A program made the position numbers and the translations under genes. A stretch of 64,000 nucleotides of DNA from Alitta virens (lineage: Eukaryota; Annelida; Polychaeta; Phyllodocida; Nereididae): NCBI GenBank assembly GCA_932294295.1, contig OW028575.1, positions 15,008,058 through 15,072,057 of the forward strand. Direction: 5' to 3'. Under the pieces are notes generated by a model, which made no database searches, had not been told where the DNA came from, and saw nothing but the letters and a program-made list of their open reading frames with translations. Positions within the stretch are counted from its first letter, which is position 1; the number at the start of each line of letters is the position of its first letter. Shown one piece after another: positions 1 to 64,000 of the stretch.

Positions 1-2000
1 CATGAGATCTTTTTGACAACAACAGATTGCAGGTAGCTTTTGGGTTTAATTTGCCCATGAGTATATTTGCCTGTTGAGCATTTAGCTTCTCTAATTAATT
101 ACTGCCAATAATTCCACGGTCATCGACTGCATCGAGAAAATCTAAGACAAACTTACTACAAAGATTGTACAAGTTCTTGATACGTGTAGGCCAATAAAGT
201 CTTCTTATTCAATTCCTGTGAAGGAATATCAAGGAATTATTCCATAAATCAGGTTTGTTAGTATGAATTAATATCAATTGCGCAATATGATTTAAATTCC
301 TAATTTTTTATCACCAATCACTACACATTAGATATAGTTTAATCACATGCTATTACTCCCCCCTCCCTCCCAGAATAACTCATTAGGGTAATATACAGTG
401 GTAATTCAGACCCCAAGGCCTTTGTGGTCCAAAAATAACCCCATTATGATCTCACCACAATGTCAGTTCAATAATTTCCACCATAATTATATTATCGTAT
501 ATTAATTGGAAAATGCCAGATGAAACTTAGTAGATTATCAGTTAACCACATTATTCATGCAATTGAAGATTAATGACCTGTCTCATAGAATACCATGCAG
601 AGTGGTTTGGATGAGGTTCTTAGAATTTTCTGAAATTTTACACATCCACAGGTTGACCTTCAAAAACATGAAAAATTAAGTCAGAATTCTTAAATTGTAT
701 TTGGTTTTTCTACAGGAGCATCTCAAAGTTGGTGCCTTTTTTCACATAAATTTGCTCTGTCGCAACAGCAAAAATACGTCTTTGAGGCTTCATTAAATAT
801 GGATAAAACTCTCAGGAATGTACAAAAATTTCAAACGATGAAAAAATGTATTCTGTACAAGAAAACACTACCATATTTTGATTTACCATTACCAAAGTTA
901 CAGGAAATTACATGTCGAATTCGACATCATCTATCGTGTCATATTTCCAACTAGGCAGTAGCAGTGATGGAAGTGGGGGGGGGGGGGGGCTTGGAGGAAC
1001 TGAGTCCCCCTGACCGAAAAACAGGGGGAGCTCTGCAATGCTAAAGTTCCCCCAATGACATTGCTATATAATTCTTTATTTTTGATTTTTACTCCACAAT
1101 GATTTGATTTTAAAAGTAGCCTGAACAATTTGGGGTCCTAGGTGCAAGTGTCCATGGATAAATTGAGCTATTAACATTGTAGGTGTACAGCGGCTTGGGT
1201 AGTTTGGCTATACTGACACTGCATGTGGCAACAGATAAATTTAGCTATTGACACTGGATGAAAAGGCACCCTTTGGTGAAGGGGCCATCATTTTGTGAAA
1301 ATGATTTTTTCGCCTTGTTGACCACTACCAATGGCCAGGGCCAACCTGTCATTGTGCAGGTACCAGCCTTGAAAAATGGGGCTGTCTTCCTGGGCCAATC
1401 TCTGTGGTAAAGAGGCCAATTTCCTTACTTGGGACAAGCTTCAAGGTGAAGGTGCCAATCTAACGTGGACTGGTGCTTTATGGAAAGGGGCCAGTCTTCC
1501 TGGTTTGGTTTGGGGCCAAAAATTGTCCATAAAAGGGCCTGCTTACCCTCCAGGGTGTGGGACATATAGCCAGGTGAATGGCCTGCCAACCCATGGCCCT
1601 GCAAACGAATGATGGCCCTTCACCAGAGTTTGTCTTCATCATCCATAGTTTTTATGCAGTGCCAATCTCCAAAATTTTGTGTAGCAACTGTCAATAACCA
1701 TAACCATCTATGAGTTTCATAATGCCCTTATCTGAACTAATAGGTGCAATGTTTATTAAATAACATTTAGTCAATAACCCAGAGAAACGTTTGTCATACA
1801 TATACTATTAAACAATTTTGGAATATTTCATATTGAAGTTATTGAATATTTAAATAAATATATTTTTTTGGGGCATGAGTTACCCTAACTGACATTTCCT
1901 ACTTCCATCACTGGGCAGTAGATACGCTAAATTCATTGCATAAGATATTGAAGTCTTAATTAAGTCTTGAATCATTGATCCAATATATGTCAGCATCTAC
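1..2000. other. non-coding host DNA
   Basis: AT-rich sequence with no convincing exon. It contains a G run near 976-990. A loosely periodic stretch at about 1190-1620 repeats variants of a GGCCAATCTTCCTGG-like phrase and looks like a degenerate minisatellite. The 78-codon open frame there follows that periodicity and I do not regard it as a gene. Confidence 0.5.
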
Positions 2001-2007
2001 TGAATCG

Positions 2008-2364
2008 CCATTTTAGGAAGACATAAATGCCTTGGCATTTAGACAATTTGGAAACAGGAGTAAACTCATTAAAAAACGCTAATTTAGGAAGACGTAAATG
2101 CCTTGGCATTTAGACAATTTGGAATCAGGAGTAAATTCATTATGAAAAATGCCATTTTAGGAAGACGTAAATGCCTTGGCATTTAGACAATTTGGAATCA
2201 GGAGTAAATTCATTAAGAAAAATGCCATTTTAGGAAGACGTAAATGCCTTGGCATTTAGACAATTTGGAATCAGGAGTAAATTCATTAAGAAAAATGCCA
2301 TTTTAGGAAGACGTAAATGCTTTGGCATTTAGACAATTTGGAATCAGGAGTAAATTCATTAAGA
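2008..2364. repeat. 73-bp tandem satellite, about five copies
   Basis: Five head-to-tail copies of a 71-73 bp unit. The shared phrase TTAGGAAGAC recurs at 2013, 2084, 2157, 2230 and 2303. Each unit contains the palindrome AAATGCCTTGGCATTT. The last three intervals are exactly 73 bp and the units are nearly identical, so array growth was recent. The copies are contiguous with no unique spacers, so this is a satellite and not a CRISPR-like array. Confidence 0.9.
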
Positions 2365-4812
2365 TAGTATCATACACCCACGCTTTCGGAGAATGAAATT
2401 TGATTCTTAAGAATGCAATAATAGCTCAGCAGCAATTCACTGAAATTCCTTCAAACCATGTAATATAGACAAGCTAGCAAAAATTACTACTTTTATCAAT
2501 AGACAAAAAAGTATATTACGAAGTGTGTTGGTCCCTATTAATTGGGGTGGCTTCCTGTCAGCTACGTTTCACATGTCTTCAGAAAGTCTCCCTTCTTCAG
2601 AATTTACATATGATATATATATTATAGATATTATTTTTTATGCTACTGTTTATTCTAATGTATCAGATTTCTGTGCAACAATAAATAGTATACGAATAAC
2701 AATTTAGACAGCAACAAGCCAATGACCCCTAAGAGTCTTTAGTATTTCGTTGCTAACGGGATGGACAGCATTAGGTGACAATTGTCTATGATATGTTAGC
2801 CCATGTGTGACTAACTTCGACCTTAGATATTTTCAGTGAAATTAACGTTATATTTACACTGTAATGTGTATATGCAATGGGTGATATATAGAGAATGGAA
2901 AATTTCTTCCAGAAGAATTTCGTGATGAATCTTATTCAATTACCCTGCAGCCAATGATATCTGTCTTACCCCATTACCAAAGTAATGAAATATTCTATCC
3001 AATCTATCATGGACAATGGAAGATAAGGCTTTGTAGATGACCATATTGATTTTATCTGCCAGATGTGGGATGGAGATATTCCGGTCAATACATGATGGAT
3101 CTGTGCTGTATTCGTTTTTCAACATCTCATCTTGTTTGATATATTCTACGAGCGTGCACCAGACAATTTAATGTCGTAACACAAATCTATATGTTACCAA
3201 TGAAATGAAGCTAATTCACATAATGCTAATTGAGTCAAATTGCACCATATTTGTAGTCTGTTTGTCACGACAGGTCTCTGTGGCTTCATAATAGATGAAT
3301 CATGTAGGTTGTGCATTTATTTAACATGTAGGTTGTGCATTTATTTAACATATATGCTATCGTATAATTCCAACGAAGCTGGCCCGATTTGGAATGAAAT
3401 CCATGTAGTGCCCAAATAAGGAAACTTTAACCACACCTTAAAAGCTTAAACTTAAGTCCTCAACTCGAATAAATATAAGTAGTTGTAATCTGATTTTGTC
3501 AGCAACTTTCATGATTGCTCAAAGATTTATTCTCAGCAACCATGAATGGCACATGGTCAAATATTATCCTGCTAGGATATTAATTGGGCTCTAATGTGTG
3601 CTTTGGAAAGTTGCGCTGTTTGTAAATCATAATGTCACCAAGTTGTGGTTGCCTGGTAAGATTGATCATGATTAAATACTTTTCATTTGTCACAGAATAA
3701 GACAAAATGTACCTTGAAGTAATTCACATAATACCTTTGGAGTAATTCATTTTCTTGTTCACATTTTGAATTTCACTACTGATTTAATGAAACACTTGCT
3801 CTCGATAGGATAGGATAAATTAGACTGAAACACATTGAGAGATTTTATGTACGTACTTTTGAGAGCAACTGTAGGTGTAGATTCAGCCACTAGATGGTAA
3901 CCTGGAGCAAATTCTTGGTATATTCTAGATGTGGTGCAAAGCAAGTAGAACACTTCGCTGGAATTACAGCAACTTGACTTGCTACAATTTGTGAAAGTAA
4001 TTCAATACATTATCATGACTTTTCTTCATAGAATGTTTTCATGAATCACAGATGAAGTATGAATTCCAAATCTATCAAGTGCTAACGCGTTCCACCTGTA
4101 GTTTACACCTGGACAAACACACAACCCTGATTCAAAATATGATTTATGATATCCAGACGATTATATGAAGTCTGTGAAATCTGAATTTCAACCATATGGG
4201 CTCTATATTGCCTCCATAACGTCGCGAAAGCATTTTTTGTTTTGTTTTTAGCAGTGATGATTTGACAGCTTCAAACCGCATCAGACAGAGGCAGAGAATT
4301 CCATACATATCGCTGTAATCTGATGATGCTCTAGAATGATGCAATTGCCAATATTGACACTACCCTACAAAACTACTAAATCAGACAATTCAATTTGACG
4401 AACTTCAGAAATGGCCAAATTTCTCCAATCCAGCAGGTTTGACATGCACTGCATTCATTCAATGCAACGTTTTATATTTGCTATTGCAATTTTGCTGGCA
4501 TTTTCCTTCACATTTGTCAACAAAATTTCAGTAACTTATAATTGGTTGTCCAAAGATATTCTCACAATGTAAGCTGATGGTTGAAATGATGTGGTTGATT
4601 GTTTAAATATTCTGGTTGTTGATGTTTCGTTTCATAATACATAAATATTTCAGTTAGTATACTATTTTTGCTCAGCTATCAGTTTCTTTGGCTTGATAGC
4701 TGTTATGGCTGCATATTATACACTGTTATTACTTCCATTTTTGTAATACTATATAGTTATTTTAGGCTTAGTTGTCTTCTGTATTGTATTGTTTTTCCGT
4801 CCATTGTCTCTC
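2365..4812. other. non-coding host DNA
   Basis: No supported gene. A 24-bp phrase, CATGTAGGTTGTGCATTT plus TATTTAA, occurs twice in direct repeat at about 3302 and 3326. The short open frames here have no recognisable domains or splice context. Confidence 0.5.
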
Positions 4813-5019
4813 TGTTGTAACAATAAATAGCATACTATGGGAAAACCACACGAGTCACTGATCTATTTGATCGGCGCCAAACTGGCGTATGTATATGTAG
4901 GTCACGAATAAAAGTAGTTCCATCCAGCCTCAAACATGGCGTCCACGTGCTTATTTACTGTCCGATCGATTTCACTTCAAAGCCTTATATAGGACATTAA
5001 TACGGAATATTACGTAACA
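4813..5019. mobile_element. candidate solo LTR, about 207 bp
   Basis: The segment starts TGTTGTAACA and ends TTACGTAACA, which are imperfect inverted termini of the TG...CA type used by Gypsy and BEL LTRs. It contains an AATAAA at about 4905. The flanking pentamers are CTCTC on the left and CCCTC on the right, a 4-of-5 match to a target duplication. No second LTR or internal coding region is visible, so a solo LTR is the simplest reading, but a chance match is possible. Confidence 0.35.
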
Positions 5020-5500
5020 CCCTCCGAGTCTGATCTGTCAAACAGATCTGGCACGAGTTGTGGTTTTCATTTTATTCAATAAGTTCAGCCATTTGGAACT
5101 TTCCTTTTTTTTAATTGGATGAAATTGACGAAGTTATTGAATCAAATATGACGAAATGATCACTTGAATGGGCACGGGACTTGAATACCAGCGTCATGAA
5201 CGTCCTCGCTTCGCGTATATTTTAGCGAATAACATAGTCAGTTTTTGTCCGTTAAAAAATACTTTGTAATGTACATAAAGCAATGTGTACTGTCGTGATA
5301 TCAGGTTGTTATCAATCTGTCACATCAACTGTAGGGGCGCAAGAATTTTTCCCGCCGTACGCGTTTTGTCCTTATTTGGAAATAGCAACGAGTTTCCTTA
5401 TTTGGGTGTGCACATGAACGTCCTTCTGTGCGATATGAACAGCACATCAGCGCGTATCACACTTGATATGGCTGCAATTGGGGAATAAACGGTTTGGGTC
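5020..5500. other. non-coding host DNA
   Basis: No feature recognised. The 67-codon open frame at 5285-5488 has no domain or splice signals that I can support. Confidence 0.45.
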
Positions 5501-5511
5501 TTTGCCTTTTG

Positions 5512-5700
5512 GGGCAAACTAGCTTAGTGCTTAGAGCAGTTGCTTTAGTTGTTGGGTGCATGGGTTTGAAGCCTGCTCCATGCACTATTCATGAGACTCA
5601 TCTCGGTCTTTGAATTAAGTGTCTTCACTCAAATTCATTCCACAACGATCAGATAAGATAATAGGACTTAAATTGGCTCTGTAGTGAAAGCCTAAACAGG
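5512..5700 (+). mobile_element. tRNA-like SINE fragment
   Basis: The head has an A-box-like TAGCTTAGTGCTTAGAG and, about 35 bases on, a B-box-like GGGTTTGAAGCC. This is the internal RNA polymerase III promoter layout of a tRNA-derived SINE. The body that follows is not a mature tRNA. No tail or target duplication was identified, so the ends are approximate. Confidence 0.45.
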
Positions 5701-7853
5701 CCATGATAAATATAGTTATTTTATATTAAACTGCATCGTTGGTCAGTTAAGCCATTTTAAACACATCTCAAATTAAAAATGCAACTTAATATTTCAATGC
5801 AGAGACATGACCAGTTATCCTAAAGGTGTGATGAATTTAGCATTATGTGATAAACCATTTTTTACAATGCATATAAACACATTTCCTGCAGCCCAATGCA
5901 TCCAATCTATTATTATGGTCTTATAGCTAAAAAAACACCAAAAAAAAAAAATTCTTATCGGATTTTTAACATGAAATTCCGTGAAATTTTAAGTGTTGAA
6001 CGATGCCCCAACGATGCACAAATATTGTACTCTACATTTTCGTGGTATTTTGCAATAGGTTGAATAAACATTGCCTGGACAGTATATACACCCCATTGAA
6101 CACCAGCTATCACCCTTCCATATAATAACAGCGTGTCAAGTTTAGTATTAGGGCGTTCACTCGTTATTTTTGAGCATGTAATTGATTCAGAAAGGTAAAA
6201 ATGCTATAAAACCGTGTGCACATAGAGCCCCCCCCCCCCCCCCCAAATATATAAATAAATGTAAAGACTGCCGCATTCTGCGAACTCGGACGCACACGAG
6301 GGCCATGCTTACTGGGCTAGCTTCAATACCACTGCACTAAAGGCCACTTCACAATTTAATTTCCAAGTTGAACGATTATACACATATCTTATTGACATCA
6401 CCTTTACCTTTTGCAATAAAGTAATGAGTCCCCGTAAGAATATGGTAATTATTTGCTAATATTTTCAGTCATCATCATGGAGCCTTGAGAAATAGCAGAA
6501 CATTAGAAAAAAAAAGAAAAAACATTAAAATTTTCCGCTCCTTTACATTTTAGGCAACAATGGTGGATCATCCTGCTGACTGTAAAAGATAGGTCTAAGT
6601 CTATTTGTTCGGTAGAAACGTATTTTATATCCTGCTCTTTCACAATGCAACAAAATATTTTTGGTCCAGGACTTGTATTCCTAAAGAAAAAGGAAAAAGG
6701 AAGCTAACCATTTAAATGAAACTAAATCCCTATTTCGTGTGAATCCTGAGATGTTTCAAAGTAAGCTTTACTTCAGTAGAAGGAATCTAATTGCAAACAA
6801 GAAAAGAAAAAATATTGAAAATGTGACAAAAATTCCAAATGAGTGATAACAAAGTATATTTTCAACATTTCATTCTGGAATTAAACCCAAAATTGTTCTA
6901 TGTTGCAAAGATCAGATATATTTTATTTGAAGTCGTATGTAAGAACAAATAACATAAGCGGAAGCTTTTGATCAACTAAAAACGAGTATATGAGAAATGA
7001 AATATGTACAAATGAGGTGTGAAAAACGATAACAAAACTGATAAGATTAATATATAATAAAAGCAAGTAGACAAAAAATTCATAGACTGAATAAACACAG
7101 GTTCCACAATTGCAATCTAGTGCCAATAGGGCTGATTTAAAATCTTTAAAATTTGGAATATTGTTTATGGCAATGGGAACAAGGATTCCACAATTTTGCA
7201 CCCTGGTATCCTATGGATGACCTACCGTACTTAATTATTTTAAACTTAGGTAATTGTATTATCTTATTTTTCTAAAATCATGGTAACATTTTTAATTTTG
7301 AACATGGCATTTGTCAGTGGAGGAGCATCAAAGACAAATGTTCTTATGAGAAACAGTGAGTTATGTTTCTTAATTGTTTTTAATGATTTCTGTATAATTA
7401 TATATAAATTAAAATCATTATATATAAAGCCGAGAGAACGTTCACGTTCATTAAGTTTTTCAATTATATAAATTTCTGCAGTTAGACATTGGTGGTAGAT
7501 AGGGCAATAGTTAAAATTTGAAACTATAACTGATAGATTTTTAACTTTACTTCAGTATTACAATTTTTCGGATAACGGTTTTAGAGAATTAATTGAATTA
7601 ATTAAATTTCGAACAATCCCAGGTTTGTTTGGTTGTCTCAGTTAATTACTAAACTTTGTTGCAGTTTGATTCAAAGAGATCGAATGTACGAATTTTGAAA
7701 TCCAATACATAGTAATCAATTAAGCAGGGATAAGGTGCCACCCCCTCCTTAGCTTTAATCCTTAAGATGCAGCTCTACCTTACAGCTTTATCCTAATCCT
7801 AATGGCTAACCTGCATTATACTCCACCTAGATAGTTTTACTATTGTTCTGAGT
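5701..7853. other. non-coding host DNA
   Basis: AT-rich with a C run at about 6230-6244. Short open frames at 6923-7201 and 7280-7471 are low complexity and hydrophobic without homology that I can recognise. No gene is supported. Confidence 0.45.
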
Positions 7854-8105
7854 GGGATATAACCAACAAAAATGTCAGTTAACTCCCTCCTGAGTGCAAA
7901 CTGTACTTTAATTGCTTAATAAGAGCTGTTAAACAGATCAAGCAATCAAATAAAGTAGTGAATATGTCTAGTTGAGTATAAGTTAGTTATATCCCTCATA
8001 GTCGGGAGTTTACTAAGTTAAACTAGCATTTTTGTTGGTTATATCCCTTCGCCTTTTACGACGGGGTATATCCAACAAAAATGTTAGTTAACTCCCTCCA
8101 ACTCG
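7854..8105. mobile_element. palindromic MITE-like element plus an adjacent half copy
   Basis: A 21-bp inverted repeat that begins GGGATATAACCAACAAAA at 7854 is matched perfectly in reverse complement at 8027-8047, enclosing about 195 bp. A further half copy starting GGGGTATATCCAACAAAA lies at 8063-8105. A diverged relative of the terminus appears near 11591-11614. Lack of coding capacity and palindromic ends fit a non-autonomous DNA transposon. Confidence 0.6.
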
Positions 8106-9465
8106 GGATATAACTGTCATGTATTTCTTAGAATTTCGACTGTCTAGGACAGAATGGTCATACAGTTAGTTTAATTAAAAACGGCCTGTCAAATTAAACC
8201 TAGACAAAGCTAGACAACTTCTGCTATATGATGCTACCTGCCACAAAAAAAGAGGAACTGTCTGGCTATAGCTGGCTACTCAAAGCCAGATCTAAAATTA
8301 CATGCAACACCATATGAAATAAATTTATTTATCAGAGTTTATATTTTGTTGGTGTTAGCCGACTATAAGCTAGGAGTAGACAGAAGCAGCTGGCTGAATC
8401 TAACTGTGGCTTACAGAGAGCCACCTCCTCAAGTACAAACAAACTGGGTCAACTGTTTTGAGAGTGAAGTGAAGTATATGACTTTTAAACAGAAGTCTAT
8501 ACGCAATACATGGAACTATATGTTCAATTAATTTATTCCATCCATTCTCATCATTCTCATGCATTCAGTTTACAAGCTCTCATAAACATTTAAAAAACAC
8601 CGCATCAGACAAGTTAACATTGCATAAAAATTCAATCATAATATGTACCCAGTTACTCAGCCTATAGCATCCATACAAGTTTTTAAATCATAATATGCAT
8701 AAACGTTCACACAATATCATACGATTAATATAGAAGGCTAGTAAAAGAGCACTGAAATTCGAACTCGAACAAGCCAAAAGTAATCTTTCAAACGTTTCTC
8801 TGGCTGGTTTGTTTTTACAACCTTTTCCCAAGTTGTTAGAAGTTTGTGGGAGACTCGACGTTCTTTGACTGTAATTAAAAACAGAAGTTATGATCCCTTA
8901 TAACTGGGTCAGTTATCACATGGCCTTGTCACTACAAAGATTATGCTCTCAATCCCTTGCATTGCTGATAACCATGGTAACATGTTACAGTGTGAACAAT
9001 GCTTTTTTCTTTTTTTAGGTCGACTAATTTGAGGTTCGTATTATCTTGAAGATAGTACCTTGTTCTGTGTTTTAACAGTTTGTGTCATTTCATTATTTCA
9101 GTTAAAATTCTCGCGTCACCATCAATTACAAGACACAGCAACCTTTCTCCTATGAAAAATACCCGAATAATCACTTGTATTGTAAAACTTTGCTTAATGG
9201 TTTTAAATCTACTGGCATTAATGGTGAGATGCGAGTCAAAAATAGTATTTATACTGCAGGCGAAATGCTCTAAAAAGAGAGGTACAGATATCCAAAATCA
9301 TGTTTTCCAAGGCTTGGTGGCCAAGTGTCTGGGTGCTACAACCGTATCTCAGTCCCTGTCACATCGCATGGAAAACAGTCATCGTCACTTCACGCAGCAA
9401 TGAGATCATTTATCCGCTGATGGTGAGGGACGAGTTACATAAACCATTTCCCGACATCCATTCCC
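8106..9465. other. non-coding host DNA
   Basis: No supported gene. The open frames at 8346-8531, 9080-9403 and the start of 9300-9773 have no recognisable domains. The palindrome AACCATGGTAACATG sits near 8971. Confidence 0.4.
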
Positions 9466-9690
9466 TTTCCTGGCCCGCTCTATCCTTACCTGTCCTGTCT
9501 TACCCTACCTGTCCTATTCAGGACATATATTGTCCTATCCTATCCTGTCCTGTCTTGTCATATCTTGTCTTGTCCTATCCTGTCCTAGCTTATCCTAGTC
9601 TGCCCAGACTGCCCTGTCCCATTCTATCCCATCCTCTGCTGCTTGGCCTCCTATCCTGTCCTACCCTATCCGGTCCTATCCTATCCCTTT
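9466..9690. repeat. TCCTG/TCCTA pentanucleotide minisatellite
   Basis: Long run of degenerate five-base units, TCCTG, TCCTA and TCTTG, on the plus strand. The long open frame across it translates this periodicity and is not a gene. Confidence 0.85.
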
Positions 9691-11015
9691 TTGTCTGCTT
9701 ATTTTTTTACGTCTTTCTTTCAGACACCAAATGTACATTGTTTACAACTGCAGCCCTGGGCAGCATTAGCTAGTAGAATACGATAATAAGTGGACCCCAA
9801 AGAGAGACAGAAAAATGAATATGAATTAAGTAAATGGCTTGCCCTGTGGCTAAAAGGAAACTCAATGAAGATATGCTTGCTGCTGCTGCTGCTGCTGTTA
9901 CTGCTGATACTGCTGCTACTGCTGCTTGGGGAAATGACTCTGACATTGGCCTCTTACTCTCACCCTCTACTCCTTTCTTCTTTGCACTGGGATCAATAAT
10001 ACACTGTCCACAAAAGGACTCTTTGTCTGCCACTACCAACTATGGCTTAAGTCCCACTCTCATTCTCACTGTCTGGTGTCTTTTATAGTGGTCTAGTATT
10101 TGCATTGTATTATTGGTGGCTCTGAACATGTAAATACTTTCAGCAGCGCAGCTTGCACAATTTTTCAATCAACTACTCAATGAACAATTTCTAGCAACAG
10201 TCAGTATATATACATGCTCTTCACCGTCTTCTTTCCTTGGTACATCACTTTCTCGATTTTCTTTGTTAGAGATATAGTTTTAATTGGCATGAGACCTACA
10301 ATGTTCGCTTCAGGTGGTTATACGAAGAGTTTCAAGAAACTAAAACTAAAAGTAGTTTTTCTGCATATATTCTGCATATATTGGAAGTCTTTAATACAGG
10401 TGTACTTATTTTTCAGATGTACTCGGTTTTGCTTGTTTTTACTGCTACAATCCACCATTAATTTTGTTGTTGAATCCAAGCTTATTTTAAGAATTTTGGT
10501 TGGGCAACATAGGACAACGCAAAAAAATGATATAATCTATTTGCAGATACTGTACAATCTCAGTACTATACCCACTGAATAAATCTGATACAATATAATA
10601 TAATATATTCAATAAATAAACTTATGGGGGATATAACTTTATTTTACTCCATTCATTAAAAAAAAAGTGTTAAAACTGATTGCAAGAGTAATATATTCTA
10701 CAGCCCTTTGCAACACATTTTTTGCTTGAGTTAAGTGTTTTAAGGTGAGCTTAATTGGACAATGTTATTGTTTTAAGTTGGGCAATTCTGTTGCACCTAA
10801 TTGACCATGGGAAAAGTGGGTCAGTTTAATTTGTGTGTAAACAAGGAGAATGGCGCAAGAGACAAGTTAATCAGTAAGTATGATTGCTTGAAAGTCAAAA
10901 TGTATATCACCATAATATGCATCAGTATATTTGAGCTGTTATATGTCATTAATATCACCCTTGGTGTACATTTTGCAGTCTTAAAAGAGAGGTTAAATGT
11001 CTTGATATTGATGTG
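9691..11015. other. non-coding host DNA with a CTG triplet run
   Basis: A GCT/CTG triplet run lies at about 9876-9932. It gives poly-Leu, poly-Ala or poly-Ser open frames in several phases. An 84-codon ATG frame at 9834-10088 has a non-repetitive C-terminal half, but there is no homology or splice evidence. The rest is AT-rich and unrecognised. Confidence 0.4.
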
Positions 11016-11438
11016 TAAGAGAGGTGGTCTCAATAGAGAGGTTGTCCTAACAGTTAATACCGATGTGCTCTTTATAGAGATGTGGTCTTAATAGGTGATC
11101 TTAATAGAGGTGGTCCAAATAGTGAGGTGGTCCAAATAGTGAGGTGGTCCAAATAGTGAGGTGGTCTTAATAGAGAGGTTGTCCTAACAGTGGCATGGTC
11201 TTAATACATAGGTGCACTTTATAGAGATGTGGTCTTAATAGACATGTGGTCTTAATAGAGGTGATCTTAATAGAGAGGTGGTCCAGAAAGTGAAGTGGTT
11301 TTAATAGGGAGGTGGTCTTAATAGGGAGGTGGTCTTAAAGCGAGGTGTTGCTAATACAGAGGTGGTCGTATTAGAGAGGTGGTCCTAGTTGTGAGGTAGT
11401 GTTATTAGTGATAATTAATACAGAGGTGGTCTTAGAGG
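11016..11438. repeat. degenerate GAGGTGGTC minisatellite
   Basis: About twenty imperfect copies of a 17-19 bp unit built on GAGGTGGTCTTAATAGA, with local variants such as GTGGTCCAAATAGTGAG in triplicate near 11110-11165. No coding potential. Confidence 0.8.
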
Positions 11439-12999
11439 CAGATTCCATTGTATCAACTAAATCAATATAGTAGTAGGAGAACCCCACTTTCAGACCACCT
11501 CACAATTGAGACCCCAATGAATGACTGTTAATTGAAACGAGAGACAAGCTGACAAGCAATGCTCAGGTATTGTTCCAGTTTAAGTTGTACTGACATTTTA
11601 GTTGGTTACATCCCTCCGAAGAACAATAGAAAAAGTCACCTGGTGGAGTACAATGTGACAAATGTTTTGATTGGAACATTACAGTTTTGGTGAAACCCAT
11701 ATATCTGTGACACATAGATATAGGAGATATATTTGTAATTTTGAAATTTCGAATTCAAATATCTCAAGTAATAATGAAGCTATCAGTTTTTCAAAAGTAT
11801 GTCAAAAAATTCCCAAAACATTCATATGAGGAGTCTAGGATGACCTTATCATATTGACCCACTTTCAGTGACCATCACCTATTTTCCAAGGTCACAGAGC
11901 TGTTTGTAGTTGAAATTATTAAAAATTCTAATTCAAAGATCTAAAATGGTAACGAAGCTATTAACAAGTGCTTTCATATCTGAGATCATACATTAGAACC
12001 CTTTTTTTTTTTTAAGTCAACCGATTCGCAATTTTGAGAGTAAATTTGAGAGGACACAGAACTAAAGTTATTGTGCCAAAAGTTGTGTAATACTCATACT
12101 CAGTAAAGTGGCGATTGTAAAGACGGTTTTCGAAATATGTAATTTTAAGTATTTAAAATTCACCGAAAATGGGTAACATGTGGTATTTCACCATGAAATA
12201 TTGGTTTTAGCTAGGTGGACCTTATCATATTGGACACTTTCAGTGACCTACACCTATTTTCCAAGGTCACAGAGCTATTTGAAGTTGAACATTTTAAAAT
12301 TTGACCTTAGGGATCGTTGTCAATGTCAGTTTGATTGTTGAAGTGTAAAAAAGGGATATTTAAAAAACTAAAACAAAAGAAAAACCCTTAGAATTGAGCT
12401 TATGCCCTGGACTTTTTTCGAAAGGTCTATTTTATCATTTTTGACTTAACACTCTTGATTTAATATTTGACAAATTTCTAGAAACAAAATAATGAAAATG
12501 TTAATTTCCAGTGAGAAATATTCACTTTAGATTGTTTACCTCCCTCCCCCCCCCCCCCCCCCCCCCCCAATTCACATGTGTGCTTTTAGAATATGCTTTT
12601 AAGTACTCTACTCTTGTCTCCATGTTTATATAAATTAATTTCATGTAGAATGAATGCCTTGATTTGACTGAAACAGGTATGGGTAATTACTCTAAACTGG
12701 TCCTGTGAGCACATGCAAAATTAGGTCACAAGGTCAATCGGTCAAGGTCACAGGTCGTACAAATCTGTTTAACTTTAATCGGTCCTAGCTGCGGCCTTAA
12801 TTAAGTTATAGAGATTAGACAAGGATATTCTGAAATCTTATTCTTAGCCTATTCTGATGAGCTTATCACGACATATCAAGAAAGTTGGCATAGACCATAA
12901 TTTAATAATTCTAATCTTTGATATTAAAATTGATTTGGAAGATATTAGATGTCAAATTATGTAGGATACAGCTACCTTATGACATGTTTACAGGTCATC
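11439..12999. other. non-coding host DNA with an internal duplication
   Basis: A roughly 85-bp segment containing GACCTTATCATATTG and CTATTTTCCAAGGTCACAGAG occurs twice in direct orientation, at about 11838-11925 and 12219-12300. A C tract spans about 12540-12568. No gene recognised. Confidence 0.6.
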
Positions 13000-13000
13000 C

Positions 13001-13105
13001 TTAACCCTAACCCTAATCCTAGACTATGGATAGGGCTAGGGTTATGTTAAGGTTATAACTGGGTTTTACTTAGGGTTATGGCTAGGGTAAGGGTTAGCCT
13101 TGACC
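13001..13105. repeat. interstitial telomere-like patch
   Basis: Clusters of TAACCC on one side and TAGGG/TTAGGG on the other (for example CCTAACCCTAATCCTA, then GGGCTAGGGTTATG) form an imperfect inverted pair of degenerate telomere-type hexamers. This may be a repaired break or simply a diverged TTAGGG-like microsatellite. Confidence 0.5.
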
Positions 13106-14770
13106 CTATTGCACCAGATATTGATCACTGGATAAATTACTGCTTTCAAATTTGCTGCTATTACATTTATATTCATGTATCACCCCATCCAGTGCCTAAT
13201 AACTGTTTTACAGTTACAGATATCTTGTTATTAATTAATATTATCTACAAAATGTATATAACTTTTTTTTCTCTCATGGCCCTAATGGGCTTCCGTACAT
13301 TTCAGACTTGGTCATAAAAGTTAATGAGTGCCTTGCTGTACATTAAGCTATCTGTGTATAATAGGCCTACTAGTCAGGGGGCCAGCCGCTCAAAATTGCA
13401 CAGATCCACACCTCCTCCAATTTGGTATCACCGAATTGGAAATTTTCTGAATTTTCTAAAACCAGTAATCGTTTTGTCATTTGAAAAATCGACAAAGGTA
13501 ATTTTGCTGGTGTAATGGTAATTATGATACTTGCCAATTGTTGGTACCATACCTAATCTGCATTGCTAACCTCTTCATACTTTTGCAGTAACATCTGGTT
13601 TTTGTCAAATTTGGTTGCTATGGTAACAGCTTTACAAATATTTTCATAAATTGTATTTATTTGCTTTGATATCTTGGTCTCTACAACTTCTACAAAACAG
13701 TCAAATGATAGGGAAACCATCTTAAAAAAGCATCACAGGAAAATAATTAATTTTTGTTTGTTGCTATGGAAACAACTTTTTAATTAGTCACATTTCTAGG
13801 GATGGCATCATAGATATGTAAACAAACATTTTGAAAGATATATTGTCCATATGAATTTAATATTTAACTTTTTGCATGTGAAAATTCACTAATTATAGAA
13901 ATATACTTTTTTAGTCTCTGGTTGCCATGGAAATGTGTCTCTTTCCCATATTTCCTTTTATATATATATATGGGAAAATTTAATTTCGATGAATGTAATC
14001 AGGTTAAACAGAAACATTAAAAAAGGATTCTAATTGGAAATCATAAGGTTTTGTGAGGGCTCAGATTCCATACCTACATTTACCGATGTAACCTCAGCAT
14101 AACAAAATCAGATGAGAGCAAACAATTCCTACATCATTCCTATCTTTCCATCTATATATACATGAACTGCTTATTGAAAACCTGTGTTTTTCTGGTCAAA
14201 GAGTTCATTTGTCAGAAGTACCTGATGCACATGCAGATGGAAGTCTGAGAAAGGGGGACAAAATCAACATTGATGAAAATTCTGGAATCAGATGTCACAA
14301 CAAAATCCTCATTATAACCTCCTGGGGGACTCCTCGTGCTACATTTTCTTCTGTGAGGCAACATAAAACACCTTTGGCTCTATGGCAGAAAAGCTTCTGC
14401 AGTAGAATGCCTAGTGCAAAAATAATGAAGCCAAAGTGTTAGATTTTGCTATTTTTGGATGTTAATGCTTCATAAACACTCACAACCTTCTTAATAACTG
14501 CAATTTTCGTATTAATACTATTGTAAGTTTCATTTTTTGACAATTTCTTTTGTCTGCTACAGGTTATTGCTCTAATATGAATCTATTGTATTTTTAGAAT
14601 AACATAATTCAACAATCATTTAATATCCCACTTCTGAAAGCAGCAAATTCATTATATCATTGTTCTAATTGGCCTATAACACCAGTAAACTGGTGGCTCA
14701 GTCTTTTAATTTGATTTGGATAAATGAATGTTTAGTTTATTGGCTGGGCAGAGGATTTCAGAAAATTTAT
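13106..14770. other. non-coding host DNA with three X-box-like palindromes
   Basis: GTTGCTATGGTAAC near 13614, GTTGCTATGGAAAC near 13751 and GTTGCCATGGAAAT near 13920 resemble the RFX X-box consensus. They may also be a diverged tandem repeat with a spacing of 140-170 bp. No gene was recognised. The open frame at 14209-14442 has no domain that I know. Confidence 0.4.
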
Positions 14771-15146
14771 AATTGGGCATAACGCTCGGGACACCATTTT
14801 CTATTTTTCTTGGCCTCTCATTACCCTTGAAACACAAGGAAATTCGACAATAGTCTGGAATGATATGAAGAACATATAACACCATGATTTTATGCTATTA
14901 TCTTTTTTCTAATAGATCAATAAATTTGTAAAAATCTGAGTAATGAATAGAGCATAACGCTCGGGACAAAATAAGCTTTGATCGAATTCATAGACACCAG
15001 TAGCACAGAGAAAAAGCTAAATTAAAATTGGACCTTCAGATATTTTCACATATATTATTGCTATCTTTCAACAAAATTTCAGCAATCTATATGCTAGATT
15101 AGTTGCATAATTTCTTTAATTAAATACGGAATTTTTGTATGTTTAG
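14771..15146. other. non-coding host DNA with a short direct repeat
   Basis: The phrase GCATAACGCTCGGGACA occurs at about 14778 and again at about 14953. Nothing else is recognised. Confidence 0.45.
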
Positions 15147-15301
15147 TACATGGACAAATGTGCCACGTGCGTTTTCCATGCGTTTGGATAAACGCATGGA
15201 AAACGCATGTTTTTCGCCTGATTATATTTAGGCGAAAACCATGTGTTTTCCATGCGTTTATCTTTCTCATGGAAAATGCACGTAGCAAATTTGGCCATGT
15301 A
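15147..15301. mobile_element. palindromic MITE, copy A
   Basis: About 155 bp that folds almost completely on itself. It starts TACATGGACAAATG and ends with the inverted match CATTTGGCCATGTA, with one mismatch in each. The interior carries repeated CGCATGGAAAACGCATG on one arm and its complement on the other. A second member of the family lies at 58373-58505. The TA ends suggest a TA-targeting family such as Tc1/mariner, but this is inference. Confidence 0.7.
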
Positions 15302-16289
15302 TGAGAGTCACTTTTGTGAGATGAACAGTGAACAGGCAGAACAAAGAATAAATACATAATTCTTTTTGTTTGGAAAACTAGACCTAACTTGATAGCATTA
15401 CAAACCTGATTGTTTTCTTAAACTGGTAAAACTCATGTAAATTACTGAATGAGGTCATTAAACTTGTAATAAAATGTTCCAGCAGTAGGGATGGTAAATA
15501 ATTATTAAAAGATTAAAATTATGCAATTTACTTGCATGTTTTGACATTTCATTTTTGCTATGAAACGTAATTATGTTACAAGCAGGTGATCTTGAATCCA
15601 TCCATCTAAACACAGAATAAATAGGTTGACACTGCGTGTCGTCACCTCACAGCCAAGCAACCTAATTATGTACATGTTTTGCTCGTTTACTCATCTAAAG
15701 TAAATGAATCAATTTCTATTTTAGGTCTAACAATGAAATTACAGAATAATTAGATGTTCATGTGCTGAGTTTATGAAAATAAATTTTCTACAAGCAGGCA
15801 ATTCAAAAAAATTCCCTAACTATTAAAATATGAATTCATTCTCTTGTGTTTTTAAGAGAAGATATCTTAAGTCCATACTCAGCCTATCGGCTACATAGTT
15901 TAATCATTTTGTTTAACTAGGTAAACCAGCAAAGGAATGTCCATAATTAGGTCGCTGGGCAGTGAGAATGCAATTACAATTTTAGTCAAGTATGTAAGCA
16001 ATGACTCAGCCCACTGTTCCATGCACTGGATACATACTTTAACAACATTCTAATGCACATTTTGGCAAGGTAGACAAAAGGGTCAGGAAAGTCGACATGC
16101 CATAACAAAGCAGACCTGATCAATAACCGGTCTCTTTCTCCTTCTATATGAAACACCTTTTGTTGACAACAAACATTTACACATTTGTAGGTACTTCTAC
16201 ATAAATTTAAGCTTGTGAAGTCATTGTTGCATTATCAATCCTCCAAATTATCATGACTGTCATATTAGTTTAGTAAAGCATGTGTATAT
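15302..16289. other. non-coding host DNA
   Basis: AT-rich, with no recognisable coding exon or repeat unit. An AT dinucleotide and T run lies near 16286-16302. Confidence 0.45.
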
Positions 16290-16945
16290 ATATATTTTTT
16301 TTATTAACACAGAGGAAATAGTCTATACGTTCTTGTATGTTTTGTAATTTAAGCCGTTTAACAAGCTCGATACCTCTGGTATTGATAATATCAAAACAAC
16401 CAGTAATACTTTTAGCTGCCCTATTTTGAGTCTATGAATAGTATTAACATTTGAATTCGAATAAGTATAAGCCTAATCAAAAAGTGCTACTATATAAGTC
16501 TTATAAGTGAGTTAAAAGTATATTCCTAGGTACATATGCCTCAAACGGCCCAACCATGAAAGCTTTTTTGGAATATTTTTAACAACTTCGTGTACATGTT
16601 TATCAAATTTTAGACTAGCATCAACATGTATTCTAAGATATTTAGATACAGATACACTCTGAACAGATTCATCATTGAGTTCTAATTGAACATATTAACA
16701 TACCAACTGTTTTGTTTACATTAAGAACGAGAAAATTTGCTGAATACCATGAGGCAGCATCTTTAAGACATTAGTTTAAGTTGCTTGAGATTTCAGGTAC
16801 ATTTTTATCATCGCAGTATATAATGGTATCATCTGTGCACTCGTCCATTTTTGATAAAGCTAGGAAAATCATTCACAAATAATGTAAACAGCAGAAGACC
16901 TAACTTAGATCCCTGCGGTACGCCTTTAGTAAAATCCATTGGATC
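16290..16945 (-). pseudogene. decayed non-LTR retrotransposon reverse transcriptase fragment
   Basis: On the minus strand, 16924-16907 encodes GVPQGS, the conserved reverse-transcriptase motif. It is followed by a recognisable LFTLFVNDF-type segment before a stop at the position expected just before the YADD box. Further downstream the minus strand continues with RT-like fragments in shifting frames. Stops and frameshifts show that the copy is dead. Lineage is not resolved beyond the LINE class (CR1/Jockey-like order). Confidence 0.7.
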
Positions 16946-17590
16946 AGACAAATTATTATTATCATTATTGTGTAGATGGTGATAAATGATTGGTAATTTT
17001 CAAACTATAGTGACAAAGTGATGTTATTGCTAGATACGATTGTGCTAGAAAATAAATTCAATTAGCCATATACAACACATTTGATAAGTTATACAGCTAT
17101 ATTTCTACCTCCCTTTATTCGATTTGTAGTATATTTTTGTGATTTGCTTAAACCCGCCTTTCTGTCTGGTATAACGGGTAGTCAATACTAATCTATTGAC
17201 CGAATTTGCATCAAAGATCAAAGATCAAGATCAAAGGTGAGAGGCAATCATGTAATGTGAGCGAACGTGTGGTGTCATATTCCTGTCTAATTGGACCTTT
17301 CTTCTACGGGCTGACAGGTTATGTCATGTTTGAACTTTTCCTTCTCTTGTTATGTAATTTGAAAACCCTACTGTACTGATTTATGAACCCCACATTGACC
17401 GGGTGGTCAAGCTTTGATTGGCATTGATTCGATATAGCCACTTAATGTAATTTTAGATGGAGAGAGAACTGAAGTTAGTGTATAGTATTACCTTCAAAAC
17501 TGACTCGAGTCATGTAAACAAAAATAGAGCAAAAATCGACTCAGGTGTAGGCCTATACTCTACACTAAAGTAAAAACTGGTTTCTTTTTG
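16946..17590. other. non-coding host DNA
   Basis: No gene or repeat recognised beyond a short AAGATCAAAG duplication near 17214-17232. Confidence 0.4.
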
Positions 17591-17597
17591 GTTTCGG

Positions 17598-17835
17598 TGT
17601 AGTTTTGAAGTGAAAGACCCTGGGTTTGATCCCCAGCTTGGACACCCTTCATGAGCTACATCTCAGCTGGATGTTGATCGCATGAGAGGTCAACCTGGCA
17701 GTGCATGCTTTTGACTGGTAGTCTATGTTGAGGCAAGTATAAGACCCCACCCATGAAGTAAATTTGAAATGTTACTTGGTGTGGACTCCAAGCCTTTATT
17801 GCCTCTGCCTCTCGCGCTTTCTAATAAATAGCATT
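17598..17835 (+). mobile_element. SINE, copy 1
   Basis: The B-box-like GGGTTTGATCC at about 17611 is followed by a body (TTCATGAGCTACATC, GATCGCATGAGA, GAGGCAAGTA, AAGACCCCACCCATG, CTCCAAGCCTT) that recurs in the same order at 63416-63690. The shared body, tRNA-like head and AATAAA-rich tail support one SINE family. The head of this copy is partly lost. Confidence 0.75.
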
Positions 17836-20520
17836 ACATTGAGATTATTCAATAAAAATCTAATATATATATACATCATACAAATTAATAAATAGAAATT
17901 TCAACAACACAAAGCTTTTAAAGATATGCTGCAACCAACATGGTCAGTGAGACGCTCATTTCAGTCAAAAAAAAACAACAACAAAAACTTATGATCTAAC
18001 ACCATATGTTCAAAATATATCAGGGATATATTGTATATTTCATTGTATGGTATATAAATAACTGCAAAAAAAAACTAAGTTTACCACCTTAATGGACTTT
18101 ATATGATCCATACACCATATAGCTGCTTGAAATTCATCATCATAACAGATTTGTTTTTCAACGAAATAATGCGGAAGCAATGTTACCCTGAATCGAGGTG
18201 ACTTTTGAACTTCGAATAATAAAATGAAATTAGGAATATCTCGTACATAGCTAACCAGTAAGTGTTACCATCGACCGTCCATATGAACAGGCAAAATATA
18301 TGGGAAGTATGAGGTGTATGAGGATGCCCCTATACTGTTTACATGCATGGCGTTCTGACTATAATGATGTTAGGGCAGAGAGATGTATCAGGGAAGGCAG
18401 GCAGTGGAGCAGCAGCACTTGTGGGAGTGCACTTTACACTGAGAGTGCTTTGAAGAGTTGAGGGGCGTGTGTTTTGGTTGCTGTCAGTTCCCTGCAGCTG
18501 AGCATCTACATCTGTGCTTCTACTGTAAAGCTCATGTAGCTGCCACCAACCTCGTTTTGCCGTGAGTCCCCCACATGTTCAAGTAAGTAGCAGAAAAATG
18601 GCAACCACATGAAGTCACGAGCAGTGCCAATCACTTAGCTACTGGGGCTTCACTGCCCCTTCAGGCACCTAGAGGTCAATTGGCCAGGGCGCTGACAATT
18701 ACCAATGTTCAGTAGCCACGAGGGATTACGTGGAGTAATAGGAGGTTGGGGCTACAGTTATTTAGTAAAGACGTTATCGATGTAATGCCCCACTTATGGA
18801 TCATACTGTTTTAAAGATTATATGGTGACTGGCACAGCATGGGTGGCTACCAGCTAAATGGCTTCTCCTTTGACACCAACAGGGCAGCAAAAGGCTCAAT
18901 ATTGAGGTAATATGGAGGTATAAAAGAGCTCATGTGAATATTTCTATATAGGTCTGGTATACGGACAGCTTTGTGTGCATATACAATATCATAAATATGT
19001 AGGTTTTCACAAAATTGTATGGCAGCCAATTCAAGCTGCTGTTATGGCAAACAGATTAATTTCCATAAAAATATTGATTTATTTTGAATTGTTCAGTTGG
19101 CCTTCAACTGATAATTGACACTGAACTTTAAGAAATTTAAACCAGGTCTTTTCAGAGGGGGTATTTGTGTGTGTATATTTCAAAAAGAGAGAAAAACTAG
19201 GCAGAAAAGCAACCGTACCTTTCAGGCAGAAGAGCAGATGGTAATAAGCCGACAGCAGTGCGATGTGGTTTTTCATCTTTGCAAACTGGTGTTCCGTCCA
19301 GCAGGCATCATGGAATGAACATCATTTCTCAGGTAGACATCCTTGTTAGTGACTCCAGCGTCAGAGAGCCCTATGGCTGCACGTGCAAGTTGCCGTCACA
19401 ACATCTAATAGGGGGCGTGGCCAGCAGCTGCTATAGGCCAAGGGGTGTTGGGGGGGGGGGAGTATTGGGCCAATATTCATGGTGCGCTGCTGATCTGGAG
19501 CAGTGTGAAGAGACAAGGAGGTAATCCCACTGATTGTCTTGCCTTCTATTCTGTCGGTTGTGCTCAGTATGGGACATCAGGCTAACTGTCATATATGTTC
19601 TGATAAGTGCACCATACATGGATAAATGTAGTAACACCTGGACTTCAACCTAGGCCAAAATATGGACAAAAATGTATGTGAAAATGAACTGAAAACTGAG
19701 CCAATGGTGATGGTTTCTCTGCCCAAAAGCAGATTAACAATCCTTTACTGTATTTGGGGAGGATCACCAGGAAACTAGATTGTAAATGAATACAGGACTA
19801 CTACTGGCTTAGGCTATATCTGTGCCAATGGAGTCCTTGATTCACACGACGTCCTCTGGAGTTTAGTTTCTATGAAATAGGCTGTAACCAATTGGCAATT
19901 TGTAATGGGTTCAATCCTCAAAATCATACAGTGGTATTCTGTTTTAAGACAACCTCGCCACCAAAATTTGGCTTCATAATTATTATGTGAGACTATGGCA
20001 GTCTAATTTATTGTAAAAAATAACTTCTCTGACAAACAGCCTGCTCAGACAAGTTCCTATATATGAATGTTATTCAATGCCTGTAGTTCAAGAATTCCCA
20101 AGGTTTCCCCAGTGTTCTCATTCCCTCCACATCCGATATATATCAGACAATCAAGTTTCTTCACGTTGGTTAAACAGATGATAAAGGAGCATCAATAGAG
20201 TGGAAATGATTGCCTGGCGTGGTGGTCTGCCTTTGGCGGAGATAGGAAACTCCCAAAGACTGGCTCATGGTGTGAATGAAGAAGTTGCTTCAAGGGAGAG
20301 ATAGAGATAGATATGAGCAAACAAAAGTAGAAACAAAGAACGGAGTGGGACGGAAAGTTTTCTATTATATTCTATTCTGTTATATTCTATTCTATTGAAT
20401 GATTATTTTCTTCGTTTTGATTCATGGTAAAATAATTTAAGATACGGGTGACGCAGATAAAATATGATATGCCTAGTCATACATAGAAACAGACTGAGAG
20501 AAACAGGCAGACAGACTGAC
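17836..20520. other. non-coding host DNA
   Basis: No supported exon. The block at 18360-18760 is less AT-rich than its surroundings and has G/C-rich words, but no frame stays open with splice sites. A G run lies at 19449-19460. Open frames near 18847-19637 overlap on both strands and look fortuitous. Confidence 0.4.
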
Positions 20521-20730
20521 AGCCGTCATCAGACGGAAAGATAGATAGATAGATAGACAGACAGATAGACAAATAGACAGATAGACAGATAGACAGATAG
20601 ATATATAGATATACAGATATATAGAAAGATATACATTATACAGATATATAGGTAGATAGATAGGCAGATAGATAGATATATAGGCAGATAGCTAGATAGA
20701 TATATATATAGATAGATAGATATATAAATG

Positions 20731-20763
<33 letters not shown>

Positions 20764-20765
20764 TA
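20521..20765. repeat. GATA tetranucleotide microsatellite
   Basis: Nearly continuous GATA/GACA/TATA units on the plus strand. The 90-codon frame on the minus strand (Tyr-Leu-Ser-Ile repeats) is its translation. Confidence 0.95.
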
Positions 20766-21690
20766 ATTGTAAAAATAACCAAAAAAGCCATATAAAATCA
20801 CGAATTGGGCAAGAAATTGTATCTGTAGGAAGCTGGGATCTTTAGAGTCGTCTTCTCACCTTTAGTCATTGTTCAGGGCAGAGTAAGGTGTTGCAGATGA
20901 AAGCAAGAAAGCGAAGATTGATGCTTTTTGGATGTTTTTTTCTGTAGCTCCATCTCAAGTTCCTTTAAAAAAAATTTGATACGTACATCACAACTAATAG
21001 ACTTACGATAGGCATCAAAGAGGGCGTCTACAAGAAAATGTGTAGCACGAGATCAGTTTAGTGAGGCAGGCCTATTAGTTAAATAAGGACATTGAGTCTG
21101 TGAAGTCATTTTCCAAAAACGGCAAGTTTGGCCGATGGTGGTCAAAAACAAGGATATTGTGACAATCTTGTCACAACATTGTATAATACTTCAGATAAAC
21201 CCAATATTGTGATTTAACTGATGATACCTCAACTATTAGTATTTTGTGATAAAAAATACAATTTCTCAGTGGCACCTTTTAACAGCACCGATGAACAATA
21301 GAAATCAGTGCATTAGGCTTCACTATTTCAAAGATTATATGCCTCAAAAACGTATAAGTTAGTACAGGGTGTGGCCAAAAAACTTGCAGCAGCAGCTACT
21401 GCTACCTTTTTTGTTATTATCTCAATTAACAGTAATCACATGCGGCTGCAACCAAACTCACAAAAGTAATAATAGTCCTTAATTATCTTAATGAATAGAT
21501 TTCTTGTTTCCTCAAGAATGATGGATAATATGGATCTGCATATAGCACATGCACACTTATCACACTTTTGGGTCATTTTCGCCTAGGCCCTTGCAATACA
21601 AGCATTATGTCACTGATCATAAAGATGTGTTACAGGTACCTGTCTTAGCCTTTGCCCCTGCAAATAGGCAAGTAGATTCATGTTTAGTAA
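20766..21690. other. non-coding host DNA
   Basis: No gene recognised. The sequence leads into the reverse transcriptase fragment that follows. Confidence 0.4.
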
Positions 21691-21694
21691 GAAG

Positions 21695-23215
21695 GGAGAG
21701 CATTATATGAAGTTCTCAATAATTCTCTGCCTAGTGGCTTAGAACAGTTGCAAAACAGGATTAATGCTAACATAATCAATGTGAAGCCCTGTCTCTTTAC
21801 TGTTGAGCACATAAACAAGGCAATGCAGAAGCTGAAAAAGCAGAAAGGTGATGGTGATAAGGGATTAATTTCTGATTTGGTGATTCGATCTTCTACGCAA
21901 TGGAAAGCACTTCTAGCAAAACTTATCACAGCTATGTTCACCCATGGCTATTATCCAAGAGAACTGTGTATATCCACTATATCATCCCTTCCGAAAGACC
22001 CATTGGGAAATTTATGTGATGGAGACAATTACAGGGGTATTTTCCTTGCCTCACCAATAAACAAAGTCATTGACTGGATAATTTTACAAGAATACAGTGC
22101 AGTTTTCTGTACTAGTGACCTTCAATTTGCATTCAAACAAAACAGTTCAACTGCAATGTGTAGCATGGTGCTGAAGGAAGTAACATCGTACTACTCAGAG
22201 AAAGGAGGCACACCATTCTGTACTCTCTTGGATGCATCTAAAGCCTTTGATAGGCTTCGTTTTGATAGACTTTTTGAGATTTTAGAACAGAGAGGCCTGC
22301 ACCCACTTGCAATGCACTTGTTATTATGCCTGTATCAGAATCAAACAACACGAACTGGTTGGCTATCGGAATACTCTGAATACTTTAATACTTCCAATGG
22401 AATAAAGCAAGGGGGCGTGGCCAGTCCAGTGTTGTTCACTCTTTATATGGATGTGTTAATCCAAAGATTGGAAGCCCAGAAAGTGGGATGCTATGTAGGA
22501 CATGAATATTTTGGCATATTATGCTATGCAGATGATGTCACTTTGATTGCTCCAACTGCTAACTGCCCTACAAAAGATGGTTTTGACTTGTGAGGAATTT
22601 GGCAGAGACTGTGATGTACTATACAACCCCAACAAGTTTGTATGCATTCAGCTAGGTGGGTCACAAATTTCTCCACATCCTGATGTTAAACTCAATGGAC
22701 AGAGCCTAAAATGGAGTGATTCTGTCAAGCATTTAGGGAACATGATAAATGCTCACAATAATGATAGAGATGACATCAAACGAAAAAAGGGTGACTTTAT
22801 TGCCAGAACTAACAGTATTCTGCAAATTTTAGATCAGCTAGTGGACAGGCAAACATGAAACTCTTTAAAAGCAAATGCTGTGTGTTCTATGGATCCCAAA
22901 CATGGAGTCTCAACAGTAAATGGGTTAATGAACTTGAAGTCTGTTGGAGGAAAGCTGTGCGACGGCTGCTAGACTGACCAAACACAACAAGATCAGTGTT
23001 GTTGCCACATTTGTTAATGTGTGTCAATCTAAAGGTGCAACTAAGTCACCAGTTTCTAAAGCTGATGAAAACTGTGTCTGCAAGCAGCAACAGAAAGACC
23101 AAATGGATCACTATGAATAGATCAAAAACAGGCACTGTACAACAAAACATAGAGTATCTGTTACAAACATGGAATATCACCGGTGAAAAGATCATTTATG
23201 GTTAAGCAAGATTGA
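21695..23215 (+). pseudogene. frameshifted non-LTR retrotransposon (LINE) reverse transcriptase
   Basis: The first open stretch, to 22593, carries the reverse-transcriptase palm order: a K-x-GDGD region, the NYRGI box, the LDASKAFD box (22230-22253), the GIKQGGVASP box and the catalytic CYADDVTL box (about 22521-22544). After a frameshift near 22555-22565 the thumb region continues in another frame to 22858. A second shift leads to a typical LINE C-terminal YGSQTW...WRKAVRRLL segment at about 22896-22975, which ends in a stop. There is no endonuclease domain upstream, so the copy is 5' truncated. It probably belongs to the Jockey/CR1 group; the family cannot be settled by eye. Confidence 0.85.
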
Positions 23216-23965
23216 AAACTGATCTCTCACTACAATCTGAGCATCAGAAGAGCACTGCAGCAATCATAGACTTTTTAGATAGTAAAGATGATGATATAGG
23301 CAATATAGATTTTATTTTAACATATCTTTGTACTTATTAATTTTACTATTATATTATAATTAAATTCTTATTTACATGTATTATATATTGAAATTTCAAT
23401 TATGTACTCTGTACCTGGTGTGTACGAAATAAAATAATATATATATATTGAAACCTTTGAGAAAGAGAGTGTCATTTTGAGTTCAGGCTGTCTCTGCCTG
23501 GGACCCTTGAACTTCAGGATCCCTGGAAACTGAATTGACCTACTTTTAAGAGATTGCTACGCAAGTACAACATATTGCTGACCGAACAAATTAGTGCTTT
23601 GTTCGCCGCTCCAGATTGCTTTCCAAAGAGCGTATAATATCCTGAGTGCGGCGGATTTGTATTCCTTGTACAAGTTTGAGCAAGTTTGAATGTAGGACCA
23701 TACGTCAAAAGTGGCTGGGTTAATTGTGCGAGACATTTGGTGAGTTGCTCTAAATGAGAATCTGTACACACTCGCGCTGCTCACCCAGTAATTAAAGTCA
23801 ATATAGATGGCGTGGGCAGTGGAATTGTACACAGGAGTTCAGGTCAATTTTCTGTCTTTTCTGACCATTCAAATGGTCCCTCTGGAATGCCATTATATTT
23901 CTCTGTTTTAACCTTATGACCTTGCTAGATCAAAACTGGAACCATCTTTCTTATCGTCTTATACC

Positions 23966-24047
<82 letters not shown>

Positions 24048-24745
24048 CATGTATAGAAAATACTGAAGGAGGATTCTGTGCAAATATTTTATTTTCTGTG
24101 GCTTCATATATGTAGTAACTGAGAAATCTCTTATTTGTAAACTTTTCTGCAAACAGAGACACCATGAAAGCAGACAGAATTCTGACTTCACTGATATGTA
24201 TTACTCAGAACAAGCCCTGCAGCATGAACCCTCTCCACAATTCAGATACTGATGTTGTCTGACATTATAAGATCAAACAAATCACATTGATCAATTGCTT
24301 ATACCCCGGACTAAGTGTGGCATAACTTAAAAAAGACCTCAAAAACATTTCTGTGAAGTAAGTTTTTTATATTTGTAATTTCGGCTGCTTTACTGTGATC
24401 ATCATAAATGGCCATAAGGACGACAAGAAAGCACAAAATTATCATTGGAAAGATAGGAGTCTTGGAAGTTAATTGATACAGTTGGAGTTTGACTTATTGG
24501 CAACATTTATGTCCATTTGGTGATGCTTCGAGCTTTTTATGATAAAATATGACAGAGAACAAGTGAACATTTATTATCTAACTATAATTCAAGGATTTCC
24601 AATTGTACAGTCATAACTTTAAGTAATGGTAGCAATATGACGTTTATATTATTTTTGAATGAACCTCCAGAAACTATGATTTCTTCAAAGTACAAGCTTT
24701 CTGAGGTGAGGTGTTCAATGTGGATTGTAAATCATCCTCAGGGCC
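23216..24745. other. non-coding host DNA with AT microsatellite
   Basis: A TA dinucleotide run spans about 23969-24048 and produces Tyr-Ile open frames on the minus strand. Overlapping minus-strand frames at 23514-23832 have no recognisable domain. No gene is supported. Confidence 0.6.
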
Positions 24746-24764
24746 CTCGTACCATGCAGCTATA

Positions 24765-26460
24765 TAGTAGGTCCAGAAGGGAAGTCCAGCCTCATCCGGC
24801 TGGAAGTTCATATCGATTTCTCCCTGCTATTGGACTGGCTCATCGGGGGAAACATGACATACAATTTGTATTGTTTTTTCAATATTCAGAAGAAATTAGC
24901 AAGTCTACCTTCATTTTGTACATGGCTGTTTTTTGTTTTTTTACAGTCAATGCATATTTAAATCAAGAAGTTACTTTGCTACACTTAAAGAAAATTTCAG
25001 TCTGTCTTACAACTTGCTTTAATTACTGCAATTACCAGCCACCTGTCACTTGTGCACATTTTATGTGACTTATGTGTTACATTTGTCATTTTTTCTATGT
25101 ACGTCAACATAAAACCCTTCATACACTGTTTGAAACATGGTCAACTCAGGTTACTTGATGGATGAATGGCATTTTCCATGTTGGCCTGCCCACATGCACC
25201 ATGTTTGTGGCCATTAAAACGACACCCAGGGCACTGGGATGACAGTGTGGGGGTGTGTCATATGCTGACTCTGCAACAAGGGCCCCCATGATTGGCACTT
25301 CAGAGTGGCGTTAACAGTTTTACATTTAGAAGGAAGCTGAGTAAATGATGCCAAATTAATCCAGGCATTGGAAATATACTCCATGTTGCCTGGAGGAGAA
25401 ATGGCATAAATGAAACATATGCAAGTTCTATTGCGTAATGAGGGCTTGTTTATCTATTAGGTCTGTTTACTTTTACAGCTTAAACTCTAGTGGGCTCGTA
25501 GGATTAACTGGAGTATGAGACAGAAACATTTTATAGTCATTTGTAAATCCAGACAGGCTGAGAAATACTACCGACCAAACTCTATATTATATTGTGGATG
25601 ACTAAACACATTTAGCTAAGAGACCTAGGCTCAAATATTTGAGTTATTCTCACAAAGAGACCACCCAGACCAAATATATAGTTATTACTACCACGTGGAC
25701 AGGCGTTTTGCAGGAGTGTAGTATAAAAATATCAGATGGCTCTCACTAGGCTGCTGAAAGTCAATGGGCAAACCACACGAAGAACAAACAGCTCTGTTTA
25801 CTCTGGTGGAAATACACATTGAAAGAATCTGAAGAGATCTGGGTGAATGAAGCAAAGCTACATCTGTGAAAACCTCAGAGTAAAATTTCTGTCATTTTTC
25901 AGAAAAGCTGTTTGTAGCGATGGTAGGGATTCATGCAAATGCAAGTTAGTTTCAAGGTCAAAGGTTTTTTATCTGACAAGGACAAAGAATTTCAACAATG
26001 AAAACAAAATTAAATAGGCGGAAATGAGACTAGAGGGAGGTTGGCATTGTGCAGACAGAATACGATTTGAAGCATCGATTGCCGCTCAAAACACACAGGG
26101 TCATCCGCCACATCCGCAATGAGGGTCATATCTCAAATTGAATTAAGCGAATTGAAAATATTTGAGATTTCTGCAGAATGCTCCAAATGTGAAGCACAAT
26201 ATTTGGACTATTTCCACAATGTGTTTTCATACTGGGTCCTGGGATTCCCACTGCAGTGTTCACCGTAGGGACATCGAATGAGTCAGTGCACACCGGCCCA
26301 CTCACAACCAACACAGCTACAGCACTTGCCACTTGGGATATGAGGCAAGCTTTCCATTTGCAAAATCAAATCATAGGAGCAATACTCAAGGCTCCATGGA
26401 TGTGGTCTTTCTTTGAAGAGAAATGAAAATACGAATTCGAGAGGAACTCCATTGTGTTCA
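24765..26460 (-). pseudogene. partial duplicate of the host gene exon and adjoining intron
   Basis: On the minus strand about 24780-24865 matches the coding exon at 56986-57179 closely. It encodes the same DEPVQ, QGEI and MNFQPDE words, but a stop (TAG) replaces the Glu codon between DEPVQ and QGEI, and the reading continues into unrelated sequence. Further on, 26280-26370 matches 58110-58200, an intron segment of the same host gene, in the same order and orientation. The duplicate is well diverged, so it predates the Polinton insertion. Confidence 0.75.
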
Positions 26461-26789
26461 GGTTCAAGATAAAATGTACTTGATTTCAATAAAAAAAGAT
26501 TACCAAACAAAATTGCCAGGTTTCCAATTCTTTTTACTATCAAAAGTGAAACACTCATGATTCACTTACATAGACTTCCTTCCTCTAATTCCTATGGGGA
26601 CATAAGTAACACAGGTCTTCCATTAGCATATATCCATGGACAATGGTGGAGTAGTATTTCCATATGATGTTAATTCTTTTGAGGTCTTCTTTAAAGATCA
26701 TTCTCTGTGTTACTTAAGTCAAATACTCATGAGAGGTTCTACAGTGTACCTGCTATAATTTTATTCCATTTGACATGCTATCCAACCGA
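26461..26789. other. non-coding host DNA
   Basis: No feature recognised between the duplicated segment and the LINE tail. Confidence 0.4.
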
Positions 26790-27024
26790 GACAATTCCAA
26801 AATTTATCAAACTTGCTGAATTTACAGACACTTTTAAATCAAAATTAAAAACATTCGTATTTGACCATTTTTTATTTATATTTTTTGATACTGTCAATTT
26901 TAATCATTCATATCTACTCTTATCATTTTTAGCTTAATACTTCAAATTGTACAGCGCCTCTGAAAATTTTAACTATTCTGACAGTTGCGCTATATAAATA
27001 AATTATTTGTATTTGTATTTGTAA
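26790..27024 (+). mobile_element. 5'-truncated LINE 3' end
   Basis: The open frame ends with a short segment (IPKFIKLAEF, then FKSKLKTFVF) typical of the extreme C-terminus of L2/CR1-like ORF2 proteins. A short 3' UTR then contains GCGCTATATAAATAAATT and finishes in a TATTTG hexamer repeat, the usual tail of this LINE class. Only the last roughly 235 bp are present. The tail ends just before the Polinton target duplication at 27028. Confidence 0.75.
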
Positions 27025-27027
27025 TTG

Positions 27028-27033
27028 AGAATG
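27028..27033. repeat. Polinton target site duplication, left
   Basis: AGAATG immediately precedes the left inverted repeat and is repeated at 52195-52200. Six-base duplications are the established hallmark of Polinton/Maverick integration. Confidence 0.9.
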
Positions 27034-27432
27034 AGTAGTATAAGACACCTTATGGAATCGTCTAATTAGGGGTCTAATTAGGGGTCTAATTGGGGTCTAA
27101 TTAGGGGGTCTAATTGGGGGGTCTAATTGGGGGGGTCTAATTAGGGGGTCTAATTACCTATAATTGGTGTCTAATTAGATAGGCAATTAGATAGGTAATT
27201 AGATAGGTAATTATCTAATGTACCCCTGACCTATATAATTGCACTTCACGGTTCAACGGACTTATTTCCGTTAAATGTACCGGTATGCTAATCAAAATGC
27301 TAATCAAAATGTATGTCACCGTTACATTAACAGTAAACAGTATAATCTTTCTATCCGTTAGGATATTTTATTTTTATTCGAATCGTGACAAGGTGGTAAG
27401 CGCGTGCAGTCAGGCACTACTGGCTGCTTGTT
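27034..27432 (+). repeat. Polinton left terminal inverted repeat
   Basis: It starts AGTAGTATAAGACACC, then has about nine 12-15 bp units built on TCTAATTAGGGG, then three GATAGGTAATTA units, then a unique part. It matches the reverse complement of 51810-52194, apart from one missing AGT triplet at the tip, a small difference in repeat units and a 28-bp extra segment at about 27359-27386. A TATATAA at 27232-27238 is shared by both repeats. Confidence 0.9.
27232..27238 (+). promoter_or_regulatory. candidate TATA box inside the left TIR
   Basis: TATATAA in the unique part of the inverted repeat, facing the interior. The mirror copy at 51976-51982 faces the polymerase gene. The rightward gene starts about 690 bp downstream, so this could serve an upstream leader exon. 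The role is inferred from sequence only. Confidence 0.3.
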
Positions 27433-27929
27433 TGGGGGCTCCTTGACACTGACACTGATTACTCGCACAAGCTTGTCGCGTGTCAGTCTCACAGGTGTGG
27501 GGTCATCGAATCGTGTCAGGTGTTCTCGCGTGACTACCCCACACAGCACGAGCCATTAACTTTTATGTTTCATACAGTAATGTACGCACCACGCACTATG
27601 TTCATTACCTTTTCCCCTTACAACATTACTATTCATAGGTCACACACCATAAGCCGTAATAATGATGTATTGCGTGACAGTGATAATCATAGTTCCTATC
27701 ATCTTTTGTTTTCAAAAGGATACCAATAACAAGCCCCCTATAAGTCATATAAGCCTTGAGGAGATAATCCCTTTTTTATTTTTAACTGCTAGTCATATCA
27801 TTCTTAGTCACACTAAGGGCAACACCTAGTGCAACACATGGTGCAACACCTGGTGCAACACCTAGTGCAACACCTAGTGCAACATCTAGTTCAACATCTA
27901 GTGCAACATCTAGTGCAACACCTATCGAG
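27433..27929 (+). other. leader region with a 12-bp tandem repeat
   Basis: After the TIR there is unique sequence, then at 27819-27920 about nine copies of the 12-bp unit GCAACACCTAGT. The repeat is in frame with the following ATG and stays open back to a stop at 27783-27785, so an Ala-Thr-Pro-Ser N-terminal extension would be possible if translation began upstream; no in-frame ATG is present there. A pyrimidine tract followed by CTGCTAG at 27786-27792 could be a splice acceptor for an untranslated leader exon. Confidence 0.5.
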
Positions 27930-28863
27930 ATGGAAGTCCTGAAAGACCACAAACAATATATATCAGCCAACATCGATGTATCACAACTTGCAGAAAACTT
28001 AAGATTCCAAGAAATGATTGATAGTTCCGAATTCGAACTGATCCAATTACAAACCGATCAACATGCTAAATTTGATAAAATATTGGAAAGTCTGGATACC
28101 AGGAGCAGCACTAAAGCTGTTTACCATATATGGGACTTTATAAGGAACAGTTATCCCCTACTGAGTGCCAATATAGCGGAAATACAACTGGGACTGAGAT
28201 TGAAGTTCCCACTGGGTAACATGAAAGTGCTCACAGTTGGTCTTTATAATGACACTCTGGGAATCGACATCAGAGAGTACAAGGTTTGTTATTGTATATA
28301 AAACCTCAAAAACCCCTTTTTGTTAAGTCACTCGTAAACATAAGCTATATATAAAACATCCTTAAATATTTTATATCCGTTTTTATTCCTTTTCCCCATT
28401 TTTTTCTTTTATTTAGCTTGACAACGCCTTACGTTTGAAACCCACAGAAGCCGGTGTTACTTTATCACTGAGAAGGTTCTGTTCCTTATTTTCATCAATG
28501 GAGAAGCTAAAGGAAGCTTTAACAACAGGGTCAGACACCTCAGTTCATCTCGGCGGTGATTATCACGCCGTTAAGGACACCTGTCACAACGTCATAACAA
28601 TCAGGAAAGGTCTTTCACCTCAGACTCCAATAATAATGTACAACCCATTATCCGACACTCTCATATCTCCACCACCAATTTCCGAAAGCGTCACACTCGC
28701 CCAAGAAGAATTCCTCAACCTTGCTCATAACTATTGGCGTGTAAAGCATGTTGTACCGGTCTTGGATACCATGGTCCCCTGCTACACGATGGAAGACCAC
28801 CAAAACCAGCTGGGTTGTTGGCTTTGCACCGAATGCAACCCTTACCAAAAAATGACTATGTAA
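27930..28863 (+). CDS. PC4-like protein 1 (spliced, 266 aa)
   Basis: Two exons, 27930-28283 and 28417-28863, joined at a phase 0 intron with a GT...AG border and a T-rich acceptor. Seen: around residues 96-156 a strand-rich segment includes GIDIREYK, then KPTEAGVTLS, then a helix-like LFSSMEKLKEAL. This is the layout of the PC4/p15 single-stranded-DNA-binding fold, and the intron cuts through it. A weaker second copy is at about 160-226. The end has PC-x(5)-H-x(5)-C-x2-C-x2-C (C240, H246, C252, C255, C258), a likely zinc site. The same pattern closes the PC4-like part of the protein at 35631-38159, so the two are probably paralogs. PC4 proteins act as transcription coactivators and bind melted DNA. 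A role in late transcription or replication of the element is inference. Confidence 0.65.
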
Positions 28864-29405
28864 CACGCCTAGCTTGCTAACAGTTATACCAAGATGGATA
28901 ATATATATTTTTAATGTCACCGTAACCTGCCACATCACGGAATACCACCAGAATCAGCTGAGGGGTTATCCGTCCACGCCCCTATTTCACCCCCCTATTA
29001 TATTTTATTGAAAAAAAATGACCTTTTAACACGCTTCCACCACTGGCTATACAGGCATGAACACTTTTTTAAAAAATGCTACCGATGTGCAAGTTTCCAC
29101 CACTGGCTATACAGGCATGAACACTTTTTTAAAAAATGCTACCGATGCCCAAGTTTATTTATAAAAAAAAAGAAAAGTAGTTTCAATATTTTTACTAAAA
29201 CTTGTAAATAAATACTTGAAATGAAATGTTTTTATAATATGCCACACATATGATTGTTATGTATATTCATCACATGTTTCATACTTATAATGTCTAATTA
29301 ATAAAATATTACCTCTTTTTTTTTTTTAACAAAGCCTCCTACTCAGCCTCCATTATTCTTAGTCAATACATATAGTACATACCCTCTTAACACAGCCATT
29401 CAACC
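28864..29405. other. intergenic region with duplications and polyA signal
   Basis: About 28920-29035 is a diverged copy of the 3' end of the preceding gene (about 28770-28875), sharing ACCACCA..CAGCTG and AAAAAATGAC...TTAACACGC words. Next comes an exact-period 60-bp direct repeat, 29035-29094 and 29095-29154, differing at few positions. AATAAA lies at about 29300. The 67-codon frame across the 60-bp repeat is not considered a gene. Confidence 0.7.
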
Positions 29406-29693
29406 ATGAATGATCAGGGTGTTCAGACAGGCATTTTACACTCCGTTTCTACAAGATCAGAATCTTGGGAAGTGTTTGGCAGAAAATTACCTAAATCTGA
29501 GATAGTATTTTTTGCACAAATAGTGGTCATTTACACAGTGCTCATAGCCAGCATAGTCAACCTCAGTACTGGGAACGAATCCGATCTTTGGGTCCTTTTA
29601 ATAGGAACAAGTCTTGGGGCGGTCCTCCCACACCCGGACATGCCCGTTTTAAAACCGGGGGGTGATCAACGCACTACTCCAGTCATAATTTGA
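29406..29693 (+). CDS. small conserved Polinton membrane protein (95 aa)
   Basis: ATG in a favourable CAACC context. About residues 31-52 form a hydrophobic membrane segment that follows the basic-acidic words RKLPKSEIVFF. After a short loop with NLSTGNE a second hydrophobic segment (about 61-73, WVLLIGTSLGAVL) runs into a Pro-rich tail. From memory of the family, short two-helix proteins with a KSEIVFF-like entry into the first helix are recurrent in metazoan Polintons next to the integrase. Their function is unknown. Here it lies 23 bp upstream of the integrase ATG. It could be a virion membrane component or a holin-like protein; neither is shown by sequence. Confidence 0.75.
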   Translation: MNDQGVQTGILHSVSTRSESWEVFGRKLPKSEIVFFAQIVVIYTVLIASIVNLSTGNESDLWVLLIGTSLGAVLPHPDMPVLKPGGDQRTTPVII

Positions 29694-29716
29694 AGACCGA
29701 AACCTTAACACTTACA

Positions 29717-30847
29717 ATGTCTACAGTACCACCCGCAATCGAAAAGTATTTCTCATCCATATATCACCACCCACCAGCCCCAGCCAGTTTTTCATCATTC
29801 GAAAAAATATGGACGCATATACAGTCTGACCCAAACAGACCGGCAGATGTCACCAGATCAAATTTGTCAGAATGGTTAAACGATCAGGAAACCCATCAGG
29901 TTTACCAAGTGCCCGAGTCAAAATTTGATACAGAGGCTATAATCGTTGAATATATGGATGAGATGTGGGATGGTGACATCTTACAACTCCCCAACACCCC
30001 GAAAATGAACGGAGGCTTCAAATATCTTGTGGCCTTCATCGATCTGTTTAGTAGGTATGTCTGGGTTCGTCTACTGAAGTCTAAATCCGCCAGTGAAACC
30101 GCTAAGTCCTTCCAGAGTATACTGAAAGAAGGAAGGAAGTGTAAGGAGCTACGAACCGATTCTGGTGGTGAGTTCATGGGGAGACCCTTCCAGGACCTCC
30201 TGGAAGACCAAGGAATAGACCACATACGGGCTTATGGATCCGTAAAAGCCAATTACATAGAACGCTGGAATCGCACATTTCAAGATAAGCTGTACAGATA
30301 TATGTACGAAAATACAACATCCAAGTTTTCTGACGTTATAGACGACCTAGTGAAATCGTATAACACCACAGTACACTCCACTACAGGCTTTGCACCAGCC
30401 CAGGTCACCCCTGACAACGCTCTGGCCCTTTACGAGCGGGTATACATCCCCATACTTAATAAGAGGGCAAACCAGAAGATCCCGTTCTCATTCGAGGTCG
30501 GACAGCTAGTCAGGTTAAGCCTAGCTAGAGGTAGATTTAAACGAGGCTACGAGCAGAAGTGGAGTGAGGAGATATTCCAAATACGCTCTAGAACCGCTTC
30601 TCATCCCCCCAGATACCAAATCAGGGATCTCAAGGGAGAAAACGTGGAAGGCAGTTTCTATAACCAAGAGTTAAAAAGGGTCAATGCTAAAGACGAGAAC
30701 CAGGTTAATTGGAAAATAGAACGAGTCATCTACACAAGAAAAATCAAGGGTCGTAAAAAGAGCTTGGTTAAGTGGCTCGGCTTCCCCCCTAAATTTAATA
30801 CTCTGATACCCAGTGCAGACCTCGCCAAGTACCCCAGAAAGAAATGA
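29717..30847 (+). CDS. INT: Polinton integrase with C-terminal chromodomain (376 aa)
   Basis: The retroviral-type integrase (rve) core supplies the strand-transfer activity that inserts the element and makes the 6-bp duplication. Seen: N-terminal helical region (1-70), then the RNase H-like core with acidic residues D87 (in WDGDIL), D148 (in RTDSGGEF) and E182 (in IERWNRT). A basic linker with an SH3-like VGQLVRL segment follows (260-320). The C-terminal chromodomain runs from about 331 to 370 (WKIERV...VKWLGF). The final module is expected to read histone marks and guide target choice. The start is the first ATG in frame; the open frame extends a little further upstream without ATG. The stop overlaps the next start by four bases (ATGA). 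Confidence 0.95.
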   Translation: MSTVPPAIEKYFSSIYHHPPAPASFSSFEKIWTHIQSDPNRPADVTRSNLSEWLNDQETHQVYQVPESKFDTEAIIVEYMDEMWDGDILQLPNTPKMNGGFKYLVAFIDLFSRYVWVRLLKSKSASETAKSFQSILKEGRKCKELRTDSGGEFMGRPFQDLLEDQGIDHIRAYGSVKANYIERWNRTFQDKLYRYMYENTTSKFSDVIDDLVKSYNTTVHSTTGFAPAQVTPDNALALYERVYIPILNKRANQKIPFSFEVGQLVRLSLARGRFKRGYEQKWSEEIFQIRSRTASHPPRYQIRDLKGENVEGSFYNQELKRVNAKDENQVNWKIERVIYTRKIKGRKKSLVKWLGFPPKFNTLIPSADLAKYPRKK

Positions 30848-31296
30848 CTCACCAGATGTTCTTGTACGTCTCCAGCGATACATGCCAGGAAATTTATCCC
30901 GGTAACTCCTCAACCCACTTCAGAGTAAAGCTACCCAAACCTATAAAGTTAAAAAATTTTGGAGAGTGGTCAATTGCCCTGATGGATATTGACATACCCA
31001 AACTTGCCGAAGATTACAAACCCAAATTCTTCGTTATACACAGCTCCTTATGTACCCCCACTGTGTTTCAGGCATCTTTAAAACCAGTGCTTCACAGATT
31101 ATTCTATACTCAGATCAAGACCGGTCGCCCCCTCACTATAGACAACCCGCGTTACGTCCCACTCAACACCAAGTCTTTGGACATTATTGATCTGTACATA
31201 ACCGATGATCAAGGGCTCACACCATCATTCAGACCCGGTTCCTCGACTTGTACACTACACCTGAGTAAGACCGAACCTAGTATACACACTTTTTGA
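30844..31296 (+). CDS. penton-like minor capsid protein (150 aa)
   Basis: The N-terminus follows the Polinton/virophage minor capsid pattern: an initial strand (FLYVSSD), a YPGNSSTHFRVKLP segment, a K-I-x-L strand, then EWSIALMDIDIP. These are the first strands of the single jelly roll that forms the penton vertices. The C-terminal part has a LDIIDLYITDDQG strand and a final strand. At 150 residues it is short for the family. It overlaps the integrase stop by four bases and is followed 30 bp later by the next gene, in line with a structural gene block. A capsid role is assigned from pattern recognition; structure prediction would be decisive. Confidence 0.7.
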   Translation: MTHQMFLYVSSDTCQEIYPGNSSTHFRVKLPKPIKLKNFGEWSIALMDIDIPKLAEDYKPKFFVIHSSLCTPTVFQASLKPVLHRLFYTQIKTGRPLTIDNPRYVPLNTKSLDIIDLYITDDQGLTPSFRPGSSTCTLHLSKTEPSIHTF

Positions 31297-31326
31297 AAAG
31301 ACAAAAAAACAAGAAGGTCACCCGTC

Positions 31327-31791
31327 ATGTCGGCTTTCGATAAGAAATATTTCACCTTGGATGGCGGGTTAAGCTATAAGAAATTCCTGAAACATTTCAA
31401 AGACCAGGCTAAAGGTACACAGAAGTTGATACTACTACAAGATTCTGGCAGATCAGTAGATTCTAAAGGACCTTTTAAGACTCCCACTACCCATGGTTCT
31501 CTGGTGTTGGTGGACCTAGCCGATCACGTCGAAAAAAATGACAGTGGCCAGTTACCAAAAGTGGAGGTGGTTGAACCTACAGAGGCTGATAGGAGACGTG
31601 CCCTTGACCAGGTCCAAATCGAGGCTCACGATCGTAAAACCGCCACAGCAGGGCTTACTAAACCCACAGCAATTCCCAACGGTGGTCATTCTAAGACAGG
31701 AAGCCGGAAAGGACAGAACAGGAAACGTAAAAACGCCACTGCTTCCACGGCTAAAAAGGTTATAAAACGCGCAAAGGATTTTTTCGATTAG
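31327..31791 (+). CDS. basic C-tail protein, possible core or capsid-associated protein (154 aa)
   Basis: No family recognised. The first 60 residues are mixed, with a KFLKHFKDQAKG stretch. The middle is acidic (about 70-100), and the last 35 residues are rich in Lys, Arg, Ser and Thr (KGQNRKRKNATAS, then AKKVIKRAKDFFD), which could be a nuclear signal or DNA-binding tail. Its place between the penton-like gene and the major capsid gene suggests a virion protein, perhaps a DNA-condensing one. AATAAA at 31830-31835 would end its mRNA. Confidence 0.6.
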   Translation: MSAFDKKYFTLDGGLSYKKFLKHFKDQAKGTQKLILLQDSGRSVDSKGPFKTPTTHGSLVLVDLADHVEKNDSGQLPKVEVVEPTEADRRRALDQVQIEAHDRKTATAGLTKPTAIPNGGHSKTGSRKGQNRKRKNATASTAKKVIKRAKDFFD

Positions 31792-31829
31792 CGTCTCACT
31801 ATTTTACCTTAACACTTTTATTCACCAAG

Positions 31830-31866
31830 AATAAAGGTAATTAAATCTAAAAAAAAAAAAAAAAAA
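31830..31866 (+). promoter_or_regulatory. polyA signal followed by an A18 tract abutting the capsid ATG
   Basis: AATAAA at 31830, then 13 bases, then eighteen A residues (31849-31866) directly before the ATG of the major capsid gene. It resembles either a genomically encoded 5' poly(A) leader or the footprint of a polyadenylated RNA joined to the next gene. Confidence 0.5.
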
Positions 31867-33378
31867 ATGGCCCAGGTGCTGACTGACTCAGTTATCGGTT
31901 ATCCCCAATCCTTGGCTATCTTCAGCAAGGCAGTCCAGAATGTGGGGATACGCAAGTATCGCACCATTGAATATTACCCCGTTAATGACTTTACTACTCA
32001 AGGCGTCATACAGTTCATGATCAATGGTAATGGTGCCAGCTACATAGATCTGAGCAAGACATTACTCAACATCAAGTGCAAAATCGTCAGGAGGGATGGT
32101 TCAAACATAGCTCACGCCGCCACGGTAAACCCGAATCAACCATCACTAGCCCTAGCCCAACCACCCGTCCAGGTCCTACCCCCCGCCCCGGGGGACACTG
32201 GTAAAGAGGCCGGCAGTGGAAACCCCGACAGCGGAAACTCCGAGGGAACCAACCCCGGGGGTGCTACCTCTAGAACGGCAAGAGACACCACCAGTCGATC
32301 CAGAGTGGGTGTTGTAGGCGTCGTGAATAACTTCATGAATTCCATGTTTGGCAGGGTCGACCTATCGCTTCAGAACCGTCTATTGACAGACTCGGACAAC
32401 TCTTACGCCTACCAGGCTTATTTCAAGACATTGCTACACACCCCTAACCAGTCAAAGAATGTCTCTTTACAAATGCAAATGTATTACCCTAGCAAGTACC
32501 AGTCATACAACAGCAAAAGCTGGACAACCAGTGATGATGAAGGGTTCTCAACGCGTAGTCAATTCTTCACCGGGTCTCGAGAGATTGACATGTGTGGGAA
32601 ATTGGCCTGTGATGCTTTTGAAATCGATAGATTGATCCCCAACGGAGTCTCACTCCAACTAACTCTATACCCCAACACACCCGAGTTCTGTCTGATGACC
32701 CCTGATATAGTACCAATACCCGATTACAAAGTCGTAATTACCAAGGCCAGTCTACAGATCTGGCATGCCGAAATCTCCCCAGAAATCATAGCCGCCCACT
32801 CCGAAATCCTCGTGTCAGAACCAGCCCTATTCCCTTACACCAAGACTGAGATAAAAAAATTTACACTGAGCCAAGGGGTGTTCGGTGCCGAGTTAAACAA
32901 TCCTTTCGAGTCCCGCCTCCCCAGCGAGCTAGTGATCGGGATGGTGTCCGGCGAGGCTAGCCACGGAGACTTCCAGGCTGACCCCTTCCTGTTCGAACAC
33001 AACAACCTAAACTTTATACAAGTCACTTGTGACGGAGAAGATCTGAACAATTCCCCCATCATGACTAAATACTCCCAGACCCCCGAGGAGAGCCTCTATA
33101 TGGACGCTTACAAAACGCTCTGCGGGGTTGACGGTAGACCTGGTGAAAACCCCATCAGTCGCAGAGACTTTTTTCACGGTTACACCTTGTACAGGTTTGT
33201 CGTGGAACACGAAGACACCACCAACTCATCCGATGTTGTACCACTCCGACGCACCGGCAACGTGAGGATCAGCATGAAATTTGATAAACAGCTGGATCAG
33301 ACCAAAACTGTGATAATTTTTGCCAAGTTCCCCGCAGGTTTCAAAATTGATAAAAACAGGGGTGTATACGATATGTGA
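31867..33378 (+). CDS. MCP: major capsid protein, double jelly roll (503 aa)
   Basis: The hexon-type capsomer protein builds the icosahedral shell. Seen: N-terminal words characteristic of Polinton capsid proteins, including YRTIEYYPVN (31-40), IQFMINGNGASYIDLSKTLL (48-67) and, after a loop, NNFMNSMFGRVDLSLQNRLL (154-173) followed by the YAYQAYFKTLL segment (about 180-190). The second half carries DRLIPNGVSLQLTLYPN and the C-terminal strands ending in FAKFPAGFKIDKNRGVYDM. About 88-146 is a hydrophilic Pro/Gly/Ser/Thr-rich insertion between strands of the first jelly roll that I do not expect in the family. The ATG directly follows an A18 tract. The stop TGA ends 20 bp before the ATPase ATG. 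Confidence 0.92.
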   Translation: MAQVLTDSVIGYPQSLAIFSKAVQNVGIRKYRTIEYYPVNDFTTQGVIQFMINGNGASYIDLSKTLLNIKCKIVRRDGSNIAHAATVNPNQPSLALAQPPVQVLPPAPGDTGKEAGSGNPDSGNSEGTNPGGATSRTARDTTSRSRVGVVGVVNNFMNSMFGRVDLSLQNRLLTDSDNSYAYQAYFKTLLHTPNQSKNVSLQMQMYYPSKYQSYNSKSWTTSDDEGFSTRSQFFTGSREIDMCGKLACDAFEIDRLIPNGVSLQLTLYPNTPEFCLMTPDIVPIPDYKVVITKASLQIWHAEISPEIIAAHSEILVSEPALFPYTKTEIKKFTLSQGVFGAELNNPFESRLPSELVIGMVSGEASHGDFQADPFLFEHNNLNFIQVTCDGEDLNNSPIMTKYSQTPEESLYMDAYKTLCGVDGRPGENPISRRDFFHGYTLYRFVVEHEDTTNSSDVVPLRRTGNVRISMKFDKQLDQTKTVIIFAKFPAGFKIDKNRGVYDM

Positions 33379-33398
33379 TCAGTACCGGCCTATCCTTC

Positions 33399-34073
33399 AT
33401 GATGGAAGGAGTATGCACTCATAGATTTAAACTGCCTAAAAATATTCTACTAACCGGTTGTAGCCAGTCTGGAAAAAGCCAATTTATCAATAGATTGCTA
33501 TTAGAAAAAGAAAAGGTTTTCCACCCAACCCCGCAGAGGGTCATATACTGTTACACGGCATGGCAACCCTGTTACGATGATTTACAAAGCGCTCTGGCTG
33601 ACACCGTGGTTTTCAGGACTGACATACCCAGCACTCAAGAATTGACAGACCTGTGGGAACAGCAAAAAGTTGAAACCATTCTCGTGCTTGATGATAAGAT
33701 GTCATCTCTGAAAAACGACTCCGAAGGTCGTTCCATAGTAGACGTAGTCTGCGTTCTGTCTCACCATTGCCACATCTCCTGTCTCATCACCACACAAAAC
33801 CTTTTCCACAGTCAGATATTGCGAGAAATCTCTCTTAACTGTCATTACATCTGCCTCTTTAGAAACAACAGGAGTCACCTTCAGGTTAAAACCCTAGGCA
33901 TGCAGATGATGCCTCGCTTAACAGACTATTTTATGGATAGTTATGAAAAGGCTACGGAGAGAAATTACGGTTACTTGCTCATAGACCTATGTCCTGATAC
34001 TGACAAGAAATTAAGATTGAAATCTAACGTATTCCCCGGAGAAGATTTAACCGTTTATCTACCAAAAAAATAA
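33399..34073 (+). CDS. FtsK/HerA-type genome packaging ATPase (224 aa)
   Basis: This is the A32-like ATPase that pumps the genome into preformed capsids. Seen: Walker A GCSQSGKS at residues 20-27, Walker B ILVLDD at 94-99, and a TTQNLF motif at 131-136 matching the polar sensor of the family. The size fits Polinton ATPases (200-260 aa). The open frame also extends upstream to a GTG that overlaps the capsid stop, but the first ATG (33399) just precedes a conserved KLPKNILLTG strand, so I use it. It is the fourth gene of the capsid block. A T-then-A tract at 34099-34122 lies downstream. Confidence 0.93.
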   Translation: MMEGVCTHRFKLPKNILLTGCSQSGKSQFINRLLLEKEKVFHPTPQRVIYCYTAWQPCYDDLQSALADTVVFRTDIPSTQELTDLWEQQKVETILVLDDKMSSLKNDSEGRSIVDVVCVLSHHCHISCLITTQNLFHSQILREISLNCHYICLFRNNRSHLQVKTLGMQMMPRLTDYFMDSYEKATERNYGYLLIDLCPDTDKKLRLKSNVFPGEDLTVYLPKK

Positions 34074-34241
34074 TCGTTGTTATTTAGTTATTTATCTTTT
34101 TTTTTTTTTTAAAAAAAAAAGAATTAAGCCCTAACCATTATAATTAAAACCAACAGCATTAATTAACCCGCCATCAGTTGTATTTTGGTGATTGGACAGT
34201 GTGCATCTACGAGAAAAAAAACAAAAACATTTTTGTTAATC

Positions 34242-34574
34242 ATGGATATCTTAAAAACACACATGCCGTTTTTACAAGCCTTCCAACAAATGACTAATGA
34301 ACAACGCTCTTTCGTTATAAGAGGCTCTACAAAAGTGCAGGCTAAGCTGATCGCTGACATCGCAACTAATGTGGTAAACAAAGTGCTTAAAGTTTCAGAC
34401 ACTGATAAAATCCGGTTGAGAAGGTATAAATCCTTCATTAGGTTCATAGCCTCACAAGGGACCAGTCACGCGGAGAGAGTTAAAGCCATTAAAAGCAACC
34501 CACCAGCCGTGATCGCTCTAGTGCTAGCCACAGTCGGTAAACTAACTAGAATTATTAAACCTGGACAAATATGA
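34242..34574 (+). CDS. small helical Polinton protein (110 aa)
   Basis: The first ATG in frame gives MDILKTHMPF. The protein looks all-helical: an early segment with QRSFVIRGST, a middle IADIATNVVNKVL, a basic stretch IRLRRYKSFIRF, and a hydrophobic end VIALVLATVGKLTRII. Small proteins with this order (helix, N-V-L box, basic RRYK-like box, hydrophobic end) recur in metazoan Polintons and adintovirus-like elements. They have been suspected to be minor virion or membrane-active proteins; the assignment here is by recall and not certain. The stop overlaps the next start by four bases. Confidence 0.55.
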   Translation: MDILKTHMPFLQAFQQMTNEQRSFVIRGSTKVQAKLIADIATNVVNKVLKVSDTDKIRLRRYKSFIRFIASQGTSHAERVKAIKSNPPAVIALVLATVGKLTRIIKPGQI

Positions 34575-35122
34575 GTGAAGAAAATATTCTAATCCCGAAA
34601 TCACGATATGACAAGCTAGTAGCCAGGATGACACAACCCGTCAAAAATCTTACCCCATCCCCAGGCAACCGTAATGAAGACCACACCGGAATAGACCCGA
34701 GCGATGCCGATAGCCCTAATCAACCAAGAGGTCAGTCACCCGGTAAAACCACTCCAGAAGCACCCCATTCGCCAAAAAAATCACTTTACAAGGATACCAC
34801 ACCGGAGAAACCTGAGAAGCCTTACTCTCCCCAGAAACCCCAGAAAAAACCTCAGAAACCCCAGAAACCCCAGAAACCCCAGAAGTCTGACGGGGACCGT
34901 AGTGGTAGAACCCTGAAGGAGATAATGAGCAACCACGATGCCTTTCTACCACCGGGTATCGCCCTTAATCCCGAGACTACAGATTCTGTCAATCCTGCAG
35001 CAGTTAGAATAAAAAAAATTAAAAATAAAAGACCTTTAACCACTGATAACCGCCATAAAAAAAGCTCCGTTACGAGTAAAAAACCTTACTCAAAAGTGTT
35101 AAAAGAGTGGATCAGTCTATAA
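34571..35122 (+). CDS. Pro/Lys-rich low-complexity protein (183 aa)
   Basis: Not assigned to a family. The N-terminus has ILIPKSRYDKLV, which resembles the short helix opening many Polinton proteins of unknown function. The middle is disordered and Pro/Lys-rich with PQKPQKP repeats (about 88-104). The C-terminal 45 residues are basic and end in KVLKEWISL. It is translationally coupled or at least overlapped (ATGA) with the preceding small protein. AATAAA signals at 35228 and 35244 lie downstream. It may be a scaffolding or core protein; there is no direct evidence. Confidence 0.6.
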   Translation: MSEENILIPKSRYDKLVARMTQPVKNLTPSPGNRNEDHTGIDPSDADSPNQPRGQSPGKTTPEAPHSPKKSLYKDTTPEKPEKPYSPQKPQKKPQKPQKPQKPQKSDGDRSGRTLKEIMSNHDAFLPPGIALNPETTDSVNPAAVRIKKIKNKRPLTTDNRHKKSSVTSKKPYSKVLKEWISL

Positions 35123-35630
35123 TACGAAATGTAACTAGTTATTTTCTATTCGCTTTGTATAACTATATATATATATATATAAACGCCCTTATTTTTTGTA
35201 TACCGCACCGGTTATTGATAGATTATGAATAAAAATCAAACAAAATAAAAGCATAATTTATTTTGCTGAAAAACAAAAAGAATATCGTTTTGTATTACTC
35301 CGTTTTTGTTATTTCCTTACCGGCTAGATTTTTGTTATTATTAATTATTATTTTTTGTTGTTTTTCAAACGGTTACATAAAAGTGTCATCAATTCGTTTT
35401 CGTTTGAAAAAACCTCACGCAATCACGCATCACTAGTCCTAAGACGCTATGTCCAGCCATGTCCAACAGAGTCAAAAAAGTAACCGCTGATTGGATGGCC
35501 GGCACGTGCGCGCCACAAGACCGTGACATAACGTTAGGTATAAAAAGACCTTTCGGGGCATCGGGAGGGGTACTCCTTAGCTTTCTGACAAATTTACAAC
35601 AACCTTTTTTCACATCACCATATCCTTAAG
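35123..35630 (+). promoter_or_regulatory. polyA signals and TATA promoter of the second PC4-like gene
   Basis: AATAAA at 35228-35233 and 35244-35249 closes the capsid-side gene block. A new promoter then appears: TATAAAAA at 35539-35546, with a G+C-rich stretch after it and a plausible start about 30 bp downstream (35570-35578), leaving a 5' UTR of about 55 bp before the ATG at 35631. This is the clearest core promoter in the element. Confidence 0.65.
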
Positions 35631-38159
35631 ATGGCATGCGCTCAGGGAATTGTGAAGGGAGTACCCGGCGTCGGACTCAATGTGGACGAATCGGTGCAAG
35701 AAGGTTTAATCTCCAGCCAGGGGATGCGGTTACCCTATTCCGGGCTGTGGCACTTGGAGCTGTCACCCACTAAGCACGCCTTTCTGAGTAGAGGTGAAGA
35801 GCTGACCCTTTATGTAAAGGACTTCGGTGCGCAGGGTGACAGGTTGGTCACAGCGCGTGACTACGTTCAACTGGATCTAGAGCAGGTTGTGGACCTGATG
35901 TTTACCCTGGATGACCTGTTGTATACTGTGAGGAGGAACCAGATGCGTGAAGTAAGCTCCTTTTTTTTTTTTTTTTTAATTTTTTTTATTTTACGAAATA
36001 CATACTTTTCGTTTTAAGTCTCTAGTATACTATAAACTCTTTTAAAACGCATTAATAACTTTTAGCGTTAGAAATATCGGTTTGATAAGTAAGGCGGTAT
36101 ATTTTTCTATCCATTGCAGCCTTTTTTTAAAAAATCTTTAGTACTTTTTTTTTTTTTTTTTTTTTTTTTGTAGCACTAGATAAATCTTTTTAACCAGTAA
36201 GCGGGTATTAAGCGAGTATTAAGCCAGTATTAAGCTAGTATTAAGCTATTAAACCAGTATTAAGCTAGAATACTTTTTAAAAAAAATAAAAAAAAGCTAT
36301 AGTACACTATAAACTCGTATTAAAGTTTTCGTTTTAAATTATTTCAGCTGAGACGCAGGGAGCTCGCCATGGTGCAAACTATGCACGGTAAAGTATACAA
36401 TTATACCCAGGAAGAGTTAGAATCCCTTACAAACTTCCCAATACTACCGCCCAAGTTCAAGGACGTGCACCTCGGGAAGCTGCTTTTCGCCAGTGCTAAA
36501 GCTCAATTTAAGAGCGTGGAGCTGAGACAGTACCAAGTCCCGAATGAAAAGTTGCAGACCCATGGCATCGCTGCAGCCGTGTTGGGCAATGGTATTACCT
36601 TATACCACGGTGAATTCCTCAACCTGTGTAAAGGTCTACCAACCTTATTGGACCGCGTGGACATGGAAAATCGTTTACCCTGCGCCTACGGTCACTACAA
36701 CCGGGACGAACCGGATCAGGGGGAGAGCTGCAGCCACTGCTCCCCTACAGGGGAGGTAATCCATAAACTACCTCCTCAAGGTCTCTCGAAAAGATTCACG
36801 TACAAACCCCTACGTCCCGAACCATCAGACCCCGCCCCAACGGAAGAACCCCACATGGGTCTCGCCTCCATCCTGAGCGAGAAGGTGGTGACAGTGGGTG
36901 GGATTGCCAGGGGGGAACCCGCTTTAAAAGTAATCGCGGAGGCCGTGGCCACGTCAGCGCAGGCTGACATTTTGAACCAGGGTAGCGTGGTGATGACCAC
37001 CGCCGGGGGACGGAGTAATGAGGGGGCAAAAAAGAACTATCAGAACTCGCAGAAGACAAATCACGCATCACAACCCCCTCAGACCTCCAAAAACCTAGGA
37101 GAGAAGACCCCCCAGAGGACCTCCCAGAGGACCTCCCAGAGGACCTCCCAGAAGACCTCCCAGAAGAACTCCAAGAAGACCTCCCAGAAGACCTCCCAAA
37201 AGACCTCTCAAAATATCAGGTCGAAAGCCCCCAGCTCCATAAACGACTCCACTCGGCAGACCGTTCACGAATTAGAAGCTACATGGGGCAGTTGTGATGA
37301 CACCGTTCTCTTGCTGGGGGCATCTGTGGATTGCGAGGCATCGCCAATTCTTAGACCCCCTTCGAAATCCACCCTCGGAGTGAGTCTGGAAGCGGAATCT
37401 TCCGGCACCACCACCACCACCACCACCACCCAGCTTCAGCACCAAGGGCACCAAGGGCACCAAGGGCACCAAGGGCACCAAGGGCACCAAGGGCACCAAG
37501 GGCACCAAGGGCACCAAGGCAGGAGTAAGGTAAGAGTGTTGAAAGCCGCTCAACCGGAATCCATCATCACGCACACCAGTAATTACCATGAGAGCTCAAT
37601 CAACCTGGGTGCTAATCAGGTGGTGGTGTCCACCAACGGAGAACTGAAAAACAGGGGAAGCAGATTCGGTGATCAAAACCCACCGGAGAAACGCGTACGC
37701 CTAGAAGGGGGTTTTAAAGAAGATCGCGACCATAGCCCTATCGAGATACGCACTAGTACCCCCAAGAAAGGGCAGGAGAATTACTCCCCCATCAGCCCAC
37801 CCGAGTCTCCACTGAGCACCCCCTTAACCCAAAAAACACCCCCTAAACGCGTCAGGGCTACTAGACCCCCGCCCCCACTCAACCCCGGTCCTAAGACCAT
37901 GAGCAGGACGGGTCACGCACGGAAGAACCCATCAAAAAGCGAAATTACTCGCTTGGTTAAAAATGCTGACAGGATTTTCAACACCGATGCCACCCCCACC
38001 GGAAGACCAGTGCCCGCTACCCCCGCTGTACCGGGTCAAGGTATTGAAGACGATGAAGAAGAAGAAGAAGACGAGGTTGTAATAACCGCTGTAACCCGCC
38101 TACCTAAGCCGGAAGAGGACATCATAACTGTGGTAGATGAGTCTTTAATAGAGGTATAA
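35631..38159 (+). CDS. PC4-like protein 2 with repeat-rich tail (spliced, 710 aa)
   Basis: Exons 35631-35951 and 36348-38159, joined in phase 0. The 396-bp intron starts GTAAGC and ends in TTATTTCAG. Seen: first PC4-like unit at about 38-104 (HLELSPT, then LTLYVKDF, then DYVQLDLEQVVDLM) and second unit at about 145-210 (VELRQYQV...NGITLYHGEFLNL). Then PC-x3-H-x11-C-x2-C (C219, H223, C235, C238), as in protein 1. The rest is disordered: tandem SQRT/SQKT units, a Thr run, about eight HQG units, basic clusters (KRVRLE, PPKRVRATR) and an acidic DDEEEEEDE segment near the end. It is probably a nuclear regulator of transcription or replication. The PC4 match is by pattern and needs structure prediction. 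Confidence 0.6.
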
Positions 38160-39192
38160 TATAATATATTATACGGAGCGGAACTTTGCCCAGAAATTTT
38201 GAACTTTGTTGAAATATTTTTGAAGTAGTAGAAGTAGTGGAAGTAGCAGAAGTAATTATACGTATGGCTATGTATCATTACTTATCATTACGTGTCATTA
38301 GGTATTATGTAGCGCTACGTATCACTAGAAAAAAAAAGTAGCACTAGGTATCACGAGAAAAAAGAAAAAAAAAAAAAAAAAGTAGCGCCTCGAGCCTTAT
38401 ATTATACCGTAACTAGCAATATCTTGGTCTTTTCAGATGTCATTTCAGATTTTATCAAATATATAACAAAATGTATATATTTATATATAACTATACGGGA
38501 TGCCATCGGGATGTCGTATAATATTTTCCAAAAAATATTTGTATATTTGTATATATATTTATATATATATTAACTCATTTTATTTTCGCAATAAAACGAT
38601 ATTTTAAACCGCATTTTATGTCTTCTTCTTTTTTAATATTTTTTTAATATTATTTTAAAATATTTTAAAATTTTATTTATATATATATATATCTTATTTT
38701 AAAAATATTATAAACTCGTATTATTTCGCAAATGCACGCCCTTAGCAATAGGTAGCAATAGGTAGCAATAGGTAGCAATAGGTAGCAATAGGTAGCAGTA
38801 GGTAGCAATAGGTAGCAATAGGTAAGCGCGCTAGCACGCTAGCGCGCTAGCACGCTAACCTATAGCTAGCATGCCTGCCTGCCCCCCCTAGAGGCCCTGC
38901 CCCCCCTAGAGGCCCTCCCCCCCTAGAGGCCCTGCCCCCCCTAGAGGCCCTAAAAGAGGGGGTGGGGGGTGGGGGGAGGAGGGGAGGAGGGGAGGAGGGG
39001 GGAGGGGAGGAGGCAGGAGAGGAGGAGAGGAGAGGAGAGGAGGAGAGGTGGTGGGAGAGGAGAGGTGGTGGGAGAGGAGAGGAAGAGCTAGAGATACGCT
39101 AGAGATACGCTAGAGATCCGCTAGAGATCCGCTAGAGACGCTATTATTAAGAAAATGAAATACGCACGATATATTATTATTAATGAGACAAA

Positions 39193-39228
<36 letters not shown>

Positions 39229-40971
39229 ATATCGAGTTTTGTTTTCATAACGTCTGTCATAGACTCTGCACTCTGCGATACGCCGTATGATACGACGTAT
39301 GACACGACGTATGACACGACGTATGACACAACGTATGATACCGTACCATCTGTACCATCTGTACCATCTGTCAAAAACATAAAAATAAAAATTGACGCTT
39401 TCGTGTTGTTGTTTTTTTGGACCTATTGACATAGTATTGACATAGTATCGACATAGTATTGGCAAAGTATAAAATAAATAAATAAATTAATTAAAAACGG
39501 TGGTAATTAGTATATAAAATAACTAAAAAAAACGAGCTGTCAGGATTACTAGATTTACCTCGTAAGTCCCCACGTGGCGGCCATATTTGATTATGAAACT
39601 TCTGGAAAAAACTTTCAAATTTCTCCCCATCTTTTTTTGTCATGGTAAATCCGTGATAGACCCCAGGAATGGTACATCCGCTTGTTGTATACTAAACGAT
39701 GCTCCGTAACGTTAGGTATCCTATGGCGTATAGTTAGTAACCGTAGCGCGGTTGGAAATTTCAAAACTTTTCCAGGACCTTTTCCAGGGCTCTCCGGACA
39801 CCCTGCGCAACCCTGCGCAAGCGCTGAGGATGCTCTCCGAGTGCCCCAAAAAAAAAGCGCCAGATGGCGGTAGAGTACAGAGAATACAGCGGTGGTAAAA
39901 AAGAACCGCACGGTCTAGTGGCGACACCCCTGGGTCTTTTACTAACTAAAAGCCTCGAAAATAGTGGCTCTTGTTAAAATCGTAACTTCTCAACAGACCT
40001 GGAGAGGGCGACAGGTGCAACTACAGCTAAATTCTCAAACACTGACCGGTGGCTCCCCCGGTGGCTCCCCCGGTGGGGCCGGAGTTTTTCGCGCAGCGCT
40101 AATTAGCACTGTAGCGCTGTAGCACTGTAGCACTGTAGCACTGTAGTGAGACTGGTCGCTAGCATTTCTTTCACGGTTTGAGATTGGCAGAGGATAAGCG
40201 GGGCTATGATTGGTCATCGCGTCGTGCTCTCCGGTAGGTTGACTCGGACACGCCCCCAAACAATTAGCCAATTAATCACCAGAAAACAATCGGCCAATCA
40301 GAAAACGGTCAAGATCCTGACTGAAAGTCACGTGTTTATGGCGGCCAAGACCGACTCCTATGCGCTCGTGCGGAGGAAGGGACCAACTTAAGCGCTAATC
40401 TACGGGCTGTCAATGCACTGCCAATGAACTGTCAATGCGAGACCAACTCTCTCTAGTGCTAATCTAATAAAGTCACGAGGTCACCGAGTCACAACTGGGC
40501 TGGAGTGCGGCTGTACGTCTGTACGGCTATACGGCTGCGCTGCTCATAGATTAGCACGGCGTGGTTAAATTAGCGAGTCAGGCTTGGCAAGAGGCCAAGC
40601 TTGGCGTGGTTAAATTAGCACTAGCCGGTATTTAGTATTAAGGAGAGCTGGAATTAACTTTTAGCATTAGCGTTAGCGTTAGAAAAAAAAAAAAAAAAAG
40701 GAGCCGGCATCAGCCGGCATCAGGGCATCAGCCGGCATCAGGGCATCAGCCGGCATGGTTTAAAGGGAGGGGTTGATATGCAAATTACCCCTGACCTTTT
40801 GAGCTCTAATTAGTCACGTGACCCCTCCCCCCTCCTTGTAGGTTCTTTTATCGGCCGTTTTTTGAGACAATCGCCATTCAGAGGGGAAAAGCCTTAGGAG
40901 ACAGACCTGGGTCGTGAGTGCGTACGCGTGTATTGTCTCGGAAAAAAAAATCCACCCCCCACCCTGCAGAG
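38160..40971. repeat. 2.8-kb non-coding block dense in short tandem repeats
   Basis: In order: AATAAA near 38590; eight GGTAGCAATA units (38741-38824); a GCGCGCTAGCACGCTA palindromic cluster (38826-38860); four 19-bp CCCCCCCTAGAGGCCCTG-like units (38881-38951); a purine tract of GGGGAGGA type (38954-39084); five 11-bp GCTAGAGATAC units (39087-39141); an AAT run; 12-bp ATGACACGACGT units (39286-39340); CTGTACCAT units; ATTGACATAGT units (39424-39463); GTAGCACT units (40110-40146); and AGCCGGCATC/AGGGCATC units (40701-40757). CACGTG E-boxes lie at 39571, 40329 and 40815. No open frame looks coding. A replication origin or enhancer is possible; there is no direct evidence. Confidence 0.75.
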
Positions 40972-41625
40972 ATGGAATCGGTAGAATTAGCTGTACCAGC
41001 CAGATTTCCTAATCTGGACGCTATGATAGATTACGTGACGAATCGGCTAGACAGAGAAAGTGCTGAGCAGATCTTGAGCAGACATAGGGGGGTGCTCCTA
41101 CCGGTAGAGTTGGTGCAGTCTTATGAAATATTCAGAGAAAAGGAAATCAAGCACATCAATCACGTCAGGATGTGTATGAACGTGATAAACAGCGATACAG
41201 CTGTCAGTCTCCACGACCATAGCAAGACCGAGTTTTATTTCTTCATAACAGTATGCGCGTTTAGCATGAAAGATCATTGCGTTGTAGACGGGGAGTTGTT
41301 GAAGGAGATAATCAGAGAGCATCACCAGGCAGAAACCCACCACCCCGAGTTCGAGATTTATAATCCCGATAAAGAAATATGCTGGTTAGACATCTTAGAG
41401 ATGGCTGTAGATAGACTCAGTCGCAACCTACAAGCCAATGAAGGACAGTTTAACGCTGACCAGATCAGACGATACGAGCCTAATTTTGTGAAACATCACG
41501 ATGTCAGGATAGCGCTGTACAGGACCTTGGTTCCGCATTTGAAACCACTAGTTAAAGACAGATGGTTGCAAATTTTTGCGGCAGACTCTTTAGACGGCGC
41601 GGATAATTTTGTAGATACTGCCTAA
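40972..41625 (+). CDS. DUF5662/HD-like metal-binding protein (217 aa)
   Basis: The ATG at 40972 is the first in frame; the open frame upstream is only GTG-initiated. Seen: H61-x2-H64, LHDHSK at 80-85, HHQAETHHPEFE at 117-128 (H117, H118, H123, H124), then LDILEMAVDRLSRN at 139-152. This spacing (HD-x-SK, then a HH-P-E box, then a D-x2-EM-x2-D helix) is the signature that I associate with the DUF5662 family of HD-superfamily-like metal-dependent proteins. Possible roles include nucleotide or second-messenger hydrolysis in host defence evasion or dNTP control; neither can be told from sequence. It is the last rightward gene. AATAAA at 41759 is downstream. Confidence 0.65.
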   Translation: MESVELAVPARFPNLDAMIDYVTNRLDRESAEQILSRHRGVLLPVELVQSYEIFREKEIKHINHVRMCMNVINSDTAVSLHDHSKTEFYFFITVCAFSMKDHCVVDGELLKEIIREHHQAETHHPEFEIYNPDKEICWLDILEMAVDRLSRNLQANEGQFNADQIRRYEPNFVKHHDVRIALYRTLVPHLKPLVKDRWLQIFAADSLDGADNFVDTA

Positions 41626-42004
41626 ATCGAATGGACAAGAGTCTTGAAAAACTTTTTTTTCATCCCAGCCGTGAGCAATTATTTGAAATACGATAAAACA
41701 AATGACAACTACAACTAGTGATCATGGTTAAATGCATTCTTTTTTTTTTTTAATGATAAATAAAAAATATGATCAAATACTTCTCTCTCTTTTTTTTTTT
41801 TCTCTCGTAATATAATGCTATTTTAAGTAAAATCAAAAAGAAAAAAAAAGAAGAATAAGTGACATTATGTTCGCTCGTAATAGTAGGAAAGATACTGATA
41901 AAAAACATACTAAAACAATACATCTTTTAAAACGGTTAGGAGCGAGCTGACATAATACAAAACAAATATAATACAAAATAATACGAAATCACAATAAAAA
42001 AAAA
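41626..42004. terminator. convergent intergenic region
   Basis: Separates the rightward and leftward gene blocks. AATAAA at 41759-41764 fits the 3' end of the rightward DUF5662-like mRNA. AT homopolymer runs fill the rest. No clear polyA signal for the leftward gene was found in this stretch. Confidence 0.5.
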
Positions 42005-44624
42005 TTACTGTCTTTTGGACCTCAAGAAATGGTCATGGGTAGTGTTTGTGGTGGGGTTGGTGGATTGGGGGGTTAACCCGGAGGTGGTGGTTGTAGGGGT
42101 GAAACAGGTGCCCCCGGATCTAGGTTTCCACGGCGGTGTGGGGGTGCCACTATCCATCCACCTAGCCAATCGGTGGCCCGCTTGTAGGGGGGTGAAACTA
42201 GTGCTCATGGATCTAGGTCTCGATGGTGGTGGCGGTATGGGAGGGTTAATATCCATAGACCTGTTCAACAAACTGTTTCCCCGCAGGGGGGTGGACAACC
42301 TACCACCTATAGGGGTGCATCGATGCTTTGGCGGTATCTGTGGCGGTATTGGATAGGTGGAGCTGTTTCCAAGGGGGATCCTTACCGGTGAACGTAATGG
42401 GGAGGTCGAGCTGTCTCGAAGGGGGGTCCTCACCGGTGAACGTAATGGAGAGGTCGAGCTGTCTAGAAGGGGGGTCCTCACCGGTGAACACGCAAAGTCA
42501 CGGAGGGGGGCACTCTCGGTGTTACTGAAGGTGGTCCTAGTTTCTGGACGGGTGTTGAGCCCTACGTTCCTGGTAGTTGGCCGTTTTGGGGTGTTAGTGG
42601 CACTGTAGAGAACTGGTAGGAGTGAGAGAAAAAAAATATATATATATATTAGTTAAATCATAAGGAAAAAAAATTTAAAAAATTAAAAGAATAAAAATAA
42701 GGAATCGGATAGACCCACCACGGGTATGTTTTGTGGTCATAATATTTTCTATTTTACCTGAAAATTCTTCAGCTCTAGACATTGGAGAGGTGGAGCTGTC
42801 TCGAAAGGGGGCCCTCAAGGGTGAAGTTGCACAGTCGCGGTGGGGGGCACTCTCCGTGTTGCTATAGACGGTCCTAGTTTTTGGGCGGGTGTAGAGCCCC
42901 ACGTTTCTGGTAGTTGGTCGTCTGGGGGTGTTGGTGGAACTATTGCGAACTGGTAGGAGTGAAAAAACAAAAAAAATAAAAATAATAATAAAATAGTTAG
43001 ATAACTATATTAGTTAAATCGTAAAGAAAATAAGGAATCGGATAGATCCACCACGATTATGTTTTGTAGTCATAATATTTTTCTATTTTACCTGAAATTT
43101 CTTCAGATCTTGAGAAGAAAGCCTGCTGATCTTGTGGTCCAGCTTCAGCTTGTGGTCCGGCTTGTGGTCCGGCTTGTGGTCCAGCTTGTGGTCCAGCTTC
43201 AGCTTGTGGTCCAGCTTGTGGTCCAGCTTGTGGTCCGGCTTGTGGTCCGGCTTGTGGTCCAGCTTGTAGTCCAGCTTGTGGTCCAGCTTGTGGTCCAGCT
43301 TGTGGTGCAACGGGTGGTGCAACGGGTGGTGCAACGGGTGGTGGTGTTACGGGTGGTGGTGTTACCGGTGGTTCTGCCGGTGGTGTTACGGGGGGGTCAC
43401 CATCATCATTACATCTCCGGCACTTCTGAAAAATGATAAAAATATATTGTTAGCTTGATACAAAATATATATATATATAGATTTTATTGACATGTAAAAT
43501 ATCATAAGCGATACATATGTCATTCGGTTACAAGATAACATGAAAGAGACATTAATGTAAATACAGAAAGCAATAAAATTTCAATAATCAAGGTTCCAGC
43601 CACCAAGTTAACTTATAATAAGTGTTTAAAATCCGCATACGCAATAGAAAAAAAAATACAAGCCGCTAATAAAAACATTTCACTCTTAAAGTCCAAAACA
43701 TGACAAGCACATCATAACTAATAAACTAATAAACTAAATTAATAACTGTGTGGATACAGGAGATGGTTTTCTCTATAGTAAGCTAAATTCTTAATAGTGT
43801 GACCTATTTGATAATCGTTTTTATCAATTGCGGGGTGGAGAATAGGGAGCTGTCTGTATATAGTTTATTAATATGGTCATAGGTTTAGAGTACATAACGG
43901 TTATTGAGGTTGCTATATAGAACAACAAAACAAACCAAAACATAAAAACTAAATATATATATATATATATATGATGATAAATACTGAACTAGAGAATAAT
44001 ATATTTAGTAAAAGAATAGAATAATAGGGGTTAAATAATGAAAAATACCTTCCGAAGCCACAAGCACACGACGCCCAAGAGTAGGATGCATACAACGGCA
44101 ACAACGACAAGCAGGCAACCTAGAGCAATCACCAGCACGCTGTGGTGGGGCTCTCTAACCGTCCCGGTATAGGCTCCGGCAGGACCTTCAGTTGGTTCTT
44201 CAGAGGGTTCTCCGGAGGGCTCTTCGTACTGCTCTACAGAGGGCTCTTCAGACGGGTCTGAGGTGGTACCTGAGGTGGTACCTGAGGTGGGGACTTCGGC
44301 TGAGACGGTCGTCGGATGCCCCGGGGTTTTCGTCACATGACAGAGAACAGGCGGTTGCCGGTCAGGCGGTTGCCGGTGATGGTCACCCCTAGAGCAGAAC
44401 AGGGTACCCCTCATGTCTACCCCGGTGAGTAAAGACATCTCTCTAGACGTAAAGATGGGGGGTCTGGTCCTGGAAGACGGTTCTGTGCAGTCGGCCATGA
44501 GGCCCTCGGGGGAAGTGACGCACAGACAAGGCGGATCTCCGCAGACAGAAATGCCCATTTCGACTGTCGTAAAAAGACTTGAAAACAGTACCAAAAAAAA
44601 TACCGGCGACAAAAAAGCGTCCAT
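42005..44624 (-). CDS. spliced type I surface protein 1, long Pro-rich tail (569 aa)
   Basis: Four exons on the minus strand: 44624-44049, 43425-43092, 42949-42758 and 42612-42005. Phases match throughout (total 1710 nt), and borders are GT...AG. Exon 1 gives a signal peptide, a Cys module (C-x4-C-x-C, ADC, then VDMRGTLFC, 25-75) like an LRRNT cap, a Ser/Thr/Glu/Pro stalk with SGEPSEEPTE repeats, and a membrane helix (about 162-188) ended by LWLRK. Exon 2 opens KCRRC and encodes PPVTPP and then about fifteen PQAG repeats. Exon 3 and the start of exon 4 are duplicates of each other, each with TNTP-x-RPTTRNVGL, and the remainder is Ser/Pro/Arg-rich. Topology implies a cell-surface or virion-envelope protein with a long cytoplasmic tail. 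Function is unknown. It is related to the protein at 45273-46736. Confidence 0.7.
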
Positions 44625-45272
44625 ACTCCTCGAATTCTGTGGGTAGACTAATTTTAATTTAAGACGATTTAAGGAGCGTGAGAATTTCTTAACAGAGTCT
44701 GGTGACTCTTTTCTGTAGGGTTATGTAAGATTATGTAAGATTGTTAATTGATTGGAGATCGAGTGCTTGCTTTTGTTCTCTTTTGTTTTTGCACAGGTGG
44801 GGGGGGGGAAAGTGTTATATAATCTAGTAAAATAGCACAGATGTAAATTTTGTTTTTTGAAACTAGAACGAAAATATATCTTTATTAAAATACTTTATTA
44901 CAATGTTTATTTTATTTATTTATTTATTTTTTTATTTTTTTTTTTTTTTTACAGAGAGCGTAAAGTATGACAATTTAATACTACAAACCATTGCAATAAT
45001 AATACTACGAGCGGTTACAACAATAATGACATTGACAATTTAATACTACAAACCGTTGCAATAATAATACTACGCGCGGTTACAACAATAATGACATTGC
45101 TAATAGTAACTACTATGTATGATTATATTTTAAATAAGCTTAAAAGAAAGGGGCAATCAGGCGACTGCTAAATTTTACTTTAAAAGCAAAAAAAATAAAT
45201 AAATAAAATTTAAAAATTAAAATTATGGCTAAAAAATGTATTTAAAATTATGGCTAAAAAATGTATTTCTCA
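44625..45272 (-). promoter_or_regulatory. promoter region and 65-bp direct repeat between the surface protein genes
   Basis: On the minus strand a TATA-like TATATAA lies at 44821-44815, about 190 bp upstream of the start at 44624. A G run (44801-44808) is next to it. A 65-bp unit is repeated in tandem at 44969-45033 and 45034-45098 with three or so differences. TTTATT runs near 44907-44928 give AATAAA on the minus strand, serving the 3' end of the gene at 45273. Confidence 0.55.
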
Positions 45273-46736
45273 TTAGACGGTGGTTGTGCGGAACTGGCAA
45301 CTTCCGGTTGTGTCACAGCTGATGTGATGGCTGGTTAGGGGCGGTTCTGGTGAAGATCTCCTCCAGAACCTCTTGTAGATGCAACACATCTGTAACAAAA
45401 TAAAATAAAATAATACGATGTGTTTTATCTCAGTAATGATGGCGGTAAGTTATATATATATATATATATTAAAATACTCACTATCACGATGCATTGTACG
45501 GTAACCACCAAAATGAAGGGTGCTATAATAAGCATCAAAATGAGGAGTGGTGATGATATGACCGATGATGCGGAGATCACAGGTGTGACATCATGGGCAC
45601 TTGTACTAGAGGTGTTATAAGTGTATGGTTGCACTGTAGATGTAGATGTAGATGTAGAGTCTTTTCTGGCTGTAGTGACTTCATTAGTGGTGGTGAGAGT
45701 GCCTGTGAGAGTGTCTGTGAGAGTGCCTGTGACTGTGCCGGTGACTGTGTCTGTGACAGTGTCTGTAACTCTGTCCGTGTCTGTGACTCTGTCCGTGACT
45801 CTGTCTGTGTCTGTGACTCTGTCTGTGTCTGTGACTCTGTCCGTGACTGTGACAGTGTCTGTGACAGTGTCTGTGACAGTGTCTATGACTCTGGTTGTGA
45901 CTGTGTCTCTGACTCTGTCTATGACTCTGTCTGTGTCTGTGACAGTGTCTGTGACTCTGTCTGCGACTGTATCTGTGACTCTGTCTGTGACTGTACCTGT
46001 GTCGGTGTTGGTGTCAGTGTTGGTGTCCGTGACAGTGTCAATACCGGTGTAAATGACGGTGTCATCAATAGTGGTGTGTTGATAAATAGGGTTAGCCCGG
46101 GTAGAGTGAATAGAATCGACTGTATATTTAGTGACCACTTCATCGGCCTTGGACAATGTTGTAAAATCTTCAGTTGTTGTTGAACCAGTGGCGGTATTGT
46201 CCTGTAGCGTAGTGTCCCCAGTTTCGCCGGTTTGGCTGGTGCTCCACGGCTCAGTCACAAATTCAAACTCTGATACGGTCACAGATGCAGTCTCCGATGT
46301 AGTATCCGGTGCAGTATCTGACCCAGTGTTTAGTCCCCGGTGACTATCCCTCTCATCTGTCTCACCATTTTGTTGGTGATTTCCAGAATATTCTTCTGGC
46401 TCTACAGAAAAAATAGATTGTCTTAAAAAAAAGTTTTTTTCCCCATATGGGTAGAAGGAAAAGCAAATATTAATAGAAACTCTTACCAAAATTACACAAT
46501 ATGTATCCAGATCTCATGGCTCTCTTTCTGCAAAAAGGCGTGCCAGTCATGTCGATAAATTGTACATCAGCGTGTGAGGCGAAGTACGGTGGTAGTGCGA
46601 GGTCCGTATAGGTGCAATCTACTTCTATTTTACCAGTAGCATAGCGGGTGCAGATACACCCCTGACAGGTGTACAGATAGTAACCCATACAAATCCCGTG
46701 TAGTAGGGTAATTGTAATAATAATGAGAGAGTACAT
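45273..46736 (-). CDS. spliced type I surface protein 2, VTDT stalk and PDZ-ligand-like end (428 aa)
   Basis: Three minus-strand exons: 46736-46487, 46401-45482 and 45389-45273, with phases 1 and 0 consistent (1287 nt in total). Exon 1: signal peptide (1-17), then C-x2-C-x-C, VDC, LPPYF, FIDMTGTPFC, ILC. Its cysteine order and the V/I-DM-x-GT-x-FC box match surface protein 1, so both share one LRRNT-like module. Exon 2: Thr/Ser/Asp-rich stalk, mainly VTDT/VTDR units (about 225-320), which should be heavily O-glycosylated, followed by a membrane helix. Exon 3 gives a 38-residue tail starting MCCIYKRFWRR (possible acylation) and ending TTTV, which fits a class I PDZ ligand. A surface role is inferred. 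The sequence does not tell attachment protein from receptor mimic. Confidence 0.72.
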
Positions 46737-47001
46737 CTCGAAACTTTTCTACTCTTATGCCTAGTTACACTACTTAGTATGAAGAGTGAGCATTTGACTC
46801 TTCGGCATACATCGGCCAGGAAAATTAGATTTTTGGCAGAGGAATGAGCTGTTGATAAGTGTTGATATAGTGTTTATTTAATACGGAGAGAGTCTTCTAA
46901 TACAAAATGGAGACATTATACAGTATTGAAAACTACAGACATGTACAAAAATAGGTCACATTTAAAGAATATATATATTTATATATATTTTTTTTTTTTT
47001 T
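46737..47001 (-). other. intergenic region between polymerase and surface protein 2
   Basis: On the minus strand AATAAA at about 46876-46871 could end the polymerase mRNA. The remaining 135 bp would hold the promoter of surface protein 2. No clear TATA was seen apart from ACTATATC near 46867. Confidence 0.45.
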
Positions 47002-47910
47002 CTAGCGAGCTGGTGCGACTCCCTTGTAACCGTAAGGCATAGATACATAGGTACCCGGTGGGACCACTCTTTTAGTGAAAACTTTTCTGTAAACCTTGGA
47101 GAATGGTCTTTTGTATATGATACCGGTGTACTTAGTCCTAGTAATCTGACTGGATAATGGCGTCCTAACATGGTCAAGCTCCTCGCGGATTATTTTCTTT
47201 ACAACGTCAAAGTCTAGTACACTAGAATTCTTGTAATTAAGACTTATCCCCTTGAGTTTGAGGGCTTGTTCGCCATTATTGAGTTTGTAGGAATAAGACT
47301 TTGGTCCTGATGATGCAAAGGTTTTGATGAATGTACCGGGCGGTAATTCGTCGGTGAGATCGCCTAACAGGTCACCGGTGGTGAGCTTTTTGTTGGTACG
47401 CTTATCTTGAGCGTATATCAGAGAGTCTGTATCCATGTAAGCTATGGAGTGCCCCACACACTCCAGGGCCTTGTAAAGCTTCAGTCTACCGTAGGTGGTG
47501 GTCAGCACACCTATAATGTCTGATTGAAATACATTATCTTCTTCAAAGGTGTCTTTCAGCTTAATATCTATTGCGATTATAGCGTCATTTATTGTGTGAA
47601 AGTCTGTGACATCCTTGGCGGGGTCGTTCCGGATTCTGGCCAGTTCCAGTTTAGTTTTGACAAATACAGTCTGAGTTTTGTTCTGTCTCTCGCAGAATTT
47701 ACCCCAGCAGGAATTGAGGTAAAGCTTTGCCACCAGTCTGAGACCAGGATTTTTGCATATTTTGTCTTTGTCCAGGGTGATTCCTTGATTGGTGCTGTAG
47801 TGGTCAATGTACTTGTCCTTTTCTTCCTGGGTTGTAACATGGGGTGGGTAGCCAGAAGCCTTGAATAATATATTTTTTATTATATATAAGTTGTATTTTA
47901 GGTGATAATT

Positions 47911-47956
<46 letters not shown>

Positions 47957-50900
47957 AAAGAGAAACAGAGTTAAAAGAAAAAAACTAACCTCTTGTTTGA
48001 TTTTAAGAAACATGGTGACATACTGATTGAAGAGCCCACCCTGATCAGTTTCTTTATTGTATTGCGTCATCTCGGGGTAATGGTATACCTCATACACTTT
48101 CAGTATCTTGTATCCTCTTGATATGGCGGTTTTTATTTCATCAGTGGCCCAGGTAGCTGTGAGAGCTCTGGCTGCGCAATCGCAATTACACTGTTCTTGG
48201 TTCTCAGTCTCGCAACAAAATCTACATAGGGGGAACATGAGTTTGCCATTGCACCTGTAAGGTAGTACGGGTATGAATAGGTCTGGTGGGGGGAGGATCT
48301 TGACCTTGGCAACACCTGTGTATGGTAGCAATGATTGGTCTATGACTGCGGGATCGGTGAGAATGATAGCATGTGTGGCTGGGTAACTGCCAAACCAGTT
48401 CACATAGGGGTATAAGCTCTGAAAAACGATACGAAAAAATATATATTAAAGTGTGAAATAAGTTATTTTAGCCAAAAATAAATAAATAATTAATTAGAAA
48501 AATTGTCTTTTACGCAAAAGTCTAGGTATCTCATTTCTTCATCGGGGTCGCAGTCGTAATAAAGACGTATGGGTTCAGTCCTACCACCGTACAGAGCATC
48601 CCTGATCCTGAGAGGCGGTGGCACATCAAAGTTTTCCACAAATAGTTTCAGATCATCATCACTCTTGACCATTCTGTCCCATTCGCACTCCCAAATAGTT
48701 TCGTGGATAAGACCGGTATCCTGAATTTTTTTCTCTCTAAGTTTTGTCATGCTGTGGAGTTGCTCCATGTTGAACCTGGTGTGCGGGTCTCGCACGTGTC
48801 TGGAGGGTATACAACCGTGACCATGCCATCGGCATCCGTAGAAATCAAATATTTTTCCAGTTGAGATGTCATGCCCATCGGCGTAGAAATTGGTGTTTGG
48901 TATTTTATACTCGCCACCATTTCGTGCGTGCTGTAATCGCCTACCCAATTTCTTACCCACCCACTCTAACCACATAATGGACTTGAGGCTGTGATTGATG
49001 TAACGCCCATAACTACGGGGTGGGGGCTGGGGTAGTTGGGATTTTACAAATTTACTTTCGGCAATATCTTCAGCATCGATGATCTGGCCATTATCAGCGC
49101 GTGACCACACCCCTGCTTTTAGATTCCCCTTCAATTGGTCACCGTCTTGGAGCCGTAAATCGTGCTCTTCGCTCATGGTGAGCTGTCTTATGATCTGCAT
49201 TGCACTACTGGCCAGGGTGACATGGCTGAAGACATCAATGGGGGGTGACTTTGCACCGGGCACGGTAGTGGCAGTCTTTATTAGGGTTCTGAATTTGGTA
49301 CATGCTTCTCTGAGAACCTTAACGTCAGCTCTGGTGTATTCCAACATTTCTTTTTGAAAGTCAAAGACAGAATCTTTCTTCAACTCGTACCACTTCAGAA
49401 ATTCCTCCCTGTTTTGTCGGGACATGAAGTCGGGCATGAAATATTCTTGAGCAGGCCATGGACCTACGAAATTGAAATTTTCTTGACAGTTGAAGAGATG
49501 AGGAAAATCTCCCTTTTTTATCTGAGATTCTAGTGCTAGAGCGGCTGGTAACTTCCGTAAAGCCATGGGTAGGAAATTGAGGCTGTCGATAAAGTTGATC
49601 CCTAATCCTGCAGAGATGTGCATCTTCATTATCTTGGACCCACAATATATCACCTGGGGTGTGATGGTGTTGTTCACGCAGTAATTAAGAATGAAGTGGG
49701 CATCAAAGGCCTTGGCATTGTGAGCTATGCACGTGAAGTTCTTGTGCATAGGGGTGAACAACCATTGACAAAATTCTTCAGTGGTTTCCGGTCCTTTAAA
49801 GACTTTCTCCCTGAGCCCACACTTCCCATTATTGCAAAGCTGTGCATAATCACCGTGCTTGTCTTTCTTTGAACAGACCTTGCATCTATCCCCGCAGTTG
49901 GAGCATATAGCATCATCTGACCATGCGTCATTCTCGCATTCATCACACACCGATTGACAGACTAGGAAATTAGGGCAGAATCTTTCCATACCGCAGTATG
50001 GTCTGTGACAGTTGCGACATTTCCTGCAATGAGGGCATAGTTGGTCAGGGAAACAATCCGGGCAGTCTTTCCTAATGACATTCCTGTAACCTTCCTGACA
50101 CGCCATCTTGGTGTCTTGCGAGGTCTCAAAGTCATAGTACAGAAAACGACCGGAGGTTATTTTGGGTTGTCTAATCCTGTAATAGCATAAGTGCTCACCG
50201 GTGACATATCTTTTACATTGGTTACACAAGTATTCACCGCAAGTGTGCTTGTTGATATCCCTTTTTGTCCTATTGAGCACCACGTGGCAGTCAGTGCACC
50301 TGTAAAATGTGTCACAGGATGATGCCCCTTTATGCTGACCGGCTAATGGACCTCGTTTGTGTGTTAGGGGGGTCTTGTGAGCCTGGTAACATTCTGCATT
50401 TCTGCAAGTGACGTTACAGTCTTGACAAATGACCCCAGACCCGACATATGCGCATTTATCTCGCTTACACACTATGCAGCTGGCTGTGCAGGTATGATTC
50501 TTGCTGCGTCTACAATACCATGTAAAGCAGTGGGTACATAGTGACTTGTAAGGTAACAATCCTTGTATGTTCACAATGCTGTGAAAGTGAGAATCCTTCA
50601 GGTACAAATATATTTTTTTCTCCCTGTCGCTATATCCTGTGTAACAAACTTCGTTAAGAAGCTCTACTGAAATTACTATTATCTGCACGTTTAGATATTC
50701 CTCGAATAGGTACAAATCTCTAACCATGACTGGTTCTTCTAATGATAAGCCAACTTCTCTTTGTAATTTTAAGGCTTGGGATTTTTGTGAATTGTCTTCG
50801 AGGCTTCTGGAGCGAGCCTTGTTTATGAAACATTTGAACTGATTTCTAGGCATCCCTTGAAGTTTTGCCATGCAGGTAACTATGGCTCTTGCGGCGCATA

Positions 50901-51554
50901 TATTTTCATTTTCGATTGCTGGAATGAACACTATGGACCTTTTAGTCTTAGCGGAGCACAGCTGGGACTGGTTGTCAGTATTGATAATAGGTGTAGGACC
51001 CCCACCTCTGTCTTCCTTTTGCAGAGTGCCCACTTTGACCTGGAATGTTTCGTCGGTATCAATGTCCTGCTTAGAGTTTAAAACGGCCTCGAATCTGTGG
51101 TGATAAATATATATATATAACAATTATGACTAAATAATAACAAGGATAGGTTATTAGTTCTATAGGGATAATGAAAGAATAAAAGGAATAAATTTTTTTA
51201 TATTTTTTTTACAAAAAAGATTTACCTGGCCATTATAACATCGGCTGTAATATTTCCCCGGGGTTGCAGATGAATAGTGATAGGTTTATCCAGACTCCTG
51301 TGTTCAATTGACATTCTCATCTTGTCACCATCTTGGTAATTTTCAGATGCCTGGTTGAGTATCTCGTCAAACATGCCGTGTAAATCGTCTTTGAACTCGG
51401 ATATCTTGGAACGAGATATATCGTCATTAAATTTTGCTTTGAAGGTATATTCCTCGACACCGTACTTGATCACCCTCTTTTCATTAATCTTCTTGATATT
51501 GTAGGGTTTAGGCGGGGTGCCCCCACCCTGTCTAGGTCTTTTGTTAGGTAACAT
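47002..51554 (-). CDS. pPolB: protein-primed DNA polymerase B in four exons (1398 aa)
   Basis: Exons 51554-51226, 51094-48514, 48418-47990 and 47859-47002 on the minus strand (4197 nt), phases 2, 0 and 0, all GT...AG. It replicates the element from protein-capped ends. Seen: N-terminal region with DKPITIHLQ; residues 174-283 resemble an OTU-like module (NICAARAI...DSHFHSIV); Cys/His-rich zinc-finger tracts at 296-405 and 454-535; exonuclease motifs ExoI DFE (D431, E433), ExoII NAKAFD (to D574), ExoIII YTRAD (Y696, D700); a GCRWHGHGC segment (863-871); polymerase motif A D968-F-C-S-L-Y-P; motif B KLYLNSCWG (1158-1166); motif C YMDTDS (1254-1259; D1256, D1258). Intron 2 falls inside motif A. 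Intron 3 has a very long T run on the coding strand. All catalytic residues are present. Confidence 0.93.
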
Positions 51555-51809
51555 TATTCCGTGTAGTATTCATCCATATTCCGTGATGTCTAAGTAGGGA
51601 ATGCTCTCTGGGGAAAAGGAACAGTTGTAGGTTCCTATTTCGTGGCATTTGTAATTAAGGTGAAAAAAAGGGTTACACCAACTCACCCTTGACTAAGTGT
51701 CAGGCGATGTGAATGACACGCACCCTGAACAAGTAGCCAGTAGTGCCTGAATGAAAGCGATAATAAAATTTAAATATCCTAACGGATATAACGATTAAAC
51801 TGTTAATGG
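51555..51809 (-). promoter_or_regulatory. polymerase upstream region
   Basis: Lies between the polymerase ATG and the right TIR. No clear TATA is present. The part at 51735-51809 is a diverged second copy of the inner TIR sequence (CAGTAGTGCCTGA and TAACGGATA words), so the promoter may lie in the TIR itself. Confidence 0.45.
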
Positions 51810-52194
51810 AACAAGCAGCCAGTAGTGCCTGACTGCACGCGCTTACCACCTTGTCACGGATAGAAAGATTATACTGTTTACTGTTAATGTAACGGTGACA
51901 TACATTTTGATTAGCATTTTGATTAGCATACCGGTACATTTAACGGAAATAAGTCCGTTGAACCGTGAAGTGCAATTATATAGGTCAGGGGTACATTAGA
52001 TAATTACCTATCTAATTACCTATCTAATTGCCTATCTAATTAGACACCAATTATAGGTAATTAGACCCCCTAATTAGACCCCCCAATTAGACCCCCCAAT
52101 TAGACCCCCTAATTAGACCCCTAATTAGACCCCAATTAGACCCCTAATTAGACCCCTAATTAGACGATTCCATAAGGTGTCTTATACTACTACT
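51810..52194 (-). repeat. Polinton right terminal inverted repeat
   Basis: Reverse complement of the left TIR, ending CTTATACTACTACT. It carries one more ACT triplet at the tip than the left end, slightly different numbers of CCCCTAATTAGA units, and lacks the 28-bp segment of the left TIR. The mirror TATA-like element is at 51976-51982. Confidence 0.9.
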
Positions 52195-52200
52195 AGAATG
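52195..52200. repeat. Polinton target site duplication, right
   Basis: AGAATG, identical to 27028-27033. Confidence 0.9.
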
Positions 52201-54999
52201 TAATCACCAAATTTGTACTTGACTCAAAAAATGGCCTGGACAAACTATAAAACACCAAAATATGTAGAAATCTTGACATTTCTGAATAGAATTCAACGAA
52301 GATGACCACATTCAATAGACTTCAAAATCTATTGTATGTAGTAAGAGTCTTCCCCCCCCCCCCCTGTATATATAAATAATGTTTTATTGTTTATTGCACT
52401 CTTGTGCTTCAATATTTATAAGTTTACACTCCTGAAGATATAGCTATTACAGTAAATGTGACAGAGCGAAAACATATATTGAAATTTATTAAATTTTAAA
52501 TGTTCTCTCCATGCAGCAAGCCACATTAGGCTTATTCTATCAAGGAACAAGTGCAACGTAATAAGCATAACAATTAACAATGTCTGTGACAGGTAACACA
52601 TTTGTGCTATAAACAGTGAATACAGATTAAAAATACGTATATATTGTAAGTAGGAAATATTTAATAGAGGGAAAGAATGAAAAGTGTAGCTGCCAGGATG
52701 CAGAGCAGTTACAGCAGATGATGAGGACAGCAAACAAGACAGCATCAGTGCTGAGGATGGATGCTGACCAAAGGTCAAGAAAGAAAGTGCTGGACACAAC
52801 AGTGGGTGGTAATATATCATAATATTGTAGGACAATGACCATATCAGTAAATGCACTAGAAAATACAAGCTGGTGCCAGATTGTCACAATGAATGAAAAA
52901 ATGCATTAATTCATAATAAATGTATGCAATAAAATCTACAGAAATCTATTGCCAGCAGGCCATGGCAGTTACTGTGTCTGAATGTTATTTGACTTCCAGC
53001 GTTCAACTTGGTGCCTTGTTGGCGCTTGTTAATTGTTTTGTTTTAAGCATAGCTTCTGTTGACTGCTATATGCTGAATGTAATCTTTATTTGGCACCCGA
53101 ACTATGGTGTGATTTCTGTTATGGTAGTCTATACATATAATCTGTAGTTAATGATTAAATCAAAAATGATAGGCATGAATGGGTAGTCAATTATGTGGTT
53201 CAGTGATCTCATAGTATCATTTCACTGATTCTGATAATAAGTCAACTACAGTGTATGGGAATTTAACTGTGTCTAGGTATGAAGGGATCATAACTATTCG
53301 TCTTCTACAAATGTGATTAGACATCCTGTTACACAGTTTACTTGTTTATCCCACCACGATCGAGTTGATTTGAACACAATCTGACACAATACTATCAAAT
53401 GCTGTAGCAAATCCAATAAAGGCACATCAAAGTCTTCACAAGTGTGTGTCAGAAACGACGAAGAAAAGATCATGGTGGAGTAAATGAGATTTTCTTTGCA
53501 TCCACTATAATCACGAGACACAAGATACTTTATCTTGTTATACTGGATGAGATTACCCATCCTCTAGGGTTGCATATTTTGTCATTGTTGTACTCCCTAA
53601 TGCTTAGATAAGGAAGACCAGGGACTCACTGCAATATCCATATGATATCAGGTGACATGTTTAAGACACACATGAGATGGTACCACCCTAGGGTAAACGA
53701 CTTCGGTAGCTACTACATACACTATGATATACTTGGATATACATGTACACCACGAAATGATTAGATAAAGTGACATTGGTTCTTTTATCCACAGGAAACC
53801 GCTGATGACATTGGGATTCTTGTGTGCAACTTTCCTGCACTCTTACAGAGCAGCTGCCCTCCAGCCAAGTGCAAGTAGGCGAGGTAGTTGTGTACCCCTG
53901 GATCGTAATACTATAGGATATATAAAATCTGTGAGAGATATAACATTCCCCCTTTTTCTCGGGGTGTAGGCAAGTCCATGTAAAGTCAATTCCAGCATCT
54001 TGGTTGAATTTATACGCCAGTTCAACTGCATATATTTACCTGTTGTGGCACGCAAAACTAATTATCTAGCTCAGATGGCACAAATGATATCCTGAATTCT
54101 GATCAAGGAAATGTAAGCTGGCCCTTTAGGGTATTATTTCCCATGAAGCCATTATAATTACAGGTTTGGAGGCAGCAAACTTTCTCAGAATTTCAGATTA
54201 TTTCTAACAAGGACACACAACACAAGCCTTGTCAACAAAGGTAGCAGAAAGCAAGTAAATATTGCTTACTTCTAAGGGAAGCTGAGCATTTCAGATCTAT
54301 AAATGTTACCATTAAATAATTGTTCTATTAGCTTACACAATTCTTGGAGAAATTAGACAAGCACAAGTGTATCTGTGATTAACTGCACCTATTTGGGACC
54401 CTTTTGTAAATAAATAGCTATTTGGCACCTCATATAGCCGCCATTTGAACTTTTTTTAAATTTATTGCTGACATTTGCAAGCATGCCAATAGGCATTGCA
54501 TTGGGCATTCTAGCAGCAGGGTGCGACTCAAAAGCTGATGTAAAGGATCTTTTGACTTAATTCCAGTAGAAATCAAGGAATAATGCGGGATTTTAGTGGA
54601 TTTTACTGAGTTTTTTCAAATGACAGTTTTAAACCAGGTATGTAATTAGAAAGGGGTGATACACTATCTATGTTTCTTCGGACAGTCCAATAGGTAAAAA
54701 CACAACTTTAACGTTACACATGAAATTTCCAATGCAGTGTTATCTGACTCACGACCTTCGTCGTTGTGAGGCGGTTTGTCATACTTCGTCGTGATGCAGT
54801 TTGTCGGACTATATCCAGTAGTTTGTGGTGGCAGTCACTTCATGGCTTTAAAATGGGCAAATTACTCGTTTCTTGGCCTACCACAAATTACAGTAATATA
54901 ACGAAGACTCCAGCAGGTAAGAATGCCCTTATTCTTTACCACAATACACAATATTCTGCTGAAGAGATGAATAAGGTTTGGGGGTGATCCAAATCAGTC
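52201..54999. other. non-coding host DNA
   Basis: C run near 52353-52363. Open frames at 52416-52887, 53294-53560 and 54766-54987 have no recognisable domains. No gene supported. Confidence 0.45.
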
Positions 55000-55009
55000 T
55001 GTATCCTGG

Positions 55010-55150
55010 TGCCAGAAGACTTTCTTAAGTCATGGCAGAGACACAGAAGTGATGTAGTGTAACAATTCTCCCGAAGTGGGAATCGAACTGTGATCCCTGG
55101 GACTAAAAGCCAAAATGTTAACCATTTTACCAAAGAGTGTTCTCACACCA
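55010..55150 (-). mobile_element. tRNA-like SINE, minus strand
   Basis: Read on the minus strand, TGGTAAAATGGTTAACATT (A-box-like, near 55133) precedes CAGTTCGATTCCCACT (B-box-like, near 55090), the promoter layout of a tRNA-derived SINE. It does not fold as a full tRNA by eye, so a functional tRNA is not called. Confidence 0.55.
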
Positions 55151-56417
55151 GGACCACTACACTACAGCAGTAATCGAGCTGTCATAAACATCACACAGAG
55201 CAGAGTGGAGTGACAAATGTGCCATATGCATTGTATCTGCCGATTGCATTTGGTTGTACTCATTAGAAAAAGAATGATAAAGCAAGACAAGAGTACATTA
55301 TAAAATGTTTATTTGGTTCTAAAAAACAGAATACAAAGAACATTTATATGGACAAAATCCGCAATTGCACCTTTTAATGTCAGCTCAATGCTAGCAATAA
55401 CTTTAATGAATAAAATGTAGTCATGGTTGCTATGGTACAATGCATATTGTAAATAAGTATTAGGACTGCATGCAAATAATTAATAAAGCTCAGTCCAGAT
55501 CACATAGTGGGACATGATGTATAAAATATGGGACATAAAAACCTAGATTCATCTCTCGTATAAGTTCCACTTCTGGGCAGTTACCCTTTAGTAAGATACT
55601 AATGCGTAATCGTTTTAATCTCAACAAACAGACTATCGTCATAGCAACATGGCATAATATAGATTGTTTGCATCACATTATCATAATATTTTAAAGTATC
55701 ATCAGCATTTAGAGACAATATCACAAGATATTATATACAACCAGCGAAATGCAATTAATCCATAGGCATTTCCAGGCAACATGGTGAAAGACTATAAAAA
55801 CAGAACTGATTATAATGGTGGAATGTTTATGGTACAATGTCAGTTAAAAATGAATATACACGTATATACCACAATACCGATTGAGCATACTTCAGGCAGA
55901 TTCTGTCTATTAGTAAATTAAAACAAATATTCCTAGGTGAGTATCTAAACCAGCAAATGTTGTAGTTATTTAATAGAAGCACCAGGTGGTTATATCCAAA
56001 TAAAAGGGACCTTGAATTAAACATCAATCAAAAATGAACAATATTAGTCATGTAATATAACAATAAATTTGGTCCCTTGTATATTCAATTGAGGTCATTC
56101 AGTAATACATTCCAGTGACCTGTAAATGAATATTGGTGCTCTGCACCTTAATGAGTCGAAGGTCATTCAAGGTCGCCGTAACATCATAATCATAATATAT
56201 TTACAAATTGTCATTAATCTACAATCAGCAGTATTTCTTTGTAATTGTCATAAGTGTAATAACATTACAAAAACAGTACAAAATACCATAATAATGGCTC
56301 ATTTGGGATTCATTAGTCAAAATATATCAGTGGCCATCTTTGAAAAGTCTTTGAACAGGTGTCTTAATAGACAAAACAAGGTCAGTCAGCTGAGGTGACA
56401 CAACTTCAAGTTCTAGC
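55151..56417. other. non-coding host DNA, likely 3' UTR of the host gene in part
   Basis: AT-rich. The part just below 56418 lies downstream of the stop of the minus-strand host gene, so some of it is probably its 3' UTR. Nothing else recognised. Confidence 0.4.
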
Positions 56418-56568
56418 TCATAGTATGGTAGTGTTCTCTGGGTAGATGTTGTCATCAAATTCCGGAGAGTCGTGACCATGTCCACCTGAGCTCCTGACCG
56501 ACACCTGACCGCTTCCGCTTCCTTGACTTAATGCTACTTGACCCGTTCTGTTTGATCCATACTCTTGT
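56418..56568 (-). CDS. host membrane protein, last coding exon (partial gene)
   Basis: Minus-strand exon of 151 nt with acceptor TTTGCAG at 56569 and onwards; the first base completes a codon begun in the exon at 56986-57179. It encodes 49 residues, Ser/Gly-rich (SQGSGSGQVSVRSSGGHGH) then SPEFDDNIYPENTTIL and a TGA stop. The C-terminal T-I-L fits a class I PDZ ligand. Together with the next two exons it forms a cytoplasmic tail. The family is not certain; large cadherins such as CDH23-like proteins have comparable tails, but I cannot confirm it. Confidence 0.7.
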
Positions 56569-56985
56569 CTGCAAACGAAAAACACAACTTGTGAGCAAAA
56601 GAAATTAGGAATACCTTATCAGATGCGAAGTAAAAGACATCTCGCATCTTGAAAGCCAAAATGATTGAAAACAAATCTTGCAATTTTCTTTTTTTAAATC
56701 CTCGTTGTTTCTAGAATATGAGCTGATTATATCATCATGATGGGCAATTTGAACATTTGGAATAGTATTATCAAACCAAAATTAAAATAGTATTATCAAC
56801 CTCGGCTGCAACGTTAGAGGGACAATTTGCATCTTGAAAGATATAGTCACTTTATGTCAGTGACCTTTCTAATTAAAGTCACCCCCCCAAGATATAATTT
56901 ATGTGCATTAAATCTATGATCTGAAGGTCAAAGACATAAACTGGATAAGAAATACTCTGAAAACACAATGTAAAAATGATCTCAC

Positions 56986-57179
56986 GTTTGATAAATAGGG
57001 TTGACTGCAGCTACGAATCCGTCCTCAACACGGCCAGGGGCTTGGCGGACATGCTGTCCTCGGGCCCCTCGTACCAGGTAGGCCCCATTGAGCATTCCAA
57101 CCTCATCCGGCTGGAAGTTCATATTGATTTCTCCCTGCTCTTGCACTGGCTCATCAGGGGGAACATACATGGCTAAGCT
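56986..57179 (-). CDS. host membrane protein, penultimate coding exon
   Basis: Minus-strand exon of 194 nt (64 codons plus 2) between TTTTGCAG and GTGAGATC. It begins SLAMYVPPDEP, contains INMNFQPDEVGMLNG, and ends AVNPIYQ, an NPxY-like sorting or adaptor motif. Phase joins exactly to the last exon. A diverged, stop-containing copy of this exon lies at about 24780-24865, upstream of the Polinton. Confidence 0.75.
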
Positions 57180-58372
57180 CTGCAAAATAGTATATACACT
57201 ATTAGTCATCCAATGCCACAGCAGTATTTGAACACATATATTAAATCAGCATGTTAAAATATATTTGTTAAGTGTATGGATGCAAAAGAAAACCACGCCT
57301 CAGTCTGATTCCACAACCTGGTTTTAATAAAATGATTTTATTGAACTACACTAAGGACATGTTTAGCATCGTGGATAAAGGAATGCTTTCATTCTGTCAA
57401 TAGAGACTATGGAAGAAGTACCGAGTAAAAACAACAAATTCACATCAAAAAGCTAGAGGGTGACTCCATTTAACATATTTACTTATCCGTTCGATATATA
57501 TTTTTAATTTGTTTCAATACAAGTACCACCCGAAAAAGGAGTTGTTAATTTCAATGTTAGTCTGGCAATAGAATAAAAGCCAAATCTGACTGACTGGTTA
57601 AAAATCAATGGTCAAAAGCCCCCAGGAGCAAACAACTTTGTTTATTACAGTCAAAAGACACAAAGAAAGACATTATAAAAGTGGAGCTGAAAATATAAAC
57701 TTTGACTGAATATCCACATCTGTATCGATCCTTAATTTTATGACAATAGTGGTTACAGAAAACTAACTAATTCATGGCAATGGGAAAACAGCTGCACATC
57801 AAATTGAGCAAATGACTTTTGCTTCAAGGTTAAGAGTTTTTATCTCAAGGACGAATCTGTCCATCAACAATCACAAAAAGAAAGGAAGAAAAAAAAAACA
57901 AGAATTCAAGCAGGGGGGAGTTTCACAATGATTGGACACAATTATAATGCTGCTTCAAACATTCTCAAAAAACACATCAACGGCAGTCAACCACGGCATC
58001 GGAGATGAGGTTCATATCTCAGATTTGAATAAATGACAATAATTAAGATTTCGTATCAGTCTTTTCTACGTCAAAATATAGCACATATTGTGAATCAGTG
58101 CACTGTAGCGGCAGTGCACACCAACCCGCTCATAACCGACACCGTTACAGCACTTGCCACTTGCGATATGAGGCAGGTTTTCCATTTTCCAAAGTCAAAT
58201 CCATGGAGTAAAAGTCAGCCAAGATTAACAGATCCTTTTAGGAAGGAGATGAGACAAAGAAGCGGCATGAAAGAAAGACGAGCGCTTCACTTTACCAAGA
58301 ATACTCAAAAGACTAATTTCAAAGAAGTACTAAACTATAATCATAACGACTAAATAAATTAACACAAGATGG
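57180..58372. other. host gene intron with segment shared with the left flank
   Basis: Between the two upstream exons of the minus-strand gene. 58110-58200 (for example ACAGCACTTGCCACTTG) matches 26280-26370, in the same order relative to the exon as in the duplicated copy. No exon seen. Confidence 0.6.
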
Positions 58373-58505
58373 TACATGGCCAAATGTGCCACATGCATTT
58401 TCCATGAGAAGGATATACGCATGGAAAATGCATGGTTTTTAGCTAATCATAATGAGGCAAAAACCATGTGTTTGGATAAACACACGTGACACATTTGGCC
58501 AAGTA
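58373..58505. mobile_element. palindromic MITE, copy B
   Basis: Same family as 15147-15301: starts TACATGGCCAAATGTG and ends CACATTTGGCCAAGTA, with CGCATGGAAAATGCATGG in the arms. It is 133 bp long and sits in the intron of the host gene. Confidence 0.7.
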
Positions 58506-59720
58506 ATACTAAACATTTTAGAATGGACTGATCATTTTTGCAGCAGGCAACCAGTTATGGCCAGAATGCACCAGAAGAAGCACTAGAAAATGGCAGACTT
58601 CGTGAGGCTTTTGTTGACTGTACAAAGTGCATTTCTTTGGCCAGCTAGCACATGTCATGCAATAACTGCTCTGGAGCTTATATCTTTAAAGGATGGTCTT
58701 AAGACCCATCTGTCACAATGCACTCTCCTTCTTTGACAAAATGGGACAAAATGCATCCCTCTCTTCATCGTGGTTAATATAGAAAGTATCATTCAAAGCA
58801 TCACACAAACATCCCTGTCAGGTAGAATATACATTTCTATTTTGGAATCCATAGTAGAATCCCTCACCTGAAGTTTCTCTTTCCACAGGAACATATCATG
58901 CTATCTGCTAAGTTGTTATCAGGATTTCATAACACATACATGGCCAATTTTAACGTAATATTATACTGTTCCTGACATAGTGTGAACATCTGGTAAACAA
59001 ATCACTCACATTTCATAAAACGGCTTAGGAGAATTGTTCGGAAAAGTCTCACATTACCGTTTGTTACGGGTTTTGCAGAAATTTAATAGCGGCAGAATGT
59101 TATCGGCTTGCATATTTTGTGTCAAATTATATCGACCTAAGAGAAAAACCAGAATGGAGGCATAGACTACAAATGAACACTTCCAAATTGCCATTTGCTG
59201 GTAAAGGCATTCGTCATACAGCACAACATTTGCTGATTTACCACACGGAAGCCATTTACAGTCCACAATACATCCACATTTAACAAATTGTATTTGCGAC
59301 TGGCCGCTTGTAGTATCGGGTAACAAAAACACATCTATTAAGCAATTACAAAGCTTTTTCCTAGCCAAAACTGCACCTAACAGACGTTGCATTTTATGAG
59401 TATAAATCACTTAATGACACTCTCCCTCCATCATGACACTCTTCCTCCATCATGAAATCACACTTTGCATCACAGCAATATACAAGAATAAAAATGTAGC
59501 TACAAATGCTAAGGATATCGAACTATATAAATTTACCAATGACTGATTCCTAAATCAGCTCTTAAAGCTACTGCAATAAAATCCAATTGATGTATTGATA
59601 AATAAATGTCATAGTTTTGACAGTGTCAGGGCAGTTAACTGGTTGTTTCCACATCAGACTGAGATGCAGTTCTCTTTTAAGCTATTGCATCGTATTGTAC
59701 AACAAAAATAACCGTCTTAC
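58506..59720. other. host gene intron, remainder
   Basis: No exon recognised. The 118-codon minus-strand frame at 59054-59410 has several Cys residues and a hydrophobic stretch but no good splice borders, and I do not call it. Confidence 0.4.
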
Positions 59721-59823
59721 CTGAGTTTCATACTCTTTTAGGAAGCTAGGAGGCTCCATAAACACAGGGTCATATTTGCTAGAGACTATATAAGGTGGAT
59801 TTTTCACCATCTGGTGCTTGTAT
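59721..59823 (-). CDS. host membrane protein, third-last coding exon seen
   Basis: Minus-strand exon of 103 nt with acceptor TTTTTCAG and donor CAG|GTAAG. It encodes 34 residues, YKHQMVKNPPYIVSSKYDPVF then MEPPSFLKEYETQ, and joins in phase 0 to the exon at 57179. Its first base completes a codon from an upstream exon that is not identified in this window. Tyr- and Pro-rich composition fits a juxtamembrane cytoplasmic tail. Confidence 0.7.
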
Positions 59824-62800
59824 CTGAAAAACGAAAACAATTAATTAAAAAATCACACAATAACCTTTAATGGAATACATACACTAGTTTTTGACTTCAG
59901 CAAAGCAACTGGTTCGATTTAGGTTTGGTACCCAACGAGGTCCTCACAACGTAACCGTACCAATGTGTGGCCTCAAGTCAAACAAATTTGTGATTCAATG
60001 ATATTGAGATTGTCAATTAAAATTATATTTATATCAATAGATGCAATTATCATATAATTGCAAAATGCTGTAACATCATTTATTTCAAATTTCTGAACCA
60101 AATTTCTGATCAAAACTTCACTATAACTATCATGGTTAAGAAAGATACTGAAGCAAAATCCAAAGCTGAAAATTCAGATTCCACAAATAATGACACAACC
60201 TTTTTGTCAATCTTTTCCATAAGAGGGTTTTCAAAATATAATCCAAACAAATGACTAAAGCTTACAAGCTGGAGCTTTAGAATTCATTGTGAAATAAGAA
60301 ATCTAGCTGGGGAAGCAAGGATCACTATGGTGGCAATTTAAGGGGCATGTAGTCATTCTAAGGCAATCCAGGAAGGGAATTCATCGGCCTTATCTGTTCT
60401 AAATGAATGGATGGAGAATCAGATAAAATGAAACAAATTGCCAATTCAATAAAATGTTATCACTCGCGAACTATGTTTTCTGAAATACCGATGCTTAAGA
60501 TTGGAACTTTGTGGCTCATAATAGAATGTAATATCAAATGGGGGTTTTATACAGGCTCTTTCTTGTGGAATTAAAAATTGCACAGTTATGTAAGCATATA
60601 TACAATTAATTCACTTGGTTTATCCAAATTTAATAATTTGTGGAAGCAATACTTCAGTTCAGTACATCGACTCCCTAAATGACTTTTTTCACAGTTATGA
60701 AATACTACCATAATGTATTTCAAGTTTCCAAAATCTTGTTTAATGGCAGAAGAATAAATGGGAGAGAGAATGAAAAGGAAAATCAATGGCCCAAGCAATG
60801 TTTCTGTATGGTGGTTATAAATGAGGCCGACCCACTGTGCCGCCCCGATATGACTTCGGCCACTGCATCACAGTGACAAATCTGCTTTGACAAATTCATA
60901 TTGACAAACCACAGGAGTCAGCATTGCATACAGCATGACCTTCCAGCTCCACAGCTCACAGGCAAGTTATTTAGCTGAGGCAGAGTGGATAAAAAGCTCC
61001 TGCAAATTGTTTTGTAGATGGGATCTGTCAAGGACAGCCAATGAGGAAACTGAAAAAGGGCCCATCGTCCACAAAGAGCATCAAAGGGCTGGAACGAATG
61101 AAGAAGTGTGGCTCCAGTACTCACAAAACTTTACTTTGGTTTGTTGCCATTTATTCCAGCATTATGCATGTGCTTGAAATTTCATCAAGAGACCACCCAT
61201 GTAATTTTGGGTTACTTTACATTCTGTCCAATTTTTATACTACAGATAGAAATATCAACTTTAATCAGGCTGCAGGTGCATGAGACATCAAATCAGGCTG
61301 AGTTCTTTTTATCCACTCAGCCTCAGCATGGTAAATTTATCTAACTTCACCTTTAACCCACTGCTATCGAACATCATTTGCAAGGGAACAAGCAAACAGT
61401 GCTGCACCAACATAACCCATCTTCTTTTTCTGACATTTATACTCTTCTGTCTCTCCATAAAACTTTTTGTAAGACAAGATATTCCAAAGGGACCAGAAAC
61501 GCTAGCCTGACTGTCATGTTAAATCAAACTTTTTGCAAGACTTTGCAGAGTTTACTTCCACTTAGTCGCTCTGTTTCAGTCGAGGGACTAGTATGAGATC
61601 TCCGGGGTCCGAAGCAATAAACTGAAGTGTCAGAATTAGGACTAGGATCCTGATGCATCCTTCATCCATCTTTGTCACAACTGAGATGCTTTTTTTTGTT
61701 TATGGTGATGCGTCACACTAGCAAAATCACCATTTTCTCTAAACACTAACGTTATACCAGCAATGTTATACAACTGAGCGAGCAATTATTATTGGTGCCT
61801 TTCACTTTCTATTTGCAGAAACCCAAATACTAAGAAAACATTTCACAGTCTTCCCTGAGGTGTTTTGCACACATAAGAGGATTCCTATTAACTACAAATG
61901 GCTGTGAATGAACAAAACAAAAAAGACTGCAATAATGAGCTAAAGCAAGCGGAAAACAAAGTTGAGTATGAAAGACCGCAGAAGTGTTACTTCAAGAGCG
62001 AAATGCCCTCTTTATCCAACAAATATTAACAGAAATACACCAGAAATTAATCCCAAGAGGAGCATTGTGGTCACTGCAGCTAATGGCTCCCACTGCCCCT
62101 TTGTTGGTCTTTCTGACTCGAAAAGGCATAATCCAGACTCTGAGCAGGCAAGGCGGTCGATAGCAGATCTCTCATTTTGATTGGGCCAAATTGGTCCTCC
62201 TGGCTTTCTTTCAATCCATGATTATTTGCCTTCCAGATAACCTATCCTTCCCAAGGGTTGGTTGTTATACCACGCCGATACGGCTTTAATCGCTCGTGTG
62301 GTATGCAAATGCAATCTTTGGGAAAGATAATCGGCGAGGGCTTGGCTAGAAGAACTGAGCGGTTCATTACAGTGTGGGACTTAAAATCATCGTAAAAAGA
62401 GCCATTAATGAATAATCCAATTTGTAGACAAACAACAAAAGGCATGGGAGAATATAAAGCAGCATTATGTGCACTGTATTGGGTTTTACAAGCAAGGAGC
62501 TGCGAGGACAGGCAATACTCTTCCATTCCATTTGCAGTCTTCATGCTATAGTGCTTCCCTATGTGTCAATAGGGACATTCTGCATCAGATGGCATGACAT
62601 TGCTAACTGCTTGCATTGTAGTTTTCTGATCTAGAAATTAGAGCAGGAGTCAATACTGAGGTACATCAAAGCTAGAATCACTGTCTCGCCATAAGCTTAA
62701 TGACCAAAGGACACGCCCCTAATTTCTGAACAATTGTGCAACAATAAGCAAGGAATATACAGATCACATACTGAGTATGGTATTTGGTGGACAACAACCT

Positions 62801-63410
62801 TATGGATAATACATTTAGTTTTAATCCACTCAGATGTATAGTTGTTAAGTAATTGCCGTGTTAATGCAATAAAGTGTGTGGTGTTTATCTTGGTGTGTGG
62901 TAAACCAGTGGGTATTTGTGGATTTTATACAATGGCAGTGTAAAAGACACATTCTTAAATCAGTCATCTTTATTTTCACGGGAGAAGTTTCTAATTGTAC
63001 TGGTAAACCACAAAAGTGGCTTTTATATGGGAATAAAATAAATACATTAAATTTAGAAAATTACCATATAGAAGCATTTTTACTGAGGAGAGTTCCTGTT
63101 AATTAGCAGGAGATATCAATTCATAAGGCCACTGTCTTCACCCTGCCAGCGCGATGCTGATTGTACATGAAAGAACTTTTATCTGAAGAAATACAGACTT
63201 TCATTAGGACACGCTCATATTGCAAATTTCGAGTGTCCCCTCCTGTTCTAATTCCTCCAAGTTCTGATGCAGTACCTGGCCTAGTCTTCTAATCGATCTA
63301 AATACTGTGCACTAAGTGCTACAAAACAGATGTTCTTGGTCTTCAAAAAGTGAGTGAATGGCCACTCTGCACTAACTAGCATTATATTTAACCAGTTTAT
63401 ACACGATAAC
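59824..63410. other. non-coding host DNA, probably upstream intron
   Basis: No further exon of the minus-strand gene identified. A minus-strand stretch at 61655-61580 would encode a signal-peptide-like MDEGCIRILVLILTLQFIAS but has no clear donor. The interval 62240-62545 has more balanced base composition than its surroundings and an open minus-strand frame; it could be conserved non-coding DNA. Neither is called. Confidence 0.4.
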
Positions 63411-63415
63411 AGCAG

Positions 63416-63690
63416 CTGGGTGGCCTAATGTTTAAGGTATTCACACATTCCATATTAGCCAGCTCTGCTGAAGGTCCTGGGTTGGATCCCCGGCCTAGGC
63501 ACTCTTCATGAGCTACATCCTAGCTGGAAGTCGATCGCATGAGACGTTAAATTGGAGGTGCCTTGTACTCAGTGTCTATGCTGAGGCAAGTAAAAGACCC
63601 CACCCATGGCGTACATGTATGACATTGTGTGAACTCCAAGCCTTATCTACTCATCATTACGTCTGCCTCTGGCAGCTGGTCATATAAGCT
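63416..63690 (+). mobile_element. SINE, copy 2
   Basis: A-box-like TGGGTGGCCTAATG at 63418, B-box-like GGGTTGGATCC at 63480, then the same body words as the copy at 17598-17835 (TTCATGAGCTACATC, GATCGCATGAGA, GAGGCAAGTA, AAGACCCCACCCATG, CTCCAAGCCTT). Head and body are more complete than in copy 1. Confidence 0.8.
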
Positions 63691-63878
63691 GACTAAGCTT
63701 CAGACCCGTGTAGCATCGAGACATTGACATAGACAAATCAAAGCATTATTGGTATTACCATAAAACAATGGGTATTATGAAACCATATTCATTGATATCA
63801 CATTCATTCTAATAATGTTGTAAAGCATTACCCAACCAATATCGCGTTTACACAACACTTTCATAACTCATTTCTCAG

Positions 63879-64000
63879 GAAGTTCGAACTACTTGACCGA
63901 ATGCGCAACACCAAGGACCAGGAAGACACTTCTCCAGCGAATCACTCAATACAGCAAGCCAATGAAGAAGGAAGACAAAATATGCAGGAAGAAATTATGG
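63879..64000 (+). CDS. possible partial exon at window edge
   Basis: After TCATTTCTCAG at 63868-63878 one plus-strand frame stays open to the window end, encoding a hydrophilic KFELLDRMRNTKDQED-type segment rich in Gln, Asn and Glu. A good acceptor and lack of stops over 40 codons make it a candidate exon; composition alone could also explain it. Confidence 0.3.

What the first reader, a model, noticed from the sequence alone, without database searches (positions are those of the whole stretch)
42005..46736. Pair of spliced, paralogous type I surface proteins carried by a Polinton
Two adjacent genes share a signal peptide, an LRRNT-like Cys module with a V/I-DM-x-GT-x-FC box, a Ser/Thr-rich stalk and one membrane helix, but differ in tail: a very long Pro-rich multi-exon tail or a short tail ending TTTV. 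Core Polinton genes do not include surface glycoproteins. They may be entry or attachment proteins, decoy receptors, or signs of an enveloped stage.
Basis: partly seen in the sequence, partly recalled or inferred. Interest (0 to 1): 0.88.

Follow-up and report, generated by a model that had tools for sequence, protein, structure and literature searches.

The report
Paired membrane-protein genes in Polintons
Many giant virus-like jumping genes in this animal genome carry, next to their DNA polymerase gene, one or two related genes for proteins that look built to sit in the cell's outer membrane, which hints that these elements have a stage in which they act at cell surfaces.

Summary
The window contains a complete Polinton (27034-52194, TSD AGAATG). 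Downstream of PolB, on the same strand, lie two predicted spliced genes: B (exons 46736-46487, 46401-45482, 45389-45273) and A (44624-44049, 43425-43092, 42949-42758, 42612-42005). Each has a signal-peptide-like start, the same roughly 60-residue Cys module, a Ser/Thr-rich stalk, one membrane helix and a tail.

The module is a family in this 671-Mb genome: 150 matches scored (capped list). 116 of 150 have a listed PolB within 8 kb upstream on the same strand; none has one solely in another arrangement. Of 20 diverged loci fetched, 18 hold two or more codirectional module ORFs, some broken. Nine module positions are invariant in 25 aligned members, splice donors recur, and dN/dS is below 1 for A, B and a tail exon. 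B tails ending -TTV and some A tails ending -TPV (PDZ-ligand-like) are conserved.

No significant Pfam, NCBIfam, PHROG, PDB or protein-database match was found; LRRNT kinship is only suggestive. The likeliest role is a cell-surface receptor or adhesin pair of the infected cell. Virion attachment is a live rival. An envelope or fusogen is not shown.

The parts
27034..52194 (.). Complete Polinton carrying the pair; TIRs begin AGTAGTATAAGACACC; 6-bp TSD AGAATG at 27028-27033 and 52195-52200 (right end has one extra ACT triplet)
45273..45389 (-). Gene B exon 3: short cytoplasmic tail ending RTTTV (class I PDZ-ligand-like)
   Evidence: RTTTV in 15 of 15 close copies (one is the window itself), followed by a stop in 14 of 15 (lost in L018); RITTV and a stop in L031 at 58% tail identity
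45482..46401 (-). Gene B exon 2: Thr/Asp-repeat stalk (38% S/T) and one membrane helix
46487..46736 (-). Gene B exon 1: signal-peptide-like segment and Cys module; donor TTTTG|GTAAGA
   Evidence: dN 0.30, dS 2.14 against L042
44049..44624 (-). Gene A exon 1: signal-peptide-like segment, Cys module, S/T/P/E stalk, membrane helix; donor CGGAAG|GTATTT
43092..43425 (-). Gene A exon 2: Pro-rich tail start with (PQAG)n repeats
42758..42949 (-). Gene A exon 3: S/T/P/R-rich tail exon; phase 1 on both sides; duplicate of the start of exon 4
42005..42612 (-). Gene A exon 4: last tail exon, 15 SP/TP sites, stop at 42005
48490..51123 (-). PolB, largest piece; the pair lies downstream on the same strand
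   Evidence: Pfam PF03175 E 7.7e-25
47978..48424 (-). PolB middle piece, collinear with the unbroken relative P0003
47002..47862 (-). PolB last piece, its stop 265 bp before the ATG of B
31867..33378 (+). Major capsid protein of the same element (label recalled)
   Evidence: 27% identity to an L001 protein, E 4e-55
29690..30847 (+). Integrase (rve, chromo) of the same element

Best explanation
A and B are functional, selected genes of a Polinton lineage and form a paralogous pair of type I membrane proteins that enters the secretory pathway and is displayed at the surface of the infected host cell. SHOWN by sequence: the shared module, one membrane helix, recurring splice donors, position downstream of PolB, purifying selection, and conserved PDZ-ligand-like C-termini in one member of the pair. 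INFERRED: the disulfide-bonded module at the tip of an O-glycosylated stalk binds a ligand on another cell, on the virion or on the partner protein, while the tail docks to host PDZ/SH3-type scaffolds and places the protein at a chosen membrane site. It would thus work as a receptor or adhesin pair that aids attachment, egress or cell-to-cell spread of the element's particles, rather than as a fusogen.
For: Family: 150 scored module matches in the genome (of 410 candidates), 15 at 89-100% identity and the rest at 34-53%. 116 of 150 have a listed PolB 0-8 kb upstream on the same strand; none has one solely in another arrangement; these are 36 + 76 = 112 PolB places. All 20 fetched diverged loci have PolB upstream (19 inside the stretch; L045's at 7.1 kb), and 18 of 20 hold two or more codirectional module ORFs, some of them broken. 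Nine columns are invariant in 25 aligned members. The donor AAG|GT sits just behind the membrane helix in 14 of 14 A-type genes examined and the donor G|GT behind the module in 11 of 14 B-type genes. dN/dS median is 0.11 for A (6 of 36 pairs kept by the dS filter) and 0.32 for B (22 of 28). Window against L042: B exon 1 dN 0.30/dS 2.14, p 1e-7; tail exon 3 dN 0.33/dS 1.19, p 2e-4. Tails: RTTTV in 15 of 15 close copies with the stop kept in 14, RITTV-stop in L031, -TPV-stop in 7 of 20 fetched diverged loci.
Against: No transcript, protein, localisation or ligand data. No significant relative of the module in any library searched, so function rests on architecture alone. The structure models failed (pLDDT 44 and 47). 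Several copies are broken (for example L042 A, L043 B, L018's B stop). One module ORF (L037, 290-800, plus strand) runs against the neighbouring PolB. The window's A tail does not end in a PDZ-like motif. Membership of the virion was not testable.
Confidence: 0.5

Rival explanations
1. Virion attachment proteins: A and B sit in a membrane of the Polinton particle (an outer envelope or a lipid acquired at exit) and bind the receptor of a new host cell, with another protein doing the fusion.
For: Signal peptide, stalk and helix as in viral attachment proteins; conserved next to PolB; precedent of a putative fusogen in nematode Mavericks (PMC10680173) and a candidate envelope glycoprotein in an adintovirus contig (PMC11071296).
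Against: No fusogen was recognised in this element (Pfam of the ORFs tested); the long or PDZ-ligand-like cytoplasmic tails are unusual for a pure spike (recalled); Polinton capsids are thought to be naked icosahedra (recalled).
Confidence: 0.25
2. Immune or signalling modulators: the pair mimics host LRRNT-type or mucin-like receptors and acts as decoy, superinfection-exclusion factor or signalling rewirer at the cell surface.
For: Receptor-like layout with long S/T/P-rich tail (18 [ST]P sites in exons 3 and 4) and conserved PDZ-ligand-like ends; weak LRRNT resemblance to platelet GPIX (E 0.62); paralogous pair with different tails.
Against: No significant homology to any host receptor family; no sign of positive selection in the pairs tested (highest ratio 0.71).
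Confidence: 0.2
3. Captured host genes carried as passengers without a role for the element.
For: Polintons can carry cargo genes (PMC10680173).
Against: Recurring position and order next to PolB across diverged lineages, purifying selection, and 116 of 150 matches beside PolB; no clearly cellular copy was seen in the 20 fetched loci.
Confidence: 0.04
4. Gene-finding illusion in low-complexity DNA.
For: Stalk and tail are repetitive and antisense frames are also open there.
Against: Module outside the repeats, invariant cysteines in 25 members, dN/dS below 1, recurring donors and conserved tails.
Confidence: 0.01

Closest known systems
Nematode Maverick fusogen (Widen et al. 2023; seen only through the meeting report PMC10680173)
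   Same: A membrane surface protein carried by a Polinton/Maverick, implying a step at cell membranes
   Different: That is a putative viral-fusogen-like protein; A and B have small Cys-module ectodomains, no match to a fusion family, occur as a spliced pair and have host-scaffold-like tails
LRRNT capping domains, for example platelet glycoprotein IX
   Same: C-x-C ... DC ... L..P spacing (alignment) and a following (V/I)D(M/L) box; type I membrane protein (recalled)
   Different: No Pfam LRRNT hit; PDB profile match only E 0.62; extra invariant GT-x-(F/Y)C and usually a further Cys; no leucine-rich repeats
Viral membrane proteins with C-terminal PDZ ligands (rabies virus G, SARS-CoV E; recalled)
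   Same: Membrane protein whose last residues fit a class I PDZ ligand
   Different: No sequence relation claimed; here the motif is in one member of a pair and binding is untested
Candidate envelope glycoproteins of adintoviruses (Adinto14876, PMC11071296, passage only)
   Same: Surface protein in a Polinton-related animal virus
   Different: No sequence was compared; the passage cites Widen et al., so it is probably fusogen-like (inference)

Membership tests
Polinton/Maverick | Terminal inverted repeats | tested here: met
   27081-27358 against 51856-52133, 93%; ends at 27034 and 52194
Polinton/Maverick | 6-bp target-site duplication | tested here: met
   AGAATG on both sides, one extra ACT triplet at the right end
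Polinton/Maverick | PolB and retroviral-type integrase | tested here: met
   PF03175 E 7.7e-25; rve E 2.5e-11 with chromo E 2.7e-5, the latter just below its cut-off; protein priming not tested
Polinton/Maverick | Major and minor capsid proteins | tested here: met
   27% and 24% identity to two L001 proteins, E 4e-55 and 4e-9; the names MCP and minor capsid are recalled, no library named them
Polinton/Maverick | Packaging ATPase | tested here: inconclusive
   ORF 33375-34073; Pfam AAA_22 E 1.3e-4 and FtsK E 0.0048, both below curated cut-offs
Polinton/Maverick | Adenain-type cysteine protease | tested here: inconclusive
   The putative L001 protease (recalled label) gave no match in the window at E 0.1; a spliced or diverged gene is not excluded
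LRRNT domain (PF01462) | Match to the family profile | tested here: not met
   0 of 25 module members at E <= 1; A and B none at E <= 10
LRRNT domain (PF01462) | Fold of a beta hairpin capping LRRs | tested here: inconclusive
   Models show short strands but pLDDT 44 and 47; GPIX match E 0.62
Viral membrane fusogen (gB/gp64 type) | Large fusion ectodomain matching a fusion family | tested here: not met
   A ectodomain about 135 aa, B's beyond the module is a T/D-repeat stalk; no Pfam fusion family
Type I membrane protein | N-terminal signal peptide and one membrane helix | tested here: met
   Hydropathy only; no dedicated signal-peptide predictor was available
Class I PDZ ligand | C-terminal [S/T]-x-hydrophobic, conserved | tested here: met
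   For B and for 7 diverged A tails, not for the window's A; binding itself not testable

The most novel reading that the evidence does not exclude
A whole clade of animal Polintons depends on a dedicated pair of cell-surface receptor-like proteins, new to science, that plugs the element into host PDZ/scaffold networks and mediates attachment or cell-to-cell spread: these Polintons would be viruses with an extracellular or contact-dependent stage, not merely transposons.
Probability: 0.35. Interest if true: 0.92.

Novelty: new variant of a known kind. Interest (0 to 1): 0.77.

Why it matters
Whether animal Polintons are transposons or viruses with an extracellular stage is an open question (recalled). 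A membrane-protein module kept beside PolB at 112 listed PolB places of one genome, under purifying selection where tested, is hard to explain for an element that only moves inside a nucleus. It gives a concrete handle: two proteins whose location, partners and presence in particles can be tested directly, and a motif ([VI]DMxGTx[FY]C with flanking cysteines) for finding the same cassette elsewhere.

Tried and rejected
Shared dyad AGAGT...ACTCT upstream of A and B (chance sharing 108 to 390 of 20,000 window pairs): rejected as a conserved element, since it is present upstream of only 1 of 26 relatives. Shared 8-mer upstream: not unusual, 91 of 300 random pairs.

Searches without a significant match: protein database with A residues 20-100 and with the A2 alignment, both limited to relatives sharing exact words and of similar length; viral contigs with B, PolB, capsid, PolB profile, A2, A and A5; PHROGs, NCBIfam, Pfam, PDB profiles (5jla, an oxidoreductase, E 0.012 with the two-row profile fell to 0.44 with 25 rows and is taken as chance; the top PDB rows, proteasome subunits at E 0.27-0.32, match 17 residues only).

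The cap forbade a rerun with 25 members.

B's own genome search did not complete. The host was not identified: named PolB relatives are from Ruditapes (37% identity, 98% coverage), Gigantopelta (32%, 77%), an ant (25%, 96%) and a fish (37%, 18%). Contigs L001-L003 showed no module (best E 3.8, motif scan empty).

Papers: ten searches, whose listings named no report of this family; only open-licence PMC is covered. Passages of three papers were seen; no paper was read whole.
Full report
What is there. The window is part of a 671-Mb genome (G000:C3:15008058-15072057). Between 27034 and 52194 it holds a complete Polinton: inverted repeats of about 93%, ends AGTAGTATAAGACACC, and a 6-bp duplication AGAATG on both sides, with one extra ACT triplet at the right end. 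It encodes an rve-chromo integrase and PolB, a capsid protein 27% identical to that of another Polinton contig, a minor-capsid-like protein and an ATPase-like ORF. PolB lies in three collinear pieces separated by 89 and 115 nt relative to the unbroken relative P0003, so introns are likely there too. Most of its nearest relatives are metagenomic proteins without an informative name; the named ones are from Ruditapes (37%), Gigantopelta (32%), an ant (25%) and a fish (37% over 18% of the query).

The two genes. Downstream of PolB on the minus strand come B (46736-45273) and A (44624-42005). Every predicted intron is GT-AG and all frames fit. B: signal-like segment, module, Thr/Asp-repeat stalk (38% S/T), helix, tail MCCIYKR...RTTTV. 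A: signal-like segment, module, S/T/P/E stalk, helix, then a tail of about 377 residues rich in Pro, SP and TP. Exons 3 and 4 of A begin with duplicated sequence in which changes are biased to synonymous sites (dN 0.16, dS 0.47; Fisher p 0.010; the other two frames hold stops and give ratios of 0.95 and 0.70). The A/B module similarity is significant: E 9e-5, 2 of 20,000 shuffles. A poly(A) signal lies in A's intron 1 (43864 and 43483) but none within 770 bp of the long form's stop, so a short-tailed A may also be made.

The decisive step: the rest of the genome. A search with A's module gave 150 scored matches out of 410 candidates, a capped list: 15 at 89-100% identity, the others at 34-53%. 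With capsid positions (85 loci), 22 of 150 module matches have a listed capsid gene within 30 kb, including all 15 close copies; 21 of the 85 capsid loci have a listed module match. I fetched 20 stretches of 10 kb around diverged matches, chosen to represent groups. PolB is present in 19 of 20 (in L051 it is rearranged); the twentieth has one 7.1 kb upstream. 18 of 20 loci hold two or more module ORFs on one strand, downstream of PolB (three in L053; L048's two are identical; several are broken or fragments, for example in L042, L043, L046, L051, L052 and L053). The exceptions are L045 (one) and L037 (one on each strand). With two genome-wide PolB lists (138 and 100 places, both capped), 116 of 150 module matches have a listed PolB 0-8 kb upstream on the same strand, and none has one solely in another arrangement. 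The remaining 34 include five matches at loci where PolB was read directly (L041, L051, L053). Conversely, in the first list 18 of 18 PolBs at 90% identity or more have a module match downstream, 3 of 6 at 60-89%, 2 of 5 at 55-59% and 13 of 109 below 55%; in the second list 76 of 100 do.

Conservation. In 25 aligned members (chosen for diversity from the module ORFs) C33, C35, C46, P56, F58, M71, G73, T74 and C77 (A numbering) are invariant and D45 nearly so. Gene structure recurs too: in 14 of 14 A-type genes examined an AAG|GT donor follows the membrane helix, and in 11 of 14 B-type genes a phase-1 G|GT donor follows the module (the script looked for a limited set of donor words; L040, L044 and L052 gave none). 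dN/dS medians are 0.11 for A-type exon 1 (6 pairs with dS 0.05-1.5 out of 36) and 0.32 for B-type (22 of 28); the other pairs were dropped by that filter and pairs are not independent. Between the window and L042, B exon 1 has dN 0.30 and dS 2.14 (p 1e-7), and A's tail exon 3 has dN 0.33 and dS 1.19 (p 2e-4), although L042's own A exon 1 is decayed.

Tails. RTTTV ends B's tail in 15 of 15 close copies (one is the window itself); the stop follows in 14 and is lost in L018. L031 ends RITTV-stop at 58% tail identity. In 7 of the 20 diverged loci an A tail ends GK-x-TPV. These fit a class I PDZ ligand (motif recalled). The window's A ends RSKRQ and does not.

What the module is. Pfam gives no significant family for any of 25 members (best E 0.11). 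PDB profile search gives nothing significant; one of its six rows is the LRRNT region of platelet glycoprotein IX at E 0.62 (rank 5; that the region is an LRRNT is recalled). AlphaFold on two-row alignments failed (pLDDT 44 and 47), so the shared-fold test was not decided.

How it most likely works. Inferred from architecture: the module at the tip of a mucin-like stalk binds a ligand; the helix anchors it in the infected cell's membrane; the tail couples to scaffolds. Attachment, egress or spread is the most economical purpose for a gene pair kept beside PolB. A fusogen is unlikely on size. A virion-borne attachment role and an immune-modulating decoy role are the main rivals; a passenger gene or a gene-finding artefact is disfavoured.

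Known or new. A putative fusogen in nematode Mavericks (PMC10680173, passage; original not held) and a candidate envelope glycoprotein in an adintovirus contig (PMC11071296, passage) are the nearest precedents in kind. The listings of ten paper searches named no report of this family. I rate it a new variant of a known kind: a Polinton-encoded surface protein, of a family with no significant match in the libraries searched.

Noticed in passing
window 27930-28301 (+) and 28417-28863 (+): First ORF matches the first half of the PC4 coactivator profile (E 0.0033) behind a weak CARD match (E 0.031), both below curated cut-offs; the second ORF looks like the PC4 second half by eye (no Pfam hit), suggesting a spliced CARD-PC4-like gene near the left end of the Polinton.
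   Followed up: partly
window 40918-41625 (+): ORF with DUF5662 (PF18907, E 1.7e-7, above cut-off), convergent with gene A.
   Followed up: no
G000 genome-wide: At least 85 capsid-gene loci (1393 candidates) and two capped PolB lists of 138 and 100 places, many with long open frames; ten places share the top score at 100% identity to L034's PolB piece, which suggests very recent Polinton bursts.
   Followed up: partly
L001, L002, L003: Contigs filed under bacterial genomes (a Bacteroidia MAG, the Solemya velum symbiont, a TM6 MAG) carry Polinton-like PolB and are probably eukaryotic or viral contamination; L001 also carries a TATA-binding-protein-like ORF 7189-7725.
   Followed up: partly
L046 around 4756-4876: B's last exon directly abuts an A-type gene, as if a deletion had fused the two neighbours.
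   Followed up: no
window 44625-44740 (-) and upstream of A in L041, L043: The word CTTACATAATCTTAC occurs upstream of A in the window and in L041, with one mismatch in L043; perhaps a promoter element.
   Followed up: no
L048 4129 and 5821: Two A-type genes of identical translation in tandem 1.7 kb apart.
   Followed up: no
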